A stretch of DNA of 64,000 nt from an uncultured Ignavibacteriota bacterium (GTDB taxonomy: Bacteria; Bacteroidota; Ignavibacteria; Palsa-1295). How positions within the stretch are numbered: position 1 is the first letter of the stretch; every line of letters begins with the position of its first letter. Location of the stretch: positions 1 to 64,000 of the forward strand of contig CAIUMP010000017.1 in assembly GCA_903900335.1 (NCBI GenBank), in the 5' to 3' direction. Both the position numbers and the translations under genes were made by a program. Shown here in pieces: positions 1 through 64,000 of the stretch. The notes beneath the pieces were generated by a model. It saw nothing but the letters and a program-made list of their open reading frames with translations. It ran no database searches and had not been told where the DNA came from.

Positions 1-399
1 CACCTTTTGTCCGAGATAATCCTCGGCGGTCTGCTTCATCTTGGTGAGGATCATCGCGCTGATCTCCGGCGGCGAATAGATCGTCCCGTTGATGTCCACT
101 TTGACCGCATCGCCATCGCCGCGAATGACCTTATACGGCACGAGCTTCATCTCATCGCTCACCTCGCTGAGCTTGCGGCCCATGAAGCGCTTGATGGAGA
201 AGACCGTGTTCTGCGGATTCGTCACCGCCTGCCGCTTGGCCGCCTGACCGACCAGACGCTCGCCGGACTTCGTAAAGCCCACGATCGACGGCGTCGTCCG
301 CGCGCCCTCTGTATTAGCAATGACCGTCGGCTGAGTGCCTTCCATGACGGCCACGCAGCTATTCGTTGTTCCTAAGTCGATACCGATTATTTTGCTCAT
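1..399 (-). CDS. dnaK: Chaperone DnaK (Hsp70), N-terminal part
   Basis: This is the first 133 codons of DnaK, running off the left edge of the window. The translation begins [20 protein letters not shown], the Hsp70 phosphate-1 loop of the ATPase domain. It continues with the conserved segments [22 protein letters not shown], in which incoming clients are folded under ATP control, and [15 protein letters not shown] and [10 protein letters not shown]. The start at the ATG on 397-399 is the standard DnaK start. The remaining approximately 500 residues lie outside the window, so integrity of the substrate-binding domain cannot be judged. I saw no CIRCE element in the sequence just upstream (400-515). 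The assignment rests on direct motif recognition and is secure. Confidence 0.97.
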
Positions 400-515
400 G
401 TTTATTGGTTCTTTCTAACTCTGTCTATTTGTCATACCACTCCCGCCACCCATTTCAGGTGTGCGGAGCGTTCGAAAAAAACTTGTGAAAACTAATTGAA
501 GCGCGTTTGTTTGAT

Positions 516-746
516 TTGTGCTTCATGAACTACGCCTTTCCCGCTTCGCAAATATAGCTTTCTAAAAATATGTTCATAAATGAGCCTCGAAATTTGGAGG
601 CTCATTTTGCCGTTTTTGGAAAAGTATAATAGGCACAATTCTCGCCTTCTAAGGGGAGTAGTAAGAAGGAGTGTGCCAGTGGGATAGGTGGCGAAAATGG
701 AGCGGGAGGCGTGGGTGGCGGGGGGAATGGTGTGACAGGGTGGCAG
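516..746. repeat. Repeat R, copy 1 (about 231 bp)
   Basis: This is the first of three dispersed copies of an approximately 231-bp repeat (others at 2962-3193 and 5380-5611). All run from a gtttgtgcttcatgaac-like left end to gggaatggtgtgacagggtg at the right end. Inside are a hairpin (about 578-607) and a longer imperfect inverted repeat near 633-681 with arms GGCACA...CCTTCT and AGAAGG...TGTGCC. Copy 1 differs most in the hairpin, where its arms are perfect. The repeat has no open reading frame shared by all copies. It is not preceded by the shorter repeat r, unlike copies 2 and 3. I do not recognise its family. Confidence 0.9.
578..607. terminator. Hairpin with A/T flanks, probable terminator
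   Basis: The perfect 11-bp arms AAATGAGCCTC and GAGGCTCATTT are separated by 8 nt. T-rich sequence follows on the plus strand (TTTTGCCGTTTTT). The site lies downstream of the minus-strand genes ending at 800, but the run of T on that strand is short, so termination there is only plausible. The same position in the other copies of repeat R is a less perfect hairpin. Confidence 0.5.
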
Positions 747-799
747 ATGAATTTCGGTATCGTCTCCAGATTACAACACGGAGGCAGTGTTCTTGGCCA

Positions 800-1408
800 T
801 CACTCTTCGTCTCTAGGAGTTAAAGCGTCAAGGATCTTATCGAAATTATCATCCAACCTCTCCGCAACGCTCGCAAAGTGGTCAATATTGGGATTGGACC
901 CCGCAGTCACAAAGTCGGTAGTGTGAAGTTTGTATTCTTGAGAATAAGATTTTTTGGACGAAAGATCCATGTAGCTTACTTTGACTCCGAAATCTTGTCC
1001 GGCAGGCAAGTTGCGATTGATCTGATCTGTAAGACCGATCAGACCTTCTCTGTGCTCCCCGGGCACGAGCAACTCAGTGTGAAGCAAGTGCTTATAGAAC
1101 GATGGGTATCTGAGTTCTTCTTCGACGGCTATGATCGATAGAGCGGGGTTAAACACCACCTCGACACTCGTGGCCGGTCGATTACCTGCGTTGCGTAATG
1201 ATAGATACAATCGTCTGTTACGTACTTCAAAGGTTGCGAAAACAATAGGGCGGTTCTGCTCGCGGAAAGTTCTCCAAGCTGCTACCCAAAGACCAAGGGT
1301 CGCGCCCACCAATAAGAAGGTGCCTATTGCTACCCACGCGTTTGCGTCCAAACACAGGAACAGACATTCCGTGCAACCGAGTAGGAATCCGATAAATCCT
1401 ATAAGCAT
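800..1408 (-). CDS. Hypothetical membrane protein, 202 aa
   Basis: I do not recognise a family. The N-terminal 46 residues form two hydrophobic segments (about 2-18 and 24-46), suggesting a hairpin of two membrane helices. The rest, about 155 residues, is soluble and follows a basic/aromatic junction (WRTFREQNRP). The segment RNRRLYLSLRNAGNRPATSVEVVF resembles the beta-rich 'N-x-G-x-x-P/A' stretch often seen in membrane-anchored proteins of this architecture. Function is unknown. The gene is flanked by repeat R upstream on the map and by another hypothetical gene 43 bp away on the same strand, with which it may be cotranscribed. The size and clean codon structure make it a likely real gene. 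Confidence 0.7.
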   Translation of the reverse strand: MLIGFIGFLLGCTECLFLCLDANAWVAIGTFLLVGATLGLWVAAWRTFREQNRPIVFATFEVRNRRLYLSLRNAGNRPATSVEVVFNPALSIIAVEEELRYPSFYKHLLHTELLVPGEHREGLIGLTDQINRNLPAGQDFGVKVSYMDLSSKKSYSQEYKLHTTDFVTAGSNPNIDHFASVAERLDDNFDKILDALTPRDEE

Positions 1409-1451
1409 AATTAGAAAACCCGTTCTAAGTTCGTTAGGCCAGTTTCAACCC

Positions 1452-2754
1452 CTAATTCTGGATAGTCGTTAGCAGATTGCCGTCAAAGTAGAGATAAGAG
1501 CCGCTTTTATAAACCCATTGCTCGGTCGAGCCGCGTTTCGTTGTCGTTGTATTGATCTTCTCGGGTTCGCCCCAACTCATCCGAGCCTGTTCCTTAGTAA
1601 GGCCCACATACACCTCCCCATTCTCGATAGCGTCCCAAACTTTTTTACTCCATTTGTGCCCTGCCTTAGGGTCAGAGAAAGAGAATGGAAAGTCAGAGTA
1701 CATTATACTCTTCCTGAGAGTGAGGCTGTCTCCCTTTGCGTCCTGTAAGATCAATCGTGTGGGTTCATTTTCGATGTACGAAGGTCTTACATCTTTAATT
1801 CTAAATTTTGAGAACATCTTCACCTCTCCATCGAGGCGGGCATTGTCGGCAACGCGCCTAAAGGTCACATCCCTCTCAGTCAACCAAATGTCCTTCCCCA
1901 CGTAAGCAATCTTTGCGCTGTCAATCGCCTTTTGGAATCGCGCCTCGAACTCTTCTTCGGTGCTGAAAAGCGTACTGAAATGCTTCATTCGGATTAGACG
2001 GAGATCGTCGGAGTCATTGTCATCCAAAACTTTTATCATACAGTACCCTCCCTTTGGCAATTTAAGGACATACTCCTTAACGCTACTCTCCCCCAAGAAG
2101 GAAGGCTGGATCTTTACCACCTGCACTCGCTCCCCTGACCCCACTTCGTAAGAATCGCCCCTGCCGCTGTATTCGCGCCCTTGTATGTACCTATCGCCAC
2201 TAGCAATGACGTCAAAGTATTCTCCTGCGGAAGAAATGATCCGAAAGAAAGAACCCACTCGCTTTGCTCTTACCATCTCGGCAGCTGCGGCATCCTGTCG
2301 TGCGTCCTGCTCCTTCTTCGCTTCTACATTGCTCGTCTGCTCTTTGAGGATTAACGTAGCGTAATCCGTTTCGAATGCTGTGGCGAATGTTTGAAGGGTT
2401 GACTTAATTCCATCAGCGTTTTCAGCTTCAAGGGGGTCTTCTTTTTCGCAGTTGTCCCCTTTGCACGCCTTTAATGACCAAAGCGTGCCCCCTTTTCCGT
2501 CTGGTTCGAAGTAGTAGATTAAATTCGTTTCGGGTGCATAAATGGACTTTTGTTTTGTCCCATGCACCTGGCTGCGGATTGAGTCAGCCCCTTCGCTTAA
2601 TACTGGCCACTCCCGGTAATTAAGCACGATAATGAGTTCCTTCTTAACGAAGTCCGGTGGAGCACTTACCGAAACGAAGACACGTCCTCGCTGAGCAAGC
2701 GCGATGTTACAGACACCTGCGAGAATGATTGAGATGAGGAAAATTTTTTTTCAT
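1452..2754 (-). pseudogene. Secreted hypothetical protein with a frameshift in an A8 tract at codon 3-5
   Basis: The long open frame (391 codons from a GTG at 2627) has no recognisable family, but its frame stays open upstream and encodes a good signal peptide: KIFLISIILAGVCNIALAQ. The only ATG that could start it, at 2752-2754, is followed by eight A residues. With seven A the protein would read MKKIFLISIILAG and run into the long frame. With eight, the ATG opens a short dead frame, and the in-frame triplet is TGA. The gene is therefore either switched off by one base, subject to slippage or phase variation, or affected by a sequencing error. The mature protein is about 410 residues, has a helical charged region (residues 80-130 of the long frame) and ends in QWVYKSGSYLYFDGNLLTTI, similar to SmpA/BamE-type C-termini (TKEQARMSWGEPEKIN precedes it). 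That suggests an outer-membrane-associated role, tentatively. Confidence 0.65.
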
Positions 2755-2855
2755 GGGTACAAAATTACGAAAGCCGCGAAGCTCATCCTTGTTTTTCGTT
2801 CCAGTTCATTCTGTACTGCGGGACGGAGTCAATCTCAAAAATCTCCTAAAATCAA

Positions 2856-2961
2856 GGTTCAGACGGTGCGCCACAATGTCATACACCAATGTGTCAGTCC
2901 CGAAGCTTTGCCGCCCATCCAGAAAACCCGCATCATCGGCGCACACCCGGTTCTGTTTTGC
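2856..2961. repeat. Repeat r, copy 1, joined to repeat R copy 2
   Basis: This is the first of four copies of a conserved approximately 90-105-bp sequence with the core tcatacaccaatgtgtca, followed by a gccgcccatccagaaaa block and cgcatcatcggcgcacac. Other copies are at 3939-4028, 4559-4644 and 5274-5379. Here it abuts repeat R without a gap. On the minus strand it is translatable (ADDAGFLDGRQSFGTDTLVY...), ending in a stop shortly after the repeat. This reading frame is intact in three of the four copies. Confidence 0.88.
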
Positions 2962-3193
2962 GTTTGTGCTTCATGAACTATGCCTTTTCCACTTCGCAAA
3001 TACAGCTTTCTAAAAATATATTCATAAATGCCCCCCGAAATCCGGAGGCCATTTTGCGAATCTCAGAAAACCACATTAGGCACAATTCTCACCTTCTAAG
3101 GTGAGTAGTAAGAAGGAGTGTGCCAGAGGGCTATGTGGCGAAAATAGAGCGGGAAGCGTGGGTGGCGGGGGGAATGGTGTGACAGGGTGGCAG
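2962..3193. repeat. Repeat R, copy 2
   Basis: Second copy of the approximately 231-bp repeat R, directly following repeat r copy 1 and ending 19 bp before the stop codon of the minus-strand toxin gene at 3212. It is close in sequence to copy 3, including the degenerate hairpin around 3030-3056 and the GGCACA/TGTGCC inverted repeat. Confidence 0.9.
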
Positions 3194-3211
3194 AGCCGAA
3201 AAAGAATACAG

Positions 3212-3622
3212 TCACCTATTCGGCGGCAGCCACTCCACTAGCACACCCTGCTGTTCCGCCTTCTCAAATTCACGATCACCCGTCAGAACGGGCAACCCTC
3301 CTTCAAGTGCGAGAGCAGCGGCGAAGCAATCGGCATAAGAAATATTCCCTTTCGATTTTAGTCTGGCGGCGGCGAGGACTTGCTCTCGTGTTGGGTCGAT
3401 AATCTCAATCGGCATTTCTGCGATGGCCTTAAGTGCGGCTTCGGCATACTGTTCGCCTTCGGTGCGGATGATGGAGTAATACACCTCGCCGAAGTTAATC
3501 GAACTCATCAAATGTGTGTACTGCCCATCCGCAGCATCGTTCAAATGCTGGCTGACGATTTCCCATCCTTTCTGCTGGAGGAAGAGAACGACAAGAGCGA
3601 AGCTATCGAGAACTTGTGGCAT
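3212..3622 (-). CDS. vapC: PIN-domain toxin (VapC family)
   Basis: A 136-residue PIN-domain protein, probably an RNA-cleaving toxin of a type II toxin-antitoxin pair. The acidic metal-binding residues are visible in order: D6 in MPQVLDSFA, E in SINFGEVYY, D in ISYADCFAAALA and D in VLTGDREFEK. The start at 3620-3622 was chosen because MPQVLDSFAL is the usual N-terminus of the fold. A further upstream start would add 11 residues. It overlaps the antitoxin gene upstream by 20 nt, typical of translational coupling. Its sequence is not close to the two other PIN toxins in the island (5618 and 6571), so it represents a separate acquisition. The RNA target cannot be deduced. Confidence 0.88.
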   Translation of the reverse strand: MPQVLDSFALVVLFLQQKGWEIVSQHLNDAADGQYTHLMSSINFGEVYYSIIRTEGEQYAEAALKAIAEMPIEIIDPTREQVLAAARLKSKGNISYADCFAAALALEGGLPVLTGDREFEKAEQQGVLVEWLPPNR

Positions 3623-3866
3623 TCTCTTCGATTTCGCGGTCGCGTGATCGCTCATCCATCAACACATCGAGTGCCTTGCTGTTCTTCGGCAAAAGCCCGA
3701 CTGCTCTGGCAATCGCATCCTTCTGTCGCCGAACCGTGAGAGGTGTAATCAGTATTCCTTCCTGTGTGTCTTCAACGATTACACGAGCACCATTCTTCAT
3801 TCCGTGCCGCTGAAGCATGGACGAAGGAATGTGAACGTCACCTAATGTTAGAGTTGCAGTTTCCAT
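3603..3866 (-). CDS. vapB: AbrB/SpoVT-type antitoxin paired with the PIN toxin
   Basis: An 87-residue protein beginning METATLTLGDVHIPSSMLQRHGMKNGARVIVED, the swapped-hairpin AbrB (MazE/VapB) DNA-binding domain. A charged C-terminal tail (about residues 50-87, rich in R, D and E) would wrap the toxin. The start at 3864-3866 gives the canonical beginning of the domain; an upstream start at 3896 would add ten residues without homology. It lies directly upstream of and overlaps the PIN toxin. The pair would be autoregulated by antitoxin binding to its own promoter, as known for the family. Confidence 0.82.
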   Translation of the reverse strand: METATLTLGDVHIPSSMLQRHGMKNGARVIVEDTQEGILITPLTVRRQKDAIARAVGLLPKNSKALDVLMDERSRDREIEENATSSR

Positions 3867-3938
3867 ACTAAATAAACCCTCGAAAAAGCGTAGCAATTCC
3901 CTTGGCCCATTAGCTGAACTGGGAGTACTTCTGGCACT

Positions 3939-4028
3939 GGTTCAGGCACCCCGCCATAAGGTCATACACCAATGTGTCAATCCCGAAGATCTGCCGCCCA
4001 TCCAGAAATCCGCATCATCGGCGCACAC
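3939..4028. repeat. Repeat r, copy 2
   Basis: Copy 2 of the short repeat, here without an adjoining repeat R. One base is missing in the segment corresponding to attttctggatggg, which breaks the conserved minus-strand reading frame. It sits between the VapBC pair and the SRPBCC gene. Confidence 0.85.
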
Positions 4029-4078
4029 AATCTTAGCAATCTCATGAAGCTTTCCTGCGCTTGCCGAGAGAACAAGGT

Positions 4079-4537
4079 TCAGACTTTCTTCTCCAAAATC
4101 CTCCTCAAGTCCTTCAAGTTTTTCGTCATGGCGCGGCGCATGGCGATCATCATGAGTGGGGAGAGAAAGCCGAAGTACTTCGACTGCTTTCCCCGGTTGA
4201 TTAGCACCATCCGCGTCTTGCCGACACCGGCGTCCTGCCAGAGATAGGTCGTTTGCATCGCCATCGGACTCTCGACGGCCTCCATCACCAGTTTCTCATC
4301 GGGGATGAACTCCGTGATCTCGTAGGTGTAGTCCAATTTCTTGCCGAGAAAATTCGCGGTGAACCCGATGCGCGACCCGACCCTCAGCGGCTTCGGCGAT
4401 CTCCACTCCGCCCGCGTGATATTCTCGTACCACTCCGGCGCCGTATCGGGGTCTGCCACATACTCCGCGACTTTCACCCGTGGAGCATCGATAACAGCTT
4501 CGACTCTTACTTCGACATCTTTCATGCTATCTGTCAC
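4079..4537 (-). CDS. SRPBCC-family protein (polyketide cyclase/dehydrase-like)
   Basis: A 152-residue protein with the SRPBCC (START/Bet v1-like) fold pattern. The N-terminal strand VEVRVEAVIDAPRVKVAEYVADPDTAPEWYENI is followed by GSRIGFTANFLGKKLDYTYEITEFIPDEKLVMEA, and a long C-terminal helix carries the conserved basic stretch TKNLKDLRRILE. Such proteins bind a hydrophobic ligand in an internal cavity. No substrate can be named. It stands alone between two copies of repeat r. The stretch PLMMIAMRRAMTKNL resembles the equivalent helix in many 'polyketide cyclase/SRPBCC' annotations, so the family call is good but the function is unknown. Confidence 0.83.
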   Translation of the reverse strand: MTDSMKDVEVRVEAVIDAPRVKVAEYVADPDTAPEWYENITRAEWRSPKPLRVGSRIGFTANFLGKKLDYTYEITEFIPDEKLVMEAVESPMAMQTTYLWQDAGVGKTRMVLINRGKQSKYFGFLSPLMMIAMRRAMTKNLKDLRRILEKKV

Positions 4538-4558
4538 CCTTCAGGAGCCGAAATGTGC

Positions 4559-4644
4559 GCGCCATAATGTCATACACCAATGTGTCAGTCTCGAAGCTCT
4601 GCCGCCCATCCAGAAAATCCGCATCATCGGCGCACACCGGGTTC
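4559..4644. repeat. Repeat r, copy 3
   Basis: Copy 3 of the short repeat, immediately upstream of the start of the SRPBCC gene (minus strand) and of the plus-strand TA module, so it occupies the divergent promoter region. The minus-strand reading frame (ADDADFLDGRQSFETDTLVY) is intact. Confidence 0.87.
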
Positions 4645-4714
4645 GCGCGCTCTGCTTTGGGAGAGGCTCCATCACTTCGGCACTTTCAGCCGCCCCAGCG
4701 ATGTTGCACTTTTC

Positions 4715-4927
4715 ATGCAAACCTATCACGCCGAAACAACTGTCGAAGCCAATGGCAGCGTAATGCTCGCCAATGTGCCCTTCCCCAAAGGGGAGAAGGT
4801 CGAGGTCGTCATTATCCCCGCCTCAGAAGCGACGCATGACAACGACGATAAGGCCTGGCAACGTCTCGCCATCGAGTCCTTTTTCCGCGATTACGATGAT
4901 CGGGATTCGATCTACGACTCGTACTAA
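4715..4927 (+). CDS. Antitoxin of a MazF-type module
   Basis: A 70-residue protein starting MQTYHAETTVEANG, with a beta-rich N-terminal half (to about residue 35: VPFPKGEKVEVVIIP) and an acidic C-terminal half (FFRDYDDRDSIYDSY). The start at 4715 was chosen because residues upstream translate repeat r and have no homology. The N-terminal half is clearly related to that of the antitoxin at 6354 (MQAYHIDTTV...LPFREGQHISV), although that partner toxin is a PIN protein. Its stop codon overlaps the next start (TAATG), so toxin and antitoxin are translationally coupled. Confidence 0.8.
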   Translation: MQTYHAETTVEANGSVMLANVPFPKGEKVEVVIIPASEATHDNDDKAWQRLAIESFFRDYDDRDSIYDSY

Positions 4928-5253
4928 TGCGATTCGGAGACATCGTTCTTCTCGATTACCCTTTCACCGACGGTAGCGGTGCAAAGCGGCGTCCCGGTTT
5001 GGTCCTTCTGCCCGAAGTCGATGGCGATGTTCTCTTCGCCCGCATCACAAGCAAGCAACGCGTAAGCGAGATTGATGTCACAATCGAAGACTGGAAGTCG
5101 GTTGGCCTCGCCTATCCCTCTACGGTGCGTCTAAGCAAAATGGTCTCGCTTCATAGCGATCTCGTCCTCCGTAGATTTGGCGTTCTTACTCCCCGGGATT
5201 TAGAATCTGTTCTGAAAGGCCTCGGACGATTGCTCGCCAACATTAGGCGATAA
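4927..5253 (+). CDS. MazF/PemK-family toxin
   Basis: A 108-residue protein with the MazF/PemK signature. MRFGDIVLLDYPFTDGSGAKRRPGLVLL corresponds to the conserved GDIV...K.RP.LV segment, whose basic residue serves in RNA cleavage. It is followed by ITSKQR and the helix-strand pattern WKSVGLAYPSTVRLSKMVSLHSDLV. MazF toxins cut mRNA at short motifs. The gene overlaps the antitoxin by one base. The strand before the C-terminus (GVLTPRDLESVLKGLGRLL) matches the C-terminal helix of the family. The cleavage motif cannot be predicted. Confidence 0.9.
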   Translation: MRFGDIVLLDYPFTDGSGAKRRPGLVLLPEVDGDVLFARITSKQRVSEIDVTIEDWKSVGLAYPSTVRLSKMVSLHSDLVLRRFGVLTPRDLESVLKGLGRLLANIRR

Positions 5254-5273
5254 TCATCACGACGTGGCCACCC

Positions 5274-5379
5274 GGTTCAGACGCTGCGCCATAATGTCAT
5301 ACACCAACGTGTCAGTCCTGCAGCTCTGCCGCCCATCCAGAAAATCCGCATCATCGGTGCGCACGGTGTTCTGTTTTTC
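5274..5379. repeat. Repeat r, copy 4, joined to repeat R copy 3
   Basis: Fourth copy of repeat r. As with copy 1, it runs without a gap into a copy of R, so the composite r-R unit (about 338 bp) occurs twice (2856-3193 and 5274-5611). It starts 20 bp after the stop codon of the MazF-like gene. Confidence 0.88.
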
Positions 5380-5611
5380 GTTTGCGCTTCATGAACTATG
5401 CCTTCCCAGCTTCGCAAATATAGCTTTCTAAAAATATATTCATCAATGCCCCCCGAAATTCGGAGGCCATTTTGCGAATCGCAGAAACCCACATTAGCCA
5501 CAATTCTCGGCTTCTAAAGGGAGTAGTAAGAAGGAATGTGCCAGCGGGCGATGTGGCGAAAATAGAGCGGGAGGCGTGGGTGGCGGGGGGAATGGTGTGA
5601 CAGGGTGGCAG
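5380..5611. repeat. Repeat R, copy 3
   Basis: Third copy of the approximately 231-bp repeat, ending six bases before the stop codon of the minus-strand PIN toxin gene. In copies 2 and 3 the right end of R is fused almost directly to the 3' end of a PIN toxin gene. In copy 1 it lies 53 bp from the end of a hypothetical gene. Confidence 0.9.
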
Positions 5612-5617
5612 GGCGGC

Positions 5618-6025
5618 TCAGGCGGTTCGTACGTGCGGGTATTTTAGAATCTTCTTGTCGTCGGTGAGTAACAAGCAATCCAAACTCCTCGCAGTGGCAA
5701 CGATCATTCGGTCAGCGGGATCGTCGTGGAATGTGCCTGGAAGGGTGTAGGCGTCCGCTGTGATTTCTGGTGTGAGATTCAGAATCTTAATCCCAGATTG
5801 AGCGATCACTTTTTCAAACCAAATGCCTGCTGGCGCACCGAGGTCAAGGCGATTCTTTGCGACCAACATCGAGATTTCCCAGCAGGAAATAATGCTCACG
5901 GCCACATTCTCTCCTGCGCGGTAAATTTCTTCCGCGAACTGCCGTTCAAACCGTCGATTCTTATCGACGCTCCAGATCCAGGTATGTGTATCGAGAAGTC
6001 TTATTTCTGCGGCTCCGAAGGCCAT
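5618..6025 (-). CDS. PIN-domain toxin (VapC-like)
   Basis: A 135-residue PIN protein. Its metal-binding acids are visible: D in IRLLDTHTWIWS, E in SCWEISML, D in FHDDPADRMIVATA and D in LLTDDKKI. The pattern LLDTHTW...LPGTFHxDPADRxIVAxAR is that of the subfamily often annotated as 'type II TA system VapC family toxin'. It is homologous along its length to the PIN toxin at 6571 in the same island. It overlaps the antitoxin upstream by 25 nt. Its stop codon is six bases from repeat R. Confidence 0.9.
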   Translation of the reverse strand: MAFGAAEIRLLDTHTWIWSVDKNRRFERQFAEEIYRAGENVAVSIISCWEISMLVAKNRLDLGAPAGIWFEKVIAQSGIKILNLTPEITADAYTLPGTFHDDPADRMIVATARSLDCLLLTDDKKILKYPHVRTA

Positions 6026-6204
6026 ACGGGATCGAATGGGCGGATGTATTTGACAAGCTTCCCTGCAAATTCCGTGTGGAATATCGGGTGGGAATACAAC
6101 TCCTCATCGGTCATCGGAGGGATCGCCGATGGCTTGGGCGCCACCTTCTTCCGCGTCTTCGGAGCGGCTTTTTCGAGCGGTTTGTGGCGATACACTTTCT
6201 TCAT
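6001..6204 (-). CDS. Probable antitoxin, 67 aa
   Basis: A small basic protein directly upstream of and overlapping the PIN toxin at 5618. The N-terminal half is lysine/arginine-rich (MKKVYRHKPLEKAAPKTRKK) and has no recognisable DNA-binding fold. The C-terminal half ends KYIRPFDPVWPSEPQK. That tail matches KYIDPFEPAVP at the same relative place in the antitoxin at 6354, whose toxin is homologous, so this is probably the toxin-binding segment. Called an antitoxin from position, size and this shared tail. Confidence 0.72.
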   Translation of the reverse strand: MKKVYRHKPLEKAAPKTRKKVAPKPSAIPPMTDEELYSHPIFHTEFAGKLVKYIRPFDPVWPSEPQK

Positions 6205-6353
6205 GTAGATTTCAACTTTGGGTGGGCGAATTTGGTTCGGAGGTCAATAAGCCCTGGTTTGGGTGCGGTGCGTCGTCCCCATGGGTGCTCAGCACGCAAG
6301 TGCTTCCCGTGATTTTGAAACGGGTTTTCATCTCCGCTGGTTCAAGTTGTATC

Positions 6354-6584
6354 ATGCAGGCCTATCACATAGATACCACCGTTTCGAAGGAGGGCTTTGC
6401 TCTCTTACCCAAGCTGCCGTTCCGCGAAGGACAGCACATTAGCGTGACGATTGAGCTCACGAACGGCTCTGATAAACCTCGTCGTTCATTTCCTCTTCGT
6501 GGTTTGCCACACAAGTACATCGATCCATTTGAACCCGCTGTGCCACCGGAAGATTGGGAAGCCGTAATCGATGAAACTGCTTGA
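6354..6584 (+). CDS. Antitoxin with a MazF-module-like head and a PIN-module-like tail
   Basis: A 76-residue protein starting MQAYHIDTTVSKEGF. The first 35 residues align with the antitoxin of the MazF-like module at 4715 (shared M-Q-x-Y-H-x-x-T-T-V, a later L-x-x-x-P-F-x-x-G). The last third (GLPHKYIDPFEPAVPPEDW) aligns with the antitoxin of the PIN toxin at 5618. The start was chosen because upstream codons have no homology and the ATG gives the same N-terminus as its relative. It overlaps the toxin gene by 14 nt. Confidence 0.8.
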   Translation: MQAYHIDTTVSKEGFALLPKLPFREGQHISVTIELTNGSDKPRRSFPLRGLPHKYIDPFEPAVPPEDWEAVIDETA

Positions 6585-6963
6585 TACCCACACGTGGTAC
6601 TGGTGGGTTGCCTCACCGGAGTTACTGCCGAAAGCTCATCGCGCCTTTCTCGACACCACAACCGATTCCATCGCGGTCAGTATGATGTCGCTTTGGGAAG
6701 TAGCAATGCTTGAGTCGAAAGGACGAATAGAAATCCCCAAGCCTCTACTCGAATGGTTCTATCTCGCGCTCGACCTGCCGGGCATCGAAGTCCTTGATTT
6801 GAGTCGCGAGATCGTCGTCGAATCAACCCATCTACCCGGCACCTTCCATGGCGACCCGGCTGATCGATTGATTGTCGCTTCATCAAGGGTGTTCAATATC
6901 CCGATTCTCACGTCGGATAAGAAGATTCGGGAGTATGCGTTTGTAGAGAAGGTGAAATTGTAA
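6571..6963 (+). CDS. PIN-domain toxin (VapC-like)
   Basis: A 130-residue PIN protein starting MKLLDTHTWYWWV. The catalytic acids appear in LLDTHTW (D5), SLWEVAMLESKG, GTFHGDPADRLIVAS and LTSDKKI. It is a paralogue of the toxin at 5618, with shared blocks LLDTHTW, LPGTFHxDPADRxIVA and DKKI. This module and that of 5618 lie in opposite orientation with about 150 bp between the two antitoxin starts, so their promoters face away from each other. Confidence 0.9.
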   Translation: MKLLDTHTWYWWVASPELLPKAHRAFLDTTTDSIAVSMMSLWEVAMLESKGRIEIPKPLLEWFYLALDLPGIEVLDLSREIVVESTHLPGTFHGDPADRLIVASSRVFNIPILTSDKKIREYAFVEKVKL

Positions 6964-7086
6964 TTGCGCAATCCGGCGCGCGGTATCTTGTGGGCGGCGG
7001 GTTCTTTCTATCTCCGACAATATTTTCCCACCCCATTCGTCTCCAATTTACAGCACAATCCCGCAATCAACTAACCCACAAACACT

Positions 7087-7671
7087 ATGCTTGACGAAGT
7101 ACTCGATATGGTCACCGGCGCTCTGAATTGGATCGGCCTCGGTGGCTCGAACATGGAAGGCCAGGACCTCAGCGGCAAGGATTTCTCCGGCGTCGATCTC
7201 AGCATGTCCAACCTGAAGAACGTGAATTTCGAGGGCGCGAAGCTCGTCGGGACGAACATGAGCAAGTGCAATCTCGAAGGCGTGAATTTCGCGAACGCGG
7301 AGCTTTTCGGTGCGGACCTAAGCTACTCCAATCTCAATGGTGCGAAGAACCTGAGCTCGCTTGCGATTCCCGGCATTAAGTTACGAGGCGTGAATCTGCC
7401 GAACGCCGATTTCAGTGGCCGTGAGTTGCTCGGTGCCGTCTTCCGCGCATCGAACCTCGCCAACGCGAATTTCTCCGGCTGCGACCTCACCGGCGCGAAT
7501 TTCAGCATGTGCAGTCTGGAGAATGCCGACTTCACCAACGCCGATCTCGAATATGCGGATTTCAGTTTCTCGGATATGCGTAATGCTAAACTGGATGGTG
7601 CTAAGATGGCGAATGTGAAGATGACGGGGACAGATCTGGGTGTGAAGCGGGAGGCTCCTATTGTTGGATGA
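7087..7671 (+). CDS. Pentapeptide-repeat protein
   Basis: A 194-residue protein. After a 24-residue lead (MLDEVLDMVTGALNWIGLGG) it consists almost entirely of A(D/N)LXX-type pentapeptides: GQDLSGKDFSGVDLSMSNLK through ANADFSGCDLTGANFSMCSL to the end. Such repeats fold as a right-handed quadrilateral beta-helix. There are about 30 repeats with one interruption (NLSSLAIPGI) where the helix may bulge. No signal peptide or membrane helix is evident. The biochemical role is unknown. It is distinct from the Qnr-like pentapeptide protein at 17844. The gene stands alone between the TA island and a minus-strand operon. Confidence 0.9.
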   Translation: MLDEVLDMVTGALNWIGLGGSNMEGQDLSGKDFSGVDLSMSNLKNVNFEGAKLVGTNMSKCNLEGVNFANAELFGADLSYSNLNGAKNLSSLAIPGIKLRGVNLPNADFSGRELLGAVFRASNLANANFSGCDLTGANFSMCSLENADFTNADLEYADFSFSDMRNAKLDGAKMANVKMTGTDLGVKREAPIVG

Positions 7672-7771
7672 GGAGTTCCGAATAGATTTCCTATTTGAGC
7701 GCTCGCCCTGCGAGTAGGCTAATGTTGCACCACCGCATTTGGGCTCCGTGTAACATGATGCGCGGAACAAC

Positions 7772-7805
7772 TTGTGTGGCCATTAATCTTGTGTGGCCAT
7801 TAATC
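7772..7805. repeat. Tandem duplication of 17 bp
   Basis: The unit ttgtgtggccattaatc occurs twice without a gap in the 153-bp space between the convergent genes ending at 7671 and 7825. No function is apparent; it may be a replication-slippage product. Confidence 0.85.
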
Positions 7806-7824
7806 TGAGTAGCTGCGCCAATGC

Positions 7825-8871
7825 CTACAACTCACCCACAACCAGCGAGAACAAGATCCCCCCATACGTGATCGAATGATTGCTGACGAACCCCGTGAAG
7901 TTCAATCCCACATAATCACTCAACTTGTATCCGAAGGAGGCTTGCGCAGAACCTCCCCAACTTCCGCCAATGTCATTGCTTAGCGTGTCAGCTTTGGGAA
8001 ATGCATAATAGGTGTTGAACGATGCATGGATGACGTTCGCCCCGGCCTCGATACTCGCCCAGAACTCGCCTTGTTCGATGCGAGCGCCAACCATCAACGC
8101 ATATTCGCGAACATCCTGGCTGCCTGTCTTCCCAATTTGCTGAGCGAACAGCTCTTTGCTGGAGAGTCCGAACGTGCTCGTATATCGAAATGTCGCCTGC
8201 ATCCAATCATGGCTCGCCGTCATCGAGAGTCCGCCACCAAAGGAGTTTATCGCACCCATGATCACGCCGGATTGTATCGCACCATATAGGCGCTCACGCT
8301 CTGGGGAAGGAAGCGTGTGCGAATGTGAGACGCGCTCTGCAGATATTGAGATTGCTGCTTCAGTTTGGACTCTAGTTGTCACACTGTCCGCACCAGCGCT
8401 TTGCACTTTATCTACTGCATTTGGAGTCACAATCGCTGTCTGCGCAACATCTTGCTTGTTGGTCGAAGGCGGCATGATGATATCATCTGCGGTCACTACA
8501 TCCCTTTTTAGGAACGCAACACGTTTAAGTGCCTTGTCGGCGGGGTAGCTATGTACGCGTGCTCGCTCCCTGGTCGCCACAGTCGAAATTGTTGGCGCTG
8601 CGAGATTCGTCATCTCACTTGCATGCGACACTTGACGCGGTCTGCTCATCTCGACTGGTGACAAATTAGAGTTGTGGAGCACCACGATAGTCGTCAGTGC
8701 TATGAGGCCCAGCGCAGCGGCACCCAACATCCAAAACGGCATCACTTTATTTCGCGTAACTGCACTGCCGAGGTTTGCCCGAAATTGCGCAACGCTCATC
8801 GGCGGATTCGTGGCATGAAGCGGCGCGAATACTTCGGACACGTTCGTGACAGGGTTGTTCGGTGTTTGCAT
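7825..8871 (-). CDS. Membrane-anchored partner of the ECF sigma factor with a C-terminal beta-barrel-like domain
   Basis: A 348-residue protein 13 bp downstream of the sigma-factor gene, in the usual position of an anti-sigma factor. A short cytoplasmic N-terminus (residues 1-48) precedes one clear membrane helix (MPFWMLGAAALGLIALTTIVVL, about 49-70). A low-complexity S/T/A-rich linker follows. The last 150 residues contain alternating aromatic/glycine strands (FRYTSTFGLSSKELFAQQ, YALMVGARIEQGEFWASIEAG, SYGGILFSLVVGEL) like outer-membrane barrel strands. I do not see the HXXXCXXC zinc anti-sigma motif. The start at 8869-8871 places it after the sigma stop; two earlier in-frame starts would overlap that gene. 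Role as anti-sigma is inferred from position only. Confidence 0.65.
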   Translation of the reverse strand: MQTPNNPVTNVSEVFAPLHATNPPMSVAQFRANLGSAVTRNKVMPFWMLGAAALGLIALTTIVVLHNSNLSPVEMSRPRQVSHASEMTNLAAPTISTVATRERARVHSYPADKALKRVAFLKRDVVTADDIIMPPSTNKQDVAQTAIVTPNAVDKVQSAGADSVTTRVQTEAAISISAERVSHSHTLPSPERERLYGAIQSGVIMGAINSFGGGLSMTASHDWMQATFRYTSTFGLSSKELFAQQIGKTGSQDVREYALMVGARIEQGEFWASIEAGANVIHASFNTYYAFPKADTLSNDIGGSWGGSAQASFGYKLSDYVGLNFTGFVSNHSITYGGILFSLVVGEL

Positions 8872-8884
8872 TTCAGTTGCCTTA

Positions 8885-9430
8885 TTAAGTTGATTGGACG
8901 AGATAGAAGGAGCGGTCATTGGGTGCTGCGCTCGGAGTTGGCAATTCAACGGAGTCGATCATCTTGTTACGAAGCGCTTCCCGGCCGCGAGATAACCGTT
9001 GCTTCACAGCAGAAAGAGAGCCGCCCTGGATCGTGCGAATCTCCTCCAACGAGAGCCCGCTGATTTCGAATAGCAGAATGGCCTCTCGCTGTTTCTCGGG
9101 CAACTCACTGAGTGCGTGAAGCAGGCAGGAGAGGTCATGCGACGATTCCCTTTCATCCTCGTACATCACATGGATCGCCTCATCCAACTTTGCAAAGATT
9201 TTGCGTCGCCAGCGCCCGCGCATGAACAGGCGATGGGCTATCGTGAACAGGAAGCTCGTGAATGCTTGATGGTCGCGCAACGTGTGGAAGCTTTTGTGAG
9301 CCTCCAGCACGGTGTCACTCATGAGATCGCTGGCATCGTCTTCGGAAGCTGTGAGTCCCAGCGAGAATCGCCACAGGCTCGCCCAGGTTGCTTCGATGAA
9401 TTGCCAGAATTGCTGTTCCGTTTCCTGCAT
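8885..9430 (-). CDS. ECF-family RNA polymerase sigma factor
   Basis: A 181-residue sigma-70 family protein of the ECF type. Region 2 (about residues 8-75) contains ASDLMSDTVLEAHKSFHTLRDHQAFTSFLFTIAHRLF, the -10-binding and core-binding helix pair. Region 4 (about 105-160) contains LSELPEKQREAILLFEISGLSLEEI and LSAVKQRLSRGREALR, the -35-binding helix-turn-helix. Between them lies a short linker. It has only these two domains, as expected for ECF factors. It heads a likely two-gene operon with the membrane protein at 7825. Upstream, the region to 9562 contains palindromes but no promoter I can identify with confidence. Confidence 0.93.
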   Translation of the reverse strand: MQETEQQFWQFIEATWASLWRFSLGLTASEDDASDLMSDTVLEAHKSFHTLRDHQAFTSFLFTIAHRLFMRGRWRRKIFAKLDEAIHVMYEDERESSHDLSCLLHALSELPEKQREAILLFEISGLSLEEIRTIQGGSLSAVKQRLSRGREALRNKMIDSVELPTPSAAPNDRSFYLVQST

Positions 9431-9487
9431 ATAACCGTAAGTGACGCGGACCCGGAAAAAGTTACATCGAAATCTGTGGTGATTAGC

Positions 9488-9518
9488 AAAAAAATAGGGA
9501 CGTGCTCAGCACGTCCCT
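9488..9518 (-). terminator. Intrinsic terminator of hsp20
   Basis: Perfect arms AGGGACGTGCT and AGCACGTCCCT with a single loop base are followed, on the minus strand, by a run of seven T. The site is 44 bp after the hsp20 stop codon, the normal place for its terminator. A second hairpin (GTGGGC-aaag-GCCCAC) lies closer to the stop at about 9545-9560. Confidence 0.8.
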
Positions 9519-9562
9519 ACAGTTTACTTCATACGCCAGCCAGCGTGGGCAAAGGCCCACGA

Positions 9563-10027
9563 CTACCGACCCCCGATCTTCACTTCCCGCTCCTTCGGCT
9601 TCGCAGGATCGAGCTTCGGGATCGTGATGTCGAGCACACCATCAACGAAGTTCGCTTCGACGGCATCTTCGTTCAGTCCATTCGGCAACGCGAACTGCCG
9701 TGCGAACTCGCCATGCGAGCGCTCTAATCGATGGAAGGTCTGATCCTTCTGCTCCTCGACGCGCTTTTTCTCGCCGCGAAGTGTGAGTGTGTTATCCGAA
9801 AGCGTGACCTTCACATCATCCGCCTTCATGCCCGGAAGTTCGGCGCGAACGTGAATTGCTTCCGGCGTTTCGGAAATATCGACACGCGGCGAGAATGCGC
9901 CAAGCTCGACGTGAAATCCGTTCTGAAATCCATTCTGTACCGCCCCTTCGACATCATCGAACAATCGACGCAGCTTGCGGCTGGCGCTCTCGATGTCGCG
10001 GCGTGGCTCCCAACGATATACTGTCAT
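9563..10027 (-). CDS. Small heat-shock protein (Hsp20/alpha-crystallin family)
   Basis: A 154-residue protein with the alpha-crystallin domain at about residues 45-140. It shows the strands PRVDISETPEAIHVRAELPGMKADDVKVTLSDNTLTLRGEKK and the C-terminal core motif GVLDITIPK. The C-terminal I-x-I/V-type tail that bridges subunits may correspond to REVKIGGR. An N-terminal 40 residues rich in aromatic and basic residues is also typical. Hsp20 proteins hold unfolding proteins for DnaK; dnaK itself starts at the beginning of this window. A terminator follows the gene. Confidence 0.94.
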   Translation of the reverse strand: MTVYRWEPRRDIESASRKLRRLFDDVEGAVQNGFQNGFHVELGAFSPRVDISETPEAIHVRAELPGMKADDVKVTLSDNTLTLRGEKKRVEEQKDQTFHRLERSHGEFARQFALPNGLNEDAVEANFVDGVLDITIPKLDPAKPKEREVKIGGR

Positions 10028-10226
10028 AGTGTTTTGGTAAGTTAAAAGTCCTAAGTCCTCAAGTCCTGAGTGTTAGTTAGATGAAGGGACGCTGTGTAAG
10101 GAGTGTGCCAGAAACAGGATATTGGGATTTTACCCTACTTTTCGCAGGTGTCCCGAAGAATAGCGGGACAAAATGGCAGTGGCGGAGAAATTCTCCGCCA
10201 CTTCTACAATGAACATATCCAAAAAT

Positions 10227-10308
10227 GTCATTCCCGCGGATGCGGGAATCCAGACCGTTAGTGATCGAACATTGCCGACGACTGGATTCCCGCGTTCGCG
10301 GGAATGAC
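10227..10308. repeat. REP-like palindromic element (GTCATTCCCGCG family)
   Basis: An 82-bp inverted repeat bounded by GTCATTCCCGCG and CGCGGGAATGAC. Each end itself forms a small hairpin (CCCGCGgatgCGGG and CCCGCGttcGCGGG), and the inner arms GGAATCCAG/CTGGATTCC also pair. The same sequence family is widespread in bacterial genomes as a small mobile palindrome, often maintained by REP-associated transposases. Here it lies between hsp20 and the DinB-like gene. No transposase is in the window. Confidence 0.88.
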
Positions 10309-10336
10309 AGTGTGTGAGGCCGCGTGAAGAGGCTAA

Positions 10337-10855
10337 TCAAGCAACCTTCGGAGCCGGATCCTTCCCATACCAATTGTTCACGGTGCCTATCTCCGCGCCG
10401 CACATCTTCGCATAGAGGAAAAGCTGATGACGATACGCGCATAGATAGCGCACGGTCGTAAAGAGTCCTTCATAAACCGAGAACACATCGCCGCTGAAGG
10501 GATGATACGATTCCTTCTGCAAATCAGCATCGCTGAGACTGGCGAGCATATCAATGATCTCCTTCTTCTCGAGTTCGATCATGTCCGAGAAATTCTCAAA
10601 CGTCACGTTCTCGGTCGACCACTTCGCATCAGCGCGATACGCATTGCGCGCGGCGTCCGGATCAGCGGGCGTTGTGATGTACTGCCGCACCATGGCTTTG
10701 CCGATGTAGGTAAGGTATTGCATGAGTTGAACCGTGGTGCGCATGTTCTCGGCCGGCTTCCACTCGGCACTCTCGGCAGAGAATTTCGGGTAGAGATGCT
10801 GACACGTCGTGAGTTCGTGAATGAGGTTTTTACGGAGGGAGTCTGTGTATGACAT
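10337..10855 (-). CDS. DinB-like four-helix protein
   Basis: A 172-residue helical protein from the ATG at 10853-10855 (MSYTDSLRKNLIHELTTCQHLY). An upstream in-frame start would add 17 residues with no conserved character. The pattern of four amphipathic helices and the histidine in HLYPKF, with YRHQLFLYAKMCG near the C-terminus, is that of the DinB/YfiT-like metalloprotein superfamily. Typical members coordinate a metal through three histidines. I can see candidate histidines (HELTTCQHLY, YHPFSGD, YRHQLF) but not a perfect canonical triad. The role is unknown; many relatives are thiol transferases or damage-induced. It is 63 bp from gyrB on the same strand. Confidence 0.7.
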   Translation of the reverse strand: MSYTDSLRKNLIHELTTCQHLYPKFSAESAEWKPAENMRTTVQLMQYLTYIGKAMVRQYITTPADPDAARNAYRADAKWSTENVTFENFSDMIELEKKEIIDMLASLSDADLQKESYHPFSGDVFSVYEGLFTTVRYLCAYRHQLFLYAKMCGAEIGTVNNWYGKDPAPKVA

Positions 10856-10918
10856 ACGTACTTGACAAGAAATGGTTTGACTGTAATGCTGAAAGAAGTG
10901 ACCCACTAAAGGTCCCTC

Positions 10919-12988
<2,070 letters not shown>

Positions 12989-13243
12989 CTAAGTGCTGAG
13001 TGCCAAAACGCTAAGAAAATAGCGCCAAAACGCACAGCAAAATGAGTGTAAAAACGTGTGATTGCGGCCCCAGCGGGATGAATGCCCGAGGCCCGAATAA
13101 AAAACGCTGAAAAGCCGCCTAAATCGTTGAAAAACGAGGACTTTTCAGCGTAAATTGAAACACAGAATGGGAGGTGAACGCTCCCCGTATTGGAGTATTA
13201 ATCCCAATTGAAAGGAGTGCATAGAAAATGAACCGGTGTGGAG

Positions 13244-13290
13244 TGAAGTGGCACTTCGCTCCCGCTCAGAAGGCGCGAAGTGCCACTTCA
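13244..13290. repeat. Nested palindrome between gyrB and a T9SS gene
   Basis: Two 16-bp arms, TGAAGTGGCACTTCGC and GCGAAGTGCCACTTCA, are perfectly complementary, separated by 15 nt. Each arm itself contains the palindrome GAAGTGgCACTTC. The element lies in the otherwise gene-free region 12980-13488. It could act as a transcription terminator or regulatory hairpin, but no T-run follows. Confidence 0.8.
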
Positions 13291-13488
13291 CGTCACATGT
13301 ATGTCTTGCTTGAATGCGAACCGAGAACCACGCCGAGGACATCCGCCTCTCCACGCTCAGTAATTACGCCGGTTCGGTGGGCGGGAAGATCCGGGTGGAT
13401 ATTAGTTGAGGGGAGAAAGAACCTGCGTTTGGGGGTGTAACAATTCTCAATTTGCAAAGTTATTCCTGTTCTGAAAACCGAGTTGCAC

Positions 13489-15744
13489 ATGAGATCATCC
13501 TTGCTGCTTCCTAACTCCATCACAGGCCTCCTTTTCTATCTGGCCTTCTGCCCGTCCGTTACCTATGCTCAAGCGGGCTGGGAGTGGCAGAACCCGTTGC
13601 CTCAAGGATATACGTTGAATGCTGTCACCTTCAGCGATGCCAACAATGGGTGGTCGGTTGGAAATTGTGGCACCATCATGCATACGTCCGACGCGGGTAA
13701 CTCTTGGAAACTCCAAGCTAGCAATACAACAAATTCCCTGCATGGGGTTTGCTTTACCAGCGCACTTACAGGTTTGGCAGTAGGTGATTTAGGCCTTATT
13801 CTTCGCACCGAAGATGGCGGCGGAACATGGTGGCTCCAGACAAGCGGAACCGGTGCTGATCTGCTTGCAATCACATTTTCAAATCCGCACGTGGGCTGGA
13901 TTGTCGGTAGACAAGGGACAATCCTTCATACAACGGATGGTGGTCTCTCATGGGATAGACAGGTAAGTAGTACGACTCGTGATCTCTCTGCCATTTCGTT
14001 TGCGGACAATCGAGTTGGAAATTCGGTGGGTGCCGGAGGCACGATTCGTCGAACAATGAATGGCGGCACCACATGGGACAGTGTGAACAGCGGAACGACG
14101 TTTGATTTCCGCGGAGTGGCATCAATCGATGCCACCACGACGATCGTGATCGGTGGTAATGTTGAAGTCGCAACGGTATATTACGACCGATACGGTAATC
14201 CCCATCCTGTGTACTCATACTATAATACGCTTTTTCGTACAATGAATGGTGGCGTCTCGTGGAAGAAGGACTCACTGTCAGGATTAAACGGATTTACCGA
14301 CATACGCCTCCTCAATTCTGCGAACGGATGGGTGGTGGGGACAAATGGATTATACCGAACTTCTGACACCGGCCGTTCCTGGTCAAGTGTTGCAGCGATC
14401 GGGCCAGGCAGTATCTTCTTCACTGACTTAAATTCTGGATTCTTGGTTTGTGCAGACGGCCAAATTTTTCATACTACCAATAGTGGCAAAACATGGCCCC
14501 AAACTGTGAAGAATGCAACCGGTGCGTTCGGCCTTCCTCTTATTCAGCTGTTCTTTGTTAATTCAAGAGTTGGTTGGTGTTTCGGGAGCAGCGGTGGGAA
14601 CGGCGGGATCATGCACACCACGGATGGCGGTAACAACTGGAGCGTTCAGTGGAAGGCTGACCCAACTAGCACGGATCTGGATTTGACATCCGCATTTTTT
14701 GTTGATGTGAATAATGGATGGGTTCTTGGTCATTACTATCATCAGCAATACGGTCAGCAGCAGGGGATGATTCTTCACACTTCGGACGGGGGTCAATCAT
14801 GGGGAAACCAAATCCCGGCACTGACTGGCATCTTCCAGCCAGAACATGCTTTTTTTGTAACTCCTAACCTAGGATGGCTGACGCAGGGATGGACGATGTA
14901 CCAGACAACAAATGGGGGCAAATCATGGCCGGTTATCTCAAGTGCAGTTGTGAAAAGTTTTAATCAAATCAAGTTCATCGATGCAAATATCGGATGGGCA
15001 GTTTCCACCAAAGGCCAGATTTATCGCACATCAAACGGTGGTGTGGAATGGGCGCTCCAGCATGAATGGGATACAGGTACTTCAGGCCCACTCAACGGTA
15101 TCTATGTGAAGGACTCGAATAACGTGTGGGTAGCCGGCTGGAACGCCGAGTCCGGAAAACAGAGTCGCGGCGTTGCTCTTCATACATCCGATGGTGGCCA
15201 AACATGGAGCACTCAAATTAGTGAGTCTGCTAAATTTGGATTCGCTCAGTTTTCATTTGCCGACTCGAATCACTGGTGGGCAGCAAACTCGGACAATGCT
15301 GTCTATCGAACCACCAATGGGGGCAAGGACTGGGAGAGTCAAGCATTTGGGATGACTCTTTATTCTGTTTGCTTCACGGATACTTCCAATGGATGGGTTA
15401 CAGGCGCTGGTGCAGAAATCCTTCACACTTCGAGCGGTGGAGTTGCCGGCAACAGTGGTCCCCGTGTCAAACCACTTGGAACCCAGCTCCTCTTTGCTGT
15501 TTACCCGAATCCTTCTGATCGCCATGGAGCGAGCTTCCGGATCGATCTACCGAAGACGACATTTGTTAAGCTGCGAATCTTGAATGTTCTCGGAATCGAA
15601 GTTGCTGCCCTCTTTTCAAATGAAATGACAGCCGGGCCTCACGAAATTCAGTGGGATCAACTTAATGCTGTTCCAGGAACATACTACTGTGAGTTAAGCG
15701 CTGACCAAGAGACTCGGTTGGTTCAAATCGTAGTATCAAAGTGA
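13489..15744 (+). CDS. Secreted BNR/Ycf48-like repeat protein with T9SS sorting domain
   Basis: A 751-residue secreted protein. A signal peptide (MRSSLLLPNSITGLLFYLAFCPSVTYAQ) precedes about eight or nine beta-propeller-type units with the pattern 'GW.VG..G.I.HT.DGG..W', e.g. GTIMHTSDAGNSWKL, GLILRTEDGGGTWWLQ and GTILHTTDGGLSW. These resemble the Ycf48/photosynthesis-stability and BNR families, which form propellers. The last 80 residues (VYPNPS...LRILNVLGIEVAALF...GTYYCELSADQ) are the type IX secretion C-terminal sorting domain, which directs export across the outer membrane. The start at 13489 was chosen over a TTG two codons upstream. Function of the propeller is unknown. Confidence 0.92.
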   Translation: MRSSLLLPNSITGLLFYLAFCPSVTYAQAGWEWQNPLPQGYTLNAVTFSDANNGWSVGNCGTIMHTSDAGNSWKLQASNTTNSLHGVCFTSALTGLAVGDLGLILRTEDGGGTWWLQTSGTGADLLAITFSNPHVGWIVGRQGTILHTTDGGLSWDRQVSSTTRDLSAISFADNRVGNSVGAGGTIRRTMNGGTTWDSVNSGTTFDFRGVASIDATTTIVIGGNVEVATVYYDRYGNPHPVYSYYNTLFRTMNGGVSWKKDSLSGLNGFTDIRLLNSANGWVVGTNGLYRTSDTGRSWSSVAAIGPGSIFFTDLNSGFLVCADGQIFHTTNSGKTWPQTVKNATGAFGLPLIQLFFVNSRVGWCFGSSGGNGGIMHTTDGGNNWSVQWKADPTSTDLDLTSAFFVDVNNGWVLGHYYHQQYGQQQGMILHTSDGGQSWGNQIPALTGIFQPEHAFFVTPNLGWLTQGWTMYQTTNGGKSWPVISSAVVKSFNQIKFIDANIGWAVSTKGQIYRTSNGGVEWALQHEWDTGTSGPLNGIYVKDSNNVWVAGWNAESGKQSRGVALHTSDGGQTWSTQISESAKFGFAQFSFADSNHWWAANSDNAVYRTTNGGKDWESQAFGMTLYSVCFTDTSNGWVTGAGAEILHTSSGGVAGNSGPRVKPLGTQLLFAVYPNPSDRHGASFRIDLPKTTFVKLRILNVLGIEVAALFSNEMTAGPHEIQWDQLNAVPGTYYCELSADQETRLVQIVVSK

Positions 15745-15759
15745 TACCGCAGCCCTTCT

Positions 15760-16665
15760 GTGGATAACAACCACCAACCCCACTCCGCCGCCTTCTTCGG
15801 CGACTACCGCGACTTCTGGTGGAACCGCGATTTCCTCGAACTCCTCGTCAAGCGATGGGGAGCGGAGGATGTGCGAAGTGTGCTCGATGTCGGGTGCGGC
15901 GTCGGGCATTGGGGGAGGATCGTTGCGAGCGTGCTGCCGAGTGCAGAGTCAATCGTTGGGGTTGATCGCGAAGAGAAGTGGATCGAGGAAGCGACGAAGC
16001 GAACCGCAGATGATTCACGATTTCGTTATCAGCGTGGCGATGCGATGCCGCTCCCTTTCGAAGATAACTCGTTCGATCTGGTGACCTGCCAGACCGTGCT
16101 GATTCATGTCGAGAAGCCAGTGGAGGCATTGCGCGAAATGCTGCGAGTGACGAAGCCGGGTGGGATCATCGTTGCGGCAGAACCCAATAATCGCGCGGGG
16201 ACGATGGTCTGGGGAAGTACCAGCAGCAACGATAATACAATCGAGGATACGGTCAAACACGTCCGCTTCCACCAGATCTGCGAGCGCGGGAAGATCGCAC
16301 TGGGATTGGGTGATACGTCGCTGGGAGATTTACTTCCTGGTTTGTTCGTGGAAGCTGGCGGCAAAGATATTCAAGTGTATCTCTCCGATAAGACCTCAGC
16401 AATATTTCCACCATACAATGGGCGCGAACAACAAACACTACTCGCACATCAGCGAAGCATGACGGAGAACGAGATGTTCATGTGGGGCCGCGAGGAGAGC
16501 GAGCGTTACTTCCTGGCCGGTGGTGGAACAGCGGAGGAGTTTCAGGAGATGTGGAGTGTTGTTACCGCCAGCGATGGCAGCTTCGAGAAGGCGATTGCAT
16601 CGGGCACCTATCACACCGGCGGCGGGGCGATGATGTATGTGGTTTCGGGGAGGAAGTCGCTTTGA
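15760..16665 (+). CDS. SAM-dependent methyltransferase
   Basis: A 301-residue class I methyltransferase. Motif I is [12 protein letters not shown] (about residues 41-52), followed by the acidic strand end [14 protein letters not shown], motif IV-like [16 protein letters not shown] and the post-motif helix [19 protein letters not shown]. The N-terminal [21 protein letters not shown] is typical of Methyltransf_11-type enzymes that act on small metabolites. The start is GTG at 15760, 15 bp after the previous stop. The last 100 residues ([24 protein letters not shown]) are an extra helical lid with no match I recognise. No substrate can be proposed. Confidence 0.87.
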
Positions 16666-16702
16666 TCCAATTGCCTCAAGGTGATCATGGCACAGGCCTT
16701 AC

Positions 16703-17797
16703 GTGCACGATTTAGGTTCATCGCTTCGTTCCATTCGAATGGAGCGTGAGCGCGAGAAGATCCGAAACCTGATTCTCCGATTTGGTTGGAACAGCACGTG
16801 CTACCAGTTGATGAATCCAGGCTTTCGATACTGGTTCAGCAAGGATGGACTGGCTGCCGTTGGATACGTCCAGTATGCGAAGACACGCATCGTTGGTGGC
16901 GGACCGGTTTGCGCGTTTGAGCATTTACCGAAGGTTGTCGCTGAGTTCGAAGCGGAGACATCTGCTCGCGGACTGCACGTTTGTTACTTTGCAAGTGAAG
17001 CTCGGCTTGAGAGTTTGCTGGTAGGGCACTCCGGTTATGCTGTGCTTCAATTGGGAGCCCAACCTGTCTGGAAGCCTTCCGAGTTGGTTCATATCATTGA
17101 GGCAAAGCAATCGCTGCGAAGCCAACTTCACCGCGCCGAGAACAAAGGCCTCGTCGTTCGAGAGTGGGGTGTACGGGAAGCCTCGAAGAGTTCGACACTT
17201 CATGCAGTCCTCACGCAGTGGCTTGCAACTCGCGGACTTCCGAGCCTTCATTTTCTTGTAGAGCCGGAGACGCTCGCACAGTTGGAAGATCGCCGCATGT
17301 TTGTCGCAACCATAGGCTCCGATGTTGTCGGCTTCCTTAATGCCTCGCCGATTCCAGAGCGCCACGGGTGGCTCATCGAGCAATTCGTCCGAGGTTCCGC
17401 AGCACCCAATGGGACGGTCGAACTCATGCTATGCCATGCCGCCAAGACGTTTGCGGAAGAAGGGTACGACTATCTTACGCTCGGTCTCTCACCACTTACC
17501 ATGGCGGGCAAATCCTCGTCACAACGTACGTCTCCAATTCTGCAATTTCTGCTCGGCTGGGCACGTGGGCATGGCAAACGATTCTATAACTTTGCCGGGT
17601 TGGAGTTTTTCAAGGCCAAATTCGAGCCAGAGACATGGGAGCCTATCTATGCGATCTCGAATGAAAAGCAATTTTCTCTGCGTGCGCTCTATGCCATCGC
17701 ATGCGCTTTTACCAATGGCCGACCTGTGCGAACGGTGCTCGCCGGAATTGGCATAGCCATTCGCCACGAACAACGGTGGCTATTCCGTACTCGCTGA
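16703..17797 (+). CDS. DUF2156 (MprF C-terminal-like) protein
   Basis: A 364-residue protein matching the DUF2156/MprF-type aminoacyl-phosphatidylglycerol synthase domain, a double GNAT fold. Recognisable features are FSKDGLAAVGYVQYAKTRIVGGGPVCA near the N-terminus, SLRSQLHRAENKGLVVREW and the C-terminal block EGYDYLTLGLSPL...FYNFAGLEFFKAKFEPETWEPIY. In MprF this domain transfers lysine or alanine to lipid, but stand-alone relatives lacking the membrane flippase are common and their substrates are unproven. Start GTG at 16703; an ATG 12 codons later also fits. It lies just after the methyltransferase gene. Confidence 0.85.
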   Translation: MHDLGSSLRSIRMEREREKIRNLILRFGWNSTCYQLMNPGFRYWFSKDGLAAVGYVQYAKTRIVGGGPVCAFEHLPKVVAEFEAETSARGLHVCYFASEARLESLLVGHSGYAVLQLGAQPVWKPSELVHIIEAKQSLRSQLHRAENKGLVVREWGVREASKSSTLHAVLTQWLATRGLPSLHFLVEPETLAQLEDRRMFVATIGSDVVGFLNASPIPERHGWLIEQFVRGSAAPNGTVELMLCHAAKTFAEEGYDYLTLGLSPLTMAGKSSSQRTSPILQFLLGWARGHGKRFYNFAGLEFFKAKFEPETWEPIYAISNEKQFSLRALYAIACAFTNGRPVRTVLAGIGIAIRHEQRWLFRTR

Positions 17798-17843
17798 CCC
17801 TCTCAATTTGGAACTGCCACACCGAAGATAGGATTACGGCAAC

Positions 17844-18383
17844 ATGGATTATACGAAAGAAACCTTCGATGACCTTCGCGAGCAAGAGTTCGATGGCGAC
17901 ACCTTCTCCGCCTGCACCTTCCTCGCTACAGATGCGCGTGATGCGAAGCTGATAGACTGTATCTTCCAAAGCTCGGCGCTCAGTTCGGTGAAAGTCGATG
18001 GCGCGGTGTTGCAGGTGAAGTTCGTCGCATCGAAGATCGAAGGGATTAATTTCTTCACGGCGAAGCGGGAGTTGCTATCGCTCGAGTTTGAGAATTGCCT
18101 CATCCGCTATTCGTCCTTCGCGGAGTTGAAGTTGAAGGAGACGAAGTTCACCGGATGCACTTTGCAGCATGTCGATTTCGCCGATGCGGATTTATCCCAA
18201 GCGGATTTCTCCAACGCGCTGTTCGAAGAGTGCGCGTTCCGCAATACGAATCTGACCAAGGCGGATTTTCGCGGTGCACGAGGATACTCAATCGACCCGA
18301 GACTCAATAAACTAAAAGGCGCGCAGTTCGAAGTGCCGGAGGTGTTTGGGTTGCTGGATGCGTTTGATATTGAGATTGGGTGA
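17844..18383 (+). CDS. Qnr-like pentapeptide-repeat protein
   Basis: A 179-residue pentapeptide protein starting MDYTKETFDDLREQEFDGDTF. It contains about 20 repeats of the pattern [S/A/T]x[F/L]xx (e.g. ATDARDAKLIDCIFQSS, FADADLSQADFSNALFEEC, FRNTNLTKADF). The C-terminal tail ARGYSIDPRLNKLKGAQFEVPEVFGLLDAFDIEIG is the conserved end of Qnr/McbG-like proteins, where the last segment forms the dimer interface. Those proteins mimic DNA and bind gyrase, giving protection against quinolones or microcin B17. gyrB lies 4.9 kb away. Quinolone protection is not shown for this one. Confidence 0.88.
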   Translation: MDYTKETFDDLREQEFDGDTFSACTFLATDARDAKLIDCIFQSSALSSVKVDGAVLQVKFVASKIEGINFFTAKRELLSLEFENCLIRYSSFAELKLKETKFTGCTLQHVDFADADLSQADFSNALFEECAFRNTNLTKADFRGARGYSIDPRLNKLKGAQFEVPEVFGLLDAFDIEIG

Positions 18384-18388
18384 GGCTA

Positions 18389-19287
18389 TCACTTGGTTGA
18401 CATTGTGTAGATGGTCGTAAAAAACAGAGCAAGGCGATAGATGCTCATTACAATTATGATCGAATAGCTCAGGATAGCGGACCTGATTATTGCCGCCCGA
18501 ACGGAATCGCCGTAGGTCGCACGGAAGGCAAAGAGTAGATATACGAATATGATTACCCCTGGCACGTACGTAAATATGCTATCCCAATCGAAATCTGTAG
18601 TGTCCACGCGGAAGAAGGAAAGGGTTAGTTCTATAGGGAGCTCGATAAGTGTTAGTCCCACACTCGTGAGGATGAGAAAGAATGCGAAGAAGTGGAGACT
18701 AAAGATAAGATGCTCCACGAAGTAGCGGCGTCGCTTAAGATACGCGAGCGCAACAAGCGCCGCAAACAATGGTACCATCAATATCACAAGTGTCTTTGCT
18801 TGCGCTTTGGACTGCGTGTCATACATTGCCGCAAATCTGTAGAAAGGCAGTTTGGATGCGCGAACCTTCTGGACGATGATCGGTCGAATAGCGCGGCTAT
18901 ACTATAAGGGAACATGCTCCACTGTGTTTCGAGCGGGGATGTCAAGGCATCGATCGGTACCACTTGCGTGTACAGGAAGTATCCGATGTTAATAAGTACG
19001 AACAAACGCAGCGGTGCGATGTAACTCTTCTGGCGCCCTGTAACCCATTCCGCTGTGAGCTTTCCTGGCGAGAAAAGCAGCGACTTCAACGACCGAAAGA
19101 TCTTCGAATCCAGGCTGGTGAATTCTTCGAAGACATGCTTGGCGAAGGACGAAAGCTTGTAGTCGTGCGGAGTCCGGTGCTTCTGGCCACAGTTGGTGCA
19201 GTAGACTCCGCTGTTCGAAAATCCGCAATTTGCGCAGACAAGCGTCGTTTCGGAGTTCACGAGATGTTCGGTCGGGTGCGTGGACAT
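18389..19287 (-). pseudogene. DUF3667 membrane protein, frameshifted
   Basis: The reading frame starting at 19285-19287 begins MSTHPTEHLVNSETTLVCANCGF and has a zinc-ribbon pair CANCG...YCTNCGQKHR, then RSLKSLLFSPGKLTAEWVTGRQKSYIAPLRLFVLIN, all typical of DUF3667. After MFPYSIAALF it loses homology. A second frame picks up from about 18890 with IVQKVRASKLPFYRFAAMYDTQ and continues ALVALAYLKRRRYFVEHLIFSLHFFAFF, the rest of the same family, to 18389. Joining them gives about 299 residues, the normal size. The frames are separated by a TAG, so a single-base change near 18890-18905 is needed. Either the gene is broken or the sequence has an error. Confidence 0.75.
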
Positions 19288-19528
19288 GGTGGTCGCAGGA
19301 ATGCGGATATAGCGGATATAATTGAAGACAAGTATTCGGAGTGAACACGTTTTGGTTACATCTGCTCCCAAAGCGATTAAAAAACGTGGCAATCCGAATT
19401 TTCTTGGGTGGTTTCTGTAACTTTCCTGCCCGTTCTGGTGTCGCACTAATGCGTAATTTGCGCCTGAGGCGCGGATCGTTGTCGCCGGTTGGTCATCCAT
19501 CCAGCTAGTGCTGTGCTATTATTCGATT

Positions 19529-22500
19529 ATGTCCAGAATAGAATCCCGTTCCACATACAGATCAGGGGCGATGCTCCGCGTCGTTGCTATCCTTGCGTGT
19601 GCCATTGTCGTGAGTGCGTTTCCGAACCGCGGTTCGGCCACATGGAAGCAGATCTATCAACAAAGTGGACTGGGAAAGGTCTCGGCTTCCTGGTTCTTTA
19701 ACGACCACATTGGCATCATTGGCTGGGACGGCACCGCGTGGGCGGGCACGCTGCAACGCACGACAGACGGCGGCATAACCTGGACGAACTGCACCTTCCC
19801 AAAGCAGACGAACACAGCACCCTTCATCACCGACATCTATTTCCCTCCCGCTGCTGGCGGTGATGGGACTCCGTATGGGCGCTACAGTGACACAGGGTAC
19901 TGCACAGTAGCTGGCAGCCTGAATATCGGTGATCCTCGAGTCTGGGTTACCTATGACTCGGGAAAGACGTGGACTGGCTTGCAAAGCAGTGCCGGATTTA
20001 CATGGGCGACTTCCGTTCGACTCACCTCGCACGCGCTGGTTGTCGCTGAAGGGGCGGGAATTGGCATTCACGTTTCTATCGACTCCGGCAAGAGTTGGTC
20101 CACATCCTTTAGTAAATTCAATGGAGGTTTGGATTTTCTGGATAACAGCTGGGGGGTGGCCACATCGGTTTTTAGTCCTATTCTCAGAAGTTGGGGTCCA
20201 CTGCTTTACACATCGAATGGTGGTACTCAATGGAATACCGCTGGTGCAAACTTCAATCATGAGGAATTTGGTGTGTATGCTATGAAGCATACCTCGATCT
20301 TCCTTTCCGTCGGAGAAGACTCCGTCCGTGCCGACGGTACTTTCCCGGGTTCGCCGGTCTTTCGCTCCATGGGTTCCGCGGGATTTGGTACCAACTGGGC
20401 TCTGATCAATACCTTGCCATTTCAGGTCAATGGAGGAATTGCTGGAATAAACAATGTAGTCTACGTCCAGAATAGGGGTAGATATGGCAACTATGCCGCA
20501 GGTCTCTATCGATCTCGTGACAGTGGAATGACTTGGGTGAACGTTGGGGGACCTAATGAAGATTACGATGTGCGTTTTTCCGTCCAGACCTGCGGTCTCG
20601 TCATATACGCGTTCGATGATGTCGGTGGCGTATGGAAGACGACCGATGGCGGCGATGGCGCGATCATTCCCGAATGCGTTTGCATTAATAAAGACACGCT
20701 CCGTCCACTGACCAGCACTATCTGCACGCAAGACAGTGCCACGTATTGGATCCACAATCCGAATATTGCCGAAGTTGTCATCCGTGACATCAGACTGCTT
20801 GATTCTACACGCCGACCAGCGAAGACCGGCGCGCTGCAAGTTGATAGTCTGCCTGCCAATTACGAGGTGATCCTCGCTGGGGATTCGGTGGCATTCAAGC
20901 TTGGCTGGAATCCGCATACGATGATGGATTCCACTGCGGGGGACTCAGCAACAATACGGATAATACTCTATGCGGGTTATCTGGAGAGAGTCATGGTGCA
21001 ACCCGTGGATACTTTCTATCTGCGCGTGAAACTTCGCGGCAACGGGGAAGCGCCAGTCTATACACAGAACACGAAGACGATCAAGCTGGATGCCGTGACA
21101 ACCTGCAATGTTGATTCTGTCATCAACATCAAGAATATCGGCTGTGATAGTTTGCGTATCACAAAAGCGCTGCTTGTCAAGAACAACTGGACGGTGACAG
21201 ATAGCCTTGGCAAGCCTGTGAGGCTCCCCGTGACCCTTAAGGTGGGGGATTCGATACGTATGTTCGTTCATGCGATCACGAATGGAGGCGCGACGGTTCA
21301 GGATTCACTCGCGGTAACGATGCATTATCAGGGCAAGGATTCGCTGGTAGGTATCGGGCTGCGCGTGAATGCCAATTTGCCGAATCCGCTTACCTCGCCT
21401 CAGGCGATGGCGTTCGACTCTGTCGCCACTTGCGCTTCGATCGACAAGTTCTTTACTATTTCGGATACGGGTTGCGCTGCTACTTCACTGACCATAGACA
21501 AGATGGATCTGCTACCGCTTACCGTGAAGGACTGGACATTGCTCGACTCCGCTGGTAACCCCGTGACGTTCGTGCCTCCGATAACGATCAAGGCAGGGGA
21601 GCATCGTGTGTTCCGTTTGCACTTTGCTCCGAAGAATTTGGGTGCAACTGGAGTATCCGTTGTGATCCACACCCAGGGCACGACGTTTACCAACACAATC
21701 GCACTCACCGGTTTTGGTGCACCATCCGGGACGCTTTCATATGCGAAGGCATTTGACTTTGGTACGGTGCCGTTCTGCGGTTCCCCCGCTAAAGATACCT
21801 TCCTTGTGTTCAATAACACGTCGTGTGATCCAGCGCTGGTGGATAGCGTTCTGCTCAGTGGTGACTTCTCTTTGCTTGACCCACTCTCGCTGCCTGTCAC
21901 GGTAGCCTCCGGTAAGTCTGTAAGCGTACACGTTCTATTTCACCCGACCAAGAAGGGACCACAGACGGGAACGGCAAAGCTCATCATCTTCACCAACAAT
22001 GGACAAACGAAGATCATAGACTCGGTGAGTATCACGGCCAATGGTGCGGCAGGGGCATCAACGTTCGACCCGACACCTGCGCTGGCTCCAGTGATATTCG
22101 CAACCCGTTCTACATGCGGCAATCTTGATTCAGTTGTCTATTCTGTGAAGAATAATGGCTGCGACACGTTGCTGGTGACTGGGGTAAACTTCGATGCAGC
22201 GATTGCCGGCGATTATGATGGTCATTCCGATCAGCCGTTCCCGATACGAGTACCAGGAGGCCAGTCCATCCGCGTGGTGGTTGCGATGGCACAACTTGCA
22301 CCGGGCTTGCACGCTGGGAATTACCACCTGCTCTACACACTTGCCGATGGCTCCGTGCGTGACCGCTTGTTCCCGATCTGGGATTCAGTTAGTCAGGGCT
22401 CGGGCACATCTACCATCCAATCTACATCCCAACCGACCCTTGACTTTGGCCCGGTTCATTCCTGTCAGTCGAGGGATACGGACATTGTCTATACCGCAGA

Positions 22501-23479
22501 TGGCTGTGGTTCTTTGGTTGTGAACCGGAGCATTTCCGGTGCAGGATTTACGATGTCATCAACAGGAGACACGACCCTCCAACCCAAAGGCAGGGAGGTT
22601 CTGCATGTTCATTACTCCAACGCAACTCCTGGTCCGAGCCTCGGGGTCGTGACGATCAAAACCGGCCCGCCGCAGAATCAGACCCTTACATACAATGTGA
22701 TGGGAATGGGATTGCCGGTTGATACCGTGCACTTCCTGATCAGCTTCTCGAAGATGCCAGTGGGGCAGGGAGAGTCCTTCCATGTCTTGCTGAAGCCGGA
22801 CAAGGCCGTTTCTGCCTCGGCGGGAATTCATTCCATCGCGGGCGTGCTGACCTATCACGCGGATGCCTTCATGCCGGGTGCGATCACCGGTTTGCCCGGC
22901 GTCACAACCAGCATTCCGGCGCCTATCATTGTTGGCAAGAAGACTCGACAGACATTTGTATTCACAAGTGGCTCCGCCCTTACGCTGGATCCAAGTGTAC
23001 CGGTGATGAGCGCCGGGCTGGCTGCTATCGTTGCGGACTCTATGGGTGTAACCATTTCCGTGGACTCTCTTGTCATCAACGGCGACGATGCATCCTTCTC
23101 TACCTGCACACTTTCGAGTACCGTGCTTGGGCTCCAATCTCAGTTCACTGCCACTTGTGGCGATTCCACGCTTATGTGGTATCTTCGCGGCAAGCCACTC
23201 ATCACGGATCAGATCCGTCCAAATCCTGTGACCTCGCTGGATGGCTATCATGGGACGATAGAGCTGAACCCTGCGCTTGATGGCATTGCAGAGATCAATG
23301 TGTCGGATGCGGTTGGGCGAGTGGTGTCACAAAGCAGCGTTGTGCTGCGCGGTGGAGTGGTGACATCCTATCCGTTCGATCTTGTGAAGCAGTCCGCAGG
23401 TACCTACTTTTACTCGATCCGCTTCGTATCGGAGCATGGTTCAGCAATGCACAACGGGACCTTGATGCTGCTGAAGTAG
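19529..23479 (+). CDS. Large T9SS-secreted protein with 'choice-of-anchor'-type repeats
   Basis: A 1316-residue protein. The signal peptide is MLRVVAILACAIVVSAFP, after a short N-region; starts at 19508 (GTG) and 19571 are also possible. Residues to about 390 hold BNR/Ycf48-like units (GITWTNCTF, DSGMTWVNVGG, VGGVWKTTDGGDG). From about 400 to 1150 follow six or so Ig-like 'choice-of-anchor D' repeats with the cysteine-bearing pattern 'FGxVxxCxxxDTxxxxxNxGCDSLxV' (e.g. TCNVDSVINIKNIGCDSL). The C-terminus (RPNPVTSLDGYHG...INVSDAVGRVVSQ...GTYFYSIRF) is a T9SS sorting domain. Likely surface-exposed; no enzymatic domain is visible. Confidence 0.9.
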   Translation: MSRIESRSTYRSGAMLRVVAILACAIVVSAFPNRGSATWKQIYQQSGLGKVSASWFFNDHIGIIGWDGTAWAGTLQRTTDGGITWTNCTFPKQTNTAPFITDIYFPPAAGGDGTPYGRYSDTGYCTVAGSLNIGDPRVWVTYDSGKTWTGLQSSAGFTWATSVRLTSHALVVAEGAGIGIHVSIDSGKSWSTSFSKFNGGLDFLDNSWGVATSVFSPILRSWGPLLYTSNGGTQWNTAGANFNHEEFGVYAMKHTSIFLSVGEDSVRADGTFPGSPVFRSMGSAGFGTNWALINTLPFQVNGGIAGINNVVYVQNRGRYGNYAAGLYRSRDSGMTWVNVGGPNEDYDVRFSVQTCGLVIYAFDDVGGVWKTTDGGDGAIIPECVCINKDTLRPLTSTICTQDSATYWIHNPNIAEVVIRDIRLLDSTRRPAKTGALQVDSLPANYEVILAGDSVAFKLGWNPHTMMDSTAGDSATIRIILYAGYLERVMVQPVDTFYLRVKLRGNGEAPVYTQNTKTIKLDAVTTCNVDSVINIKNIGCDSLRITKALLVKNNWTVTDSLGKPVRLPVTLKVGDSIRMFVHAITNGGATVQDSLAVTMHYQGKDSLVGIGLRVNANLPNPLTSPQAMAFDSVATCASIDKFFTISDTGCAATSLTIDKMDLLPLTVKDWTLLDSAGNPVTFVPPITIKAGEHRVFRLHFAPKNLGATGVSVVIHTQGTTFTNTIALTGFGAPSGTLSYAKAFDFGTVPFCGSPAKDTFLVFNNTSCDPALVDSVLLSGDFSLLDPLSLPVTVASGKSVSVHVLFHPTKKGPQTGTAKLIIFTNNGQTKIIDSVSITANGAAGASTFDPTPALAPVIFATRSTCGNLDSVVYSVKNNGCDTLLVTGVNFDAAIAGDYDGHSDQPFPIRVPGGQSIRVVVAMAQLAPGLHAGNYHLLYTLADGSVRDRLFPIWDSVSQGSGTSTIQSTSQPTLDFGPVHSCQSRDTDIVYTADGCGSLVVNRSISGAGFTMSSTGDTTLQPKGREVLHVHYSNATPGPSLGVVTIKTGPPQNQTLTYNVMGMGLPVDTVHFLISFSKMPVGQGESFHVLLKPDKAVSASAGIHSIAGVLTYHADAFMPGAITGLPGVTTSIPAPIIVGKKTRQTFVFTSGSALTLDPSVPVMSAGLAAIVADSMGVTISVDSLVINGDDASFSTCTLSSTVLGLQSQFTATCGDSTLMWYLRGKPLITDQIRPNPVTSLDGYHGTIELNPALDGIAEINVSDAVGRVVSQSSVVLRGGVVTSYPFDLVKQSAGTYFYSIRFVSEHGSAMHNGTLMLLK

Positions 23480-23499
23480 TAGTGAGTTTCGTTGGTCAC

Positions 23500-23539
23500 A
23501 GCGTCTGCTTGATCGGTGACTGCCGATCAAGCAGACGCT
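23500..23539. terminator. Hairpin between convergent genes, probable bidirectional terminator
   Basis: Perfect 17-bp arms (AGCGTCTGCTTGATCGG and its complement) with a 6-nt loop lie between the stop of the T9SS gene and the stop of hcrB, which face each other with 64 bp between them. No T-run is present, so it may act as a strong structural barrier rather than a classical intrinsic terminator. Confidence 0.65.
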
Positions 23540-23543
23540 CTGG

Positions 23544-24521
23544 TTATAGGGGTTTCTGCGCGAGAAAGTGCAGTCCTTCTGCGATCGTCTCCCGAAGCAT
23601 ATCCTTTCGATACGCCCGGCGATAGGAGACGTTATCAATGATCATGGTTTGTTTGAGCAGACTTGCGGCAAGTACCTCCGCGTCATCGGATTCCGCATTT
23701 CGCAACACTGCTGGTCCCGGGCCGATACCACTTGCTGCGAGCGTGAAGGTGCCATCACGCATTCGGCACATTGCCACAGTGAGATTGGTGAAGTCCACAC
23801 TTGCGCGTGGTCGAAGCTTCTTGAAGAAGATCGGATGCTCCGTCGGATCAAGGGTTCGAATCAGGATCCGCGTGACGATGTCGCGTTTTGAGATCGTATG
23901 GGGATCGAGACCATCACCCGTATAGAGCCATTCAACCGGTTTCGAAGTGATCCGCGGAGAGAGAACGCTCGTTGGCGAGGCCTCATCCTCCGCAAAATCA
24001 TCGTGCTCTAAAACCTCTACCTGTGCACTGAGAACGATCAACACAGGTGCCAGATCGGAGATGAAGACGGAGTAGCAGCTCTTCGTGCTCCCGGTTGCGA
24101 TGCAGATCTCCGAACCACATTTCAGGCACCCTCCGGCGGCCGCCTGCCAGGCTTCCGATTGATCGTAATAGATGCAGCGATTCTCACATAATAGGTTACC
24201 TGCAACTGTAGCACTGTTGCGGATAGGTGGTGAGGCGATGGAGAGCGCTGCTTCGGCAAGGGCCGGGAAGTGTGACCGAACAGCGGAAGAGGAGGCAAGC
24301 TCCGCTAGTGTAGTCGTAGCACCGATCGAGAGCGTCTCACTATTCAACGTGATGCCGCGCAGCGCGCTGATAGCGGATAGATCGATCAGATGGGTGGTCT
24401 TATCAATGCCAAGGGATCGCCTGACCATGAGGTCTGTACCACCGGCAATATAGATCGCCCCCTCGTCGTCATTGATGAGTCTAGCGGCCTGAACAAGTGT
24501 GGCTGGCGAGGTGTAGCTCAT
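23544..24521 (-). CDS. hcrB: 4-hydroxybenzoyl-CoA reductase-type FAD subunit with extra iron-sulfur loop
   Basis: A 325-residue FAD subunit of the xanthine-oxidase family (AGGTDLM near residues 26-32, IRNSATVAGNL at 100-110). Xanthine-family FAD subunits normally lack a metal cluster, but 4-hydroxybenzoyl-CoA reductase carries an extra loop holding a [4Fe-4S] cluster. That loop is present: C116, C132, C140 and C149, with spacings 16, 8 and 9. From memory these are the spacings of the ligands in the Thauera enzyme (C122, C138, C146, C155). Extra cysteines C112 and C135 lie nearby. The enzyme removes the phenolic hydroxyl of 4-hydroxybenzoyl-CoA to give benzoyl-CoA. It overlaps the next upstream gene by 4 nt. 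Confidence 0.88.
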   Translation of the reverse strand: MSYTSPATLVQAARLINDDEGAIYIAGGTDLMVRRSLGIDKTTHLIDLSAISALRGITLNSETLSIGATTTLAELASSSAVRSHFPALAEAALSIASPPIRNSATVAGNLLCENRCIYYDQSEAWQAAAGGCLKCGSEICIATGSTKSCYSVFISDLAPVLIVLSAQVEVLEHDDFAEDEASPTSVLSPRITSKPVEWLYTGDGLDPHTISKRDIVTRILIRTLDPTEHPIFFKKLRPRASVDFTNLTVAMCRMRDGTFTLAASGIGPGPAVLRNAESDDAEVLAASLLKQTMIIDNVSYRRAYRKDMLRETIAEGLHFLAQKPL

Positions 24522-27349
24522 TCTTTCACTACCTTTCTCTTCTTAAAGGAAGTCACCTTTCGACCTGTTGTAACCTTATGCTTTTTCATCGCTTGTACAA
24601 TACCCTCGGCGGTGATCGGCAGAGTGGTCATGCGAACACCAACGGCGTCGAACACAGCGTTCGCGATAGCGGGAATGACGGGATGAATGGCCCCCTCGCC
24701 GCACTCCTTTGCACCGAACGGTCCTTCGGGATCCATCGTCTCGATGATGGTGGTGTGGATTGAAGGAGTATCCATCGCAGTTGGGATTCGGTAGTCGAGC
24801 AAATTGCCGTTAAGCAGGATTCCTTCGTGGAATTCCATCGCTTCACTCACCGCTTGTCCCATCCCCATGTGCCAGGAGCCTTCCAACTGTCCCTCGACGA
24901 CGAGGGGATTTAAGGCACGACCGCAATCATGCGCTCCCCAAATATCAAGAAGCTTGAGTGCTCCTGTTATGGTATCCACTTCTACCTCCACGATCAACGC
25001 ACCAAAGCTATACGATGGACTAAGCCCCGCGCCAGCTCCTTTGAAGTCACCGCCCAGCTTCGGTGAGATGTACCAGCCGCTTGTGGCAAGAGCCCCGCGA
25101 TGCGCCGTGGCAATCGTAACAGCTTCATCCCAGGAGAGATCAACCTGTTTATCCTTGGATTGAACTCTGTTCTTTCGTATGCTCAGATTCTCCGGAGCAC
25201 ATTCCGTGCGCTTCGCAACTGCTTCGAGGATCGCCTCTCGCATTTTGAGCGCCGCGCTCTTTGCGGCGTTGCCCGCCATGAAGGTTACCCGGCTGGAATA
25301 ACTGCCCAGGTCCACTGGTGTAAAGCGCGTGTCTGCTGCATGTACGAATGTCTTATCGAGCGAGACTCCCATCGCTTCGGCGACCACCTGTGCCAGCATC
25401 GTATCCGAGCCTTGTCCAATATCACTTGCGCCAGAATAGATCACCACGCGGCCATCGAAATCAACCTTCACATGTACTACAGATTGCGGAAGGTCATTCC
25501 AGATGATGGGCAAAGCGCTTCCACTGATGAAAAAGCCGCTGGCCATTCCAATTCCACGACCGAAAGGCATCTTGCCGTGCTTCTCATCCCAGTGTGAATC
25601 TCGTCGCACGGATTCAATGGCTTCGCGTAGTCCGTTGCTGGTAATGCGATATTGTCCCAGTGTGTGGGAGTTGGAAGGCAGCAGATTCTGCAGCCGCAGA
25701 TCGCAGGGGTCAATGCCTGCTTTGTGCGCCAGGTCATCGAGCACGACTTCCATTGCATAGCGTGGATTGACCGCACCATGCCCACGCATCGCACCGCACG
25801 CAGGCTTGTTCGTGTACACGCGACGCGAGCGGAAGCCATACTCTTCGAGAGCGTAGGGCGCCTGCAGCAGTACACCGTTGTAGTACGTAGTGACTACTCC
25901 GAAGCTTCCGAATGCACCACCATCAATTACAACATCTGCATTCGTGCTCAACAGCTTGCCGCTCGGAGTCATGGAGGTGGTGAGCGAAATGTGGGTTGGA
26001 TGCCGTCCGTGGTTTGTGAGGAACACTTCCTCGCGTGAGAACCGAGTGCGAACCGGCCGACCGGTCTTCATCGCAAAATAGGAGACGATCATCTCGTGCG
26101 GGAAGGGGTCACTCTTACCACCAAAACCACTGCCGACAAATGGCTTGATCACGCGCACCTTCTCAAGCGGCAAATGCAACACCTTTGCAAGTGCCCGGTG
26201 TGTGTAGTGCGGTACTTGTGTTGCAGAGGTTAGCGTTAGGCCATCATGATCATCCCATGTGGCAATCGCAGCATGAGGTTCGAGAAATCCGTGACTGATC
26301 CCCGGAAAGTCGAATTCCATCGTACTCGTCAGGGTTTCGGCACTCACTTCCGGTTTCGTCCCCATGTGCATCTCTGCTATCTTATGGATATTGCAGTTAT
26401 GCTTTGCAGAGTGAGCGTGAATGAGGCCACCTTCCTCCGGGGTTTGCAGCGCCTCCTTCCAGGTGAAGGTCGTTGGCAGCGCTGTATACTGGATATGGAT
26501 CTGCTTCAGTGCTTCCCGTGCTTCCTTCTCAGTCTCTGCGGCAATTGCTGCAACGATCTCCCCGACGAATCGAACCTTCTCAATCGCCATCGCAGACTGA
26601 TCCTGGGAAATGGCGAGTACACCGAACGTCTCTGGCAGATCGCGTCCGGTTGCAACGGCCCGCACGCCTGGCATCGTTAGTGCCTCGCTTATGTCGATGT
26701 TTGTGATCGTGGCATGAGGCTCCGTTGATCGAAGGAATGCGCAAAAGAGGGCGTTCGGGATAATGATGTCATCCGTGAACTTCGCCTCCCCAGTGACCTT
26801 TTTACGTGAGTCCAGCAGTGGCGTCCGCTTGCCCACGATGTCGTTCGCCGCTTCAGGGGGAGCTTCAACCGGTACGTTCAGATTCGATGGGAGATGTTTC
26901 GATGCCGCCTCGATCGCATCAATGATCTTCTGATACCCCGTGCAGCGGCACAGGTTGCCGGAAATGGCTTCGGCGATCTCGCTTCGAGTGGGATGCGGAT
27001 TCTTCTCAAGAAGTGCTACCGCGGTTGTAATGAGCCCTGGCGTGCAATATCCGCATTGCAGCGCACCGTGTTCGACGAACGACTGCTGCACTGGGTGTAG
27101 CTCTGTTCCCGTTGCGATGCCTTCGATCGTGACGATCTCCGCGTTCTGACACTTCAGCGCCGGTGTGATACAGCTCATCGTCGAGCGGCCGTTAACCAAC
27201 ACGGTGCACGCTCCGCACGCCCCTTGTTCGCAGCCGATCTTTGTGCCGGTGAGTTGGGCCTTCTCGCGCAGAACGCGCCCTAGGGTCTCGCCTTCATCTA
27301 TGAGGAAGCTGCGTTCACGCCCGTTGATCCGAAGTGTCAGTGTTTCCAT
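24518..27349 (-). CDS. Fused [2Fe-2S] and molybdopterin subunits of a 4-hydroxybenzoyl-CoA reductase-type enzyme
   Basis: A 943-residue fusion. Residues 1-160 form the two [2Fe-2S] domains: CEQGACGACTVLVNGRSTMSC, then CGYCTPG and LCRCTGY. Residues about 170-943 are the molybdenum-binding subunit, with TPLLDSRKKVTGEAKFTDDI at its start, FVGEIVAAIAA, KPFVGSGFGGKSD, ACGAMRGHGAVNPRYAMEVVLDDLA and the catalytic-glutamate motif GAKECGEG near residue 895. In Thauera the equivalents are separate genes (hcrC and hcrA). The adjacent FAD subunit with its 4-hydroxybenzoyl-CoA-reductase-specific loop makes that function more likely than xanthine dehydrogenase. It starts directly after the SDR stop codon, so the genes are tightly coupled. 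Confidence 0.88.
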   Translation of the reverse strand: METLTLRINGRERSFLIDEGETLGRVLREKAQLTGTKIGCEQGACGACTVLVNGRSTMSCITPALKCQNAEIVTIEGIATGTELHPVQQSFVEHGALQCGYCTPGLITTAVALLEKNPHPTRSEIAEAISGNLCRCTGYQKIIDAIEAASKHLPSNLNVPVEAPPEAANDIVGKRTPLLDSRKKVTGEAKFTDDIIIPNALFCAFLRSTEPHATITNIDISEALTMPGVRAVATGRDLPETFGVLAISQDQSAMAIEKVRFVGEIVAAIAAETEKEAREALKQIHIQYTALPTTFTWKEALQTPEEGGLIHAHSAKHNCNIHKIAEMHMGTKPEVSAETLTSTMEFDFPGISHGFLEPHAAIATWDDHDGLTLTSATQVPHYTHRALAKVLHLPLEKVRVIKPFVGSGFGGKSDPFPHEMIVSYFAMKTGRPVRTRFSREEVFLTNHGRHPTHISLTTSMTPSGKLLSTNADVVIDGGAFGSFGVVTTYYNGVLLQAPYALEEYGFRSRRVYTNKPACGAMRGHGAVNPRYAMEVVLDDLAHKAGIDPCDLRLQNLLPSNSHTLGQYRITSNGLREAIESVRRDSHWDEKHGKMPFGRGIGMASGFFISGSALPIIWNDLPQSVVHVKVDFDGRVVIYSGASDIGQGSDTMLAQVVAEAMGVSLDKTFVHAADTRFTPVDLGSYSSRVTFMAGNAAKSAALKMREAILEAVAKRTECAPENLSIRKNRVQSKDKQVDLSWDEAVTIATAHRGALATSGWYISPKLGGDFKGAGAGLSPSYSFGALIVEVEVDTITGALKLLDIWGAHDCGRALNPLVVEGQLEGSWHMGMGQAVSEAMEFHEGILLNGNLLDYRIPTAMDTPSIHTTIIETMDPEGPFGAKECGEGAIHPVIPAIANAVFDAVGVRMTTLPITAEGIVQAMKKHKVTTGRKVTSFKKRKVVKE

Positions 27350-28114
27350 TTACAACCCCGCTCCAATACTCTTCCCACCGTCGACATATAATACTTGCCC
27401 GGTCATGAATTGGCATTGCTCTGATGCGAGGAAGGCTACGGCTTCGGCAACATCTTCTGGTCTTCCCATTGCACGTGTTGGCTGGGAGTTGATCAACTTC
27501 TGTTGCACCTCTTCGGGGAGTGCGCGTGCCAGCGGTGTATCAATAAGTCCGGGTGCCACGGCATTGACCTTTACATTGTGCGGTCCTAGTTCCAATGCGA
27601 GTGACCGAGTTAGCCCAACAATGCCAGCTTTCGATGCGGAGTAGTTCGTCTGGCCCATATTGCCAAGCCATGCACGCGAAGTAATATTGATGATCGTCCC
27701 GGCTTTGCGCTCCTTCATCACGATTGCTGCCTGCCGACACATAAGCCATGTGCCTCGCAAATTAACCCGAATGACGCTGTCGAACTCATCTGGTGTCATC
27801 TTCCAGATCATGTGGTCCCGGATGATGCCCGCGTTGTTGATGACAACGTCGATCCGCCCGCGCGCAGTGAGCGTTCGTTCGAAAAGCTGCTGCACTTCGT
27901 CCTCGTTGGAAATGTCACAGAGGTAGAAGCTGGCGCGCTCGTTACCAATCCGCGCGACGGCGACATCCCCGATCGTCTTATCAAGATCCGCAATGATCAC
28001 GGAACACCCTTCCGAAGCAAGGCGGAGTGCGATGGCATATCCAATACCCTGTGCGCCACCCGTGACTATCGCGACACGAGTGCTTGAGCGGGCTACCGCC
28101 GCGGGGCTATCCAC
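27350..28114 (-). CDS. Short-chain dehydrogenase/reductase (FabG-like)
   Basis: A 254-residue SDR. The nucleotide-binding motif is TGGAQGIG (near residue 19) with the adjacent acidic DLDKT, which suggests NAD rather than NADP. NNAGI and the catalytic YSASK (Y163, K167 region) are intact, and the C-terminal DGGKSIGAGL is typical. The family oxidises or reduces hydroxy/keto groups on acyl chains. In this operon it could handle a hydroxyacyl-CoA in the lower pathway or an aromatic side chain, but nothing in the sequence decides between them. It sits between the hemerythrin and the molybdoenzyme genes with overlap on one side and zero spacing on the other. Confidence 0.9.
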   Translation of the reverse strand: MDSPAAVARSSTRVAIVTGGAQGIGYAIALRLASEGCSVIIADLDKTIGDVAVARIGNERASFYLCDISNEDEVQQLFERTLTARGRIDVVINNAGIIRDHMIWKMTPDEFDSVIRVNLRGTWLMCRQAAIVMKERKAGTIINITSRAWLGNMGQTNYSASKAGIVGLTRSLALELGPHNVKVNAVAPGLIDTPLARALPEEVQQKLINSQPTRAMGRPEDVAEAVAFLASEQCQFMTGQVLYVDGGKSIGAGL

Positions 28115-28643
28115 GATCTCCTCCAGCGAACGATCTCTGGTGAGCCAGGCCTTCGTACTCCTGCTTACGATCGACTCCTAATTCACGATCCGCATCCATG
28201 AAGAGGAAATGAATGCGCTCCTTTTCACTTTCGGTCAGCATTTCGTCCGCGGAAACGAAGAGCGCCTCGTCTTCCGCGCTGATGTGGTCAGTCAGGTCGG
28301 AGACGTACTTAATCAGAGTGTCTCGAACGGACCCCCAGTCCTCGTCAGCCAGCGCAGAATCTGCTGCTGTGAGAGCATCTCGAAATTGCTCGTGATGTTC
28401 CTCCAGATTCTCGATCAGGAGAGCAATGCCGGGATTTGTTTCGGCCAACACTGGGAACAGGATGTGTTCCTCCTTGTGGTGATGAAAGTTATCACCGTAC
28501 TCTCGAAAAAAGTCAAGCAAAGCACGAACCTCTTCGCCCCGGCTTGCAAGGTCATGGGACTCGACAACTTCACGGAGTTGGTCGATCACGAGTAAAATGT
28601 GCAGATGTTCGTTATAGAGTTGTTGCAGCGCAGATGAGATCAT
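28107..28643 (-). CDS. Hemerythrin domain protein
   Basis: A 178-residue protein with a hemerythrin HHE domain. The diiron ligands are visible as H13 (YNEHLHIL), H58-type FHHHKEEHILFP and the later HEQFRDAL and DHISAEDEALF. It lacks a DNA-binding domain or membrane helix. Hemerythrins bind oxygen reversibly or scavenge it. The start at 28641-28643 was chosen because it gives the usual MISSALQQLYNEH beginning. It overlaps xdhC by 32 nt and the SDR by 8 nt. Placement between genes of an oxygen-sensitive molybdo/iron-sulfur enzyme suggests oxygen protection or sensing (inference). Confidence 0.88.
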   Translation of the reverse strand: MISSALQQLYNEHLHILLVIDQLREVVESHDLASRGEEVRALLDFFREYGDNFHHHKEEHILFPVLAETNPGIALLIENLEEHHEQFRDALTAADSALADEDWGSVRDTLIKYVSDLTDHISAEDEALFVSADEMLTESEKERIHFLFMDADRELGVDRKQEYEGLAHQRSFAGGDRG

Positions 28644-29577
28644 GTGTGTAGTCAGAAGTGGTTGGATGGACCAGCGAAGCGATATCATCCGAACGGTGTA
28701 GCGTATCGGCTGATGAGCGCTCCTTCAGCTCGGGAGAATTGATAGAAGAAGAAATATCCGGGGTTAGCCTTGGGGCCACTGCGGCGGTGCGCGTTAGAGT
28801 TGCGTGATTCTTCACTTCGATGATGCGGGCTGCAATACTTACCGCGATCTCACCTGGACTCGAGGCTGAAATGTCGATGCCAACCGGCATATCAATGCGA
28901 TCCAATTGTTCCTCGGTGGCCAATCCGCGCTCGAGGAAGAGTGTGCGTGTTACAAGCACTTTGCGTTTGCTGCCGATCATCCCACAGAAACGGAAGGGAA
29001 GGCGGATCGCTTGCCGAAGCAATTCACGATCAAGGGCATGGCTGTGCGTTGCGATAACGGCGTAGGTTCTGGAATCCCATATAAGCGAGGGGAGCACGAC
29101 GCTTGGCAGTTGCTGGATGAAGTTGGGATGACTGTTCGCATCCAGATCCTTCTTCCAGCCGTCGAAGATATTGGGGCGATCATCGACGACCGTGACTTCC
29201 ATATCAAGATTCGATAGGATATGCGCTAACGCTTTGCCCACGTGACCAGCCCCGAAGATATAGCATTGGGATGAAATCTCCAGTACCTCAACAAAAAGGG
29301 ATACCGAGCCACCACAGCACATGTCGTGATCTTTCGTCAAGCGGTGCTCGAAGAGCGCGCTCTTGCTCGTGGCGATGGACAAGAGGGCTTCTGAAATTGC
29401 ACCGAACTCCAAGGCACCTCCACCGATCGTCCCAGCGATACTGCCATCGGGACGTACGACCATCTGCGCCCCTGTCTTCAGAGGCGTTGAGCCGGAGGTC
29501 TTCACGATCGTGCATAGGGCTCCCACTTGTCGCTGTTCGCGTAGGGAAAGGATGCTGCGGAGAACCTCGTTCGTCAT
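28612..29577 (-). CDS. xdhC: XdhC/CoxI-family molybdenum-enzyme maturation protein
   Basis: A 321-residue XdhC-like protein. The N-terminal domain has VKTSGSTPLKTGAQMVVRPDG and GTIGGGALE (about 25-60). The C-terminal Rossmann-like domain has CYIFGAGHVGKALAHIL (about 108-125) and SPGEIAVSIAARIIEVK near residue 250. XdhC proteins bind the molybdenum cofactor, promote its sulfuration and insert it into xanthine-oxidase-family enzymes. It lies three genes upstream of the fused hcrCA gene and in the same transcription direction, so it is the likely maturation factor for it. The last 55 residues are low-complexity and unlike the family. Confidence 0.9.
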   Translation of the reverse strand: MTNEVLRSILSLREQRQVGALCTIVKTSGSTPLKTGAQMVVRPDGSIAGTIGGGALEFGAISEALLSIATSKSALFEHRLTKDHDMCCGGSVSLFVEVLEISSQCYIFGAGHVGKALAHILSNLDMEVTVVDDRPNIFDGWKKDLDANSHPNFIQQLPSVVLPSLIWDSRTYAVIATHSHALDRELLRQAIRLPFRFCGMIGSKRKVLVTRTLFLERGLATEEQLDRIDMPVGIDISASSPGEIAVSIAARIIEVKNHATLTRTAAVAPRLTPDISSSINSPELKERSSADTLHRSDDIASLVHPTTSDYTHDLICAATTL

Positions 29578-29591
29578 CTCCTATCCCATTG

Positions 29592-30434
29592 TTATCGAGC
29601 GTACGTAGCAGACCGATAGGACTCGGCAGCATGGCGTGAAGGATCGCTGAGGTGCCAGGGTGCTTCGGGCGCGAACGCGGGGTGGTGCGGCTTAACCGGA
29701 AATGGAAGCTCCTGCAACTCGGGGTCCGGTGCAAAAAAACGCCGATACTCGGACGGGGTATTGATATTCAATGCAAGGAAGAAAGCCTCTTCCATTGAAC
29801 CAATAGTGACCAACGTGCCAGGCAGCGGAAGTAAAAGATCGCGCAAAGTGATTGGTGCACCCGAGGATCGCGCTTCGGTAGTATTCCTCTGCGAGTTCAA
29901 GATCGAATGAACTGCAGAGGCTGAGAGCAGCAGCGGATGGCCCGCGTGACCAAATACATCTGGCGCCGCGTACCCATTACCATTGATAATATTCGCCGAG
30001 CCTAATGCGCGGATGACTGCGGGCGTAGCGAACGGGCGATCCACATCCTGAAGGAAGACCATGGAGGATTCTTCCGTCTGTTGCAAGCCGCGCATTACGG
30101 AAGCCAATCGGTCGGCGGAGGGATCGTCATGAAATACATGCGTTGTTTTCAGGCTGATGCTCTGCGGGTGCGATATGGCGTGGAGCACTCGCGCATCGCG
30201 TCGTGCAGATTCCGACCATATCACCGTAGCTCGTTCAACGCCAGCTTCCCGATAGACACTGAGCAAGTGATCGAGGAATGTCTCTCGATGCTCCTCGGAT
30301 TGCCCATGCCCCTTCTTGCCAAGCGTATAGTGGACGTTCGCGTCTGGCGAGAAGTGCAACAATGCCTTGGGTGAACCCATACGCCTGGATGCACCGCCCG
30401 CTAAAATCACAACCTCCGCAGAATGGAGTGACAT
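29592..30434 (-). CDS. MocA/MobA-like nucleotidyltransferase of the molybdenum cofactor
   Basis: A 280-residue protein whose N-terminus, MSLHSAEVVILAGGASRRMGSPKALL, is the nucleotide-binding signature of the MobA/MocA family. DVDRPFATPAVIRAL is the metal-binding D-x-D-like motif, and GHAGHPLLLSASA matches the MocA G-H-x-G-H-P block. MocA adds CMP to molybdopterin to give the cytosine dinucleotide cofactor used by xanthine-oxidase-family enzymes; MobA would add GMP. The start at 30432-30434 was chosen because the 36 residues upstream have no homology and the ATG gives the normal N-terminus. The gene is the first of the minus-strand hcr operon. A 30-residue insert follows ALLHFSPDAN. Confidence 0.85.
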   Translation of the reverse strand: MSLHSAEVVILAGGASRRMGSPKALLHFSPDANVHYTLGKKGHGQSEEHRETFLDHLLSVYREAGVERATVIWSESARRDARVLHAISHPQSISLKTTHVFHDDPSADRLASVMRGLQQTEESSMVFLQDVDRPFATPAVIRALGSANIINGNGYAAPDVFGHAGHPLLLSASAVHSILNSQRNTTEARSSGAPITLRDLLLPLPGTLVTIGSMEEAFFLALNINTPSEYRRFFAPDPELQELPFPVKPHHPAFAPEAPWHLSDPSRHAAESYRSATYAR

Positions 30435-30570
30435 GGTGAAAAGTATTAAGTGGACGTCGGATGAACACTCATCCGGTGCGATCATCCAGTGAAGATCATC
30501 AATCATCTTCGAGGACAGAGCGCATCGGTCACGGTTCCACAATTATGCCACACAACGATAAGCAAAAGCG

Positions 30571-30586
30571 GTGAAAGAATTCTTAC
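30571..30586. promoter_or_regulatory. Candidate operator A (palindrome)
   Basis: The sequence GTGAAAGAATTCTTAC has a perfect 10-bp palindromic core (AAGAATTCTT) in the 468-bp divergent promoter region between the hcr (minus) and bcr (plus) operons. Its right half TTCTTAC recurs in two further places in the same region. Confidence 0.45.
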
Positions 30587-30667
30587 CGGAGTCCAGTCAG
30601 TGTGGGCAATCGGAAAGAAAGCTTACGGTAATTCTTGACGGCAGGTTAAAGAATCTTACAGCGCCTC

Positions 30668-30682
30668 GTAAGATATTCTTAC
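30668..30682. promoter_or_regulatory. Candidate operator D (perfect 15-bp palindrome)
   Basis: GTAAGATATTCTTAC is a perfect inverted repeat. It shares the half-site with operator A, with ATCTTAC at 30653-30659 and with a TTAC-G-GTAA palindrome at 30623-30631. Four related sites in 112 bp between divergent operons are what one expects of a dedicated regulator. No regulator gene is in the window. Confidence 0.5.
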
Positions 30683-30902
30683 ATCTGTAACGCCTTCTTG
30701 TGAGTCGTTCCTCGTTTTTGTTTCGCAATGACCACCTTCCTTCTGTGTTCGTTGCGGAGCCGAGTCGTGGCCGGGTGTTTGCGCGCCGTCGAATGAGTCC
30801 CGCGCAAATTGAGACACAGTGAGAGCGCGGAGTGTCGATGACCGGTCCTACCTTCGCGTGTGATCGATCGTCGTCCACGGATGATTGATCTTCTACGTGG
30901 TG

Positions 30903-32213
30903 ATGCAACAAACACTTGAAGCGCTTATCTCGAAATGCGAGCATCTCGCTTTCGATCTCCAATTCACACATGCCAAGAATTGGAAACGAGATGGGAGTAT
31001 GGATGATCGGTCACCTGCCGCTCATCGTTTTTTGGTTGGCTATCTACCGATCTATATCCCCAGGGAGATCATTCATGCAATGGGTGGGCTTCCAGTTGGA
31101 ATTATGGGCTCCGGTGATCGGATGCAGATCATCAAAGGGGATGCCTACTACCAATCCTATATCTGTCATTTGCCACGTGGCGTTGTTGAACTTGCACTGA
31201 GTGGTGCACTCTCGGAGTTTGATGCATTCATCTTTCCTTCGATCTGCGACGTTGTCCGAAACTTGTCGGGCATGTTTCAGATCTTTAAGGCCGATGCTTT
31301 TATTAAGTATCTCGACCTTCCGCAGAACTTCCTTTCTGAAGTCGGCGGTGCGTACTACCGCCGCGAAATGGAAACGGTGATCGAAGGTATCCAGGCCCAC
31401 CTTTCTTTAGCTCCAATACCTGAGGATCTCTGGCGGGAGCGGCTTAATCACTCGATTCGGCTATATAATGAGAATCGCGCATTGATTGAGCGAATTGTCA
31501 CCTTGCGGCAAGAATTTCCCTGGCGGCTTTCGGCGGTCGATTGGTATTGCATCCTGCGAAGCGGCATTACGATGCCGGTGGAGGAGCACAACAATATCTT
31601 GTACGAGGTAGAGGGTATGCTTCAAGAGGAGCGTGGTCGCCCGCTGGATAATATTCGCGTTGTTATTAGTGGCGCGTTTTGTGAGCAGCCTCCGCTCGGG
31701 CTCATCAAGACCATTGAATTGGCAGGATGCTACATCGTTGATGATGACTTCATGCTCGGCTCGCGTTGGATCGAAGGGAATATCGAGGAAAATACCGCGG
31801 ACCCAATGGCTGCTATCGTCGAGGCCTACCTTCAACACTCGACCTTCTCCGCATCGCTGTATGAGGCAGCACCTGCAAGTGGTACGAAGGTAGAACGCCT
31901 TGCCGAGCTTGTCCGCCGCCGTAAAGCTGATGGTGTCGTCTTCGCAGCAGCCAGTTTTTGCGACCCCGCATTATTGGACAGACCCGAGTTACAGAATGGG
32001 CTTGAACGTGCTGGTCTTCGAACCATTGGATTTCAGTATAGTGAGAATACCGGACAGTTCAAGGTCATCAAGGAAGAAGTAGGCGCCTTCTCGGATTCTA
32101 TCAAACTGTGGGATGCTGTGCCAGAAGCAGGTGGAATCGGAGATGCAGCCTCTTCGCAGTTAGTGCAAGTGTGGCTTCCGACCGTGCTGGATGAGATCGA
32201 TATCGTTGCTTAA
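30903..32213 (+). CDS. bcrC: Benzoyl-CoA reductase subunit C (ATP-dependent)
   Basis: A 436-residue protein of the HgdA/B-BcrB/C family and one of the two catalytic iron-sulfur subunits of class I benzoyl-CoA reductase. Cysteines that could ligate the cluster are visible in YYQSYICHLPRG, FIFPSICDVVRN and FAAASFCDPALLDRP, and the C-terminal block ENTGQFKVIKEEVGAFSDSIKLW is characteristic of BcrC. The gene order C-B-A-D matches Thauera and Rhodopseudomonas. The start at 30903 (ATG) is preceded by a possible GTG and by a TTG at 30885. It opens the long plus-strand operon after a 468-bp promoter region. Together the complex reduces benzoyl-CoA to cyclohexa-1,5-diene-1-carbonyl-CoA, coupled to ATP hydrolysis. 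Confidence 0.88.
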   Translation: MQQTLEALISKCEHLAFDLQFTHAKNWKRDGSMDDRSPAAHRFLVGYLPIYIPREIIHAMGGLPVGIMGSGDRMQIIKGDAYYQSYICHLPRGVVELALSGALSEFDAFIFPSICDVVRNLSGMFQIFKADAFIKYLDLPQNFLSEVGGAYYRREMETVIEGIQAHLSLAPIPEDLWRERLNHSIRLYNENRALIERIVTLRQEFPWRLSAVDWYCILRSGITMPVEEHNNILYEVEGMLQEERGRPLDNIRVVISGAFCEQPPLGLIKTIELAGCYIVDDDFMLGSRWIEGNIEENTADPMAAIVEAYLQHSTFSASLYEAAPASGTKVERLAELVRRRKADGVVFAAASFCDPALLDRPELQNGLERAGLRTIGFQYSENTGQFKVIKEEVGAFSDSIKLWDAVPEAGGIGDAASSQLVQVWLPTVLDEIDIVA

Positions 32214-32216
32214 TGT

Positions 32217-33683
32217 ATGTCTAAGATAATCACTCCGCCCCCGTTCCTCAAGACTGCTGCGAAAGCGCCAGCTGCGTTCCCATCTAAAGCTGGTGCAGCG
32301 AAACCGGCTGAGGTCGTTAAGGAAAGAAGCATGCTGCTCCAGAAGGAGATGCTCGGGGATCTATTTCATAGCCTCACCACAGCGAAAGAGACGGGCCGGA
32401 AGGTGGTCTATACGTTCGTGCCGGGTAATCTTTCTGAGTTAATTCTTGCCTTTGACATGCTCCCGGTCTATCCAGAGATCAACGCACTCCAGTGGGGCAT
32501 GCGCAAGAAATCCGGCCAGCTCATTCGCGATGCAGAGAAGTACGGGTATTCGGAAGATGTCTGCACGTACGTGAAGTGCGATGTTGGCATGTTCCTGAAC
32601 GGGAACATCGGACCGACAGGCGAGAAGCTTCCGCCACCGGATCTTCTCCTGCTGAGCTATACCGGCTGCTTCACATTCTTGAAGTGGTTCGAGAGCCTTC
32701 AGAAGCTGTATCCCGGTGTGCCCACTGCCATGTTGCACACGCCATACGCGGCGGACGGCATCGTCACGGACGACATGGTGAAGTACATGACGCGCCAGCT
32801 CGAAGAGGATGTCATTCCGAAGATGGAGCAAGTCTCGGGAAAGAAGTTCAACCCGGAGAAACTCGCGCACCACCTGGACTTAGCGAAGGAAAGCGAAGAC
32901 TGGATCGCAAAGCTCTTCGATCTCACGAAGCAAGTGCCATCCCCAATCGACGCATATTTCGCAGGGGTGTATTACATCGGCCCGATCAATGCGGGCTTCC
33001 GTGGCGCGGAGAGTGCCGTAGAATATTACCATCAGCTCTATGATGAAGTCGCGGCACGCGCTGCGCTTGGCAAGCCGCCCATCACGCCCGAAGGAGAACT
33101 CGAGGAAGAGAAATTCCGACTCGTTGTGGAAGGTCCGCCAAACTGGACGCACTTCCGCGAATTCTGGAAGCTCTTCTACGATATGGGCGTCGTTGTCGTG
33201 GCATCCTCCTATACGAAGGTTGGCGGATACTTTGACGAGGGCTTCCGACACGAGGCCACAAAGCCGCTCGAAAGCCTTGCGCGCTACTGCATGGGCTGCT
33301 ATACAAATTACAGCCTGCCTGAGCGCATCAATATGCTGGAGAAGTTCATCGTGGACTACAAGGCAGATGGCTTCCTGATCAACTCCATCAAGAGTTGTAA
33401 CTCCTTCTCCGCTGGTCAGTTGCTCATTATGCGCGAGTTGGAATCGCGATTGGGCGTACCGGTTTCGTTTATTGAATCCGATCTGGTCGATCCTCGATAC
33501 TTCTCTTATGCGAATATCAAGAACCGTCTCGACTCATTTTTTCAGATGATGGATCAACGTAAGCGTGTTGGCGGCCGTCAGCCATTCACAAGGCAAGCGC
33601 CAGAGATCGCTTCCCAACGCGTAGGTCGGGCGTCCTCGCCCGACACGCTGCTTCCCATTCTTCAGGCGGAGGGCATGCTATGA
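32217..33683 (+). CDS. bcrB: Benzoyl-CoA reductase subunit B (ATP-dependent)
   Basis: A 488-residue BcrB/BzdO-type subunit. VVYTFVPGNLSELILAFDMLPVYPEINALQ, YSEDVCTYVKCDVGMFLNGNIGPTG, LLLLSYTGCFTFLKWFE and INSIKSCNSFSAGQ show the family and its cluster-binding cysteines. It carries a nonconserved N-terminal 40 residues (alanine/proline/lysine-rich) and a C-terminal tail of about 35 residues. The tail includes codons made by a REP-like palindrome at 33625-33644. It forms the substrate-reducing heterodimer with BcrC and receives electrons from BcrAD. The gene overlaps bcrA by 4 nt and follows bcrC after 3 nt. Confidence 0.92.
   Translation: MSKIITPPPFLKTAAKAPAAFPSKAGAAKPAEVVKERSMLLQKEMLGDLFHSLTTAKETGRKVVYTFVPGNLSELILAFDMLPVYPEINALQWGMRKKSGQLIRDAEKYGYSEDVCTYVKCDVGMFLNGNIGPTGEKLPPPDLLLLSYTGCFTFLKWFESLQKLYPGVPTAMLHTPYAADGIVTDDMVKYMTRQLEEDVIPKMEQVSGKKFNPEKLAHHLDLAKESEDWIAKLFDLTKQVPSPIDAYFAGVYYIGPINAGFRGAESAVEYYHQLYDEVAARAALGKPPITPEGELEEEKFRLVVEGPPNWTHFREFWKLFYDMGVVVVASSYTKVGGYFDEGFRHEATKPLESLARYCMGCYTNYSLPERINMLEKFIVDYKADGFLINSIKSCNSFSAGQLLIMRELESRLGVPVSFIESDLVDPRYFSYANIKNRLDSFFQMMDQRKRVGGRQPFTRQAPEIASQRVGRASSPDTLLPILQAEGML
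33625..33644. repeat. REP-like hairpin inside the bcrB coding region
   Basis: GTCGGGCG and CGCCCGAC flank a 4-nt loop inside the last 20 codons of bcrB, and are translated as VGRASSPD. This palindrome is a common intergenic type, so finding it inside a reading frame suggests an insertion that preserved the frame close to the C-terminus. Confidence 0.7.
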
Positions 33684-35128
33684 GCAATTACTATCTTGGC
33701 ATCGACTTAGGATCGACCACATCGAAGGCGGTGATCATCAATCAGCATGATGAGATCATCGGGCGTGGAATCACGAATACCCGCGCGAACTATGAAGTTG
33801 CGTCTGAAATCGCTCGGCTTGAAGCGGTGTATAATGCACGCTTCTCCCTCCTCAAGAGAATGCTGCACTCGGAGTTGGAAGCAAACCCGGAACTCCGGCG
33901 CTACGTCTCCGATCTGGAAGAGGCATTCCAGTATCTGGAATTTCGTATGCGTGCCGACCGGCTCTACCGACAACTGGTGACGACAACGGGCGAGTATCTT
34001 TCGATAGATAACCAACCGAAGATACTCTCCGCGCTCGGACGCATTTTCGAGAATGCGATTCCAGAGATCAAGGAACAATATCTTCATAAGAATCTTGGCT
34101 CGAAGAATCAGTTCTTCCGAGACATTTTCTTCGAGCAGTACAATCATGAGGTCACGAAGCTCGAATCCCCGGCCCTCTTTGAGCCGCTAATGACCGTCTT
34201 CGACAAGAGCATCACACCGGTCGAAAACGAGATCCTTCCGTTGGACTTCGCCGCGCTTGTTCACGAGGCGATGGACATCCTGGAGGAGAAGTACACCGGA
34301 TTCGCTGAGCGCCAAACATCTACTGGTTTTGCTTTTGACGAAGAGTTGAATTTGCTCGCAGGTAATGTGCGCCAGGTGTCGGAGACGATCAAGAAGCATA
34401 TTGACCGTATCGCCGCGCAGAAGATAGATATAGCAAATATGGTCGGCACTGGTTATGGCCGTGCGCTTCTGCCTTTCCCAAAAGAGAGCATTCGTTCGGA
34501 AATACTCTGCCACGCATTTGGAGCGCATATTTCATTTCCGGAAACACGCACGGTGCTCGATATCGGTGGGCAAGACACGAAGGCTATTCAGGTGGACGCG
34601 CAAGGATTTGTCACCAGCTTCCAGATGAATGACCGTTGTGCGGCAGGTTGTGGTCGGTATCTTGGCTATATCGCGGATGAGTTGGGTATGACGCTCAGTG
34701 AGCTTGGGGACACCGCAACGAAGTCAGAGCATGAGACGACGATCTGCTCGACCTGCACCGTCTTTGCTGGTGCGGAGCTTCGCGAGTTGCAGAACCTTGG
34801 AGTACCACGCGAGGACATTCTTGGTGGTTTGCACAAGGCGATCGTGTCTCGTGCAATGTCGCTTATGGCGCGCTCTGGTGGTGTGCGAAACGAGTTTACA
34901 TTTACCGGTGGCGTCGCCAGGAATCCTGCGGTGCTCAAATATCTCAGTCAGTTTGTATTTGAGAATTACGGCACGGACATCACGATGAACGTCCATCCGG
35001 ATTCCATCTTTATGGGTGCTCTCGGTGGTGCCCACTTTGCGCGCCTGGGGGTCAATATTGAATTACCAACAGCGAAGAAATCTAGCTCGGTACCGATGAT
35101 GCCCACGATGGCGGAGGAATTAGTATGA
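33680..35128 (+). CDS. bcrA: Benzoyl-CoA reductase ATPase/activator subunit A
   Basis: A 482-residue ATPase subunit of the BadF/BcrA/HgdC family (ASKHA fold). The phosphate-binding motif GIDLGSTTSKAVII starts at residue 7. DIGGQDTKAIQV is the adenosine-site block. The two cysteine sites of the bridging [4Fe-4S] cluster are in MNDRCAAGCGRYLG and ICSTCTVFAGAEL. An insert of about 190 residues (roughly 40-230) after the first motif is characteristic of BcrA/BzdP relative to HgdC and BcrD. It uses ATP hydrolysis to drive the low-potential electron to BcrBC. The start overlaps the bcrB stop (ATGA). Confidence 0.93.
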   Translation: MSNYYLGIDLGSTTSKAVIINQHDEIIGRGITNTRANYEVASEIARLEAVYNARFSLLKRMLHSELEANPELRRYVSDLEEAFQYLEFRMRADRLYRQLVTTTGEYLSIDNQPKILSALGRIFENAIPEIKEQYLHKNLGSKNQFFRDIFFEQYNHEVTKLESPALFEPLMTVFDKSITPVENEILPLDFAALVHEAMDILEEKYTGFAERQTSTGFAFDEELNLLAGNVRQVSETIKKHIDRIAAQKIDIANMVGTGYGRALLPFPKESIRSEILCHAFGAHISFPETRTVLDIGGQDTKAIQVDAQGFVTSFQMNDRCAAGCGRYLGYIADELGMTLSELGDTATKSEHETTICSTCTVFAGAELRELQNLGVPREDILGGLHKAIVSRAMSLMARSGGVRNEFTFTGGVARNPAVLKYLSQFVFENYGTDITMNVHPDSIFMGALGGAHFARLGVNIELPTAKKSSSVPMMPTMAEELV

Positions 35129-36000
35129 ACACGAACGGACATATGACCGATCACTCCTTCATTTACACGCTAGGGATCGACGTGGGTGGTAGCGTTATCA
35201 AGGCCGTTCTAACCCAATACTCAGAGGACGAGAACGGTGCAGCAAAGACGCGCGTCGTGGGGCGTGGAATGGAGAAGATCCGCAAACGCAATCCCGTCAT
35301 TGTTGCTAACGACCTGATGAAGACGGTCATCGCTAATCAGGGCCTAACCCAGGATGACGTTGCGTACGTGGCTTCGACGGGTGAAGGCGAGATGGTCGAG
35401 CACAAGAGTGGTCACTTCTACGGTATGACAACACATGCGCGAGGCGCCCATAGCTTTTGCGCTGAGGCACGCACGGTGATCGACATGGGTGCATTGTATG
35501 CGCGCGCCATCAAGATTGACTCCACGGGACGCGTTCTCGATCATAAAATGACAGGGCAGTGCGCTTCCGGTTCGGGGCAATTCATTGAGAATATTTCCCG
35601 ATATCTCGGACTATCCATTGAAGAAGTGGGTGACATCTCGCTTACTTCGGTTACTCCCGAACAACCATCCGGTATTTGCGCGGTGCTTGCCGAAACGGAT
35701 GTGATCAATATGGTCTCGCGTGGCATATCCACGCCGAATATCATCAAGGGTATTCATCTATCGGTAGCAAATCGCATTGTGCGACTGCTGATGTCCCTCA
35801 AAGCCGAATCGCCGATAGTGCTTACCGGTGGCCTTGGTCTGAACAAGGGGATGGTACAGGCGATCGAGGAATTGCTTGCAAAGGATACGAAGCAGAAATA
35901 CACGGTGCTAACTCATCCTGCCCCCATCTATGCTGGCGCGATCGGTGCATCGCTGTGGGGAGGATACCGGTATCTCCGGCTTAAGCGGATGGCTGCGTAG
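35125..36000 (+). CDS. bcrD: Benzoyl-CoA reductase ATPase/activator subunit D
   Basis: A 291-residue ASKHA ATPase, close in size to known BcrD. GIDVGGSVIKAV is the phosphate motif, VIDMGALYARAIKID the adenosine-side block, GQCASGSGQFIENISRYLG and GICAVLAETDVINMVSRGI the cluster-cysteine regions. BcrA and BcrD share one [4Fe-4S] cluster at their interface. The last 40 residues bind the second ATPase face. It overlaps bcrA by 4 nt. The start M-N-T-N-G-H-M has a second ATG six codons downstream that would also give a normal BcrD N-terminus. Confidence 0.92.
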   Translation: MNTNGHMTDHSFIYTLGIDVGGSVIKAVLTQYSEDENGAAKTRVVGRGMEKIRKRNPVIVANDLMKTVIANQGLTQDDVAYVASTGEGEMVEHKSGHFYGMTTHARGAHSFCAEARTVIDMGALYARAIKIDSTGRVLDHKMTGQCASGSGQFIENISRYLGLSIEEVGDISLTSVTPEQPSGICAVLAETDVINMVSRGISTPNIIKGIHLSVANRIVRLLMSLKAESPIVLTGGLGLNKGMVQAIEELLAKDTKQKYTVLTHPAPIYAGAIGASLWGGYRYLRLKRMAA

Positions 36001-36171
36001 GTCAACAACACACCCCAAGTCCAGCGGGCCGCACAATTAGCGCTTCCTATGGAAGAATGAGTAGAAGTTTACGATAGGGATCTCGATGCAGGGAGTTCAT
36101 AGCAAACGTGTGTGAGAGCGCATTCGCCACGCTTCCTGTATCATCTTTGACTTTTATCCCGAAGGTGGATC

Positions 36172-38091
36172 ATGAGTGATACCAGCACAATTCTTCGCCC
36201 GACGACTTCCGCCCTTGAGACGAACGGGAGCCGCGCTGTTCCTATGACCTCCATTCAGGGGCCTCCGCTCGGAGATTTCGTGTTGCCGAACATTGCCTCC
36301 ATGCTCGAACGAAACGTTCGGAGGTTGCCGCTCGGTGGGACCTTCAATCAGTTCGACCTTAGACGCTCCGATCGCAGCCCATTCCTTACCGATCGCACAC
36401 CGGCGAGGGTTCATCAAGTCTCCCAGGGACCCAATTGGCTGAATTTTGTGGAATCCATTTGCATGATCGTGCGCGGTCTTCGCGAGTACGGATTGAACCC
36501 GGGGGAATCGGTTGCGATCGTTTCGCAGAACCGGATCGAAATGCTGGAGTTAGAACTTGCCGTTATGGCAAGTGGTGGTGTTGCGATCCCGATCTTTCCG
36601 TTCTATCCACCCGCAATGCTCGATCATTTGCTCGAGTTCTGCGGTGCGCGCTTTGTCGCGGTCGCAGGAGCGGCGCAACTTCAACGTCTATCGCCCGTTC
36701 CACTGATCGAACGCCTCTTCGTCTTTGACGATGTGTCCGACGAGCGATTCCCCGACTTGATTCCGTTCAGTGTACTGACCGAGGGGATCGTTCGGACAAT
36801 GGACGACGCGCTGCTCGATCCGTTCGATCTGTCTGTACTGGATTTCGACGCCGATCCGGACACGATCTGCCTAAGACAATACACTTCTGGCACAACTGCC
36901 AAGCGCAAACTTGTAGAGCTCTCCCATAGGAACATACTTTCTCAGCAAGCGGCGCTCGATCAGGTGTGGTACCTAGGCGAGCATGACCGCTTTCTCTCCT
37001 ATCTCCCTTGGCACCACAGTTTTGGCGGCATCTTTGAGCTTTTCACGGCGCTCTATCGCTGTGTGCCGATGTGGCTCGAGCCATCGTTCGGGAAGGATCC
37101 ACAGTCAATTCTTGCCCATTGGAAGGAGATCCAGCCCACGGCGTTCTTCAGTGTTCCGAGGGTCTATCAATCACTGGTGGATCTTGTGCGCGGCGATCAG
37201 GAGGCGCTTGATACATTCTTCCACCCTGAGCTGAAGTTCGTCTTCACTGCCGCGGCTCCGATGCCAGAGTTCGTAGCACGTGAGTTCGAAGAGCGGGGTG
37301 TGCGCATCATCGAGGGATGGGGTCTCACGGAAACAGCTCCATGCTGCACGATCACCGGCACGACATCCAAGCGGAAATCCGGCATTGTAGGACACCCGAT
37401 CCCGGGTATTGACTTGCGCATCGCTTCTGATGGCGAGATACAAGTGCATGGCCCGAATGTGATGCGGGGTTATTATGAGAATGATGAGGCCAACGCTGCG
37501 TCATTCACCGAGGATGGCTGGTTTCGCACGGGTGATATCGGCACGATCACACCCGAGGGGCTCCGACTCATCGGAAGAAACGACCGCATTTTTAAGCTAT
37601 CGAATGGAGAGAAGATCGTCTCGGCAGATGTAGAAAAGGCGCTGCAGGGGGCTTGCCCGTATTTAACGTTTGTCGTCCTTGAAGGACGAGGTGAGGAATT
37701 CCCCGTCGCATTGCTCTTTCCCAATCGCGGGCTTCTGAACGAACAGACACACAATGAGGATCACCCGGCAAATCAGGGCTGTGTCTGTCCCCGCTCATTG
37801 TCCGATCTTTCACAATGCCTACATGGCTGTCTGGTAGAAGCGAACGAGTCGATCTCCCCGAAGTTCGCACGCGTACCGTACGCCATTCTCGTGGATGATG
37901 ATCTATCGATCGATAGTGGCACGCTTACGCCTTCAATGAAAGTGATACCGGATAAGGTCATTGCGGCCTATCGCGACGCCATTGACAGCGTCTATCATCA
38001 CGAAGATGATAGCGAATTCTCGAACGGTGGACACATCGTCGTTCCGCTGAAACCTCATTCCCCAACATCAACAGCACGCCACCCGCACTAA
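36172..38091 (+). CDS. AMP-forming acyl-CoA ligase with atypical A3 motif
   Basis: A 639-residue adenylate-forming enzyme of the long-chain acyl-CoA synthetase type. GWGLTETAP, VMRGYYENDEAN and DGWFRTGDIG are conserved. The P-loop-like A3 motif, normally YTSGTTGxPKG, reads YTSGTTAKRKLVELSH. The canonical G-x-P-K-G glycines are changed, but the Y-T-S-G-T-T core and a lysine remain. The C-terminal lysine motif LTPSMKVIPDK and an unusual cysteine-rich stretch, GCVCPRSLSDLSQCLHGC (about residue 550), follow. It could activate an aromatic, alicyclic or hydroxy acid. A benzoate-CoA ligase would normally be closer to the BclA type. It is separated by 171 bp from bcrD. Confidence 0.82.
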   Translation: MSDTSTILRPTTSALETNGSRAVPMTSIQGPPLGDFVLPNIASMLERNVRRLPLGGTFNQFDLRRSDRSPFLTDRTPARVHQVSQGPNWLNFVESICMIVRGLREYGLNPGESVAIVSQNRIEMLELELAVMASGGVAIPIFPFYPPAMLDHLLEFCGARFVAVAGAAQLQRLSPVPLIERLFVFDDVSDERFPDLIPFSVLTEGIVRTMDDALLDPFDLSVLDFDADPDTICLRQYTSGTTAKRKLVELSHRNILSQQAALDQVWYLGEHDRFLSYLPWHHSFGGIFELFTALYRCVPMWLEPSFGKDPQSILAHWKEIQPTAFFSVPRVYQSLVDLVRGDQEALDTFFHPELKFVFTAAAPMPEFVAREFEERGVRIIEGWGLTETAPCCTITGTTSKRKSGIVGHPIPGIDLRIASDGEIQVHGPNVMRGYYENDEANAASFTEDGWFRTGDIGTITPEGLRLIGRNDRIFKLSNGEKIVSADVEKALQGACPYLTFVVLEGRGEEFPVALLFPNRGLLNEQTHNEDHPANQGCVCPRSLSDLSQCLHGCLVEANESISPKFARVPYAILVDDDLSIDSGTLTPSMKVIPDKVIAAYRDAIDSVYHHEDDSEFSNGGHIVVPLKPHSPTSTARHPH

Positions 38092-38112
38092 GGACAACCA
38101 ATCAAAACGAAG

Positions 38113-39351
38113 ATGGCAACCCAGGAATTGCATTCGACGCAACTACTCAAAGAGACGATGGGGAAGTATTTTCGCACGTTGGGAGAGTGCGAGAGTGCGG
38201 GCAAGAAGGTAGCGTGGTGCACGAGCACAGGTCCGGCAGAATTGCTGCGGGCCTTCGGCTTCGAGGTGTATTTCCCCGAAAACCACGGAGCACTGCTCGG
38301 CGCGACGCGTACCGCGAGCGACTATATCCCGATCGCTGTCAAACAGGGTTACGCTGCTGACATCTGCTCGTATCTGACCAGTGACATCGGCGCGTTCTTA
38401 GAAGATAGAACACCGCTTAAACAGCATTACGGGTTAAGCAAGCTGCCGCGACCAGACGTACTTGCTTACACAACCAATCAGTGCCGCGAGGTTCAGGATT
38501 GGTTCTCGTTCTATGCGAAGCACTATAATGTACCGCTCGTCGGTATTCATCCTCCCCGCTTTGTGGACAATGTGACAGCCGAACACATCTCCGATGTTCG
38601 TCGGCAGTTCGAGTCAATTGTTCCCACGCTTGAAGCAGTGAGTGGCAGCCGCTTTCACATCGACCGATTCCGCGAGACCGTTCGCTTGAGCAAAGAGGCG
38701 TCAATACTGTGGCGTCGGGTCCTCGAGACAGCGAAGAACATGCCCGCACCACTCAGCTTCTTTGACGGCTGTATTCACATGGGGCCGATCGTCGTCTTGC
38801 GCGGCACCGAAGAAGCTGTTACATACTACGAAGCGCTCCTCCTCGAATTGCAGAATCGTGTCGCAGCAGGCATCGGTGTTGTGTCGAATGAAATATGCAG
38901 AGTGTATTGGGACGGGATGCCCATCTGGGGCAAATTGCGGACAATCTCCAATCTCTTCCAGGCCAGTAACTCGGTGGTCGTAGCATCTACCTATTGCAAT
39001 AGCTGGGTACTGGACACCATGGATGAGCGCAAACCATTCGAATCCACCGCAGAGGCGTACACGCAGATCTTCATCAATCGTAGTGAACAAGCGAAGGAGA
39101 AGATGCTTGCCGACTTTCTCTCGGAGTACAGCATCGATGGTATCATCTATCACGACGCTCGTACCTGCTTTAACAACTCGAATTCTCGGTTCGGAATGCC
39201 TCAGCGACTGCAACTCCTCACGGGGATACCGGCGCTGGTAATTGAAGGTGACCTGTGCGATCTTCGGTTCTTCTCGGAGGGGCAGTCTGTAACGAAGATC
39301 GAAGCATTCCTGGAGCAGCTCATCGAGTCCAAAATGGAAGTGGAGGCCTAA
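38113..39351 (+). CDS. Second HgdB/BcrB-like iron-sulfur protein, single subunit
   Basis: A 412-residue protein of the 2-hydroxyacyl-CoA dehydratase/benzoyl-CoA reductase family. Candidate cluster cysteines are C36 (WCTSTGPAELL), C85 (GYAADICSYLTSDIGAF), C124 (TNQCREVQDW) and C352 (ARTCFNNSNSRF). PENHGALLGATR near residue 55 is a signature of a BcrB/HgdB subgroup distinct from bcrC and bcrB upstream. Only one such chain is encoded here, so it may be homodimeric like double-cubane-cluster proteins, or it may pair with a BcrC-type subunit from elsewhere. It is followed by 1 bp and the fused PanE-ATPase gene, its likely activator. Confidence 0.82.
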   Translation: MATQELHSTQLLKETMGKYFRTLGECESAGKKVAWCTSTGPAELLRAFGFEVYFPENHGALLGATRTASDYIPIAVKQGYAADICSYLTSDIGAFLEDRTPLKQHYGLSKLPRPDVLAYTTNQCREVQDWFSFYAKHYNVPLVGIHPPRFVDNVTAEHISDVRRQFESIVPTLEAVSGSRFHIDRFRETVRLSKEASILWRRVLETAKNMPAPLSFFDGCIHMGPIVVLRGTEEAVTYYEALLLELQNRVAAGIGVVSNEICRVYWDGMPIWGKLRTISNLFQASNSVVVASTYCNSWVLDTMDERKPFESTAEAYTQIFINRSEQAKEKMLADFLSEYSIDGIIYHDARTCFNNSNSRFGMPQRLQLLTGIPALVIEGDLCDLRFFSEGQSVTKIEAFLEQLIESKMEVEA

Positions 39352-39352
39352 C

Positions 39353-41281
39353 ATGGAACAAGCACGCAAACGCATTGCAGTCGTGGGTCTCGGACCAGTA
39401 GGTCAGATCATAGCGGTGCATCTCCACGAAGCGGGGCAGGAAGTGCTCCTCTGCGATATGGATAAGAGCCGCATGCACCTTATTCAAAAGGAGGGGATTG
39501 AGCTCACGGGTGCGATCAAGAAGAAGTCTACATTCGAACATCTCTTCACGTCGGTTCGCGACATCTTGCCCTTACAGCCAGACGCGATCGTGTTTGCCGT
39601 GAAGGCCTATCATCTTGCCGCTCTGATCCATGACATGACGGACTTCCCACGGGAAGGCATTCTGTATATCAGCGCACAAAATGGGATCGACACCGAACTT
39701 GAACTTGCCGAGGCATTCGGAGAGACGAATACGTTTCGCATGGTCGTTAACTTTGCGGGTCTGCATCGAGCGCCAAACGTCATCGGCGTAAGCTTCTTCA
39801 ATCCACCAAACTACGTTGCCTCGATCGACGACTCCAAGACAGAAGCTGCGCGCTGGTGGGCTGAGTTGCTGACGAGTGTCAAGCTCGACACGATGGCCGT
39901 GGATTCCTTCGAGATCTTGCGGCGTGTGTGGGAGAAATCCATTCTCAATTCATCGCTAAGCGCGTTATGCGGCGTTGCGCAGATGAACATGAAGGAGGTG
40001 ATGGCACTCCCAGACATGGTCGATATTATCGAGCAGGTCATTATGGAGTCCATCGCCGTTGCGAAGGCGGAGAACATTCACTTCGAGGTGAATTTCGTGC
40101 GACATTGTCTTCGCTACTTACGAAAGTCCGGAAGCCACTTTCCATCGCTTGCGGTCGATCTCATGCACAAGCGCCCAACGGAGATTGATTATCTCAATGG
40201 GAAGTTCGTCGAGTACGGTAAGAAGCATTACCTCCCAACCCCTATGCACCTTGCCTTTACCAATATGGTGAAAGCAATTACCCAGAAATCGCTCGCGACC
40301 GAAGGCGCAGCACATACTGCGGAAGCAAACCAGCGTGCCACCCAACGCGAGCGTGAACACTTCGCGCTTCCGGCTATGACCAATGGGCAAAGTGGGGCGT
40401 ATTATCTTGGTGTGGATCTGGGTTCAGCATACACAAAGATTGTCGTCATCAATGAGCAGCGGGACGTACTCTATCGCGATGTGGTCAAGACACTGACGCG
40501 CGACAAGAAACCGCTCGCGGACATTCTGGACGAGGTGCGCGACCGATTCCCAATACAGGCCGTGTGTGCCACAGGGTATGGCCGTGAGCAATTCCCGGGC
40601 GCAGATCTGACCAAGACGGAGATCCATTGCGCGGCACGCGCGGTCTATCAGTTGACAGGCAGAGGCGCGAATATCATTGACATTGGTGCCGAAGATATTA
40701 AGATCATCACCATTGATAACAAGGGCGCTGTCCAGCACTTCTATATGAATTCGAAGTGCGCCTCCGGTACTGGTGCATTCCTGACGGAGATGGCGGACAA
40801 GATGGAGGTGAGAATTGACGAGATGAGTCAACTTGCGGCGCTTTCTTCCACAACAAAAGAGCTGAATAGCTTCTGCACAGTCTTTGCCAAGACCGAAGTG
40901 ATGAAGTGGAGCTTCGACCAGATACCCATCGAAGACATTGCACGCGGGGTCTATCTATCACTAACCAATCGTATACTCAAGCTAAAGACAGACACCGCTT
41001 TGCCGATGGTTCTCGCTGGTGGGGTCATCGCGTATCATCCGTTCCTCCGAACGCTCCTCGCAGCGAGTTTCAAAAAGGATGATCACACAGCGGGATCCGT
41101 AAGTGTGATCACGAACCCACAGTTTTGTGTGGCACTGGGTGCTGCATTGTTCGCTCAACGCCATGCACGGCTGGAGCGAACGCTCGTGAGCAACTCTGGT
41201 GCTACAATACATGAAAGTCGCACGATAGAAGAGCCGGTAACCTCCCCAACGGCTCTGAATATTCCAATACTTAGTAATTAG
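39353..41281 (+). CDS. Fusion of ketopantoate-reductase-like dehydrogenase and BcrA/BcrD/HgdC-type ATPase activator
   Basis: A 642-residue protein with two complete domains in one frame. Residues 1-310 are a PanE/ApbA-like dehydrogenase: VGLGPVGQIIAVHL (Rossmann G-x-G-x-x-G at 12-17), AQNG near 108-111, WEKSILNS (the catalytic lysine/asparagine pair, K195/N199) and RPTEIDYLNG (274-283). Residues about 350-625 are an ASKHA ATPase activator: GVDLGSAYTKIVV (353), DIGAEDIKI (443) and the cluster cysteines C469 (SKCASGTGAF) and C508 (FCTVFAKTEV). The linker spans about residues 311-345. The D-I-G-G-Q-D-x-K block has Ala and Glu in place of Gly and Gln. Presumably the activator drives the 38113 protein and the dehydrogenase acts on its substrate or product. 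Confidence 0.9.
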   Translation: MEQARKRIAVVGLGPVGQIIAVHLHEAGQEVLLCDMDKSRMHLIQKEGIELTGAIKKKSTFEHLFTSVRDILPLQPDAIVFAVKAYHLAALIHDMTDFPREGILYISAQNGIDTELELAEAFGETNTFRMVVNFAGLHRAPNVIGVSFFNPPNYVASIDDSKTEAARWWAELLTSVKLDTMAVDSFEILRRVWEKSILNSSLSALCGVAQMNMKEVMALPDMVDIIEQVIMESIAVAKAENIHFEVNFVRHCLRYLRKSGSHFPSLAVDLMHKRPTEIDYLNGKFVEYGKKHYLPTPMHLAFTNMVKAITQKSLATEGAAHTAEANQRATQREREHFALPAMTNGQSGAYYLGVDLGSAYTKIVVINEQRDVLYRDVVKTLTRDKKPLADILDEVRDRFPIQAVCATGYGREQFPGADLTKTEIHCAARAVYQLTGRGANIIDIGAEDIKIITIDNKGAVQHFYMNSKCASGTGAFLTEMADKMEVRIDEMSQLAALSSTTKELNSFCTVFAKTEVMKWSFDQIPIEDIARGVYLSLTNRILKLKTDTALPMVLAGGVIAYHPFLRTLLAASFKKDDHTAGSVSVITNPQFCVALGAALFAQRHARLERTLVSNSGATIHESRTIEEPVTSPTALNIPILSN

Positions 41282-41298
41282 AATTTCCAACCTCCCCA

Positions 41299-42561
41299 AT
41301 GAAGAGCTACCATAATACGGAACGTGGAATAGGCATTACATTCGATGACATTGTACTCTTAGGCGGCGCTCGCACTCCCTTCGGTGATCTGGGTGGCGGC
41401 CTTGCGCGTCTCTCGCCGACCGATCTTGGCATCATTGCTTCGCGTGGTGCGCTTGAACGAACCGGGACTGCCCCCTCAGCGGTCGATCAAGCCATCGTTG
41501 CCAATATTGGTCAGGCGAGTTACGACGCGTATTTTGTTGCGCGACACATTGGGCTGTACGCTGGGCTACCTGTAGGCGTACCGGCACTTCAGGTGCAGCG
41601 CATTTGTGCTTCTGGAATTGAGACGATCGTCACCGGCGCTGAACAGATCGTTCTCGGCAAGGCGGATACTGTCTTGTGCTGCGGCGCAGAGAGTATGTCG
41701 CAAGCGCCAACGGCAAGTTTTGGTAACCGGATGGGGTATCATCTCGGGCAAGTGGTATTCAAGGATATGCTTTGGGAAGCGCTTGATGATACCGCCGCCG
41801 GATTCACGATGGGTGGCACGGCGGAGAACGTAGCGACAGAGCATGGCATCACGCGTGCCGATACAGATGCATTTGGTCTGCAATCGCAAGAGCGCGCCGC
41901 CAATGCGCAAGAGCGAGGATACTTTGCACCGGAGATCGTGGAGGTTCAATCGCAAACATTTGCTGCCGACGGGCTTCTTCCACGCGTGATCAAAGTGGGA
42001 AAGAAAGGATCATCCGTCACGAGGGATGAGCACATCCGCGCGACGACACTCGAAGCTCTGGCGGCATTGCCGACATCCTTCCGCAAAAATGGCGTCCAAA
42101 CAGCGGGCAACAGCGCAGCCATCGTAGATGGTGCAAGTGCGGTCATTATAACATCCGGTGCCGAAGCGGCAAAGCGCTCGGGCACAAAGCCAATGGCTCG
42201 CATTCTTGCAGCTGCGTCGTGCGGTGTGGATCCGAAGTTCATGGGTCTTGGCCCAGTACCAGCGATCAAGCTGCTGCTGGAGCTTGCCGGACTACGCGTA
42301 GAAGATATTGGGCTTTTTGAAATTAATGAAGCATTCGCTGCACAGGTCATTGCATGTGAGCGCCTTCTTGGGCTCGATCACGACAAGGTGAATGTCAATG
42401 GCGGTGCGGTTGCATTTGGTCATCCGCTTGCAGCAACGGGTACGCGGCTTGCGATGACCGTGGCGCGCTCAATGCAGGAACGCGGTGTTCGCTATGGCAT
42501 TGCTTCGGCCTGTATTGGCGGCGGACAGGGGACAGCGATGCTTCTCGAAATCATTTCTTAA
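41299..42561 (+). CDS. Acetyl-CoA acetyltransferase/beta-ketothiolase
   Basis: A 420-residue thiolase. The nucleophilic cysteine is C103 (QRICASGIETI). The second catalytic set is GHPLAATGTR (histidine near residue 374) and CIGGGQG (cysteine near 406). DDIVLLGGARTPFG near the N-terminus is typical of degradative thiolases. Within the benzoyl-CoA operon it would cleave 3-oxopimeloyl-CoA to glutaryl-CoA and acetyl-CoA, a role inferred from context. Length and motifs are normal. The N-terminal 14 residues before DDIVLLG are longer than usual. It follows the fusion gene after 17 bp. Confidence 0.93.
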   Translation: MKSYHNTERGIGITFDDIVLLGGARTPFGDLGGGLARLSPTDLGIIASRGALERTGTAPSAVDQAIVANIGQASYDAYFVARHIGLYAGLPVGVPALQVQRICASGIETIVTGAEQIVLGKADTVLCCGAESMSQAPTASFGNRMGYHLGQVVFKDMLWEALDDTAAGFTMGGTAENVATEHGITRADTDAFGLQSQERAANAQERGYFAPEIVEVQSQTFAADGLLPRVIKVGKKGSSVTRDEHIRATTLEALAALPTSFRKNGVQTAGNSAAIVDGASAVIITSGAEAAKRSGTKPMARILAAASCGVDPKFMGLGPVPAIKLLLELAGLRVEDIGLFEINEAFAAQVIACERLLGLDHDKVNVNGGAVAFGHPLAATGTRLAMTVARSMQERGVRYGIASACIGGGQGTAMLLEIIS

Positions 42562-42584
42562 TAGGGCTCCAAGTATCTATGCTC

Positions 42585-42611
42585 GTCATTCTTCGCTTCG
42601 CTCAGAATGAC
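42585..42611. repeat. Short palindrome of the GTCATTCT/AGAATGAC type
   Basis: An 8-bp inverted repeat (GTCATTCT and AGAATGAC around tcgcttcgctc) fills part of the 71-bp gap between the thiolase and had. It is a widespread palindrome type in bacterial intergenic regions. It could attenuate the operon at this point. Confidence 0.6.
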
Positions 42612-42632
42612 AGCCTTTAGTAGTTAACACAC

Positions 42633-43694
42633 ATGTCAAAGACTATTATCTCCTGGCGCATGGTCGCGCGCGATGCGGACTTAGTGCAAACCTCCACTCC
42701 CATTCCAACGCTCGCCCCAGGCGAGGCGCTCGTCAAGATCGCTGGGTGTGGCGTGTGTCACACCGATATTGGTTTTTGGCACGATGGCGTTGCGACGCGG
42801 CATGGCTTGCCACTCACGTTGGGTCACGAGATCAGTGGTGTGGTAGAAGCCGGTCCAGCGGAGCTTCTAGGCCGCAGCGTGATCATACCTGCCGTACTGC
42901 CGTGCGGCGATTGCGAACTGTGCAATTCAGGCAGGAGCAATATCTGCCGCAATCAGAAGATGCCAGGCAATGATTTCGATGGCGGCTTTGCTTCGCACAT
43001 CGTCGCGCCAGCTCGCTTCTTGTGTCCGGTGCCGAATGAGATGCTGAAGCATCATGATCTTGCAACGCTTAGTGTTATCGCCGATGCGGTAGCGACGCCT
43101 TACCAGGCAGTGAAGAAGTCTGGCATTGTGGAAGGTGATCTGGCGATCGTTATCGGCGTGGGCGGCGTCGGTATTTATGGCGCACTCATCGCAAAGCTCT
43201 TCGGTGCCAAGGTCCTAGCAATTGATATAAACGAAGATAGACTTAGCTCGGCATCGCGGATGGGGATTCAAGCGACACTTAACGTTGCTGGCCTCGACTT
43301 GAAGTCGATCAAGAACAAAGTGCGGGAGATCGCTCAGAGTCTCAGCACGCCGGCGAATGGCTGGAAGATATTCGAGTATTCTGGTACGAAGCCAGGGCAG
43401 GAACTAGCGTTCAATCTGATGACGTACGCTTCGACAGTCTCCATCGTCGGTTTCACTATGGACAAGTTGGAAGTTCGTCTGAGCAACCTCATGGCCTTCG
43501 ATGCCACGATGATCGGCACATGGGCGTGCAAGCCGGAATTGTATCCCGAGATCCTCCAGCTCTTTGCCGATGGTAGGCTATCCGTCGAGCCATTTGTCGA
43601 GAAATTCCCTCTCGACGACATCAATCAAGTTTTCAAAGACACCCTCGCGCACAAATACACAAAGCGCTCGGTCCTCATCCCCAACGGAAAGTAA
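42633..43694 (+). CDS. had: 6-hydroxycyclohex-1-ene-1-carbonyl-CoA dehydrogenase
   Basis: A 353-residue zinc-type alcohol dehydrogenase, recognisable as Had of the benzoyl-CoA pathway. It has AGCGVCHTDIGFWHDGV with the catalytic zinc ligands, LPLTLGHEISG, the structural-zinc block LPCGDCELCNSGRSNICRNQ, and KMPGNDFDGGFASHI, which is nearly identical to the stretch in the Thauera enzyme. The NAD-binding motif is VIGVGGVGIYGALIAK. It oxidises 6-hydroxycyclohex-1-ene-1-carbonyl-CoA to the 6-oxo compound. The order in the operon (had, oah, dch) is the one seen in other class I clusters. The start ATG is preceded by a 71-bp gap containing a palindrome. Confidence 0.93.
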   Translation: MSKTIISWRMVARDADLVQTSTPIPTLAPGEALVKIAGCGVCHTDIGFWHDGVATRHGLPLTLGHEISGVVEAGPAELLGRSVIIPAVLPCGDCELCNSGRSNICRNQKMPGNDFDGGFASHIVAPARFLCPVPNEMLKHHDLATLSVIADAVATPYQAVKKSGIVEGDLAIVIGVGGVGIYGALIAKLFGAKVLAIDINEDRLSSASRMGIQATLNVAGLDLKSIKNKVREIAQSLSTPANGWKIFEYSGTKPGQELAFNLMTYASTVSIVGFTMDKLEVRLSNLMAFDATMIGTWACKPELYPEILQLFADGRLSVEPFVEKFPLDDINQVFKDTLAHKYTKRSVLIPNGK

Positions 43695-43710
43695 TTCGGA
43701 GAAAGCGACA

Positions 43711-44805
43711 ATGAACAAACTTATCAATCACAATCTGGTGCGGGCCGAGTACTCGCACATCCTCTTTGAGAAGCGCCCCTGTAAGACACTCGGTGGGGAG
43801 CCGATCGAAGGTCTGTTCAATGCCTGGATCAGCCTGAACAACCCGGATCAATACAACTCCTACACTACGGAAGCTGTCAAGGAGGTGATCCTCGCATTTC
43901 GAGAGGCCTCAAATGATCGCAGTGTGGTTTGCGTGGTGTTTACCGCAGTTGGGGACAAGGCCTTTTGTACCGGTGGCAACACGAAAGAGTATGCGGAGTA
44001 TTACGCTGGTAACCCTCCCGAGTACAAGCAGTACATGCGGCTCTTTAACGACATGGTCTCCGCAATACTGATGTGCGATAAGCCCGTTATCAACCGTGTC
44101 AATGGTATGAGAATCGGCGGTGGACAGGAGATCGGCATGGCGTGTGATTATTCAGTCGCTCAGGACCTCGCTCGCTTCGGGCAGGCCGGCCCGAAGCATG
44201 GCAGCGCGCCGGATGGAGGCTCGACGGATTTTCTGCATCTGTTCGTCGGTGTTGAACGCGCGATGTATTCTTGCACGGTGTGTGATCCGTTGACTGCGCA
44301 CGAAGCCTACCGCTATGGGCTGCTCTCCGAGCTTGTACCTGCTGCACGCGTGGATGGCGTATGGGTGCCGAATCCGCTCGTTGTTACGGATAAATGGGTA
44401 GATGAGATGGGACAGATCGTCTACGGCACGATGAAGACGGGTGCTGCCCTGGCTGAGGGTAAGGCACTCATGAAGCAGGCTACGGTCGATCTCACAAAAC
44501 TGGATGAAGCCGTCGAGCGGATGTGCGCGAAGCTCCTCAACACCTTTCCGAATTGTCTTTCGAAGACGCTGGGATCCGTGCGCAAGAAGAAGCTGGAGCA
44601 TTGGGATCGAAATAAAGAGAGCAACCGCGAGTGGCTCGGCTTGAACATGATGACGGAAGCCTATGCCGGGTTCAAGGCATTCAACGACGGACCGAAAGAT
44701 CATCGCGAGGTGGATTTTGTGCGGCTTCGTCAACTGCTGGCGGAAGGCCATCCGTGGACGGAAGAACTGGTTCGCGAGGTCTCTCCGCAATTTCAGCACG
44801 CATAA
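43711..44805 (+). CDS. oah: 6-oxocyclohex-1-ene-1-carbonyl-CoA hydrolase (ring opening)
   Basis: A 364-residue crotonase-fold protein. ISLNNPDQYNSYTTEAVKEVI, VFTAVGDKAFCTGGNTKEYAEYYAGNPPEYKQYMRLF, DKPVINRVNGMRIGGGQEIGMACDYSVAQD and RFGQAGPKHGSAPDGGSTDFL are the signature blocks of Oah/BzdY-type ring hydrolases, and distinguish it from ordinary enoyl-CoA hydratases. It adds two waters to 6-oxocyclohex-1-ene-1-carbonyl-CoA and opens the ring to 3-hydroxypimeloyl-CoA. The ATG at 43711 was chosen; a longer frame reaching into had has no homology there. An AG-rich stretch (cggagaaag) precedes it. Confidence 0.93.
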   Translation: MNKLINHNLVRAEYSHILFEKRPCKTLGGEPIEGLFNAWISLNNPDQYNSYTTEAVKEVILAFREASNDRSVVCVVFTAVGDKAFCTGGNTKEYAEYYAGNPPEYKQYMRLFNDMVSAILMCDKPVINRVNGMRIGGGQEIGMACDYSVAQDLARFGQAGPKHGSAPDGGSTDFLHLFVGVERAMYSCTVCDPLTAHEAYRYGLLSELVPAARVDGVWVPNPLVVTDKWVDEMGQIVYGTMKTGAALAEGKALMKQATVDLTKLDEAVERMCAKLLNTFPNCLSKTLGSVRKKKLEHWDRNKESNREWLGLNMMTEAYAGFKAFNDGPKDHREVDFVRLRQLLAEGHPWTEELVREVSPQFQHA

Positions 44806-44821
44806 GTTTCAAACGATAAAT

Positions 44822-45622
44822 ATGGAATCGGAGCTGAAATGTATTCGCGTCGAGCGCGCCCTCCCCACAGGCGCGCCCGAGCAATCGTGTGTGAGACTTA
44901 CGCTTGGGGGGAGCAAGGGAAACATTCTGACGCGCGCCGCTATGGCCGAGTTGCGGCCCGTGCTCGCATCCATCAAGGCCGATCGCGATGTGAAGGCCGT
45001 CGTACTCATGGGTGATGGCAAGCACTTCTCCTTTGGTGCGAGCGTCGAGGAGCATAAGCGAGAACATGCGGCTGGAATGATACACGATTTCCATGAGCTG
45101 ATCCTTGATGTTGCGAATCTTTCGATACCAGTGCTCTCGCTTGTCTCCGGTTATTGCCTCGGCGGCGCAATGGAGCTTGTGCTTGCGACGAATCTCATCT
45201 TTGAAGATGAGACAGCCGTCTTCGGACAACCGGAGATCAATCTTGGCGTATTTCCACCACCTGCCTCGCTACTCTTGCCACTGAAGGTTGGATATGCCCG
45301 GGCGGAAGAAGTGCTGATGAGCGGCGAAAATATTACGGCAGTCCGTGCAAGCGAGTTAGGATTTGTCAACAAACTATTTTCCACAGCAGAAGCACTTCGG
45401 GAAGGCGCTGATGCGTGGATCACAACGCATCTACTTCCAAAGAGCGCAAGCTCCTTGCGCATGGCCGTGCAAGCGGAGCGCGCCGTATTTGCCGAGACCC
45501 TCGCAAGACACTTGCCTCGTCTCGAACGGCTCTATGCCGACGACCTCATGACGACACATGATGCAAACGAAGGCATCGAAGCATTCCTCGAAAAACGAAA
45601 ACCGAATTGGACGAATCAATGA
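44822..45622 (+). CDS. dch: Cyclohexa-1,5-diene-1-carbonyl-CoA hydratase
   Basis: A 266-residue crotonase-family protein. SFGASVEEHKREHAAGMIHDFHELI, YCLGGAMELVLATNLIFEDETAVFGQPEINLGVFPPPASLLLP are close to the Dch/BzdW family, including the F-P-P-P-A-S segment. It hydrates the diene produced by benzoyl-CoA reductase to 6-hydroxycyclohex-1-ene-1-carbonyl-CoA. The start at 44822 is chosen because the longer frame extends into oah without homology. It overlaps the next gene by 4 nt (ATGA). Placement immediately after oah and before the hydroxyacyl-CoA dehydrogenase is consistent with the pathway order. Confidence 0.9.
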   Translation: MESELKCIRVERALPTGAPEQSCVRLTLGGSKGNILTRAAMAELRPVLASIKADRDVKAVVLMGDGKHFSFGASVEEHKREHAAGMIHDFHELILDVANLSIPVLSLVSGYCLGGAMELVLATNLIFEDETAVFGQPEINLGVFPPPASLLLPLKVGYARAEEVLMSGENITAVRASELGFVNKLFSTAEALREGADAWITTHLLPKSASSLRMAVQAERAVFAETLARHLPRLERLYADDLMTTHDANEGIEAFLEKRKPNWTNQ

Positions 45623-47640
45623 AGACGATCAAGACAGTCGGCGTTATCGGCGCTGGAACAATGGGCGCAGCCATAGCACAGAAGTTTGCTCAGGAAGGGT
45701 TTACGGTCATCCTCAATGACCGGACGATGATGTTCGTCGAGCGGGGAATGACGACATTACGGAACAGCCTTGCTGAGGGAGTAGTGAGAAAGGTTTTCAC
45801 GGAAGCATCGGTGCAGGCAATTCTTGGTCGTATCCAGGGCACCGATAACCCGGCTGATCTGGCCGCGTGCGATCTGGTCGTCGAGGCGATCTTCGAAGAT
45901 CTGGAGGCGAAGAAGGCGCTGTTCGCACAGCTTAGCTCGGTCTTGTCAGAAGATGCGATCATCGCGACGAACACATCTTCTTTCTCCGTATCTGTCTTGG
46001 CTCAGTCCGTCACGCACCGCGAGAGATTCTGTGGTGTGCATTATTTCTATCACGCGGCGAAGAACCGCTTGGTCGAGATCATCCCAGGTGAGCACACCTC
46101 CGTGGAGACCGTACGGGCACTACAGCGCTTCGCATTTGAAACAGGAAAGGATGCGATAATGTGCACGGACAGACCCGGGTTTGCCGTGAACCGATTCTTT
46201 GTGCCCTGGTTGAACGAAGCGGCGCAGCTGCTTGATGAGGAGATAGCGGGTGTTAATCGCGTAGAAGCGGCCGCCGTCATTGACAGCGTGTGTCGTAGTG
46301 TGTTCCAGATCGGCATGGGGCCGTTTGCTCTGATGAACGCTACGGGTGTACCGATCGCGTATCACTCCGAGCGGACCTTGGAATCGCTCGGTCCGGTGTA
46401 CACGGTAAGTAAAGCGTTGAAAGATCAGGCGATGAAGAGCGTGCCGTGGGAGATCGCAGAATCCTTCGGCGAGGTCAGCGCAGAAGTTGAAGGGATCATT
46501 CGGGATCGGATGTTTGGCATTGTGTTCTTCGTATGTGGAGAGCTGCTGTCCGAGAATGTCTGTTCGCCGGTCGAACTTAACCGCGGGGCGCGAATCGGTC
46601 TTGCGTGGCGGAAGGGTCCGATCGAGTTGATGCAGAGTGTTGGTGTGCAGGAAGTGGAGCGTTTGGTGGGCGCAATGTCCAGTCGGTACGAGTGCGAAGC
46701 GCCAAAGGAGACCCATCGGGCCTTCGAGCCGATGGAATATGTCTCACTGCATAGAGCAGGATCGGCGGTAATTATTCGTTTCGAACGACCCGAAGATTTG
46801 AATGCATTGAATGAAGATGTTATTGCCCAGCTCGCTGATCGTTTTGATGTTGCAGACAACGACCCAGCTTGTGACACCATTTTGATCACGGGCTGTGGCA
46901 AAGCATTTGTCGCCGGTGCAGACATCGGATTCTTCCTCAAGCATATTCGAAAGGGAAGCATTGAGAGGATCGTTGAGTTTACGGAGCTCGGTCAGCAGGT
47001 CTTCGATCGGATCGATAACTCAAAGAAGAGGGTCATCGCCCTCCTAAACGGCCTCACATTGGGCGGAGGCTTGGAACTCGCATTATGCTGTGATGAGATC
47101 TACGCGTTGCCCGGTGCGCAACTCGCGTTTCCCGAAACAGGGATCGGTATCTATCCAGGACTGGGTGGAACGCAGCGTTCTGTCCGACGCGCAGGCAAAG
47201 GAATGGCAAAGTATCTTATTTTTACTGGTGACATGCTGCGCGCTGCGGAGGCTGCACAAATTGGGTTGATCGATGGTGTTATCTCCTCCGAGCAATACTT
47301 TGCAATGCTCAGCGGTAACGTCGTGGCGCGACTCGCGAGCGAGGCTGTGGTTGAAACCCGACCCTGGAGTGCAATCAATAAGTTCTTCGAGGAGATCCCT
47401 TTGGACAAGCTCCTTGGTGATGAACCTGTTGCCGATGGGATTTCGACAGAAGAGAGTGACCGTTTCCGCAAACGTGTTCGTCAAAAGGCACCGCTTGCGC
47501 TACAGACCGCTGAACGCTTGGTTGATGAGGCCAGAGGATGTGCTTCGGAGCTGGAATTTCTTCCAAACATCTTCCGCACAAACGATGCTCTGCTAGGACT
47601 AAGCTCGGTCGGTAAGAAGGTAACATTCAGCGGTAACTAA
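45619..47640 (+). CDS. 3-hydroxyacyl-CoA dehydrogenase/enoyl-CoA hydratase bifunctional protein
   Basis: A 673-residue fusion with the dehydrogenase first and the hydratase last, the reverse of FadB. Residues 1-290 have GVIGAGTMGAAIAQKFAQEGF and NTSSFSVSVLAQSV, the NAD-binding core. A C-terminal HAD repeat is present at about 290-375 (RIGLAWRKGPIELMQ). The hydratase domain begins near 380, with VAGADIGFFL, LNGLTLGGGLELALCCDEI and FPETGIGIYPGLGGTQ. In this operon it would oxidise 3-hydroxypimeloyl-CoA to the 3-oxo form and can also hydrate enoyl-CoA intermediates. It is the last gene of the plus-strand operon, 20 bp from a convergent gene. Confidence 0.92.
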   Translation: MKTIKTVGVIGAGTMGAAIAQKFAQEGFTVILNDRTMMFVERGMTTLRNSLAEGVVRKVFTEASVQAILGRIQGTDNPADLAACDLVVEAIFEDLEAKKALFAQLSSVLSEDAIIATNTSSFSVSVLAQSVTHRERFCGVHYFYHAAKNRLVEIIPGEHTSVETVRALQRFAFETGKDAIMCTDRPGFAVNRFFVPWLNEAAQLLDEEIAGVNRVEAAAVIDSVCRSVFQIGMGPFALMNATGVPIAYHSERTLESLGPVYTVSKALKDQAMKSVPWEIAESFGEVSAEVEGIIRDRMFGIVFFVCGELLSENVCSPVELNRGARIGLAWRKGPIELMQSVGVQEVERLVGAMSSRYECEAPKETHRAFEPMEYVSLHRAGSAVIIRFERPEDLNALNEDVIAQLADRFDVADNDPACDTILITGCGKAFVAGADIGFFLKHIRKGSIERIVEFTELGQQVFDRIDNSKKRVIALLNGLTLGGGLELALCCDEIYALPGAQLAFPETGIGIYPGLGGTQRSVRRAGKGMAKYLIFTGDMLRAAEAAQIGLIDGVISSEQYFAMLSGNVVARLASEAVVETRPWSAINKFFEEIPLDKLLGDEPVADGISTEESDRFRKRVRQKAPLALQTAERLVDEARGCASELEFLPNIFRTNDALLGLSSVGKKVTFSGN

Positions 47641-47659
47641 CCGCAGGGTTTCTCGGCTA

Positions 47660-48436
47660 TTACGAAAGTACTGAGAGAACCAACTTAACGCTTGCAAAAA
47701 GTAGCACGCTGGCTAATACGTACTGAAGCGTTCGCGGCTGGGTTCTGATTGCTCCCCATCGCGAACCCAGGGTGCCACCAATTATGGCTGCCACGACGAA
47801 TGACAGGACTGTTGGTGCTTCTGAACTCAGTAGCACCGAAAGTTCACCTGCATGTCCGGCGAGACCCGCAAGCGAATTGAGCACAATGAATGCGGCAGCC
47901 ATGGCGGCACTGCCTTTCATGTCTGTTAGTCCGAGGAATAGGAGAATCGGACTGAGGAACACTCCACCACCGATTCCGATCATGCCAGAGACGAGTCCGA
48001 GCACCAACCCTACCGGCAATCCAATTGCCCAGATTGATGCGGTGGTGCGACTCGGCGCGTTGCCACTATTGCCGCGAGCCCTGGGAAGAACAAGCCGCCA
48101 GGCAGCGGCGATGAGTGCAACGCCGAGCAGCACTTGAAACGTGACATCGGAGACTTTCCACAACCCGCCGATGTATGCCGCTGGAATCGAAGTGACTACG
48201 AACGGTAATAATCGTTGGAAGGAAAATGCTCCCGGTTTGCGATAGTTGAGGAAGCTGATGCTTGCAACGAGCACATTGAGTATCAACACAATGGGCACGA
48301 ATGCTTTCGTGGCAAAGCCAATGAGGGAGATCACGGCAAGATAACCGGAGGCCCCGCCGTGTCCCACGCTTGAGTAGAGCGCAGCAACAAGGAAGATGAG
48401 CGGGAGCAGTATCAGGAGTTGATCGGTGGATGGCAT
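47660..48436 (-). CDS. TauE/SafE (TSUP) family membrane transporter
   Basis: A 258-residue integral membrane protein. VGHGGASGYLAVISL near the N-terminus and GLVSGMIGIGGGVFLSPILLFLGL in the middle are the two conserved half-repeats of the TSUP family, which has an inverted topology. About seven or eight membrane helices are visible. Members carry sulfite, sulfonates or other small organic acids, usually out of the cell. No substrate is implied by sequence. It is convergent to the benzoyl-CoA operon and shares direction with the molybdenum-cofactor genes, so its connection to either is open. Confidence 0.88.
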   Translation of the reverse strand: MPSTDQLLILLPLIFLVAALYSSVGHGGASGYLAVISLIGFATKAFVPIVLILNVLVASISFLNYRKPGAFSFQRLLPFVVTSIPAAYIGGLWKVSDVTFQVLLGVALIAAAWRLVLPRARGNSGNAPSRTTASIWAIGLPVGLVLGLVSGMIGIGGGVFLSPILLFLGLTDMKGSAAMAAAFIVLNSLAGLAGHAGELSVLLSSEAPTVLSFVVAAIIGGTLGSRWGAIRTQPRTLQYVLASVLLFASVKLVLSVLS

Positions 48437-48444
48437 CGGCTGTT

Positions 48445-49668
48445 TTAATATGGTACCCAGATGATCGGAAGTATATTTACCTCAGCACCAGCTTCGAGGA
48501 GTGTCTGCTCCAACGGAAAGACGATGAGGCAATCCGCCTTTGCCATTCCTGTCGTCATGTGTGAATCGCGCGCTGTTTGTGGAACAACGCGTGGAAGTCC
48601 ATTCGCCATTCCGTCGCGGTAAGCTCGTACAAATTCGGTACGTGGGTCGGACTTCTTCAATGTAGAAGCAAGGATACCATGGGAAGTTGTATCTATATCG
48701 GCCTGCCCCATCATGCGGAGCAGAGCGCGGCGCACCAGCAGTTGGTACGTCACCATCACGGAAACGGGATTGCCTGGAAGTCCGAAAACATATTTCCTCT
48801 TGCCTAGTTGACGCTTTGTGCCGAAGAACATTGGTTTGCCGGGCTTCAGGCTTACGCGCCAAAAGAGCTCTCGCACGCCGTTCGCAGCAAATGCCTCTTT
48901 GACAAAATCGCGGTCCCCGACGGAGACTCCGCCGGTTGCAATCACCACATCCGATCGTTCAAGTGCTGTTCGCACCGCTTTGGTGGTACTTCGAAGGTTG
49001 TCCGAGACATGATGTGTACGAACGTCGGTGATCCCAAGTGCGGAGAGCGCGGCGTTGAGCCCGGTGGTGTTTGAATCCCAGATCTCTCCGCTTTTCAATC
49101 CCGTCCCCGGAGTTCTCAACTCATCGCCGGTTACAATAATGGTGACGGTCGGCCGCTTGTGTACTCGCACCTTAGCATAGCCGCATGCAGCAAGCGCCTG
49201 CGCGACTGAGGGAGTGATGATCGTTCCTGGTTCGAAGAGCCGAGCACCACGCTTGAGTTCTGCACCACGATAGCGGATGTTGGCGCTAGCTTTAGGAGTG
49301 GTTGTAAACGTGACGTACGAACCAGAGACCGTCACATGCTCCTGCATGACAACGGCGTCCGCGCCTTTTGGGACGGGTGCACCGGTGAGGATGCGCATTG
49401 CGCTGCGGGACTTTAGTGATTGCGATGATCGAGCACCGGCATTGATGGTCTCGACAATAGGAAGCGTGACAGGAAGGCTGTTGGCGAAGTCTGCAAGAGA
49501 AATTGCGTAACCATCGACCGAAGTGGAGTTGAAGCGGGGACTATCCGCACGTGCAGAAATGGGTTTGGCAAGTGCGAGCCCGAGCGTGTCGAGCAGCGGA
49601 AGTTCAAGAATCGGACCCTGCTTCACATGCAAGGAGAGGAGTCGTTGTGATTCTTCAAAGTTGATCAT
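48445..49668 (-). CDS. moeA: Molybdopterin molybdenumtransferase MoeA
   Basis: A 407-residue MoeA. STSVDGYAISL, RILTGAPVPKGADAVVMQEH, TIIVTGDELRTPGTGLKSGEIWDSN, VIATGGVSVGDRDFVKEA and FGLPGNPVSVMVTYQLLVRRAL mark domains II to IV of the fold in order. It inserts molybdate into adenylated molybdopterin. The last ~70 residues form the C-terminal beta-domain. The gene is 8 bp from the TauE/SafE gene and 16 bp from moaC-mog; all face the same way as moaA. Confidence 0.95.
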   Translation of the reverse strand: MINFEESQRLLSLHVKQGPILELPLLDTLGLALAKPISARADSPRFNSTSVDGYAISLADFANSLPVTLPIVETINAGARSSQSLKSRSAMRILTGAPVPKGADAVVMQEHVTVSGSYVTFTTTPKASANIRYRGAELKRGARLFEPGTIITPSVAQALAACGYAKVRVHKRPTVTIIVTGDELRTPGTGLKSGEIWDSNTTGLNAALSALGITDVRTHHVSDNLRSTTKAVRTALERSDVVIATGGVSVGDRDFVKEAFAANGVRELFWRVSLKPGKPMFFGTKRQLGKRKYVFGLPGNPVSVMVTYQLLVRRALLRMMGQADIDTTSHGILASTLKKSDPRTEFVRAYRDGMANGLPRVVPQTARDSHMTTGMAKADCLIVFPLEQTLLEAGAEVNILPIIWVPY

Positions 49669-49684
49669 ACAGATTCAGAGAGCG

Positions 49685-50617
49685 TTAGATGCTGCGCGAT
49701 ACACTCTCCGTATGAATACCACCAAGCACCATTGAACATGCGTGAAGCAATGCGGGAAGAATTGCCGTGAGCGACTCCACTGCGCCGCGCTCCGAACCCG
49801 GTAGATTGACAATGATCGTTTTTCCGCGTTGACCCGCAATGGCGCGAGAAACAGCGGCATGAGGTGTCCGCGATGTGCCGTAGGTGCGAAGCATTTCGGC
49901 GAGTCCGGGAATTTCGCGATCGAGGATCTGCCGCGTGGCTTCAGGCGTCAGATCGCGCGCACTTAGCCCCGTGCCACCAGTCGTGAGCACCATATCCAAT
50001 TTTAATTCGTCGGCATACATCCGAAGCTTCTCGGAAATCGGGGTAATATCGTCGGGTAACACTGTAATGTCCGTCACGTCGATACCGCGATCCCGCAAGC
50101 GTGATGCAACGGCCTCGCCTGCCGTGTCTCGCTTGGATCCGGCTGCAACAGTATCCGAGAGAATGAGCACAGCGGCGCGCAATGGTGTTCGAAATGCTTC
50201 TTTAAAATCGGACTTGCCGCCGGTCTTGGAATCGAGCCGGACATCGTGAATGACGAGATCATCGTCGATCATCTTCAGCATGTCATAGAGCGTGAGTGCT
50301 GCGACACTGGCGGCAGTCATCGCTTCCATCTCGACACCGGTCTTCCAGACCGCTCTTACTTCCGCCTGAACTTCCACACTATTCTCGCCGATGGAGAAGT
50401 CGATGCCGACATAGTCCAACGGCATGGAGTGACAATAGGGGATGATGAGCTGGGTATTCTTCGCGGCTTGTGTTGCTGCTACGCGTGCAACCATGAGTGG
50501 ATCGCCCTTTGGCACACGGCCTTCACGGATAGCGAGAATCGTCTGTGCGTTCATGGTCAAACGCGCTGAGGCACGGGCGGAGCGGAGCGTAGAAGATTTG
50601 GAGGAGACGTCGATCAT
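49685..50617 (-). CDS. Fused MoaC and MogA/MoaB
   Basis: A 310-residue bifunctional protein. Residues 1-150 are MoaC: MIDVSSKSSTLRSARASARL, GRVPKGDPLMVARVAATQAAKNTQLIIPYCHSMPL and TGVEMEAMTAASVAALTLYDM. This domain makes cyclic pyranopterin monophosphate from the MoaA product. Residues 150-310 are MogA/MoaB: AVLILSDTVAAGSKRDTAG, VLTTGGTGLSARDLTPEATRQIL and NLPGSERGAVESL. This domain adenylates molybdopterin for MoeA. Such MoaC-MoaB fusions are known in several bacteria. Start is a normal MoaC beginning. Intact catalytic residues. Confidence 0.94.
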   Translation of the reverse strand: MIDVSSKSSTLRSARASARLTMNAQTILAIREGRVPKGDPLMVARVAATQAAKNTQLIIPYCHSMPLDYVGIDFSIGENSVEVQAEVRAVWKTGVEMEAMTAASVAALTLYDMLKMIDDDLVIHDVRLDSKTGGKSDFKEAFRTPLRAAVLILSDTVAAGSKRDTAGEAVASRLRDRGIDVTDITVLPDDITPISEKLRMYADELKLDMVLTTGGTGLSARDLTPEATRQILDREIPGLAEMLRTYGTSRTPHAAVSRAIAGQRGKTIIVNLPGSERGAVESLTAILPALLHACSMVLGGIHTESVSRSI

Positions 50618-50630
50618 ATCTATAAAAAAG

Positions 50631-51671
50631 TCAGCCGCCGATGGAGATCATTTCACGATTGTTGAGAAATGCCAGTTCGTGAACTGGCGGGTGTTCCGGC
50701 CATTTGTCTTTCAATACCCTAGTGATTGCCGTTGCCATTGCGTCCGGCGTCTCGCCTCTGCGCAGCATGTCCCGAAGATTCACTCCATCTTGTCCGAATA
50801 GACACGCGCGAAACTCCCCGTCTGCCGTCAATCGTAATCGACTGCACTCAGCGCAAAAATGTTCGGAGACAGTGGTGATAAATCCAATACGGAAGTTCAA
50901 CGGCTCCTGCGTCCGTAAAGATTGCACTTCAAAAGATTTCGCTGTGCTCGATTTGGCATTCGGTGAGCGAACAGGTCGCAGGCTGAATTCTTGTTCAATG
51001 TTCGAGAGCAACTCTCGCCACGGGATGGATTGCTCTGCGTTCCACTCGTTACCAGGGAATGGCATGAATTCAATGAAGCGAATTTCCATCGCTGGGCCAC
51101 CGTGCGCCAGTGCTGCAAGCTCTTCTCCGAAGCGCACAAAGTCCAAAACCTCATCGTCGTTCGTCCCGCGCATCACGACCATGTTCACTTTGACAGAGGC
51201 GAAGCTGCTGCCATCAACTCGGTACTCTACGGCCGAGCGGATCGCCTTATTCACTGCTTCGAATTCATCGCGCCCGGTGATGGAGCGAAAGCGATCGGGG
51301 CGAAGCGTGTCAAGGCTGATATTCAGATGATGCACGCGGTTTGCCAATAACGAGGGCAAGTGCGCTGTAAGGAGTGCACCATTGGTTGAAATGCCAAGCT
51401 CCTCCACGCCTTTGATCGCGCCAAGCATCTCGAAAAGCTGCTCGACTTCGGGACGTACGAGCGGTTCGCCGCCGGTGATCCGGATCTTACGAACGCCATG
51501 TTGGACGAAGAGTCTTGCAAGCGTTTCGATCTCTGAAAATGAAAGCAGCTTTGCGTTCGGGCCAAGTGAGATACCATCCTCCGGCATACAGTACGTGCAG
51601 CGGAAATTGCATCGGTCCGTTATGGCGATGCGGAGGTAGTCGTGAACGCGGGCGAAGCTGTCGGTTAACAT
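50631..51671 (-). CDS. moaA: GTP 3',8-cyclase MoaA
   Basis: A 346-residue radical-SAM protein. The [4Fe-4S]-SAM motif is ITDRCNFRCTYCMPEDG, the GGEPLVR motif follows, and the C-terminal second cluster is held by HFCAECSRLRLTADGEFRACLF. It ends NNREMISIGG, matching the conserved C-terminal GG tail needed for activity. The start at 51669-51671 gives the usual MLTDSFARVHDYLR beginning; a GTG nine codons upstream is also in frame. With MoaC it starts molybdopterin synthesis. It is divergent to moaD/moaE across a 97-bp region. Confidence 0.96.
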   Translation of the reverse strand: MLTDSFARVHDYLRIAITDRCNFRCTYCMPEDGISLGPNAKLLSFSEIETLARLFVQHGVRKIRITGGEPLVRPEVEQLFEMLGAIKGVEELGISTNGALLTAHLPSLLANRVHHLNISLDTLRPDRFRSITGRDEFEAVNKAIRSAVEYRVDGSSFASVKVNMVVMRGTNDDEVLDFVRFGEELAALAHGGPAMEIRFIEFMPFPGNEWNAEQSIPWRELLSNIEQEFSLRPVRSPNAKSSTAKSFEVQSLRTQEPLNFRIGFITTVSEHFCAECSRLRLTADGEFRACLFGQDGVNLRDMLRRGETPDAMATAITRVLKDKWPEHPPVHELAFLNNREMISIGG

Positions 51672-51697
51672 TGGCGAAGTGTGAGTGGAACATGACA

Positions 51698-51718
51698 CAA
51701 GGGGATTGAATCCCCTTG
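51698..51718. promoter_or_regulatory. 21-bp palindrome in the moaA/moaD divergent region
   Basis: Arms CAAGGGGATT and AATCCCCTTG surround a single base. It lies between the divergent starts of moaA (51671) and moaD (51769). It could be an operator shared by the two molybdopterin units, or a REP-like element; no T-run makes it a terminator. Confidence 0.45.
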
Positions 51719-51768
51719 AATGTATTCCCGTGCGAGCCTGTTTTTGTCTTGTCAGTGTTAATCACAAC

Positions 51769-52014
51769 GTGCAGATCAACATCCACTTTTATTCGATCTC
51801 GAAAGAGCTTGCAGGGCTGGCGACGCGCCCACTTGTCGTGCCAGAAGGCTCGCGGCTGGAGGATGCGCTGGCCGTGCTGTTTCGCGAGGTACCCGCGCTT
51901 GATCCCATTCGCAACTCCTGCCTCTACGCCGTTGGACTGAGCTACGCGCCGCTGGACCAGCTGCTAACTGAAGGAGATGAGATCTCCATCATTCCACCAA
52001 TGCAAGGCGGGTAA
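51769..52014 (+). CDS. moaD: Molybdopterin synthase small subunit MoaD
   Basis: An 81-residue ubiquitin-like protein starting at a GTG (VQINIHFYSISKELAG), ending in the diagnostic MQGG tail that becomes the sulfur-carrying thiocarboxylate. LVVPEGSRLEDALAVLF and LLTEGDEISIIPPMQGG match the family. The start is the first codon giving the standard beta-strand IHFYS; longer frames toward 51685 have no homology. It is followed after 3 bp by moaE, so the two synthase subunits are made together. Confidence 0.92.
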   Translation: MQINIHFYSISKELAGLATRPLVVPEGSRLEDALAVLFREVPALDPIRNSCLYAVGLSYAPLDQLLTEGDEISIIPPMQGG

Positions 52015-52017
52015 GGC

Positions 52018-52437
52018 ATGAATCAAACGACGCCTCACCCATTCATTCAGGTACGCGAAGGAGCAATCCATCGCGATGACCTCGGACATCCGCTGCCGCC
52101 GAACTGCGGGGCGGTTGTGGAGTTCTCGGGCCGTGTGCGGGACAGTGAAGATGAACGGCCGATCAGCGCCATAGACTACGAGGCGTTTCGCGAGATGGCC
52201 ATCGCCGAGCTTACCCGGATAGGGGAGGAGATCATTGAGCGGTATGTGTTGACCGATCTGGTATGCGTGCATCGCATTGGTGTTGTGCCGGTGCATCAAT
52301 CGGCGGTCTATGTACGGACGGCGGCGCGGCACCGAAAGGCTGCCTATGAAGCGAATATGGAGTTCATGGAGCGCCTAAAGCAGCACGTGCCGATCTGGAA
52401 GCACCCCGTATTCCACCATATTGATGGAATTTCGTAA
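52018..52437 (+). CDS. moaE: Molybdopterin synthase large subunit MoaE
   Basis: A 139-residue MoaE. NCGAVVEFSGRVRDSEDERPISAIDYEAF is the first conserved block, CVHRIGVVPVHQSAVYVRTAARHRKAAYEANMEFMERLKQHVPIWKHPVF the second, with the catalytic lysine in VPIWK. It transfers sulfur from MoaD to the pyranopterin. It starts 3 bp after moaD. With moaA, moaC-mog and moeA in the same 4 kb, almost the full molybdopterin route is present; a MoeB-type sulfur-activating enzyme is not seen here. Confidence 0.95.
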   Translation: MNQTTPHPFIQVREGAIHRDDLGHPLPPNCGAVVEFSGRVRDSEDERPISAIDYEAFREMAIAELTRIGEEIIERYVLTDLVCVHRIGVVPVHQSAVYVRTAARHRKAAYEANMEFMERLKQHVPIWKHPVFHHIDGIS

Positions 52438-52530
52438 GTAGTGAGGGTTTCGGAACGTCTGCCACGCGTAGGCGGTTAAACCGCCCGCGCGCGGATGAGC
52501 GATCATCCGTTGACCATAAAAGCGTAACCT

Positions 52531-52617
52531 GGAGAGGTGGCAGAGTGGTCGAATGCGACGGTCTCGAAAACCGTTAAGCTCGCAAGGGCTTCGAGAGTTC
52601 GAATCTCTCCCTCTCCG
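52531..52617 (+). tRNA. tRNA-Ser (anticodon CGA, reading UCG)
   Basis: An 87-nt class II tRNA. The acceptor stem GGAGAGG pairs with CCTCTCC, discriminator G. The anticodon arm is ACGGT-CTCGAAA-ACCGT, with CGA at the anticodon positions. A long variable arm (about 17 nt, aagctcgcaagggctt) is typical of serine, and the T arm is GAGAG-TTCGAAT-CTCTC. No CCA is encoded. It stands alone, 93 bp after moaE and 86 bp before the DUF4239 gene. Confidence 0.98.
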
Positions 52618-52703
52618 CTGTTTTTCTTCCGCAGATTGATCTTTGTGAAGTGGCGTTCGCCCGCCATGGTTCTTTTCGTCCTTTCCATCCAAACTGTTCC
52701 ACT

Positions 52704-53486
52704 ATGGATTTCCTGTATTCCATTCACCTTGCCATTCTTGGCCCCCTTGTCATTATCGGATTTGTTGGTTTGAGCATTGCCGGGCTGTGGCTATTTCAGA
52801 AGTTCACGAATCGCGAGGGGTTGAAGGAATCACATGATGTGGCGGGATTTATCTATGCCGTCGTTGGGGTGATCTATGCCGTGGTGCTGGCATTTGTGGT
52901 GATCGTGGTGTGGGAGCAATATCGCGAGGCGGACAAAGTCTCGCAGGAAGAGGCCTGCCACGTGGGGAATTTGCGGAGGCTCGCGGTAAGCTTTCCGGAC
53001 AGCATTAGGACAGAGATCAAAGCGCGGACACTGGAATATCTGGAGTCGGTCGTCGCACGCGAATGGCCAGCGATGGCAACTGGGCATGAGGACCAGGCCA
53101 CCTATCTGAAGGTAGAGACCATCTGGAAGTGCTACAACCAGTATCATCCCGAGGAGCCACAGGAGGCGGCCTATAACGAATCCTTACGCGAACTCGCTGG
53201 GTTCACGACCGACCGCCGCTTGCGCGTCATTAGCAGCAGCGCCACGATTCCGCCGATACTCTGGCTCCTGCTCTTTGGCGGAGGAGTGGTCTCGATACTC
53301 TTCACCTATTTCTTCACAACACCAAAGCCCGGCACGCAATACATGATGACCGGCCTGCTGGCGGCGCTCATTGCGCTAACGCTTTTCCTTATCATCGCAA
53401 TGGACCGCCCCTTCTCCGGCGAGTTCCGCGTAGCGCCGGACGCCTTCGAGTACCTCATTCATCATGCGGAGGTTTCGGGGAGTTAG
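52704..53486 (+). CDS. DUF4239 (bestrophin-like) membrane protein
   Basis: A 260-residue membrane protein with about four helices (near residues 6-30, 46-70, 195-215 and 222-245). The central soluble part (about 75-190) contains the AAYNESLRELAGFTTDRRLRVISSSATIPPILW stretch that is the best-conserved region of the DUF4239/bestrophin-like family. The extreme C-terminus SGEFRVAPDAFEYLI is also typical. Function is unknown; some relatives resemble anion channels. The ATG at 52704 gives MDFLYSIHLAILG; an in-frame upstream codon at 52650 lies closer to the tRNA and adds no homology. Confidence 0.88.
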   Translation: MDFLYSIHLAILGPLVIIGFVGLSIAGLWLFQKFTNREGLKESHDVAGFIYAVVGVIYAVVLAFVVIVVWEQYREADKVSQEEACHVGNLRRLAVSFPDSIRTEIKARTLEYLESVVAREWPAMATGHEDQATYLKVETIWKCYNQYHPEEPQEAAYNESLRELAGFTTDRRLRVISSSATIPPILWLLLFGGGVVSILFTYFFTTPKPGTQYMMTGLLAALIALTLFLIIAMDRPFSGEFRVAPDAFEYLIHHAEVSGS

Positions 53487-53673
53487 GGGGACTGCCCGGA
53501 GAATAGTGCTGCGGATTTTGCACGCAAGGAAAAACACACCGATGGTTCTGAATGCACAATATTCCCGAGAGGCCGAAATATGGTGTATCCTTGTGCCCAG
53601 AGTTTGAAGTCAGTTGCCGGTTGGGAGTATAGCGCGAAGTCGCCACCAGAGTTTAGTTTGAGTCATTAACCCC

Positions 53674-56600
53674 ATGACGCATCATGAAAATGCCATATTT
53701 TTTCTTGTCGTTCTCCGTTGCTCCGCGATAAACGCCAGGGCACAACAAGCATCGAATACTTTGATGCCCGACGTTCCCCGAACCATTAGTTACCAAGCTG
53801 CGATAGCCGATGATAAAGGCAATCCCATTGGTGACAACACCTACCAGGTCACTGCGCGGCTATATGCCGACGCCGATGGACAGCAGCCGGTTTGGTGGGG
53901 CACCTACCGTGTGCAAGCAAAGCACGGTGTGATAGACCTGCAACTTGGTTCGGGTAATTTCCCGCTGCCGAAGGCCGACAAAATGAGCACACCGCTCTGG
54001 CTCGGCATACAGCTAAGCAACAGCGGAGAACTGGATTACTACGCGCCACTCTCCGCCGCGCCGTATGCACTCACCGTACCTAATGGAGCAATAACAGCGA
54101 ACAAGCTGGCACCCGGCGCGGTTACTACTGACAAGGTGAACATGGACTACGTATCCTCCATAACGGTAAACGGCGAGAAAGTGACGGGCAAAGGCTCGGC
54201 GCTGAACATCGCGACGGGTGATGGACTCGGAGCCGTGATTGATCCTGGGACGAATACTTTAATGTTGACCTCAGGCACCGGAAGTGGAACGCGAGGTAAG
54301 GGATCGGGGGCGCAATCCAGTGTAGTCTGGTGGGCTCTTGGCGGGAATAGTCTTGGCACACCCAGCACTGATTATTTAGGTACCACAGGCAACCAACCGG
54401 TCTGGATAAAGGTAAACGGCACCTCAGACACAGGGACTGTGATGCGTTACTATCCATATTCTGGAGGTACTCCTAATATTGCGGGAGGGAGTTTCAAGAA
54501 CGATGTTCTGACTAATTCACCTCAGGGAGCCGTAATCGCTGGTGGCGGAACTACGACGGAGTACAATCAGGTGTATGCCGATTTTGGAACAATTGGTGGA
54601 GGAACAGGGAATACTTCAGCCCGTTATGGAACAGTGGCCGGTGGGGAGCACAATCATGTAAAGACAGATTACGGTACAGTCGGAGGAGGACTTTGGAATA
54701 CGGCCGGAGATTCAAACGACGACATCTATGCGACAGTCGGAGGAGGCCGGTGGAACGAAGCACGTGAGGAGTACTCAACAATCGCCGGAGGCGATACGAA
54801 TAGCGCACTCTCGGCGTACACTTCGATTGGAGGAGGACAGGCGAACTACATCGAAGAAGAAGGAGTATGGGCCTCCCATTTTTCCACGATTGCTGGTGGA
54901 AGACGCAATGCGATATTCGATCAACATGCGTTCATCGGCGGAGGTGATTCGAATGTGATCTATCGCAACTCCGATTATGGAGTGATCGGAGGAGGACAAC
55001 GGAATCTAATTTCTAATGGTGTCACGGCGGCAGGGGACAGTCTCAATGAGCTCGCATACTCCGCAATCCTCGGCGGCGATCGCAACACGATTGCCGGAAA
55101 ATCATCCTCTATCCTTGGCGGTAGGCGACTAACGCTCAAGGACTACAGCGTCGGTTTCAATGGAGACACGCTTAACAAGGGTGTCGATATATCGGCCTTC
55201 AAACAGACAGCGTATCTCGGCGATGTAGATTTATGGATTGGTAATATCGACAACAAGGCGCGGCAGTTACGCTTTTATCAGCCGAACACGGACACGGCCT
55301 ATCCAGCAACGTCGTATTACAGTTCTTTCCAGGCCGGGAGCCAAGCACAGAACATCGCTTACACGCTACCAACAACGCTACCATCGCCGGGCCAAGTGCT
55401 GACTGCTACGGCGGTTACAAGCCCGAAAGTGACCCTCGCTTGGACCGATTCAGGGGCAGGCGGAGGGGGTGGCGCAGGATGGCTGCTTCACGGCAACTCA
55501 AGCGTTCCGCCGCCTTCGTTCTATCTTGGCACCAACGACAGCGAAGCCTTTGAAATTCACATCCATAACAACACCACGGACACGAGTGGCGGTAACCAGC
55601 GCGTCATGCGCTATGAAGAAGGCGCGACATCACCAAATATTCTCGGCGGGTCGAGTGCGAATACGCTTGGCAATGGTTTGAGCGGTGCTGCAATCTTATC
55701 GGGAGGGAGCATCTACGGACCGAACATTAATCAGGGACCATACTCTGTCATTGTAGGCGGTGATAGTAACGCGATTTACAACCTGGGAGCCGATCATAAC
55801 ACGATTGGCGGTGGGTTTGGCAATACCGAACAGAACCCGAGCTTCGGCGTAATCGCAGGTGGCTGGCGTAACACACTCGACACAGTAGCCTGGGGAAGCA
55901 CGATCTCGGGAGGATGGTTGAACATCGTGCAGCCTCCACTTTCCTTCATAGGCGGTGGACGAGGAAATGAAATACACGATATTGGCTGGGCATATGGTGG
56001 AGTTATTGTTGGCGGTGTGCGCAACAAGATGGTACATGGTATCACGAGCTTTATGGGAGGCGGGGAGAACAACTTCTTGCAAGACGAGCATTCCGCGTTT
56101 GTGGGTGGCTATGCCGACACAATGTATGGATATGGTGAGTTCTTAGGCGGAGGAATTAACAATACCATTTATTGGGGATCCGATACATCAACATTGGTCG
56201 GCGGAGCACATAATTACATCGGCGGAGGCAAGTACAGCTTCCTCGGAGGAGGCCTTCTCAACTCGATTTCTGGAACTCGTGCTGTTATTGGAGGCGGTGA
56301 CTCGAACTTGATTAGGGAGCGGGATACGAGCTCGGTTATCGCTGGCGGGTCGCATAATTCAATTGATTCTGCATCTTCGTTTTCGGCGGTACTTGGGGGA
56401 AGGAATAACTCGATCGGGAAAACATCGCTTCACTCCGTCGTAGTTGGCGGGGAAGAGAATACTATTCTGAGCAATGTTGACCATTCAATCATCGGTGGTG
56501 GATGGCAAAATACAATTGACCACGTATCATCATACTCGGTACTCGCGGGAGGCATCGATAACCATATTACCCCTATAACTCAGGGTATCCAGTACCCATT

Positions 56601-57447
56601 CCCTTTCCGCTTTGGGAGCTTGGAACTCGGCTGGGATGGGCTTGCTGTTATTTCAGGAGGTCAGTCCAATACAGTCAGGAGTAGTTTAGCTGTGGTCGCC
56701 GGAGGAAGGGGGAATTGGATAGACACGGCTGCAGATGCTTCCGTCATAGGCGGAGGTGAAGTGAATTTCCTAGGTGCGCCGCTGGCCACCATCGCTGGCG
56801 GTGGTTTTAACAGGGTTGATTCAACTGCTGCGTTCGCTGCAATTCCAGGTGGAATAGGGCTTATTGCAAGGGACATTGCACAGGTCGTTGTAGGTTCTTA
56901 CAATATTCCTGAGTACTCCCGTAGCTCCAGCGATAATGGAATATTCATTGTTGGAAGTGGAACGGACACAGTGCATCGAGCCAATGCTTTTGAGGTTTCA
57001 TATAATGGGCACGCAACTGTCTTCCAAACGCTCGGGACAGGTGCAGTACCATCGGGAGCTGCGGTGTATGGTGCCACATACGTTGACAACGAGATTCGTG
57101 CGTGGGCGACGGTAAATGTCGCACCAGGCACGTGGTTTACCACTGTAACCGCTGATTTTGGCGTACTATGGGTTACAAGAGTCGGGGCCGGGCAGTACCG
57201 GGTGAAATTGAACATCAAGGATCCAATGACAGGAGTAAAAGACACACTGCTTGGAGGCCTTTCAGTTGTGGTTACCCCGGTGGTTGGAGTAGGTGCTCCA
57301 ATTTGTCGAATTCCGGTTGTCACTCCTCTGGGTGTCGGTACTCCACCTGACGCAGAGGCCTTCGACATCTATATTCTTGACCCCCACTCCCCTGACTGCG
57401 GACAAGCAGATTGCAGCTTTTCATTCCATGTATGCGGTCGAAAGTAA
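53674..57447 (+). CDS. Giant secreted protein with YadA-head-like GGxxN repeats
   Basis: A 1257-residue protein. After a signal peptide-like start (MTHHENAIFFLVVLRCSAINARAQ) comes a tail-fibre-like region (PRTISYQAAIADDKGNPIGDNTYQVTARLY...LGSGNFPL...LWLGIQLS...PYALTVPNGAITANKLAPGAVTTDKV, to about residue 160). The next 900 residues are dominated by units of the type 'S-x-I-x-G-G-x-x-N-x-I', e.g. SVIAGGSHNSI, YSFLGGGLLNSISGTRAVIGGG and LAGGIDNHI. They are split in two blocks by a non-repeat segment (about 500-620). These match the head repeats of trimeric autotransporters (YadA/Hep_Hag-like). There is no T9SS or YadA membrane anchor; the C-terminus has 4 cysteines in the last 50 residues. Confidence 0.85.
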   Translation: MTHHENAIFFLVVLRCSAINARAQQASNTLMPDVPRTISYQAAIADDKGNPIGDNTYQVTARLYADADGQQPVWWGTYRVQAKHGVIDLQLGSGNFPLPKADKMSTPLWLGIQLSNSGELDYYAPLSAAPYALTVPNGAITANKLAPGAVTTDKVNMDYVSSITVNGEKVTGKGSALNIATGDGLGAVIDPGTNTLMLTSGTGSGTRGKGSGAQSSVVWWALGGNSLGTPSTDYLGTTGNQPVWIKVNGTSDTGTVMRYYPYSGGTPNIAGGSFKNDVLTNSPQGAVIAGGGTTTEYNQVYADFGTIGGGTGNTSARYGTVAGGEHNHVKTDYGTVGGGLWNTAGDSNDDIYATVGGGRWNEAREEYSTIAGGDTNSALSAYTSIGGGQANYIEEEGVWASHFSTIAGGRRNAIFDQHAFIGGGDSNVIYRNSDYGVIGGGQRNLISNGVTAAGDSLNELAYSAILGGDRNTIAGKSSSILGGRRLTLKDYSVGFNGDTLNKGVDISAFKQTAYLGDVDLWIGNIDNKARQLRFYQPNTDTAYPATSYYSSFQAGSQAQNIAYTLPTTLPSPGQVLTATAVTSPKVTLAWTDSGAGGGGGAGWLLHGNSSVPPPSFYLGTNDSEAFEIHIHNNTTDTSGGNQRVMRYEEGATSPNILGGSSANTLGNGLSGAAILSGGSIYGPNINQGPYSVIVGGDSNAIYNLGADHNTIGGGFGNTEQNPSFGVIAGGWRNTLDTVAWGSTISGGWLNIVQPPLSFIGGGRGNEIHDIGWAYGGVIVGGVRNKMVHGITSFMGGGENNFLQDEHSAFVGGYADTMYGYGEFLGGGINNTIYWGSDTSTLVGGAHNYIGGGKYSFLGGGLLNSISGTRAVIGGGDSNLIRERDTSSVIAGGSHNSIDSASSFSAVLGGRNNSIGKTSLHSVVVGGEENTILSNVDHSIIGGGWQNTIDHVSSYSVLAGGIDNHITPITQGIQYPFPFRFGSLELGWDGLAVISGGQSNTVRSSLAVVAGGRGNWIDTAADASVIGGGEVNFLGAPLATIAGGGFNRVDSTAAFAAIPGGIGLIARDIAQVVVGSYNIPEYSRSSSDNGIFIVGSGTDTVHRANAFEVSYNGHATVFQTLGTGAVPSGAAVYGATYVDNEIRAWATVNVAPGTWFTTVTADFGVLWVTRVGAGQYRVKLNIKDPMTGVKDTLLGGLSVVVTPVVGVGAPICRIPVVTPLGVGTPPDAEAFDIYILDPHSPDCGQADCSFSFHVCGRK

Positions 57448-59180
57448 TTCATATCATAGCCCGGCGGCCAATGGCCGCCGGGCTTCTGGTGGCACTTTTG
57501 GTGTTCGCCGAAGTGCCCTCCGATGCCCTCGCCCAATGGCGTTATCGTTGTTCCGCCTACACTCGGATCAATGCAATCTATTTTTTAGATCTTCCGGGGC
57601 CACCGCGAATTGGTTTCGCCGGTATGAGCGCGCACGCGGGCACGATGGATTCATTTCAATTACTCAAAACCACTAATGGTGGTGTATCATGGAGGGCTAT
57701 TTTGTCGTCACAATCAGTTAGCGACATTGGCTCTGATTTTTGCTTCAAGGATTCTCTTACCGGATGGCTGGCAGTGGGTTTCAATGGTGGCGGCGGATAT
57801 AAAACGTCCGATGGGGGAGACACGTGGATCAGTATGCCAGGTGTTACAGACGGGATGGGGGTTTACTATGACTCTACGAGCCACGGTCTATTCTTCTCGG
57901 GATTTGGCGGTCGTGATTTCGTCTCGTGGGATGAGGGCGCGACAGTATCTCCAATTTGGCCTGCAAAAAGCCTTGGGTATTCTTTTGCCTCACCTGGAAA
58001 CGGAGTTGTGGTTCAGGGGTATGATTACCCAAATATCCCACACCGATGGCTCAGAACTTCCGATGGTGGGCATACGTGGGCGGAAGTCGCAATGGATAGT
58101 GAGTGCTGGCAGCCGTTAGGAATACAGGGTAGCAAGACGTACTTTGCAATCACGGATTTCAGTGGTACGGTTTGTCGCACAGATGACGCTTGGGATACAT
58201 GGCGTGAGATTTACAGGTTTCCGGTCGATGCAAGTTCGGATGGCTTTAGTACTGGCTGCATTCGCGGTGATCTCACTCATCTTTTTGTACAACTGAGCCG
58301 TGGCTGCTACATGTCCACAGACACGGGGCATTCATGGCGGTATCTTTGTGGTATGCCCTCGACGATGGCGGTCAGTGATAACCGGTTCTATGTAAAAGGC
58401 AGTTATGTTTACATCGGAACGTATAATAATCTTGCAATCGGCCCTGCACAACTTTGGTCGCTTAATGTGGACTCGATGCAGTACTTCCGAACAGACATCT
58501 CCTTCGCCAGTAGCTCGAAGCAAATCAGTATTAAGGCCGGGAGCACTGTCTCGCTCGATATTACCGCAGATCAATCCCAACTCGGCATCGACTCCGGGCA
58601 TATCGTCATCCGGTTCGATCCGGCACTGGGTTTCCGGAGCGTGAAACTGCCGCCATCGTGGGTCATTACGGATTCGAGCACACGCGGTGGCGTTCTCGAT
58701 CTCACCATTAAAGGAGATTCGAACACGGAGCTTCCGAATCCTATTTTGCAGCTTACGTTCAATACCTATCTCACAGCACCCTCTGCAAGAATCTATCTCG
58801 ATTACGCTCACCTCTTCGGCAAGCGCCTGAACTGCGATTGCCAAGCCCTGTCCACAGATGGTACCGATAGCGTTGAGATAGATTTCGATGGCTGCGGGGA
58901 TTCCACCCTACTTCACTTCATGTCCACCGGTTCGCCGTTTCAGATCGAGAGTGTAGAGCCTAATCCGGCTGGGAGCGAGGTGAGGGTGCATTTTGCCTCG
59001 GCACCTTCGGTGCCGGTGGAGGTGGGGGTGTTAGATGTGCTCGGCAAGTTGCGTTTTAGCCGGGAGGTTTCCGGGCAGAGCGCGGCGCTGGAGGTCTCCT
59101 CGCTGCCGGATGGGGTGTATTATCTGCGGGTGAGTTCGGGCGGTTTTGTTGAGACTCGGAGGGTTGTTGTGGGGAGATGA
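57432..59180 (+). CDS. T9SS-secreted BNR-like protein
   Basis: A 582-residue protein starting MRSKVIHIIARRPMAAGLLVALLVFAEVPSDALAQ, a good signal peptide. BNR/Ycf48-like units follow (e.g. TNGGVSWRAIL, SDGGDTWISMPG, RTSDGGHTWAEV, SWDEGATVS), then a cohesin-like domain (about 330-475, 'ISIKAGSTVSLDITADQ...IVIRFDPALGFRSV...LPNPILQLTF'). The C-terminal 80 residues (VEPNPAGSEVRVHFAS...VLDVLGKLRFSREV...DGVYYLRV) are the T9SS sorting domain. It overlaps the end of the previous gene by 16 nt in another frame, so the two may be cotranscribed. An ATG 13 codons in is an alternative start. Confidence 0.88.
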   Translation: MRSKVIHIIARRPMAAGLLVALLVFAEVPSDALAQWRYRCSAYTRINAIYFLDLPGPPRIGFAGMSAHAGTMDSFQLLKTTNGGVSWRAILSSQSVSDIGSDFCFKDSLTGWLAVGFNGGGGYKTSDGGDTWISMPGVTDGMGVYYDSTSHGLFFSGFGGRDFVSWDEGATVSPIWPAKSLGYSFASPGNGVVVQGYDYPNIPHRWLRTSDGGHTWAEVAMDSECWQPLGIQGSKTYFAITDFSGTVCRTDDAWDTWREIYRFPVDASSDGFSTGCIRGDLTHLFVQLSRGCYMSTDTGHSWRYLCGMPSTMAVSDNRFYVKGSYVYIGTYNNLAIGPAQLWSLNVDSMQYFRTDISFASSSKQISIKAGSTVSLDITADQSQLGIDSGHIVIRFDPALGFRSVKLPPSWVITDSSTRGGVLDLTIKGDSNTELPNPILQLTFNTYLTAPSARIYLDYAHLFGKRLNCDCQALSTDGTDSVEIDFDGCGDSTLLHFMSTGSPFQIESVEPNPAGSEVRVHFASAPSVPVEVGVLDVLGKLRFSREVSGQSAALEVSSLPDGVYYLRVSSGGFVETRRVVVGR

Positions 59181-59190
59181 AGTCTGCTCG

Positions 59191-59246
59191 TGTAGCGCGG
59201 ACTTCAGTCTGCGCATAGGGGGTCACAGACTAAAGTCTGTGCTACA
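59191..59246. repeat. Palindromic repeat of the TGTAGC/GCTACA type
   Basis: A 56-bp element bounded by TGTAGC and GCTACA. Each half carries a near-palindrome (CGGACTTCAGTCTG and CAGACTAAAGTCTG). The family is widespread in bacterial genomes as small mobile palindromes. It lies 10 bp after the T9SS gene and may also terminate it. Confidence 0.75.
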
Positions 59247-59461
59247 CGGGGATGGAGTGTTTGGTTATTTACGAATTCCTGGTCGGTTCGGGAACCGCAA
59301 AAATTTTATGGAAAGCGCTTTCTGTCATATAGACAAAAAGCTGTAAGTTGTTGATTTATATGAGAAGTTCATGAATTATGAATTGACACACACAACATAA
59401 TGTGTTTGCGCGCTCCCGAATCTCAGAAGTAAATTTCCGAGTTGTGTGACAAATTGAAGGA

Positions 59462-61672
59462 TTGTTGTGTCATATAGAAGGAAGTCGTTCGCTAATTGAG
59501 TCCTTCCAATTTTTTTTCGCAGCCTCCTTGAAGCGCCTTATTACGGTCCTCCTTCTTCTCGCGAGTGCCCCGATCCTGGGGGGCTGGCTTCCGGCTGGCT
59601 TGTTGTCAGCAGAGGCGTTCAGTCAGGTACGGCTGGTGTTCAATCCGACAAGTTTGAATTTTGGGACTCGTCCGGTGGCGAGCACCTTGGATATGTCGCT
59701 TGCGGTGAGCGATACCTCCGCTACGGATGATATTCAGGTAGATGGAATCCAGGTGGTCGGCACGAATGCGTCGGATTTCACGGTGTTGACGGGTGTACCA
59801 TTCGTGGTTCAGCATCGCGCATCGGTGCCGACGCAGTTGCAGGTGCGGTTCAGTCCGCAAGGTGCTGGACTACGAACTGCTCAGCTTTCGATATCGACAA
59901 GCGATGGGACCGTGCAGATCTCAGTGCAAGGCATTGGCGCGTCCGAGTCTTCAAAGCTTGCGTTGTCTGATAGTACGATAGACTTTGGAAAGCTTGCGCC
60001 GGGGGATTTTCGAGATACCATGCTTTGGCTCTATTCCACGGGTCAGGATAGTGCGTCGGTGAGTAGTTTGCAGGTGACGAACACGGAAGCTGCGCCGGTA
60101 TTCCAAGTGTGGTTTGCCAACAGCACAATCACGACACCGTTCAAGCTAGCATCGAAGGATTCGGTGGCCATCGTGATTCGCTGTATGGGTGGAGGAGATG
60201 TCGGGGATGTGTCCGGGCAACTGGTGGTCTATGGTGGCTCAGAGGTGAGTCCTGTCTGCGGGCTTTTGGGCAAGGTGGAGTATGGTGTGATGGACTTCCA
60301 AGCCCCGCTGCTGAGTACTCCACTGAAGGACGTGGATTTTGGGACGATCCTGTGGGGAGACTATCGGGACACGGTAATTCGATTCGTGAACACGGGAGAG
60401 GTTGACGTAACTGTATCCGATCTGGAGCCGATGCAGGACATCGAGTTTACGATCCTAAACCCTCCCGTTGTCCCGTTCAGGATCCGGCAGGGAGAGTCGT
60501 ATGATTTCAAGATTAGGGCCTCTCCAGCTATCGGGCAGGTACAGCGAGCGCAGCTGCAGGTGGGCTCACCCGGCTCGTCACCGTTCTTCCATTATCTTAA
60601 CCTGTTTTTCACAGTTGATGGCTCTATGCCGCTCAGTGCTCCGAGTACCCAGAGTGTGGAGTATGATTGTGGTGCGCCCGGTCTCGTCGATATAACGCTT
60701 CCGGTAACGGACACGGGGCGCAATCGCTTCACGGTCTCCGCTATTCAGGCAGGCGATTCGAATATTGTTGTTACCACGGATGTCCCACTTCCACGCGTGA
60801 TCGAAATAGGGGAGACGGTGCCTTTTGCTCTTCATTTTAATGTGGCAGGTGCGATTCAAAGTGGTAAGGTGGTGTTGCAGATCAAGAGTGGCGGCGGAAT
60901 AGTCCTGTATGACACTGTCGTGCTGGTAGGTCGTTCGACGACAGCAAGTGCGAATATTGTGCTGACCCAACTGTCAGACTCCTCGCGAGCAGCAGCTGCT
61001 GTGCGAACAAACACGTCGCTCACCCAGCTTGGACTGGATACTCTTGTGGTGCATCTCTCTTCCTCGGACCAGAATGTTGCCGCGATCGATACCAGTTCGA
61101 TCAAGCTTTCAGCCGACTTGGGAAATGCGAGGATCATCTCGATCATCGCCGAACCGGGTCTCCCTCCCTCGGGTGGGCTTGCGGTCAAGATCGCATCCCA
61201 AACTCCGATCCAGGCTTCAGTTGGTGGTTCGCTAGTGCTGTTTGAACTCAAGCGGTTCGTTGCCGTCGGGGACCTCGCCACGATACGGGTTTCCCTTGTT
61301 GCGCCTGATCGGGCTGGCTGCGTTGAATGGACGGTTGATTCAATTCAGATATTCGGCGCCGGCACCTGTGGCGCTCAGTTCATGACCGATCTCATGACGG
61401 GTACCCAGATCCAATTTTCTGCTGGGGTTCGATCGAATCCCATATCGGGCGAGAGCGTCAAGTTGCAATTTCTCGCAAATAAGGAAATGGATGTTGCGTA
61501 TGAGCTGTCAAATTCGCTTGGCGAAGTAATCCTACATGGAAATGCGCACGTGATCCAGGGGAGCAGCAGCCTATCATTGCGCCTGGCAGGAATTCCATCT
61601 GGTCAGTATTTCGTCCGATTCCGACCGGGGTTCGGTAGGCCTCTGAGTCTTCGATTCTGCAAAGAGAATTGA
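59462..61672 (+). CDS. T9SS-secreted protein with choice-of-anchor-type repeats
   Basis: A 736-residue secreted protein. A hydrophobic N-terminal segment after a charged lead (SLKRLITVLLLLASAPILGGWLPAGLLSAEAFSQ) is the signal region. Four or so Ig-like repeats follow, with the pattern 'LVFNPTSLNFGTRPV...DTSATDDIQVDGIQVVGTNASDFTV', typical of the choice-of-anchor D family. A cohesin-like region is at about 500-620 (TSLTQLGLDTLVVHLSSSDQ). The T9SS sorting domain ends the protein (RSNPISGESVKLQFLANKEMDVAYELSNSLGEVI...GQYFVRF). The start codon is a TTG at 59462; an ATG that fits the signal peptide better was not found. No enzyme domain is visible. Confidence 0.85.
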   Translation: MLCHIEGSRSLIESFQFFFAASLKRLITVLLLLASAPILGGWLPAGLLSAEAFSQVRLVFNPTSLNFGTRPVASTLDMSLAVSDTSATDDIQVDGIQVVGTNASDFTVLTGVPFVVQHRASVPTQLQVRFSPQGAGLRTAQLSISTSDGTVQISVQGIGASESSKLALSDSTIDFGKLAPGDFRDTMLWLYSTGQDSASVSSLQVTNTEAAPVFQVWFANSTITTPFKLASKDSVAIVIRCMGGGDVGDVSGQLVVYGGSEVSPVCGLLGKVEYGVMDFQAPLLSTPLKDVDFGTILWGDYRDTVIRFVNTGEVDVTVSDLEPMQDIEFTILNPPVVPFRIRQGESYDFKIRASPAIGQVQRAQLQVGSPGSSPFFHYLNLFFTVDGSMPLSAPSTQSVEYDCGAPGLVDITLPVTDTGRNRFTVSAIQAGDSNIVVTTDVPLPRVIEIGETVPFALHFNVAGAIQSGKVVLQIKSGGGIVLYDTVVLVGRSTTASANIVLTQLSDSSRAAAAVRTNTSLTQLGLDTLVVHLSSSDQNVAAIDTSSIKLSADLGNARIISIIAEPGLPPSGGLAVKIASQTPIQASVGGSLVLFELKRFVAVGDLATIRVSLVAPDRAGCVEWTVDSIQIFGAGTCGAQFMTDLMTGTQIQFSAGVRSNPISGESVKLQFLANKEMDVAYELSNSLGEVILHGNAHVIQGSSSLSLRLAGIPSGQYFVRFRPGFGRPLSLRFCKEN

Positions 61673-61711
61673 ATCCTTCTCCGCGAGAGGACCACCCAAT
61701 GAGTTATCTTT

Positions 61712-62317
61712 GTGGTGATGGAAAGTACGGTGCGGTCAGACATTGTCAGGATTCGTGAGAAGTTAAGGGCAGAATCCCTCGCAGCGAGGGATTCACTCCC
61801 GCCGTCAGTTCGAGCAGATAAGTCTGGTCGGATCATAGACCATCTTTGGGATTACCTTGTTGGCAAGGAAGTGCTTCATACTTACGTCAGCTTCCGTTCA
61901 GAAGTTGATACACACTCGCTGATTGAAGAAGCTTTAGAGAGCGGCCTACGCGTTGTCGTGCCAATTATCAAGGAGCGGGATGGAAGTAAGACGATGTTGC
62001 ATTCAGTGGTTACGACGGATTCGGCGTACCACCGTGGACTATTTGGTGTTGAAGAGCCCATTCATGGCATCCCAGTGGATTTACATACGCTGGACATAGT
62101 GATCGTACCACTCGCCGCCTTTGATCGCAAAGGGACCCGGCTTGGGTATGGCAAAGGTTTCTACGACCGATTTCTCAGCGCGTTACCGAGGACGATTCCT
62201 CGGATAGGGCTTGCTTTTGCAATTCAAGAAACAGCAGAGATACCGCAGCTGACGCACGATGAGCCACTCAATCTTGTTATTACAGAAGATGAAGTCATTT
62301 ACTGTGGATCATCTTAG
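61712..62317 (+). CDS. 5-formyltetrahydrofolate cyclo-ligase
   Basis: A 201-residue protein. IREKLRAESLAARDSLPPSVRADKSGRI at the N-terminus, TYVSFRSEVDTHSLI and the nucleotide/folate-binding block RLGYGKGFYDRFL identify the family. It converts 5-formyl-THF to 5,10-methenyl-THF using ATP. GTG at 61712 or ATG at 61718 can start it. It follows the T9SS gene after 39 bp and precedes a PspC gene after 53 bp; neither neighbour relates to folate. Confidence 0.93.
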   Translation: MVMESTVRSDIVRIREKLRAESLAARDSLPPSVRADKSGRIIDHLWDYLVGKEVLHTYVSFRSEVDTHSLIEEALESGLRVVVPIIKERDGSKTMLHSVVTTDSAYHRGLFGVEEPIHGIPVDLHTLDIVIVPLAAFDRKGTRLGYGKGFYDRFLSALPRTIPRIGLAFAIQETAEIPQLTHDEPLNLVITEDEVIYCGSS

Positions 62318-62370
62318 ATCTCTGCTATACAAAATAATACTCATTAATCACTCCGCTTGGTAGATCGACC

Positions 62371-63657
62371 GTGCTATCTCTCTATCGACCTCAAAATCAC
62401 AGGGCTATTGCCGGCGTGGCACTCGGATTAGCAGAGTTCTATGAGGTTCCGGTCGTCGTAATTCGCCTTCTTTTCGTCACTGCATTTCTTGCGACACCAC
62501 TTGCCTTATTAACGTACTTACTACTTGCCATATCAATCCAAGGCGAGGAGGCCATCGCTTCCGAGTTGAGTATGGCATACATTGGAAGTGCCTCCTCCAG
62601 GTATGTCAGATTCGAGGCGTTCACGGAGTTGCTTCGACAGCGTCTCCGAGCAAGGGATGGAATACAGGCGGTAATCCATAAAGCGATCGCAATTCTACTA
62701 GTGTTCTTCGGATTGGCGCTCGAACTACCGAAACTTGGTATCGCTGCTTATGCTTCCCCACACCTGCTTTCCTCTTCGCTACTGGAGCCAATCTCCCGTT
62801 TTGGGACCGGCCTTTTCTATCTCACTGCTGGCGTTGCAGTGATCCTAATTCGACAACGTGTTTCTACTCGGGTGATCTACAAGGTCCCGATTGTATCACA
62901 TTTTACCCCGGCACCAGCACCGGCGCGATTGATCGGAGGAATTGCTGCGGGTCTCTCCCGAATGCTTGAAGTGGATGTGGCCTTCTTACGGGTCTGCTTC
63001 ATCCTTCTCAATATCTTTACTTGTGGAATTTTCGGAATTGCTTATCTACTGGCTCTTCTCTTCATGAACCGCTCAGCTCGATTGCGGGAGGAGCCCAAAA
63101 TAATTCGCCGAGAGGCGGACGCCTACGATCGTCCAATGACTTCAAGAACCGCGCGATCCCGTGCGATCCTTGTAATTGGATGGCTGCTTTTGCTGCTTTC
63201 GGGTATGAGTTTGGCGAGCGAGTTAGGTGTTGTCTATCTGACTGAATCATTTATTGGTGGGCTGGCACTGGCATCGATAGGCTTTCTCATTTCGCTCGTT
63301 GGAGTGCGGGCGCAGACCAAGTATTCAGCAGTACTGATCCTCTCTGGTGTTGATTGCTTCCTGTTTGGAATTGGCGATCTTTGCCGGAGAGTGTTTCATG
63401 TTCAACTCTCCTCGGTTGAGCGAACCGAGGTGCTGTGCGTGATGGGATTTGTCAGTTTAGTATATTACAGTGTCGTTGTTTTGGGTGGAATTCCCAAAGT
63501 AGTGGGCATTCTATTCGGTGCCGCATGCCTTGGATCAGCGTTCCTCATGATCGGCGGAGTTGTGCCGGCGCAATACCTTGCTGCGCTCAATCAATTTTAC
63601 GAATTCTTCTACCCGATGATCTTTTTCGGATTTGGTGTTTGGATCTTAATGGACTAA
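62371..63657 (+). CDS. Membrane protein with two PspC domains
   Basis: A 428-residue membrane protein. The PspC domain occurs twice. Residues 3-60 read LYRPQNHRAIAGVALGLAEFYEVPVVVIRLLFVTAF, and the second copy near 185-235 reads RLIGGIAAGLSRMLEVDVAFLRVCFILLNIFTCGIFGIAYLLALLF. Between them are two helices, and five or six more follow, making roughly ten in total. PspC is a phage-shock/envelope-stress sensor component, but most fused relatives are uncharacterised. The start is GTG at 62371. The stop overlaps the end of the convergent nitrilase-family gene by 12 nt. Confidence 0.86.
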   Translation: MLSLYRPQNHRAIAGVALGLAEFYEVPVVVIRLLFVTAFLATPLALLTYLLLAISIQGEEAIASELSMAYIGSASSRYVRFEAFTELLRQRLRARDGIQAVIHKAIAILLVFFGLALELPKLGIAAYASPHLLSSSLLEPISRFGTGLFYLTAGVAVILIRQRVSTRVIYKVPIVSHFTPAPAPARLIGGIAAGLSRMLEVDVAFLRVCFILLNIFTCGIFGIAYLLALLFMNRSARLREEPKIIRREADAYDRPMTSRTARSRAILVIGWLLLLLSGMSLASELGVVYLTESFIGGLALASIGFLISLVGVRAQTKYSAVLILSGVDCFLFGIGDLCRRVFHVQLSSVERTEVLCVMGFVSLVYYSVVVLGGIPKVVGILFGAACLGSAFLMIGGVVPAQYLAALNQFYEFFYPMIFFGFGVWILMD

Positions 63658-64000
63658 TGAACGAAGTCCATCCTCCCCAGCGGAGGAGTAGCACTCCGGC
63701 CGTCTATCGGAGAAGACATCGTTGAACTGGTTTATGCGTTTGTCCCGTGTCTTAGCAAGGTCAAAATCTGCGATGATCGTCTCCGTTTCCTCAGCAGACG
63801 CCTTCCTAAGAATCTCGCCACTGTAGCTGATCAGAGCACTCTCGCCGCGAAAGGTCAAAGCCTCTCCACCGTTTACCTCCGAACCAGTTCGATCGCAAAA
63901 TGCAACCACCACTTTGTTCTCGAATGCACGCGTCTGAAGCGTAGCATGAAGCATACCTGTAGTAGTGACGATATTTGATGGTATGGCTATCAACTCTGCT
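63646..64000 (-). CDS. Carbon-nitrogen hydrolase (nitrilase) family, C-terminal part
   Basis: The C-terminal 117 codons of a protein that continues past the right edge. The segments IPSNIVTTTGMLHATLQTRAFENKVVVAFCDRTGSE and GESALISYSGEILRKASAEETETIIADFDLAKTR are the end of the nitrilase fold (post-catalytic-cysteine region and the C-terminal strands). Members cut amides or nitriles. The catalytic Glu, Lys and Cys lie outside the window, so activity cannot be confirmed. It overlaps the convergent PspC gene by 12 nt. Confidence 0.85.
   Translation of the reverse strand, partial: AELIAIPSNIVTTTGMLHATLQTRAFENKVVVAFCDRTGSEVNGGEALTFRGESALISYSGEILRKASAEETETIIADFDLAKTRDKRINQFNDVFSDRRPECYSSAGEDGLRSLVH

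Follow-up and report, generated by a model that had tools for sequence, protein, structure and literature searches.

Within the genome of an uncultured Ignavibacteriota bacterium, which shares a genus-level group with Candidatus Kapaibacterium sp. Chersky.7_45, one open frame encodes a dehydrogenase of the ketopantoate reductase type (KPR) followed by an activase of the kind that serves 2-hydroxyacyl-CoA dehydratases. The questions raised by this locus are whether the joined frame is real, whether the two enzymes belong to the same pathway and, if so, which substrate that pathway handles. The window considered here is the whole stretch of 64,000 nucleotides that was analysed (contig CAIUMP010000017.1), and its features are collected in Table 1. 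A sequence-only reading of this DNA had described the fusion protein (P0001) as one chain carrying both domains with their key residues, and had guessed that a 2-oxo acid is converted through a 2-hydroxy acid into an enoyl product.

Table 1. Location and main characteristics of the features of the window.
Feature	Position	Strand	Characteristics
4-hydroxybenzoyl-CoA-reductase-like Mo enzyme	23544-27349	-	fused gamma+alpha chain 24518-27349, beta chain 23544-24521
bcr-type class I benzoyl-CoA reductase	30885-36000	+	BcrC 30885-32213, BcrB 32217-33683, BcrA 33680-35128, BcrD 35125-36000
AMP-forming acyl/aryl-CoA ligase	36172-38091	+	639 aa; best solved match (middle part) is feruloyl-CoA synthetase
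HGDD2, HadB-like 2-hydroxyacyl-CoA dehydratase family	38113-39351	+	412 aa; invariant Cys 36, 85, 124, 295, 352; Glu56
Fusion protein P0001	39353-41281	+	642 aa: KPR-type dehydrogenase aa 7-311, variable linker ~315-347, acyl-CoA dehydratase activase aa 350-602
KPR domain	39353-40297	+	GxGxxG, Asp35 at end of beta-2, K195, N199, E277; Ser203 for usual second Asn
Activase domain	40400-41158	+	D-I-G-A-E-D motif; cluster cysteines C469, C508
BktB-like 3-oxoacyl-CoA thiolase	41299-42561	+	
Lower benzoyl-CoA pathway	42633-45622	+	Had 42633-43694, Oah 43705-44805, dienoyl-CoA hydratase (Dch) 44825-45622
3-hydroxyacyl-CoA dehydrogenase / enoyl-CoA hydratase fusion	45607-47640	+	

The fusion and its genomic setting

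P0001 is a single, stop-free open frame that begins 1 bp after the upstream HGD-D gene. Three Pfam domains score above their gathering thresholds (ApbA at residues 8-144, ApbA_C at 188-309 and BcrAD_BadFG at 352-601), and the two family models exceed their cut-offs as well (TIGR00745, ketopantoate reductase family, 154.6 against 141.35; TIGR00241, activase family, 155.3 against 125.4). The glycines of GxGxxG (G12/G14/G17), K195, N199, E277 (in RPTEIDYLNG), C469 and C508 are invariant in all fused homologues, so that the frame, the key residues and the spacing described by the sequence-only reading were all borne out. The predicted structure of the fusion is of low confidence (mean pLDDT 64, with an alignment of 9 sequences).

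An assembly join of two neighbouring genes, which had been named beforehand as a finding that would refute this protein, or an equivalent frameshift, could draw on the unfused neighbouring genes of related families, but we reject it as practically impossible, since the same continuous frame occurs in nine further genomes (43-86% identity), and one of the ten fusion-bearing genomes (G046) is a single contig. The fusion in P0001 is therefore real, and its two enzymes probably act in one pathway. When the domain pair was counted over genomes, as proposed earlier, the fusion was found in 10 genomes from seven genera and five families of one class, all relatives of Kapaibacterium (four from the source genus and six from six other genera), and every one of these fusions sits in the same benzoyl-CoA-degradation cluster. 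For a sixth family (f20, genomes G084 and G101), KPR and activase are separate adjacent genes, with a gene order identical to that of the fused loci; the fusion has thus joined genes that were already neighbours. HGDD2 and KPR are also adjacent in most genomes of families f22 and f19, where the activase lies a few genes away, and genome G032 shows the order KPR, HGDD2, activase. The fused rows require two changes on all three trees computed, but the support does not force more than one, and the fusion may have arisen once or twice.

Reading along the + strand (30885-47640), the gene order is BcrC, BcrB, BcrA, BcrD, CoA ligase, HGDD2, P0001, thiolase, Had, Oah, Dch and the hydroxyacyl-CoA dehydrogenase/hydratase fusion. 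The locus is, therefore, a full anaerobic benzoyl-CoA cluster plus an extra module. Maturation genes for the Mo enzyme are likewise found on the - strand, and no aminotransferase gene is present in the operon of the window. The source genome additionally encodes a benzoate-CoA-ligase-family protein, as do its congeners without the cluster.

Several other features of the window deserve mention. The Mo enzyme carries its 2Fe-2S (gamma) and Mo (alpha) subunits in one 943-aa chain, and molybdenum-cofactor genes (MoeA-like, a MoaC/MogA-like fusion and MoaA-like) lie near it at 48445-51698. The dehydrogenase/hydratase fusion has its hydroxyacyl-CoA dehydrogenase N-terminal and its enoyl-CoA hydratase after it, the reverse of the FadB order. 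At 53674-57447, within a region of large secreted repeat proteins, a 1257-aa protein contains many short GGG-N repeats similar to adhesin head repeats.

About 25 genomes share the combination of CoA ligase, HGDD2, KPR and activase, and it accompanies benzoyl-CoA pathway genes with either type of ring reduction. BcrB scores above its cut-off in 17 of the 391 genomes of the class and the module is present in 16 of these, the exception (G119) being a genome that is 70% complete. Eight f19 genomes contain the module together with Had and Oah (and Dch in those inspected), and lack both BcrB and the class II enzyme (BamB). Near the module, these genomes carry another pair of HGD-D genes. In G224 the pair is bzdN and bzdO (with bzdQ also above its cut-off), and in G310, G099 and G301 it is recognisable as bzd-type from its evident similarity in sequence. 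Given that the same module accompanies either a bcr-type or a bzd-type enzyme, it is not part of the benzoyl-CoA reductase, and is instead peripheral to ring reduction. The notion that the f19 genomes use HGDD2 and the activase as their missing benzoyl-CoA reductase was dropped once bzdNOPQ turned up there. Among f19 relatives, five loci (L129, L130, L131, L135 and L136) have the bzd-type reductase in place of the bcr-type one, with the remaining cluster kept.

The ligase beside HGDD2 in f19 is of the unrelated ADP-forming type, its nearest models being hydroxy-acid CoA ligases (the order in G353 is activase, HGDD2, ADP-forming ligase, KPR). A ligase is thus retained although its protein family changes, which makes the CoA-activation step a constant part of the module. 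In the phylum sample (395 genomes) HGDD2 is confined to the source class, and plasmids yielded distant relatives only.

Two further observations concern individual loci. A HisC-like aminotransferase, a class that acts on aromatic amino acids, lies between tandem KPR genes in f19 (L074, L075, L077); it is the only strong hisC match in each f19 genome and may be plain HisC. In locus L134 (G126:C48), a single stretch carries another three pairs of HGD-D genes together with those for a CooC-like ATPase and an activase, which amounts to an expansion of the family.

The two domains of the chain

The dehydrogenase domain belongs to the ketopantoate reductase family (ApbA/PanE), its two Pfam matches and TIGR00745 all scoring higher than the curated cut-offs. 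Its catalytic Lys and Glu (K195 and E277) are invariant in the 28 KPR sequences compared. The second active-site Asn of the N-x3-N pair is missing, being replaced by Ser203 in 27 of them, and KPR is therefore a divergent family member and probably not a biosynthetic PanE. Asp35, at the end of beta-strand 2, suggests NADH as the cofactor. By sequence, the closest solved relatives are 8wl1 and its variants, followed by 3wfi and 2ew2, and not the E. coli PanE; they are Lactobacillales-type "2-dehydropantoate reductases", including 3wfi, which we take to be a D-mandelate dehydrogenase.

It is also conceivable, but very improbable, that this domain is the ketopantoate reductase of the cell, working in CoA synthesis and recruited to a CoA-hungry pathway. 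The domain is indeed the only ApbA_C protein of the source genome, and of nearly all the genomes examined (the exceptions being the f19 tandem pair and a second, distant copy in G126). Nevertheless, no ApbA_C protein was found in three congeners and one same-family relative that lack the cluster, so the genus does not need one, and this distribution argues that KPR is not a housekeeping PanE. The probable preference for NADH, the Ser in place of the usual substrate-binding Asn and the two copies in f19 speak against a biosynthetic role as well. One of the f19 paralogues has Ile/Val at the N199 position, hinting at a second substrate.

The activase domain is placed among the acyl-CoA dehydratase activases (HgdC/HadI/BcrAD) by TIGR00241 and PF01869, both above their cut-offs, and it retains, invariant, the two cysteines for the bridging [4Fe-4S] cluster. 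Its nearest solved relative by sequence is HadI (4eht), the activator of 2-hydroxyisocaproyl-CoA dehydratase. The sequence-only reading had drawn attention to Ala-Glu where Gly-Gln was expected in DIGGQD. Both residues are there, but the Glu is the family norm: most relatives have DIGGED (Glu447 in 19 of the 23 activase domains) and just four of the 23 have DIGGQD, which leaves Ala446 alone as a genus-specific change.

The same reading had coupled the reductase to ATP-driven electron injection. The two-domain architecture and the ATP-driven activator stand, but electron coupling between the domains is not implied by them: KPR is a flavin-free, hydride-transferring Rossmann enzyme, which cannot feed single electrons to a cluster, and for this reason direct electron transfer from reductase to activase is not expected. 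More likely, the fusion reflects co-production or substrate handling within one pathway.

The presumed catalytic partner

HGDD2 is the presumed target of the P0001 activase, and we infer that it is the dehydratase which that domain activates. HadB is its nearest relative both by sequence (3o3m) and by fold (Foldseek TM 0.88-0.91; VIA Z 45.6; mean pLDDT of the model 86). HGDD2 contains the HGD-D domain, the catalytic-subunit cluster cysteines C85, C124 and C352 and the active-site Glu56; three cluster cysteines and an active-site Glu have been defined for BzdO and HadB (PMC11971306). Two extra cysteines, C36 and C295, are also invariant, giving five in total, against three in HadB and six in double-cubane proteins. 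In the alignment, the position of C295 coincides with that of a double-cubane ligand in BzdN, C36 is one residue off another, and the sixth ligand region has no Cys. The scores against specific models are all below their cut-offs: 210.5 against 750 for the HadB equivalog (NF052455), 173.6 against 486.55 for BcrB, 82.2 against 448.6 for BzdO and 65 against 350 for the double-cubane model (NF040772).

These features bear on two other readings of the module. HGDD2 is also near MbdO, the catalytic subunit of 3-methylbenzoyl-CoA reductase, in sequence and fold, and is always found beside dearomatisation genes, as would be the case if HGDD2 and the activase formed another aryl-CoA reductase, one whose substrate has a substituted or partly reduced ring, with KPR acting on a downstream ring-derived intermediate. 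We consider this unlikely, because the ring route does not normally pass through any 2-oxo acid, the class of compounds on which the KPR family acts, because Had, Oah and Dch already make a complete route, and because of the low BcrB score. Alternatively, HGDD2 might resemble the double-cubane reductases (DCCP type) and act as a homodimer in an accessory function, either redox or detoxifying, the KPR fusion serving an unrelated step; the single HGD-D gene of the module and the cysteines in five of the six ligand regions agree with this, but the missing sixth ligand, the one-residue offset of C36, the low double-cubane score and the HadB fold make it quite improbable.

No second HGD-D subunit gene occurs in the module, and the HGD-D proteins of the source genome (G000) are BcrB, BcrC and HGDD2 only, so that HGDD2 must either form a homodimer or borrow BcrC/BzdN. 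To our knowledge, 2-hydroxyacyl-CoA dehydratases need two different HGD-D subunits; the canonical locus of Azoarcus sp. KH32C, in contrast to the present one, encodes two HGD-D proteins and an activase. A bolder possibility, which we regard as doubtful, is that HGDD2 is a self-sufficient homodimeric radical dehydratase/reductase whose five-cysteine cluster would be of a new kind, intermediate in type between a double cubane ([8Fe-9S]) and a [4Fe-4S] site. It would be driven by an activator that shares a chain with the dehydrogenase producing its substrate, and the whole would constitute a so far undescribed way for anaerobes to turn aromatic amino acids into benzoyl-CoA.

Proposed pathway and comparison with known systems

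We propose, giving the idea about an even chance, that the module converts an aryl-2-oxo acid into (R)-aryllactate, its CoA thioester, aryl-acrylyl-CoA and finally (hydroxy)benzoyl-CoA. KPR, probably with NADH, would form the (R)-2-hydroxy acid from an aromatic 2-oxo acid such as phenylpyruvate, 4-hydroxyphenylpyruvate or a related compound, and the adjoining CoA ligase would form the thioester, although this ligase could serve another acid. The activase would hydrolyse ATP and inject a low-potential electron into HGDD2, which would eliminate water to yield cinnamoyl-CoA or 4-coumaroyl-CoA. The hydratase, dehydrogenase and thiolase of the operon would then carry these by beta-oxidation to benzoyl-CoA or 4-hydroxybenzoyl-CoA, the latter being reduced by the Mo enzyme and the former entering ring reduction. 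Overall, such a route would be redox-neutral and release acetyl-CoA. Gene content and context favour this reading, in which substrate, stereochemistry and cofactor are inferred.

KPR-family products and the substrates of 2-hydroxyacyl-CoA dehydratases are both (R), and the proposed order therefore fits. The had and fld operons comprise a dehydrogenase, CoA activation, an activator and a dehydratase, and the module equals them in gene content. The nearest solved relatives of its parts, the restriction of KPR to genomes with the cluster, and the ADP-forming ligase and HisC-like aminotransferase of f19 point the same way. The sequence from phenylpyruvate through cinnamoyl-CoA to benzoyl-CoA has already been put forward, on paper, for a sulphate reducer that degrades benzene (PMC13416013). 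Against the proposal weigh the lack of a second HGD-D subunit, the low HadB equivalog score and two extra cysteines of HGDD2, the absence of an aminotransferase from this operon, the chance that the f19 aminotransferase is plain HisC, and the low confidence of the fusion model. The order from 2-oxo acid to enoyl product guessed in the sequence-only reading thus gains support from the conserved set of ligase, KPR, HadB-like protein and activase, while substrate and activity stay putative; that reading had not included the benzoyl-CoA setting, the unfused versions, the lack of a second catalytic subunit or the Glu as a family trait.

The same chemistry might act on a non-aromatic (R)-2-hydroxyacyl-CoA (branched-chain or dicarboxylic); the shared operon would then reflect the beta-oxidation with which both pathways finish and their common need for low-potential electrons. 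By sequence, the system that HGDD2 and the activase resemble most is the 2-hydroxyisocaproyl-CoA one, and KPR-family enzymes accept branched 2-oxo acids. The strict association with benzoyl-CoA genes, whatever the family or reductase subtype, and the genes resembling Mo hydroxybenzoyl-CoA reductase alongside in many genomes, nevertheless make this rather unlikely. The fusion would tie two steps of a radical 2-hydroxy-acid pathway into one chain, and the module predicts a way in which Kapaibacterium-like bacteria, a little-studied group, bring phenylpropanoids or aromatic amino acids into the degradation of benzoyl-CoA. Additionally, a one-subunit system of the BCR/HAD family would offer a direct test bed for evolution from a double cubane to a single catalytic cluster.

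Neither domain family is new, nor is the overall chemistry. Judging from the literature covered, which includes few subscription journals, there is no earlier description of the fusion, of its unvarying location within benzoyl-CoA clusters or of the five-cysteine partner with its single subunit; in agreement with the earlier claim, no protein of the P0001 architecture was found in that literature.

Among known systems, the Had system of Clostridioides difficile (LdhA, HadA, HadI, HadBC) shares the set of functions, i.e. 2-oxo acid reductase, CoA activation, ATP-driven activator and HGD-D catalytic protein. The module differs in having a KPR-type dehydrogenase fused to the activator, a ligase instead of a CoA transferase, and one HGD-D protein with two extra invariant Cys in place of HadB and HadC. 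The proposed step from aryl-lactyl-CoA to cinnamoyl-CoA resembles that of the Fld system of Clostridium sporogenes (phenyllactyl-CoA dehydratase), a likeness drawn from the chemistry and not from sequence comparison, but Fld ends in phenylpropionate, whereas oxidation to benzoyl-CoA would await the product of the module. The protein families are shared with the class I benzoyl-CoA reductases (BcrCBAD, BzdNOPQ, MbdONPQ), and the module always sits with a bcr- or bzd-type one; HGDD2 and the activase nevertheless fall outside these reductase families and coexist with a complete enzyme. The double-cubane cluster protein DCCP and its reductase likewise combine one HGD-D gene with one activator and have several cluster Cys in common with HGDD2, which differs by having five Cys instead of six and a low model score. 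Finally, the KPR-type D-2-hydroxy-acid (mandelate) dehydrogenases include the best solved matches after 8wl1 and also have an Asp in the cofactor region, but the KPR domain is about 25% identical to them, has Ser203 for Asn and is fused to an activase.
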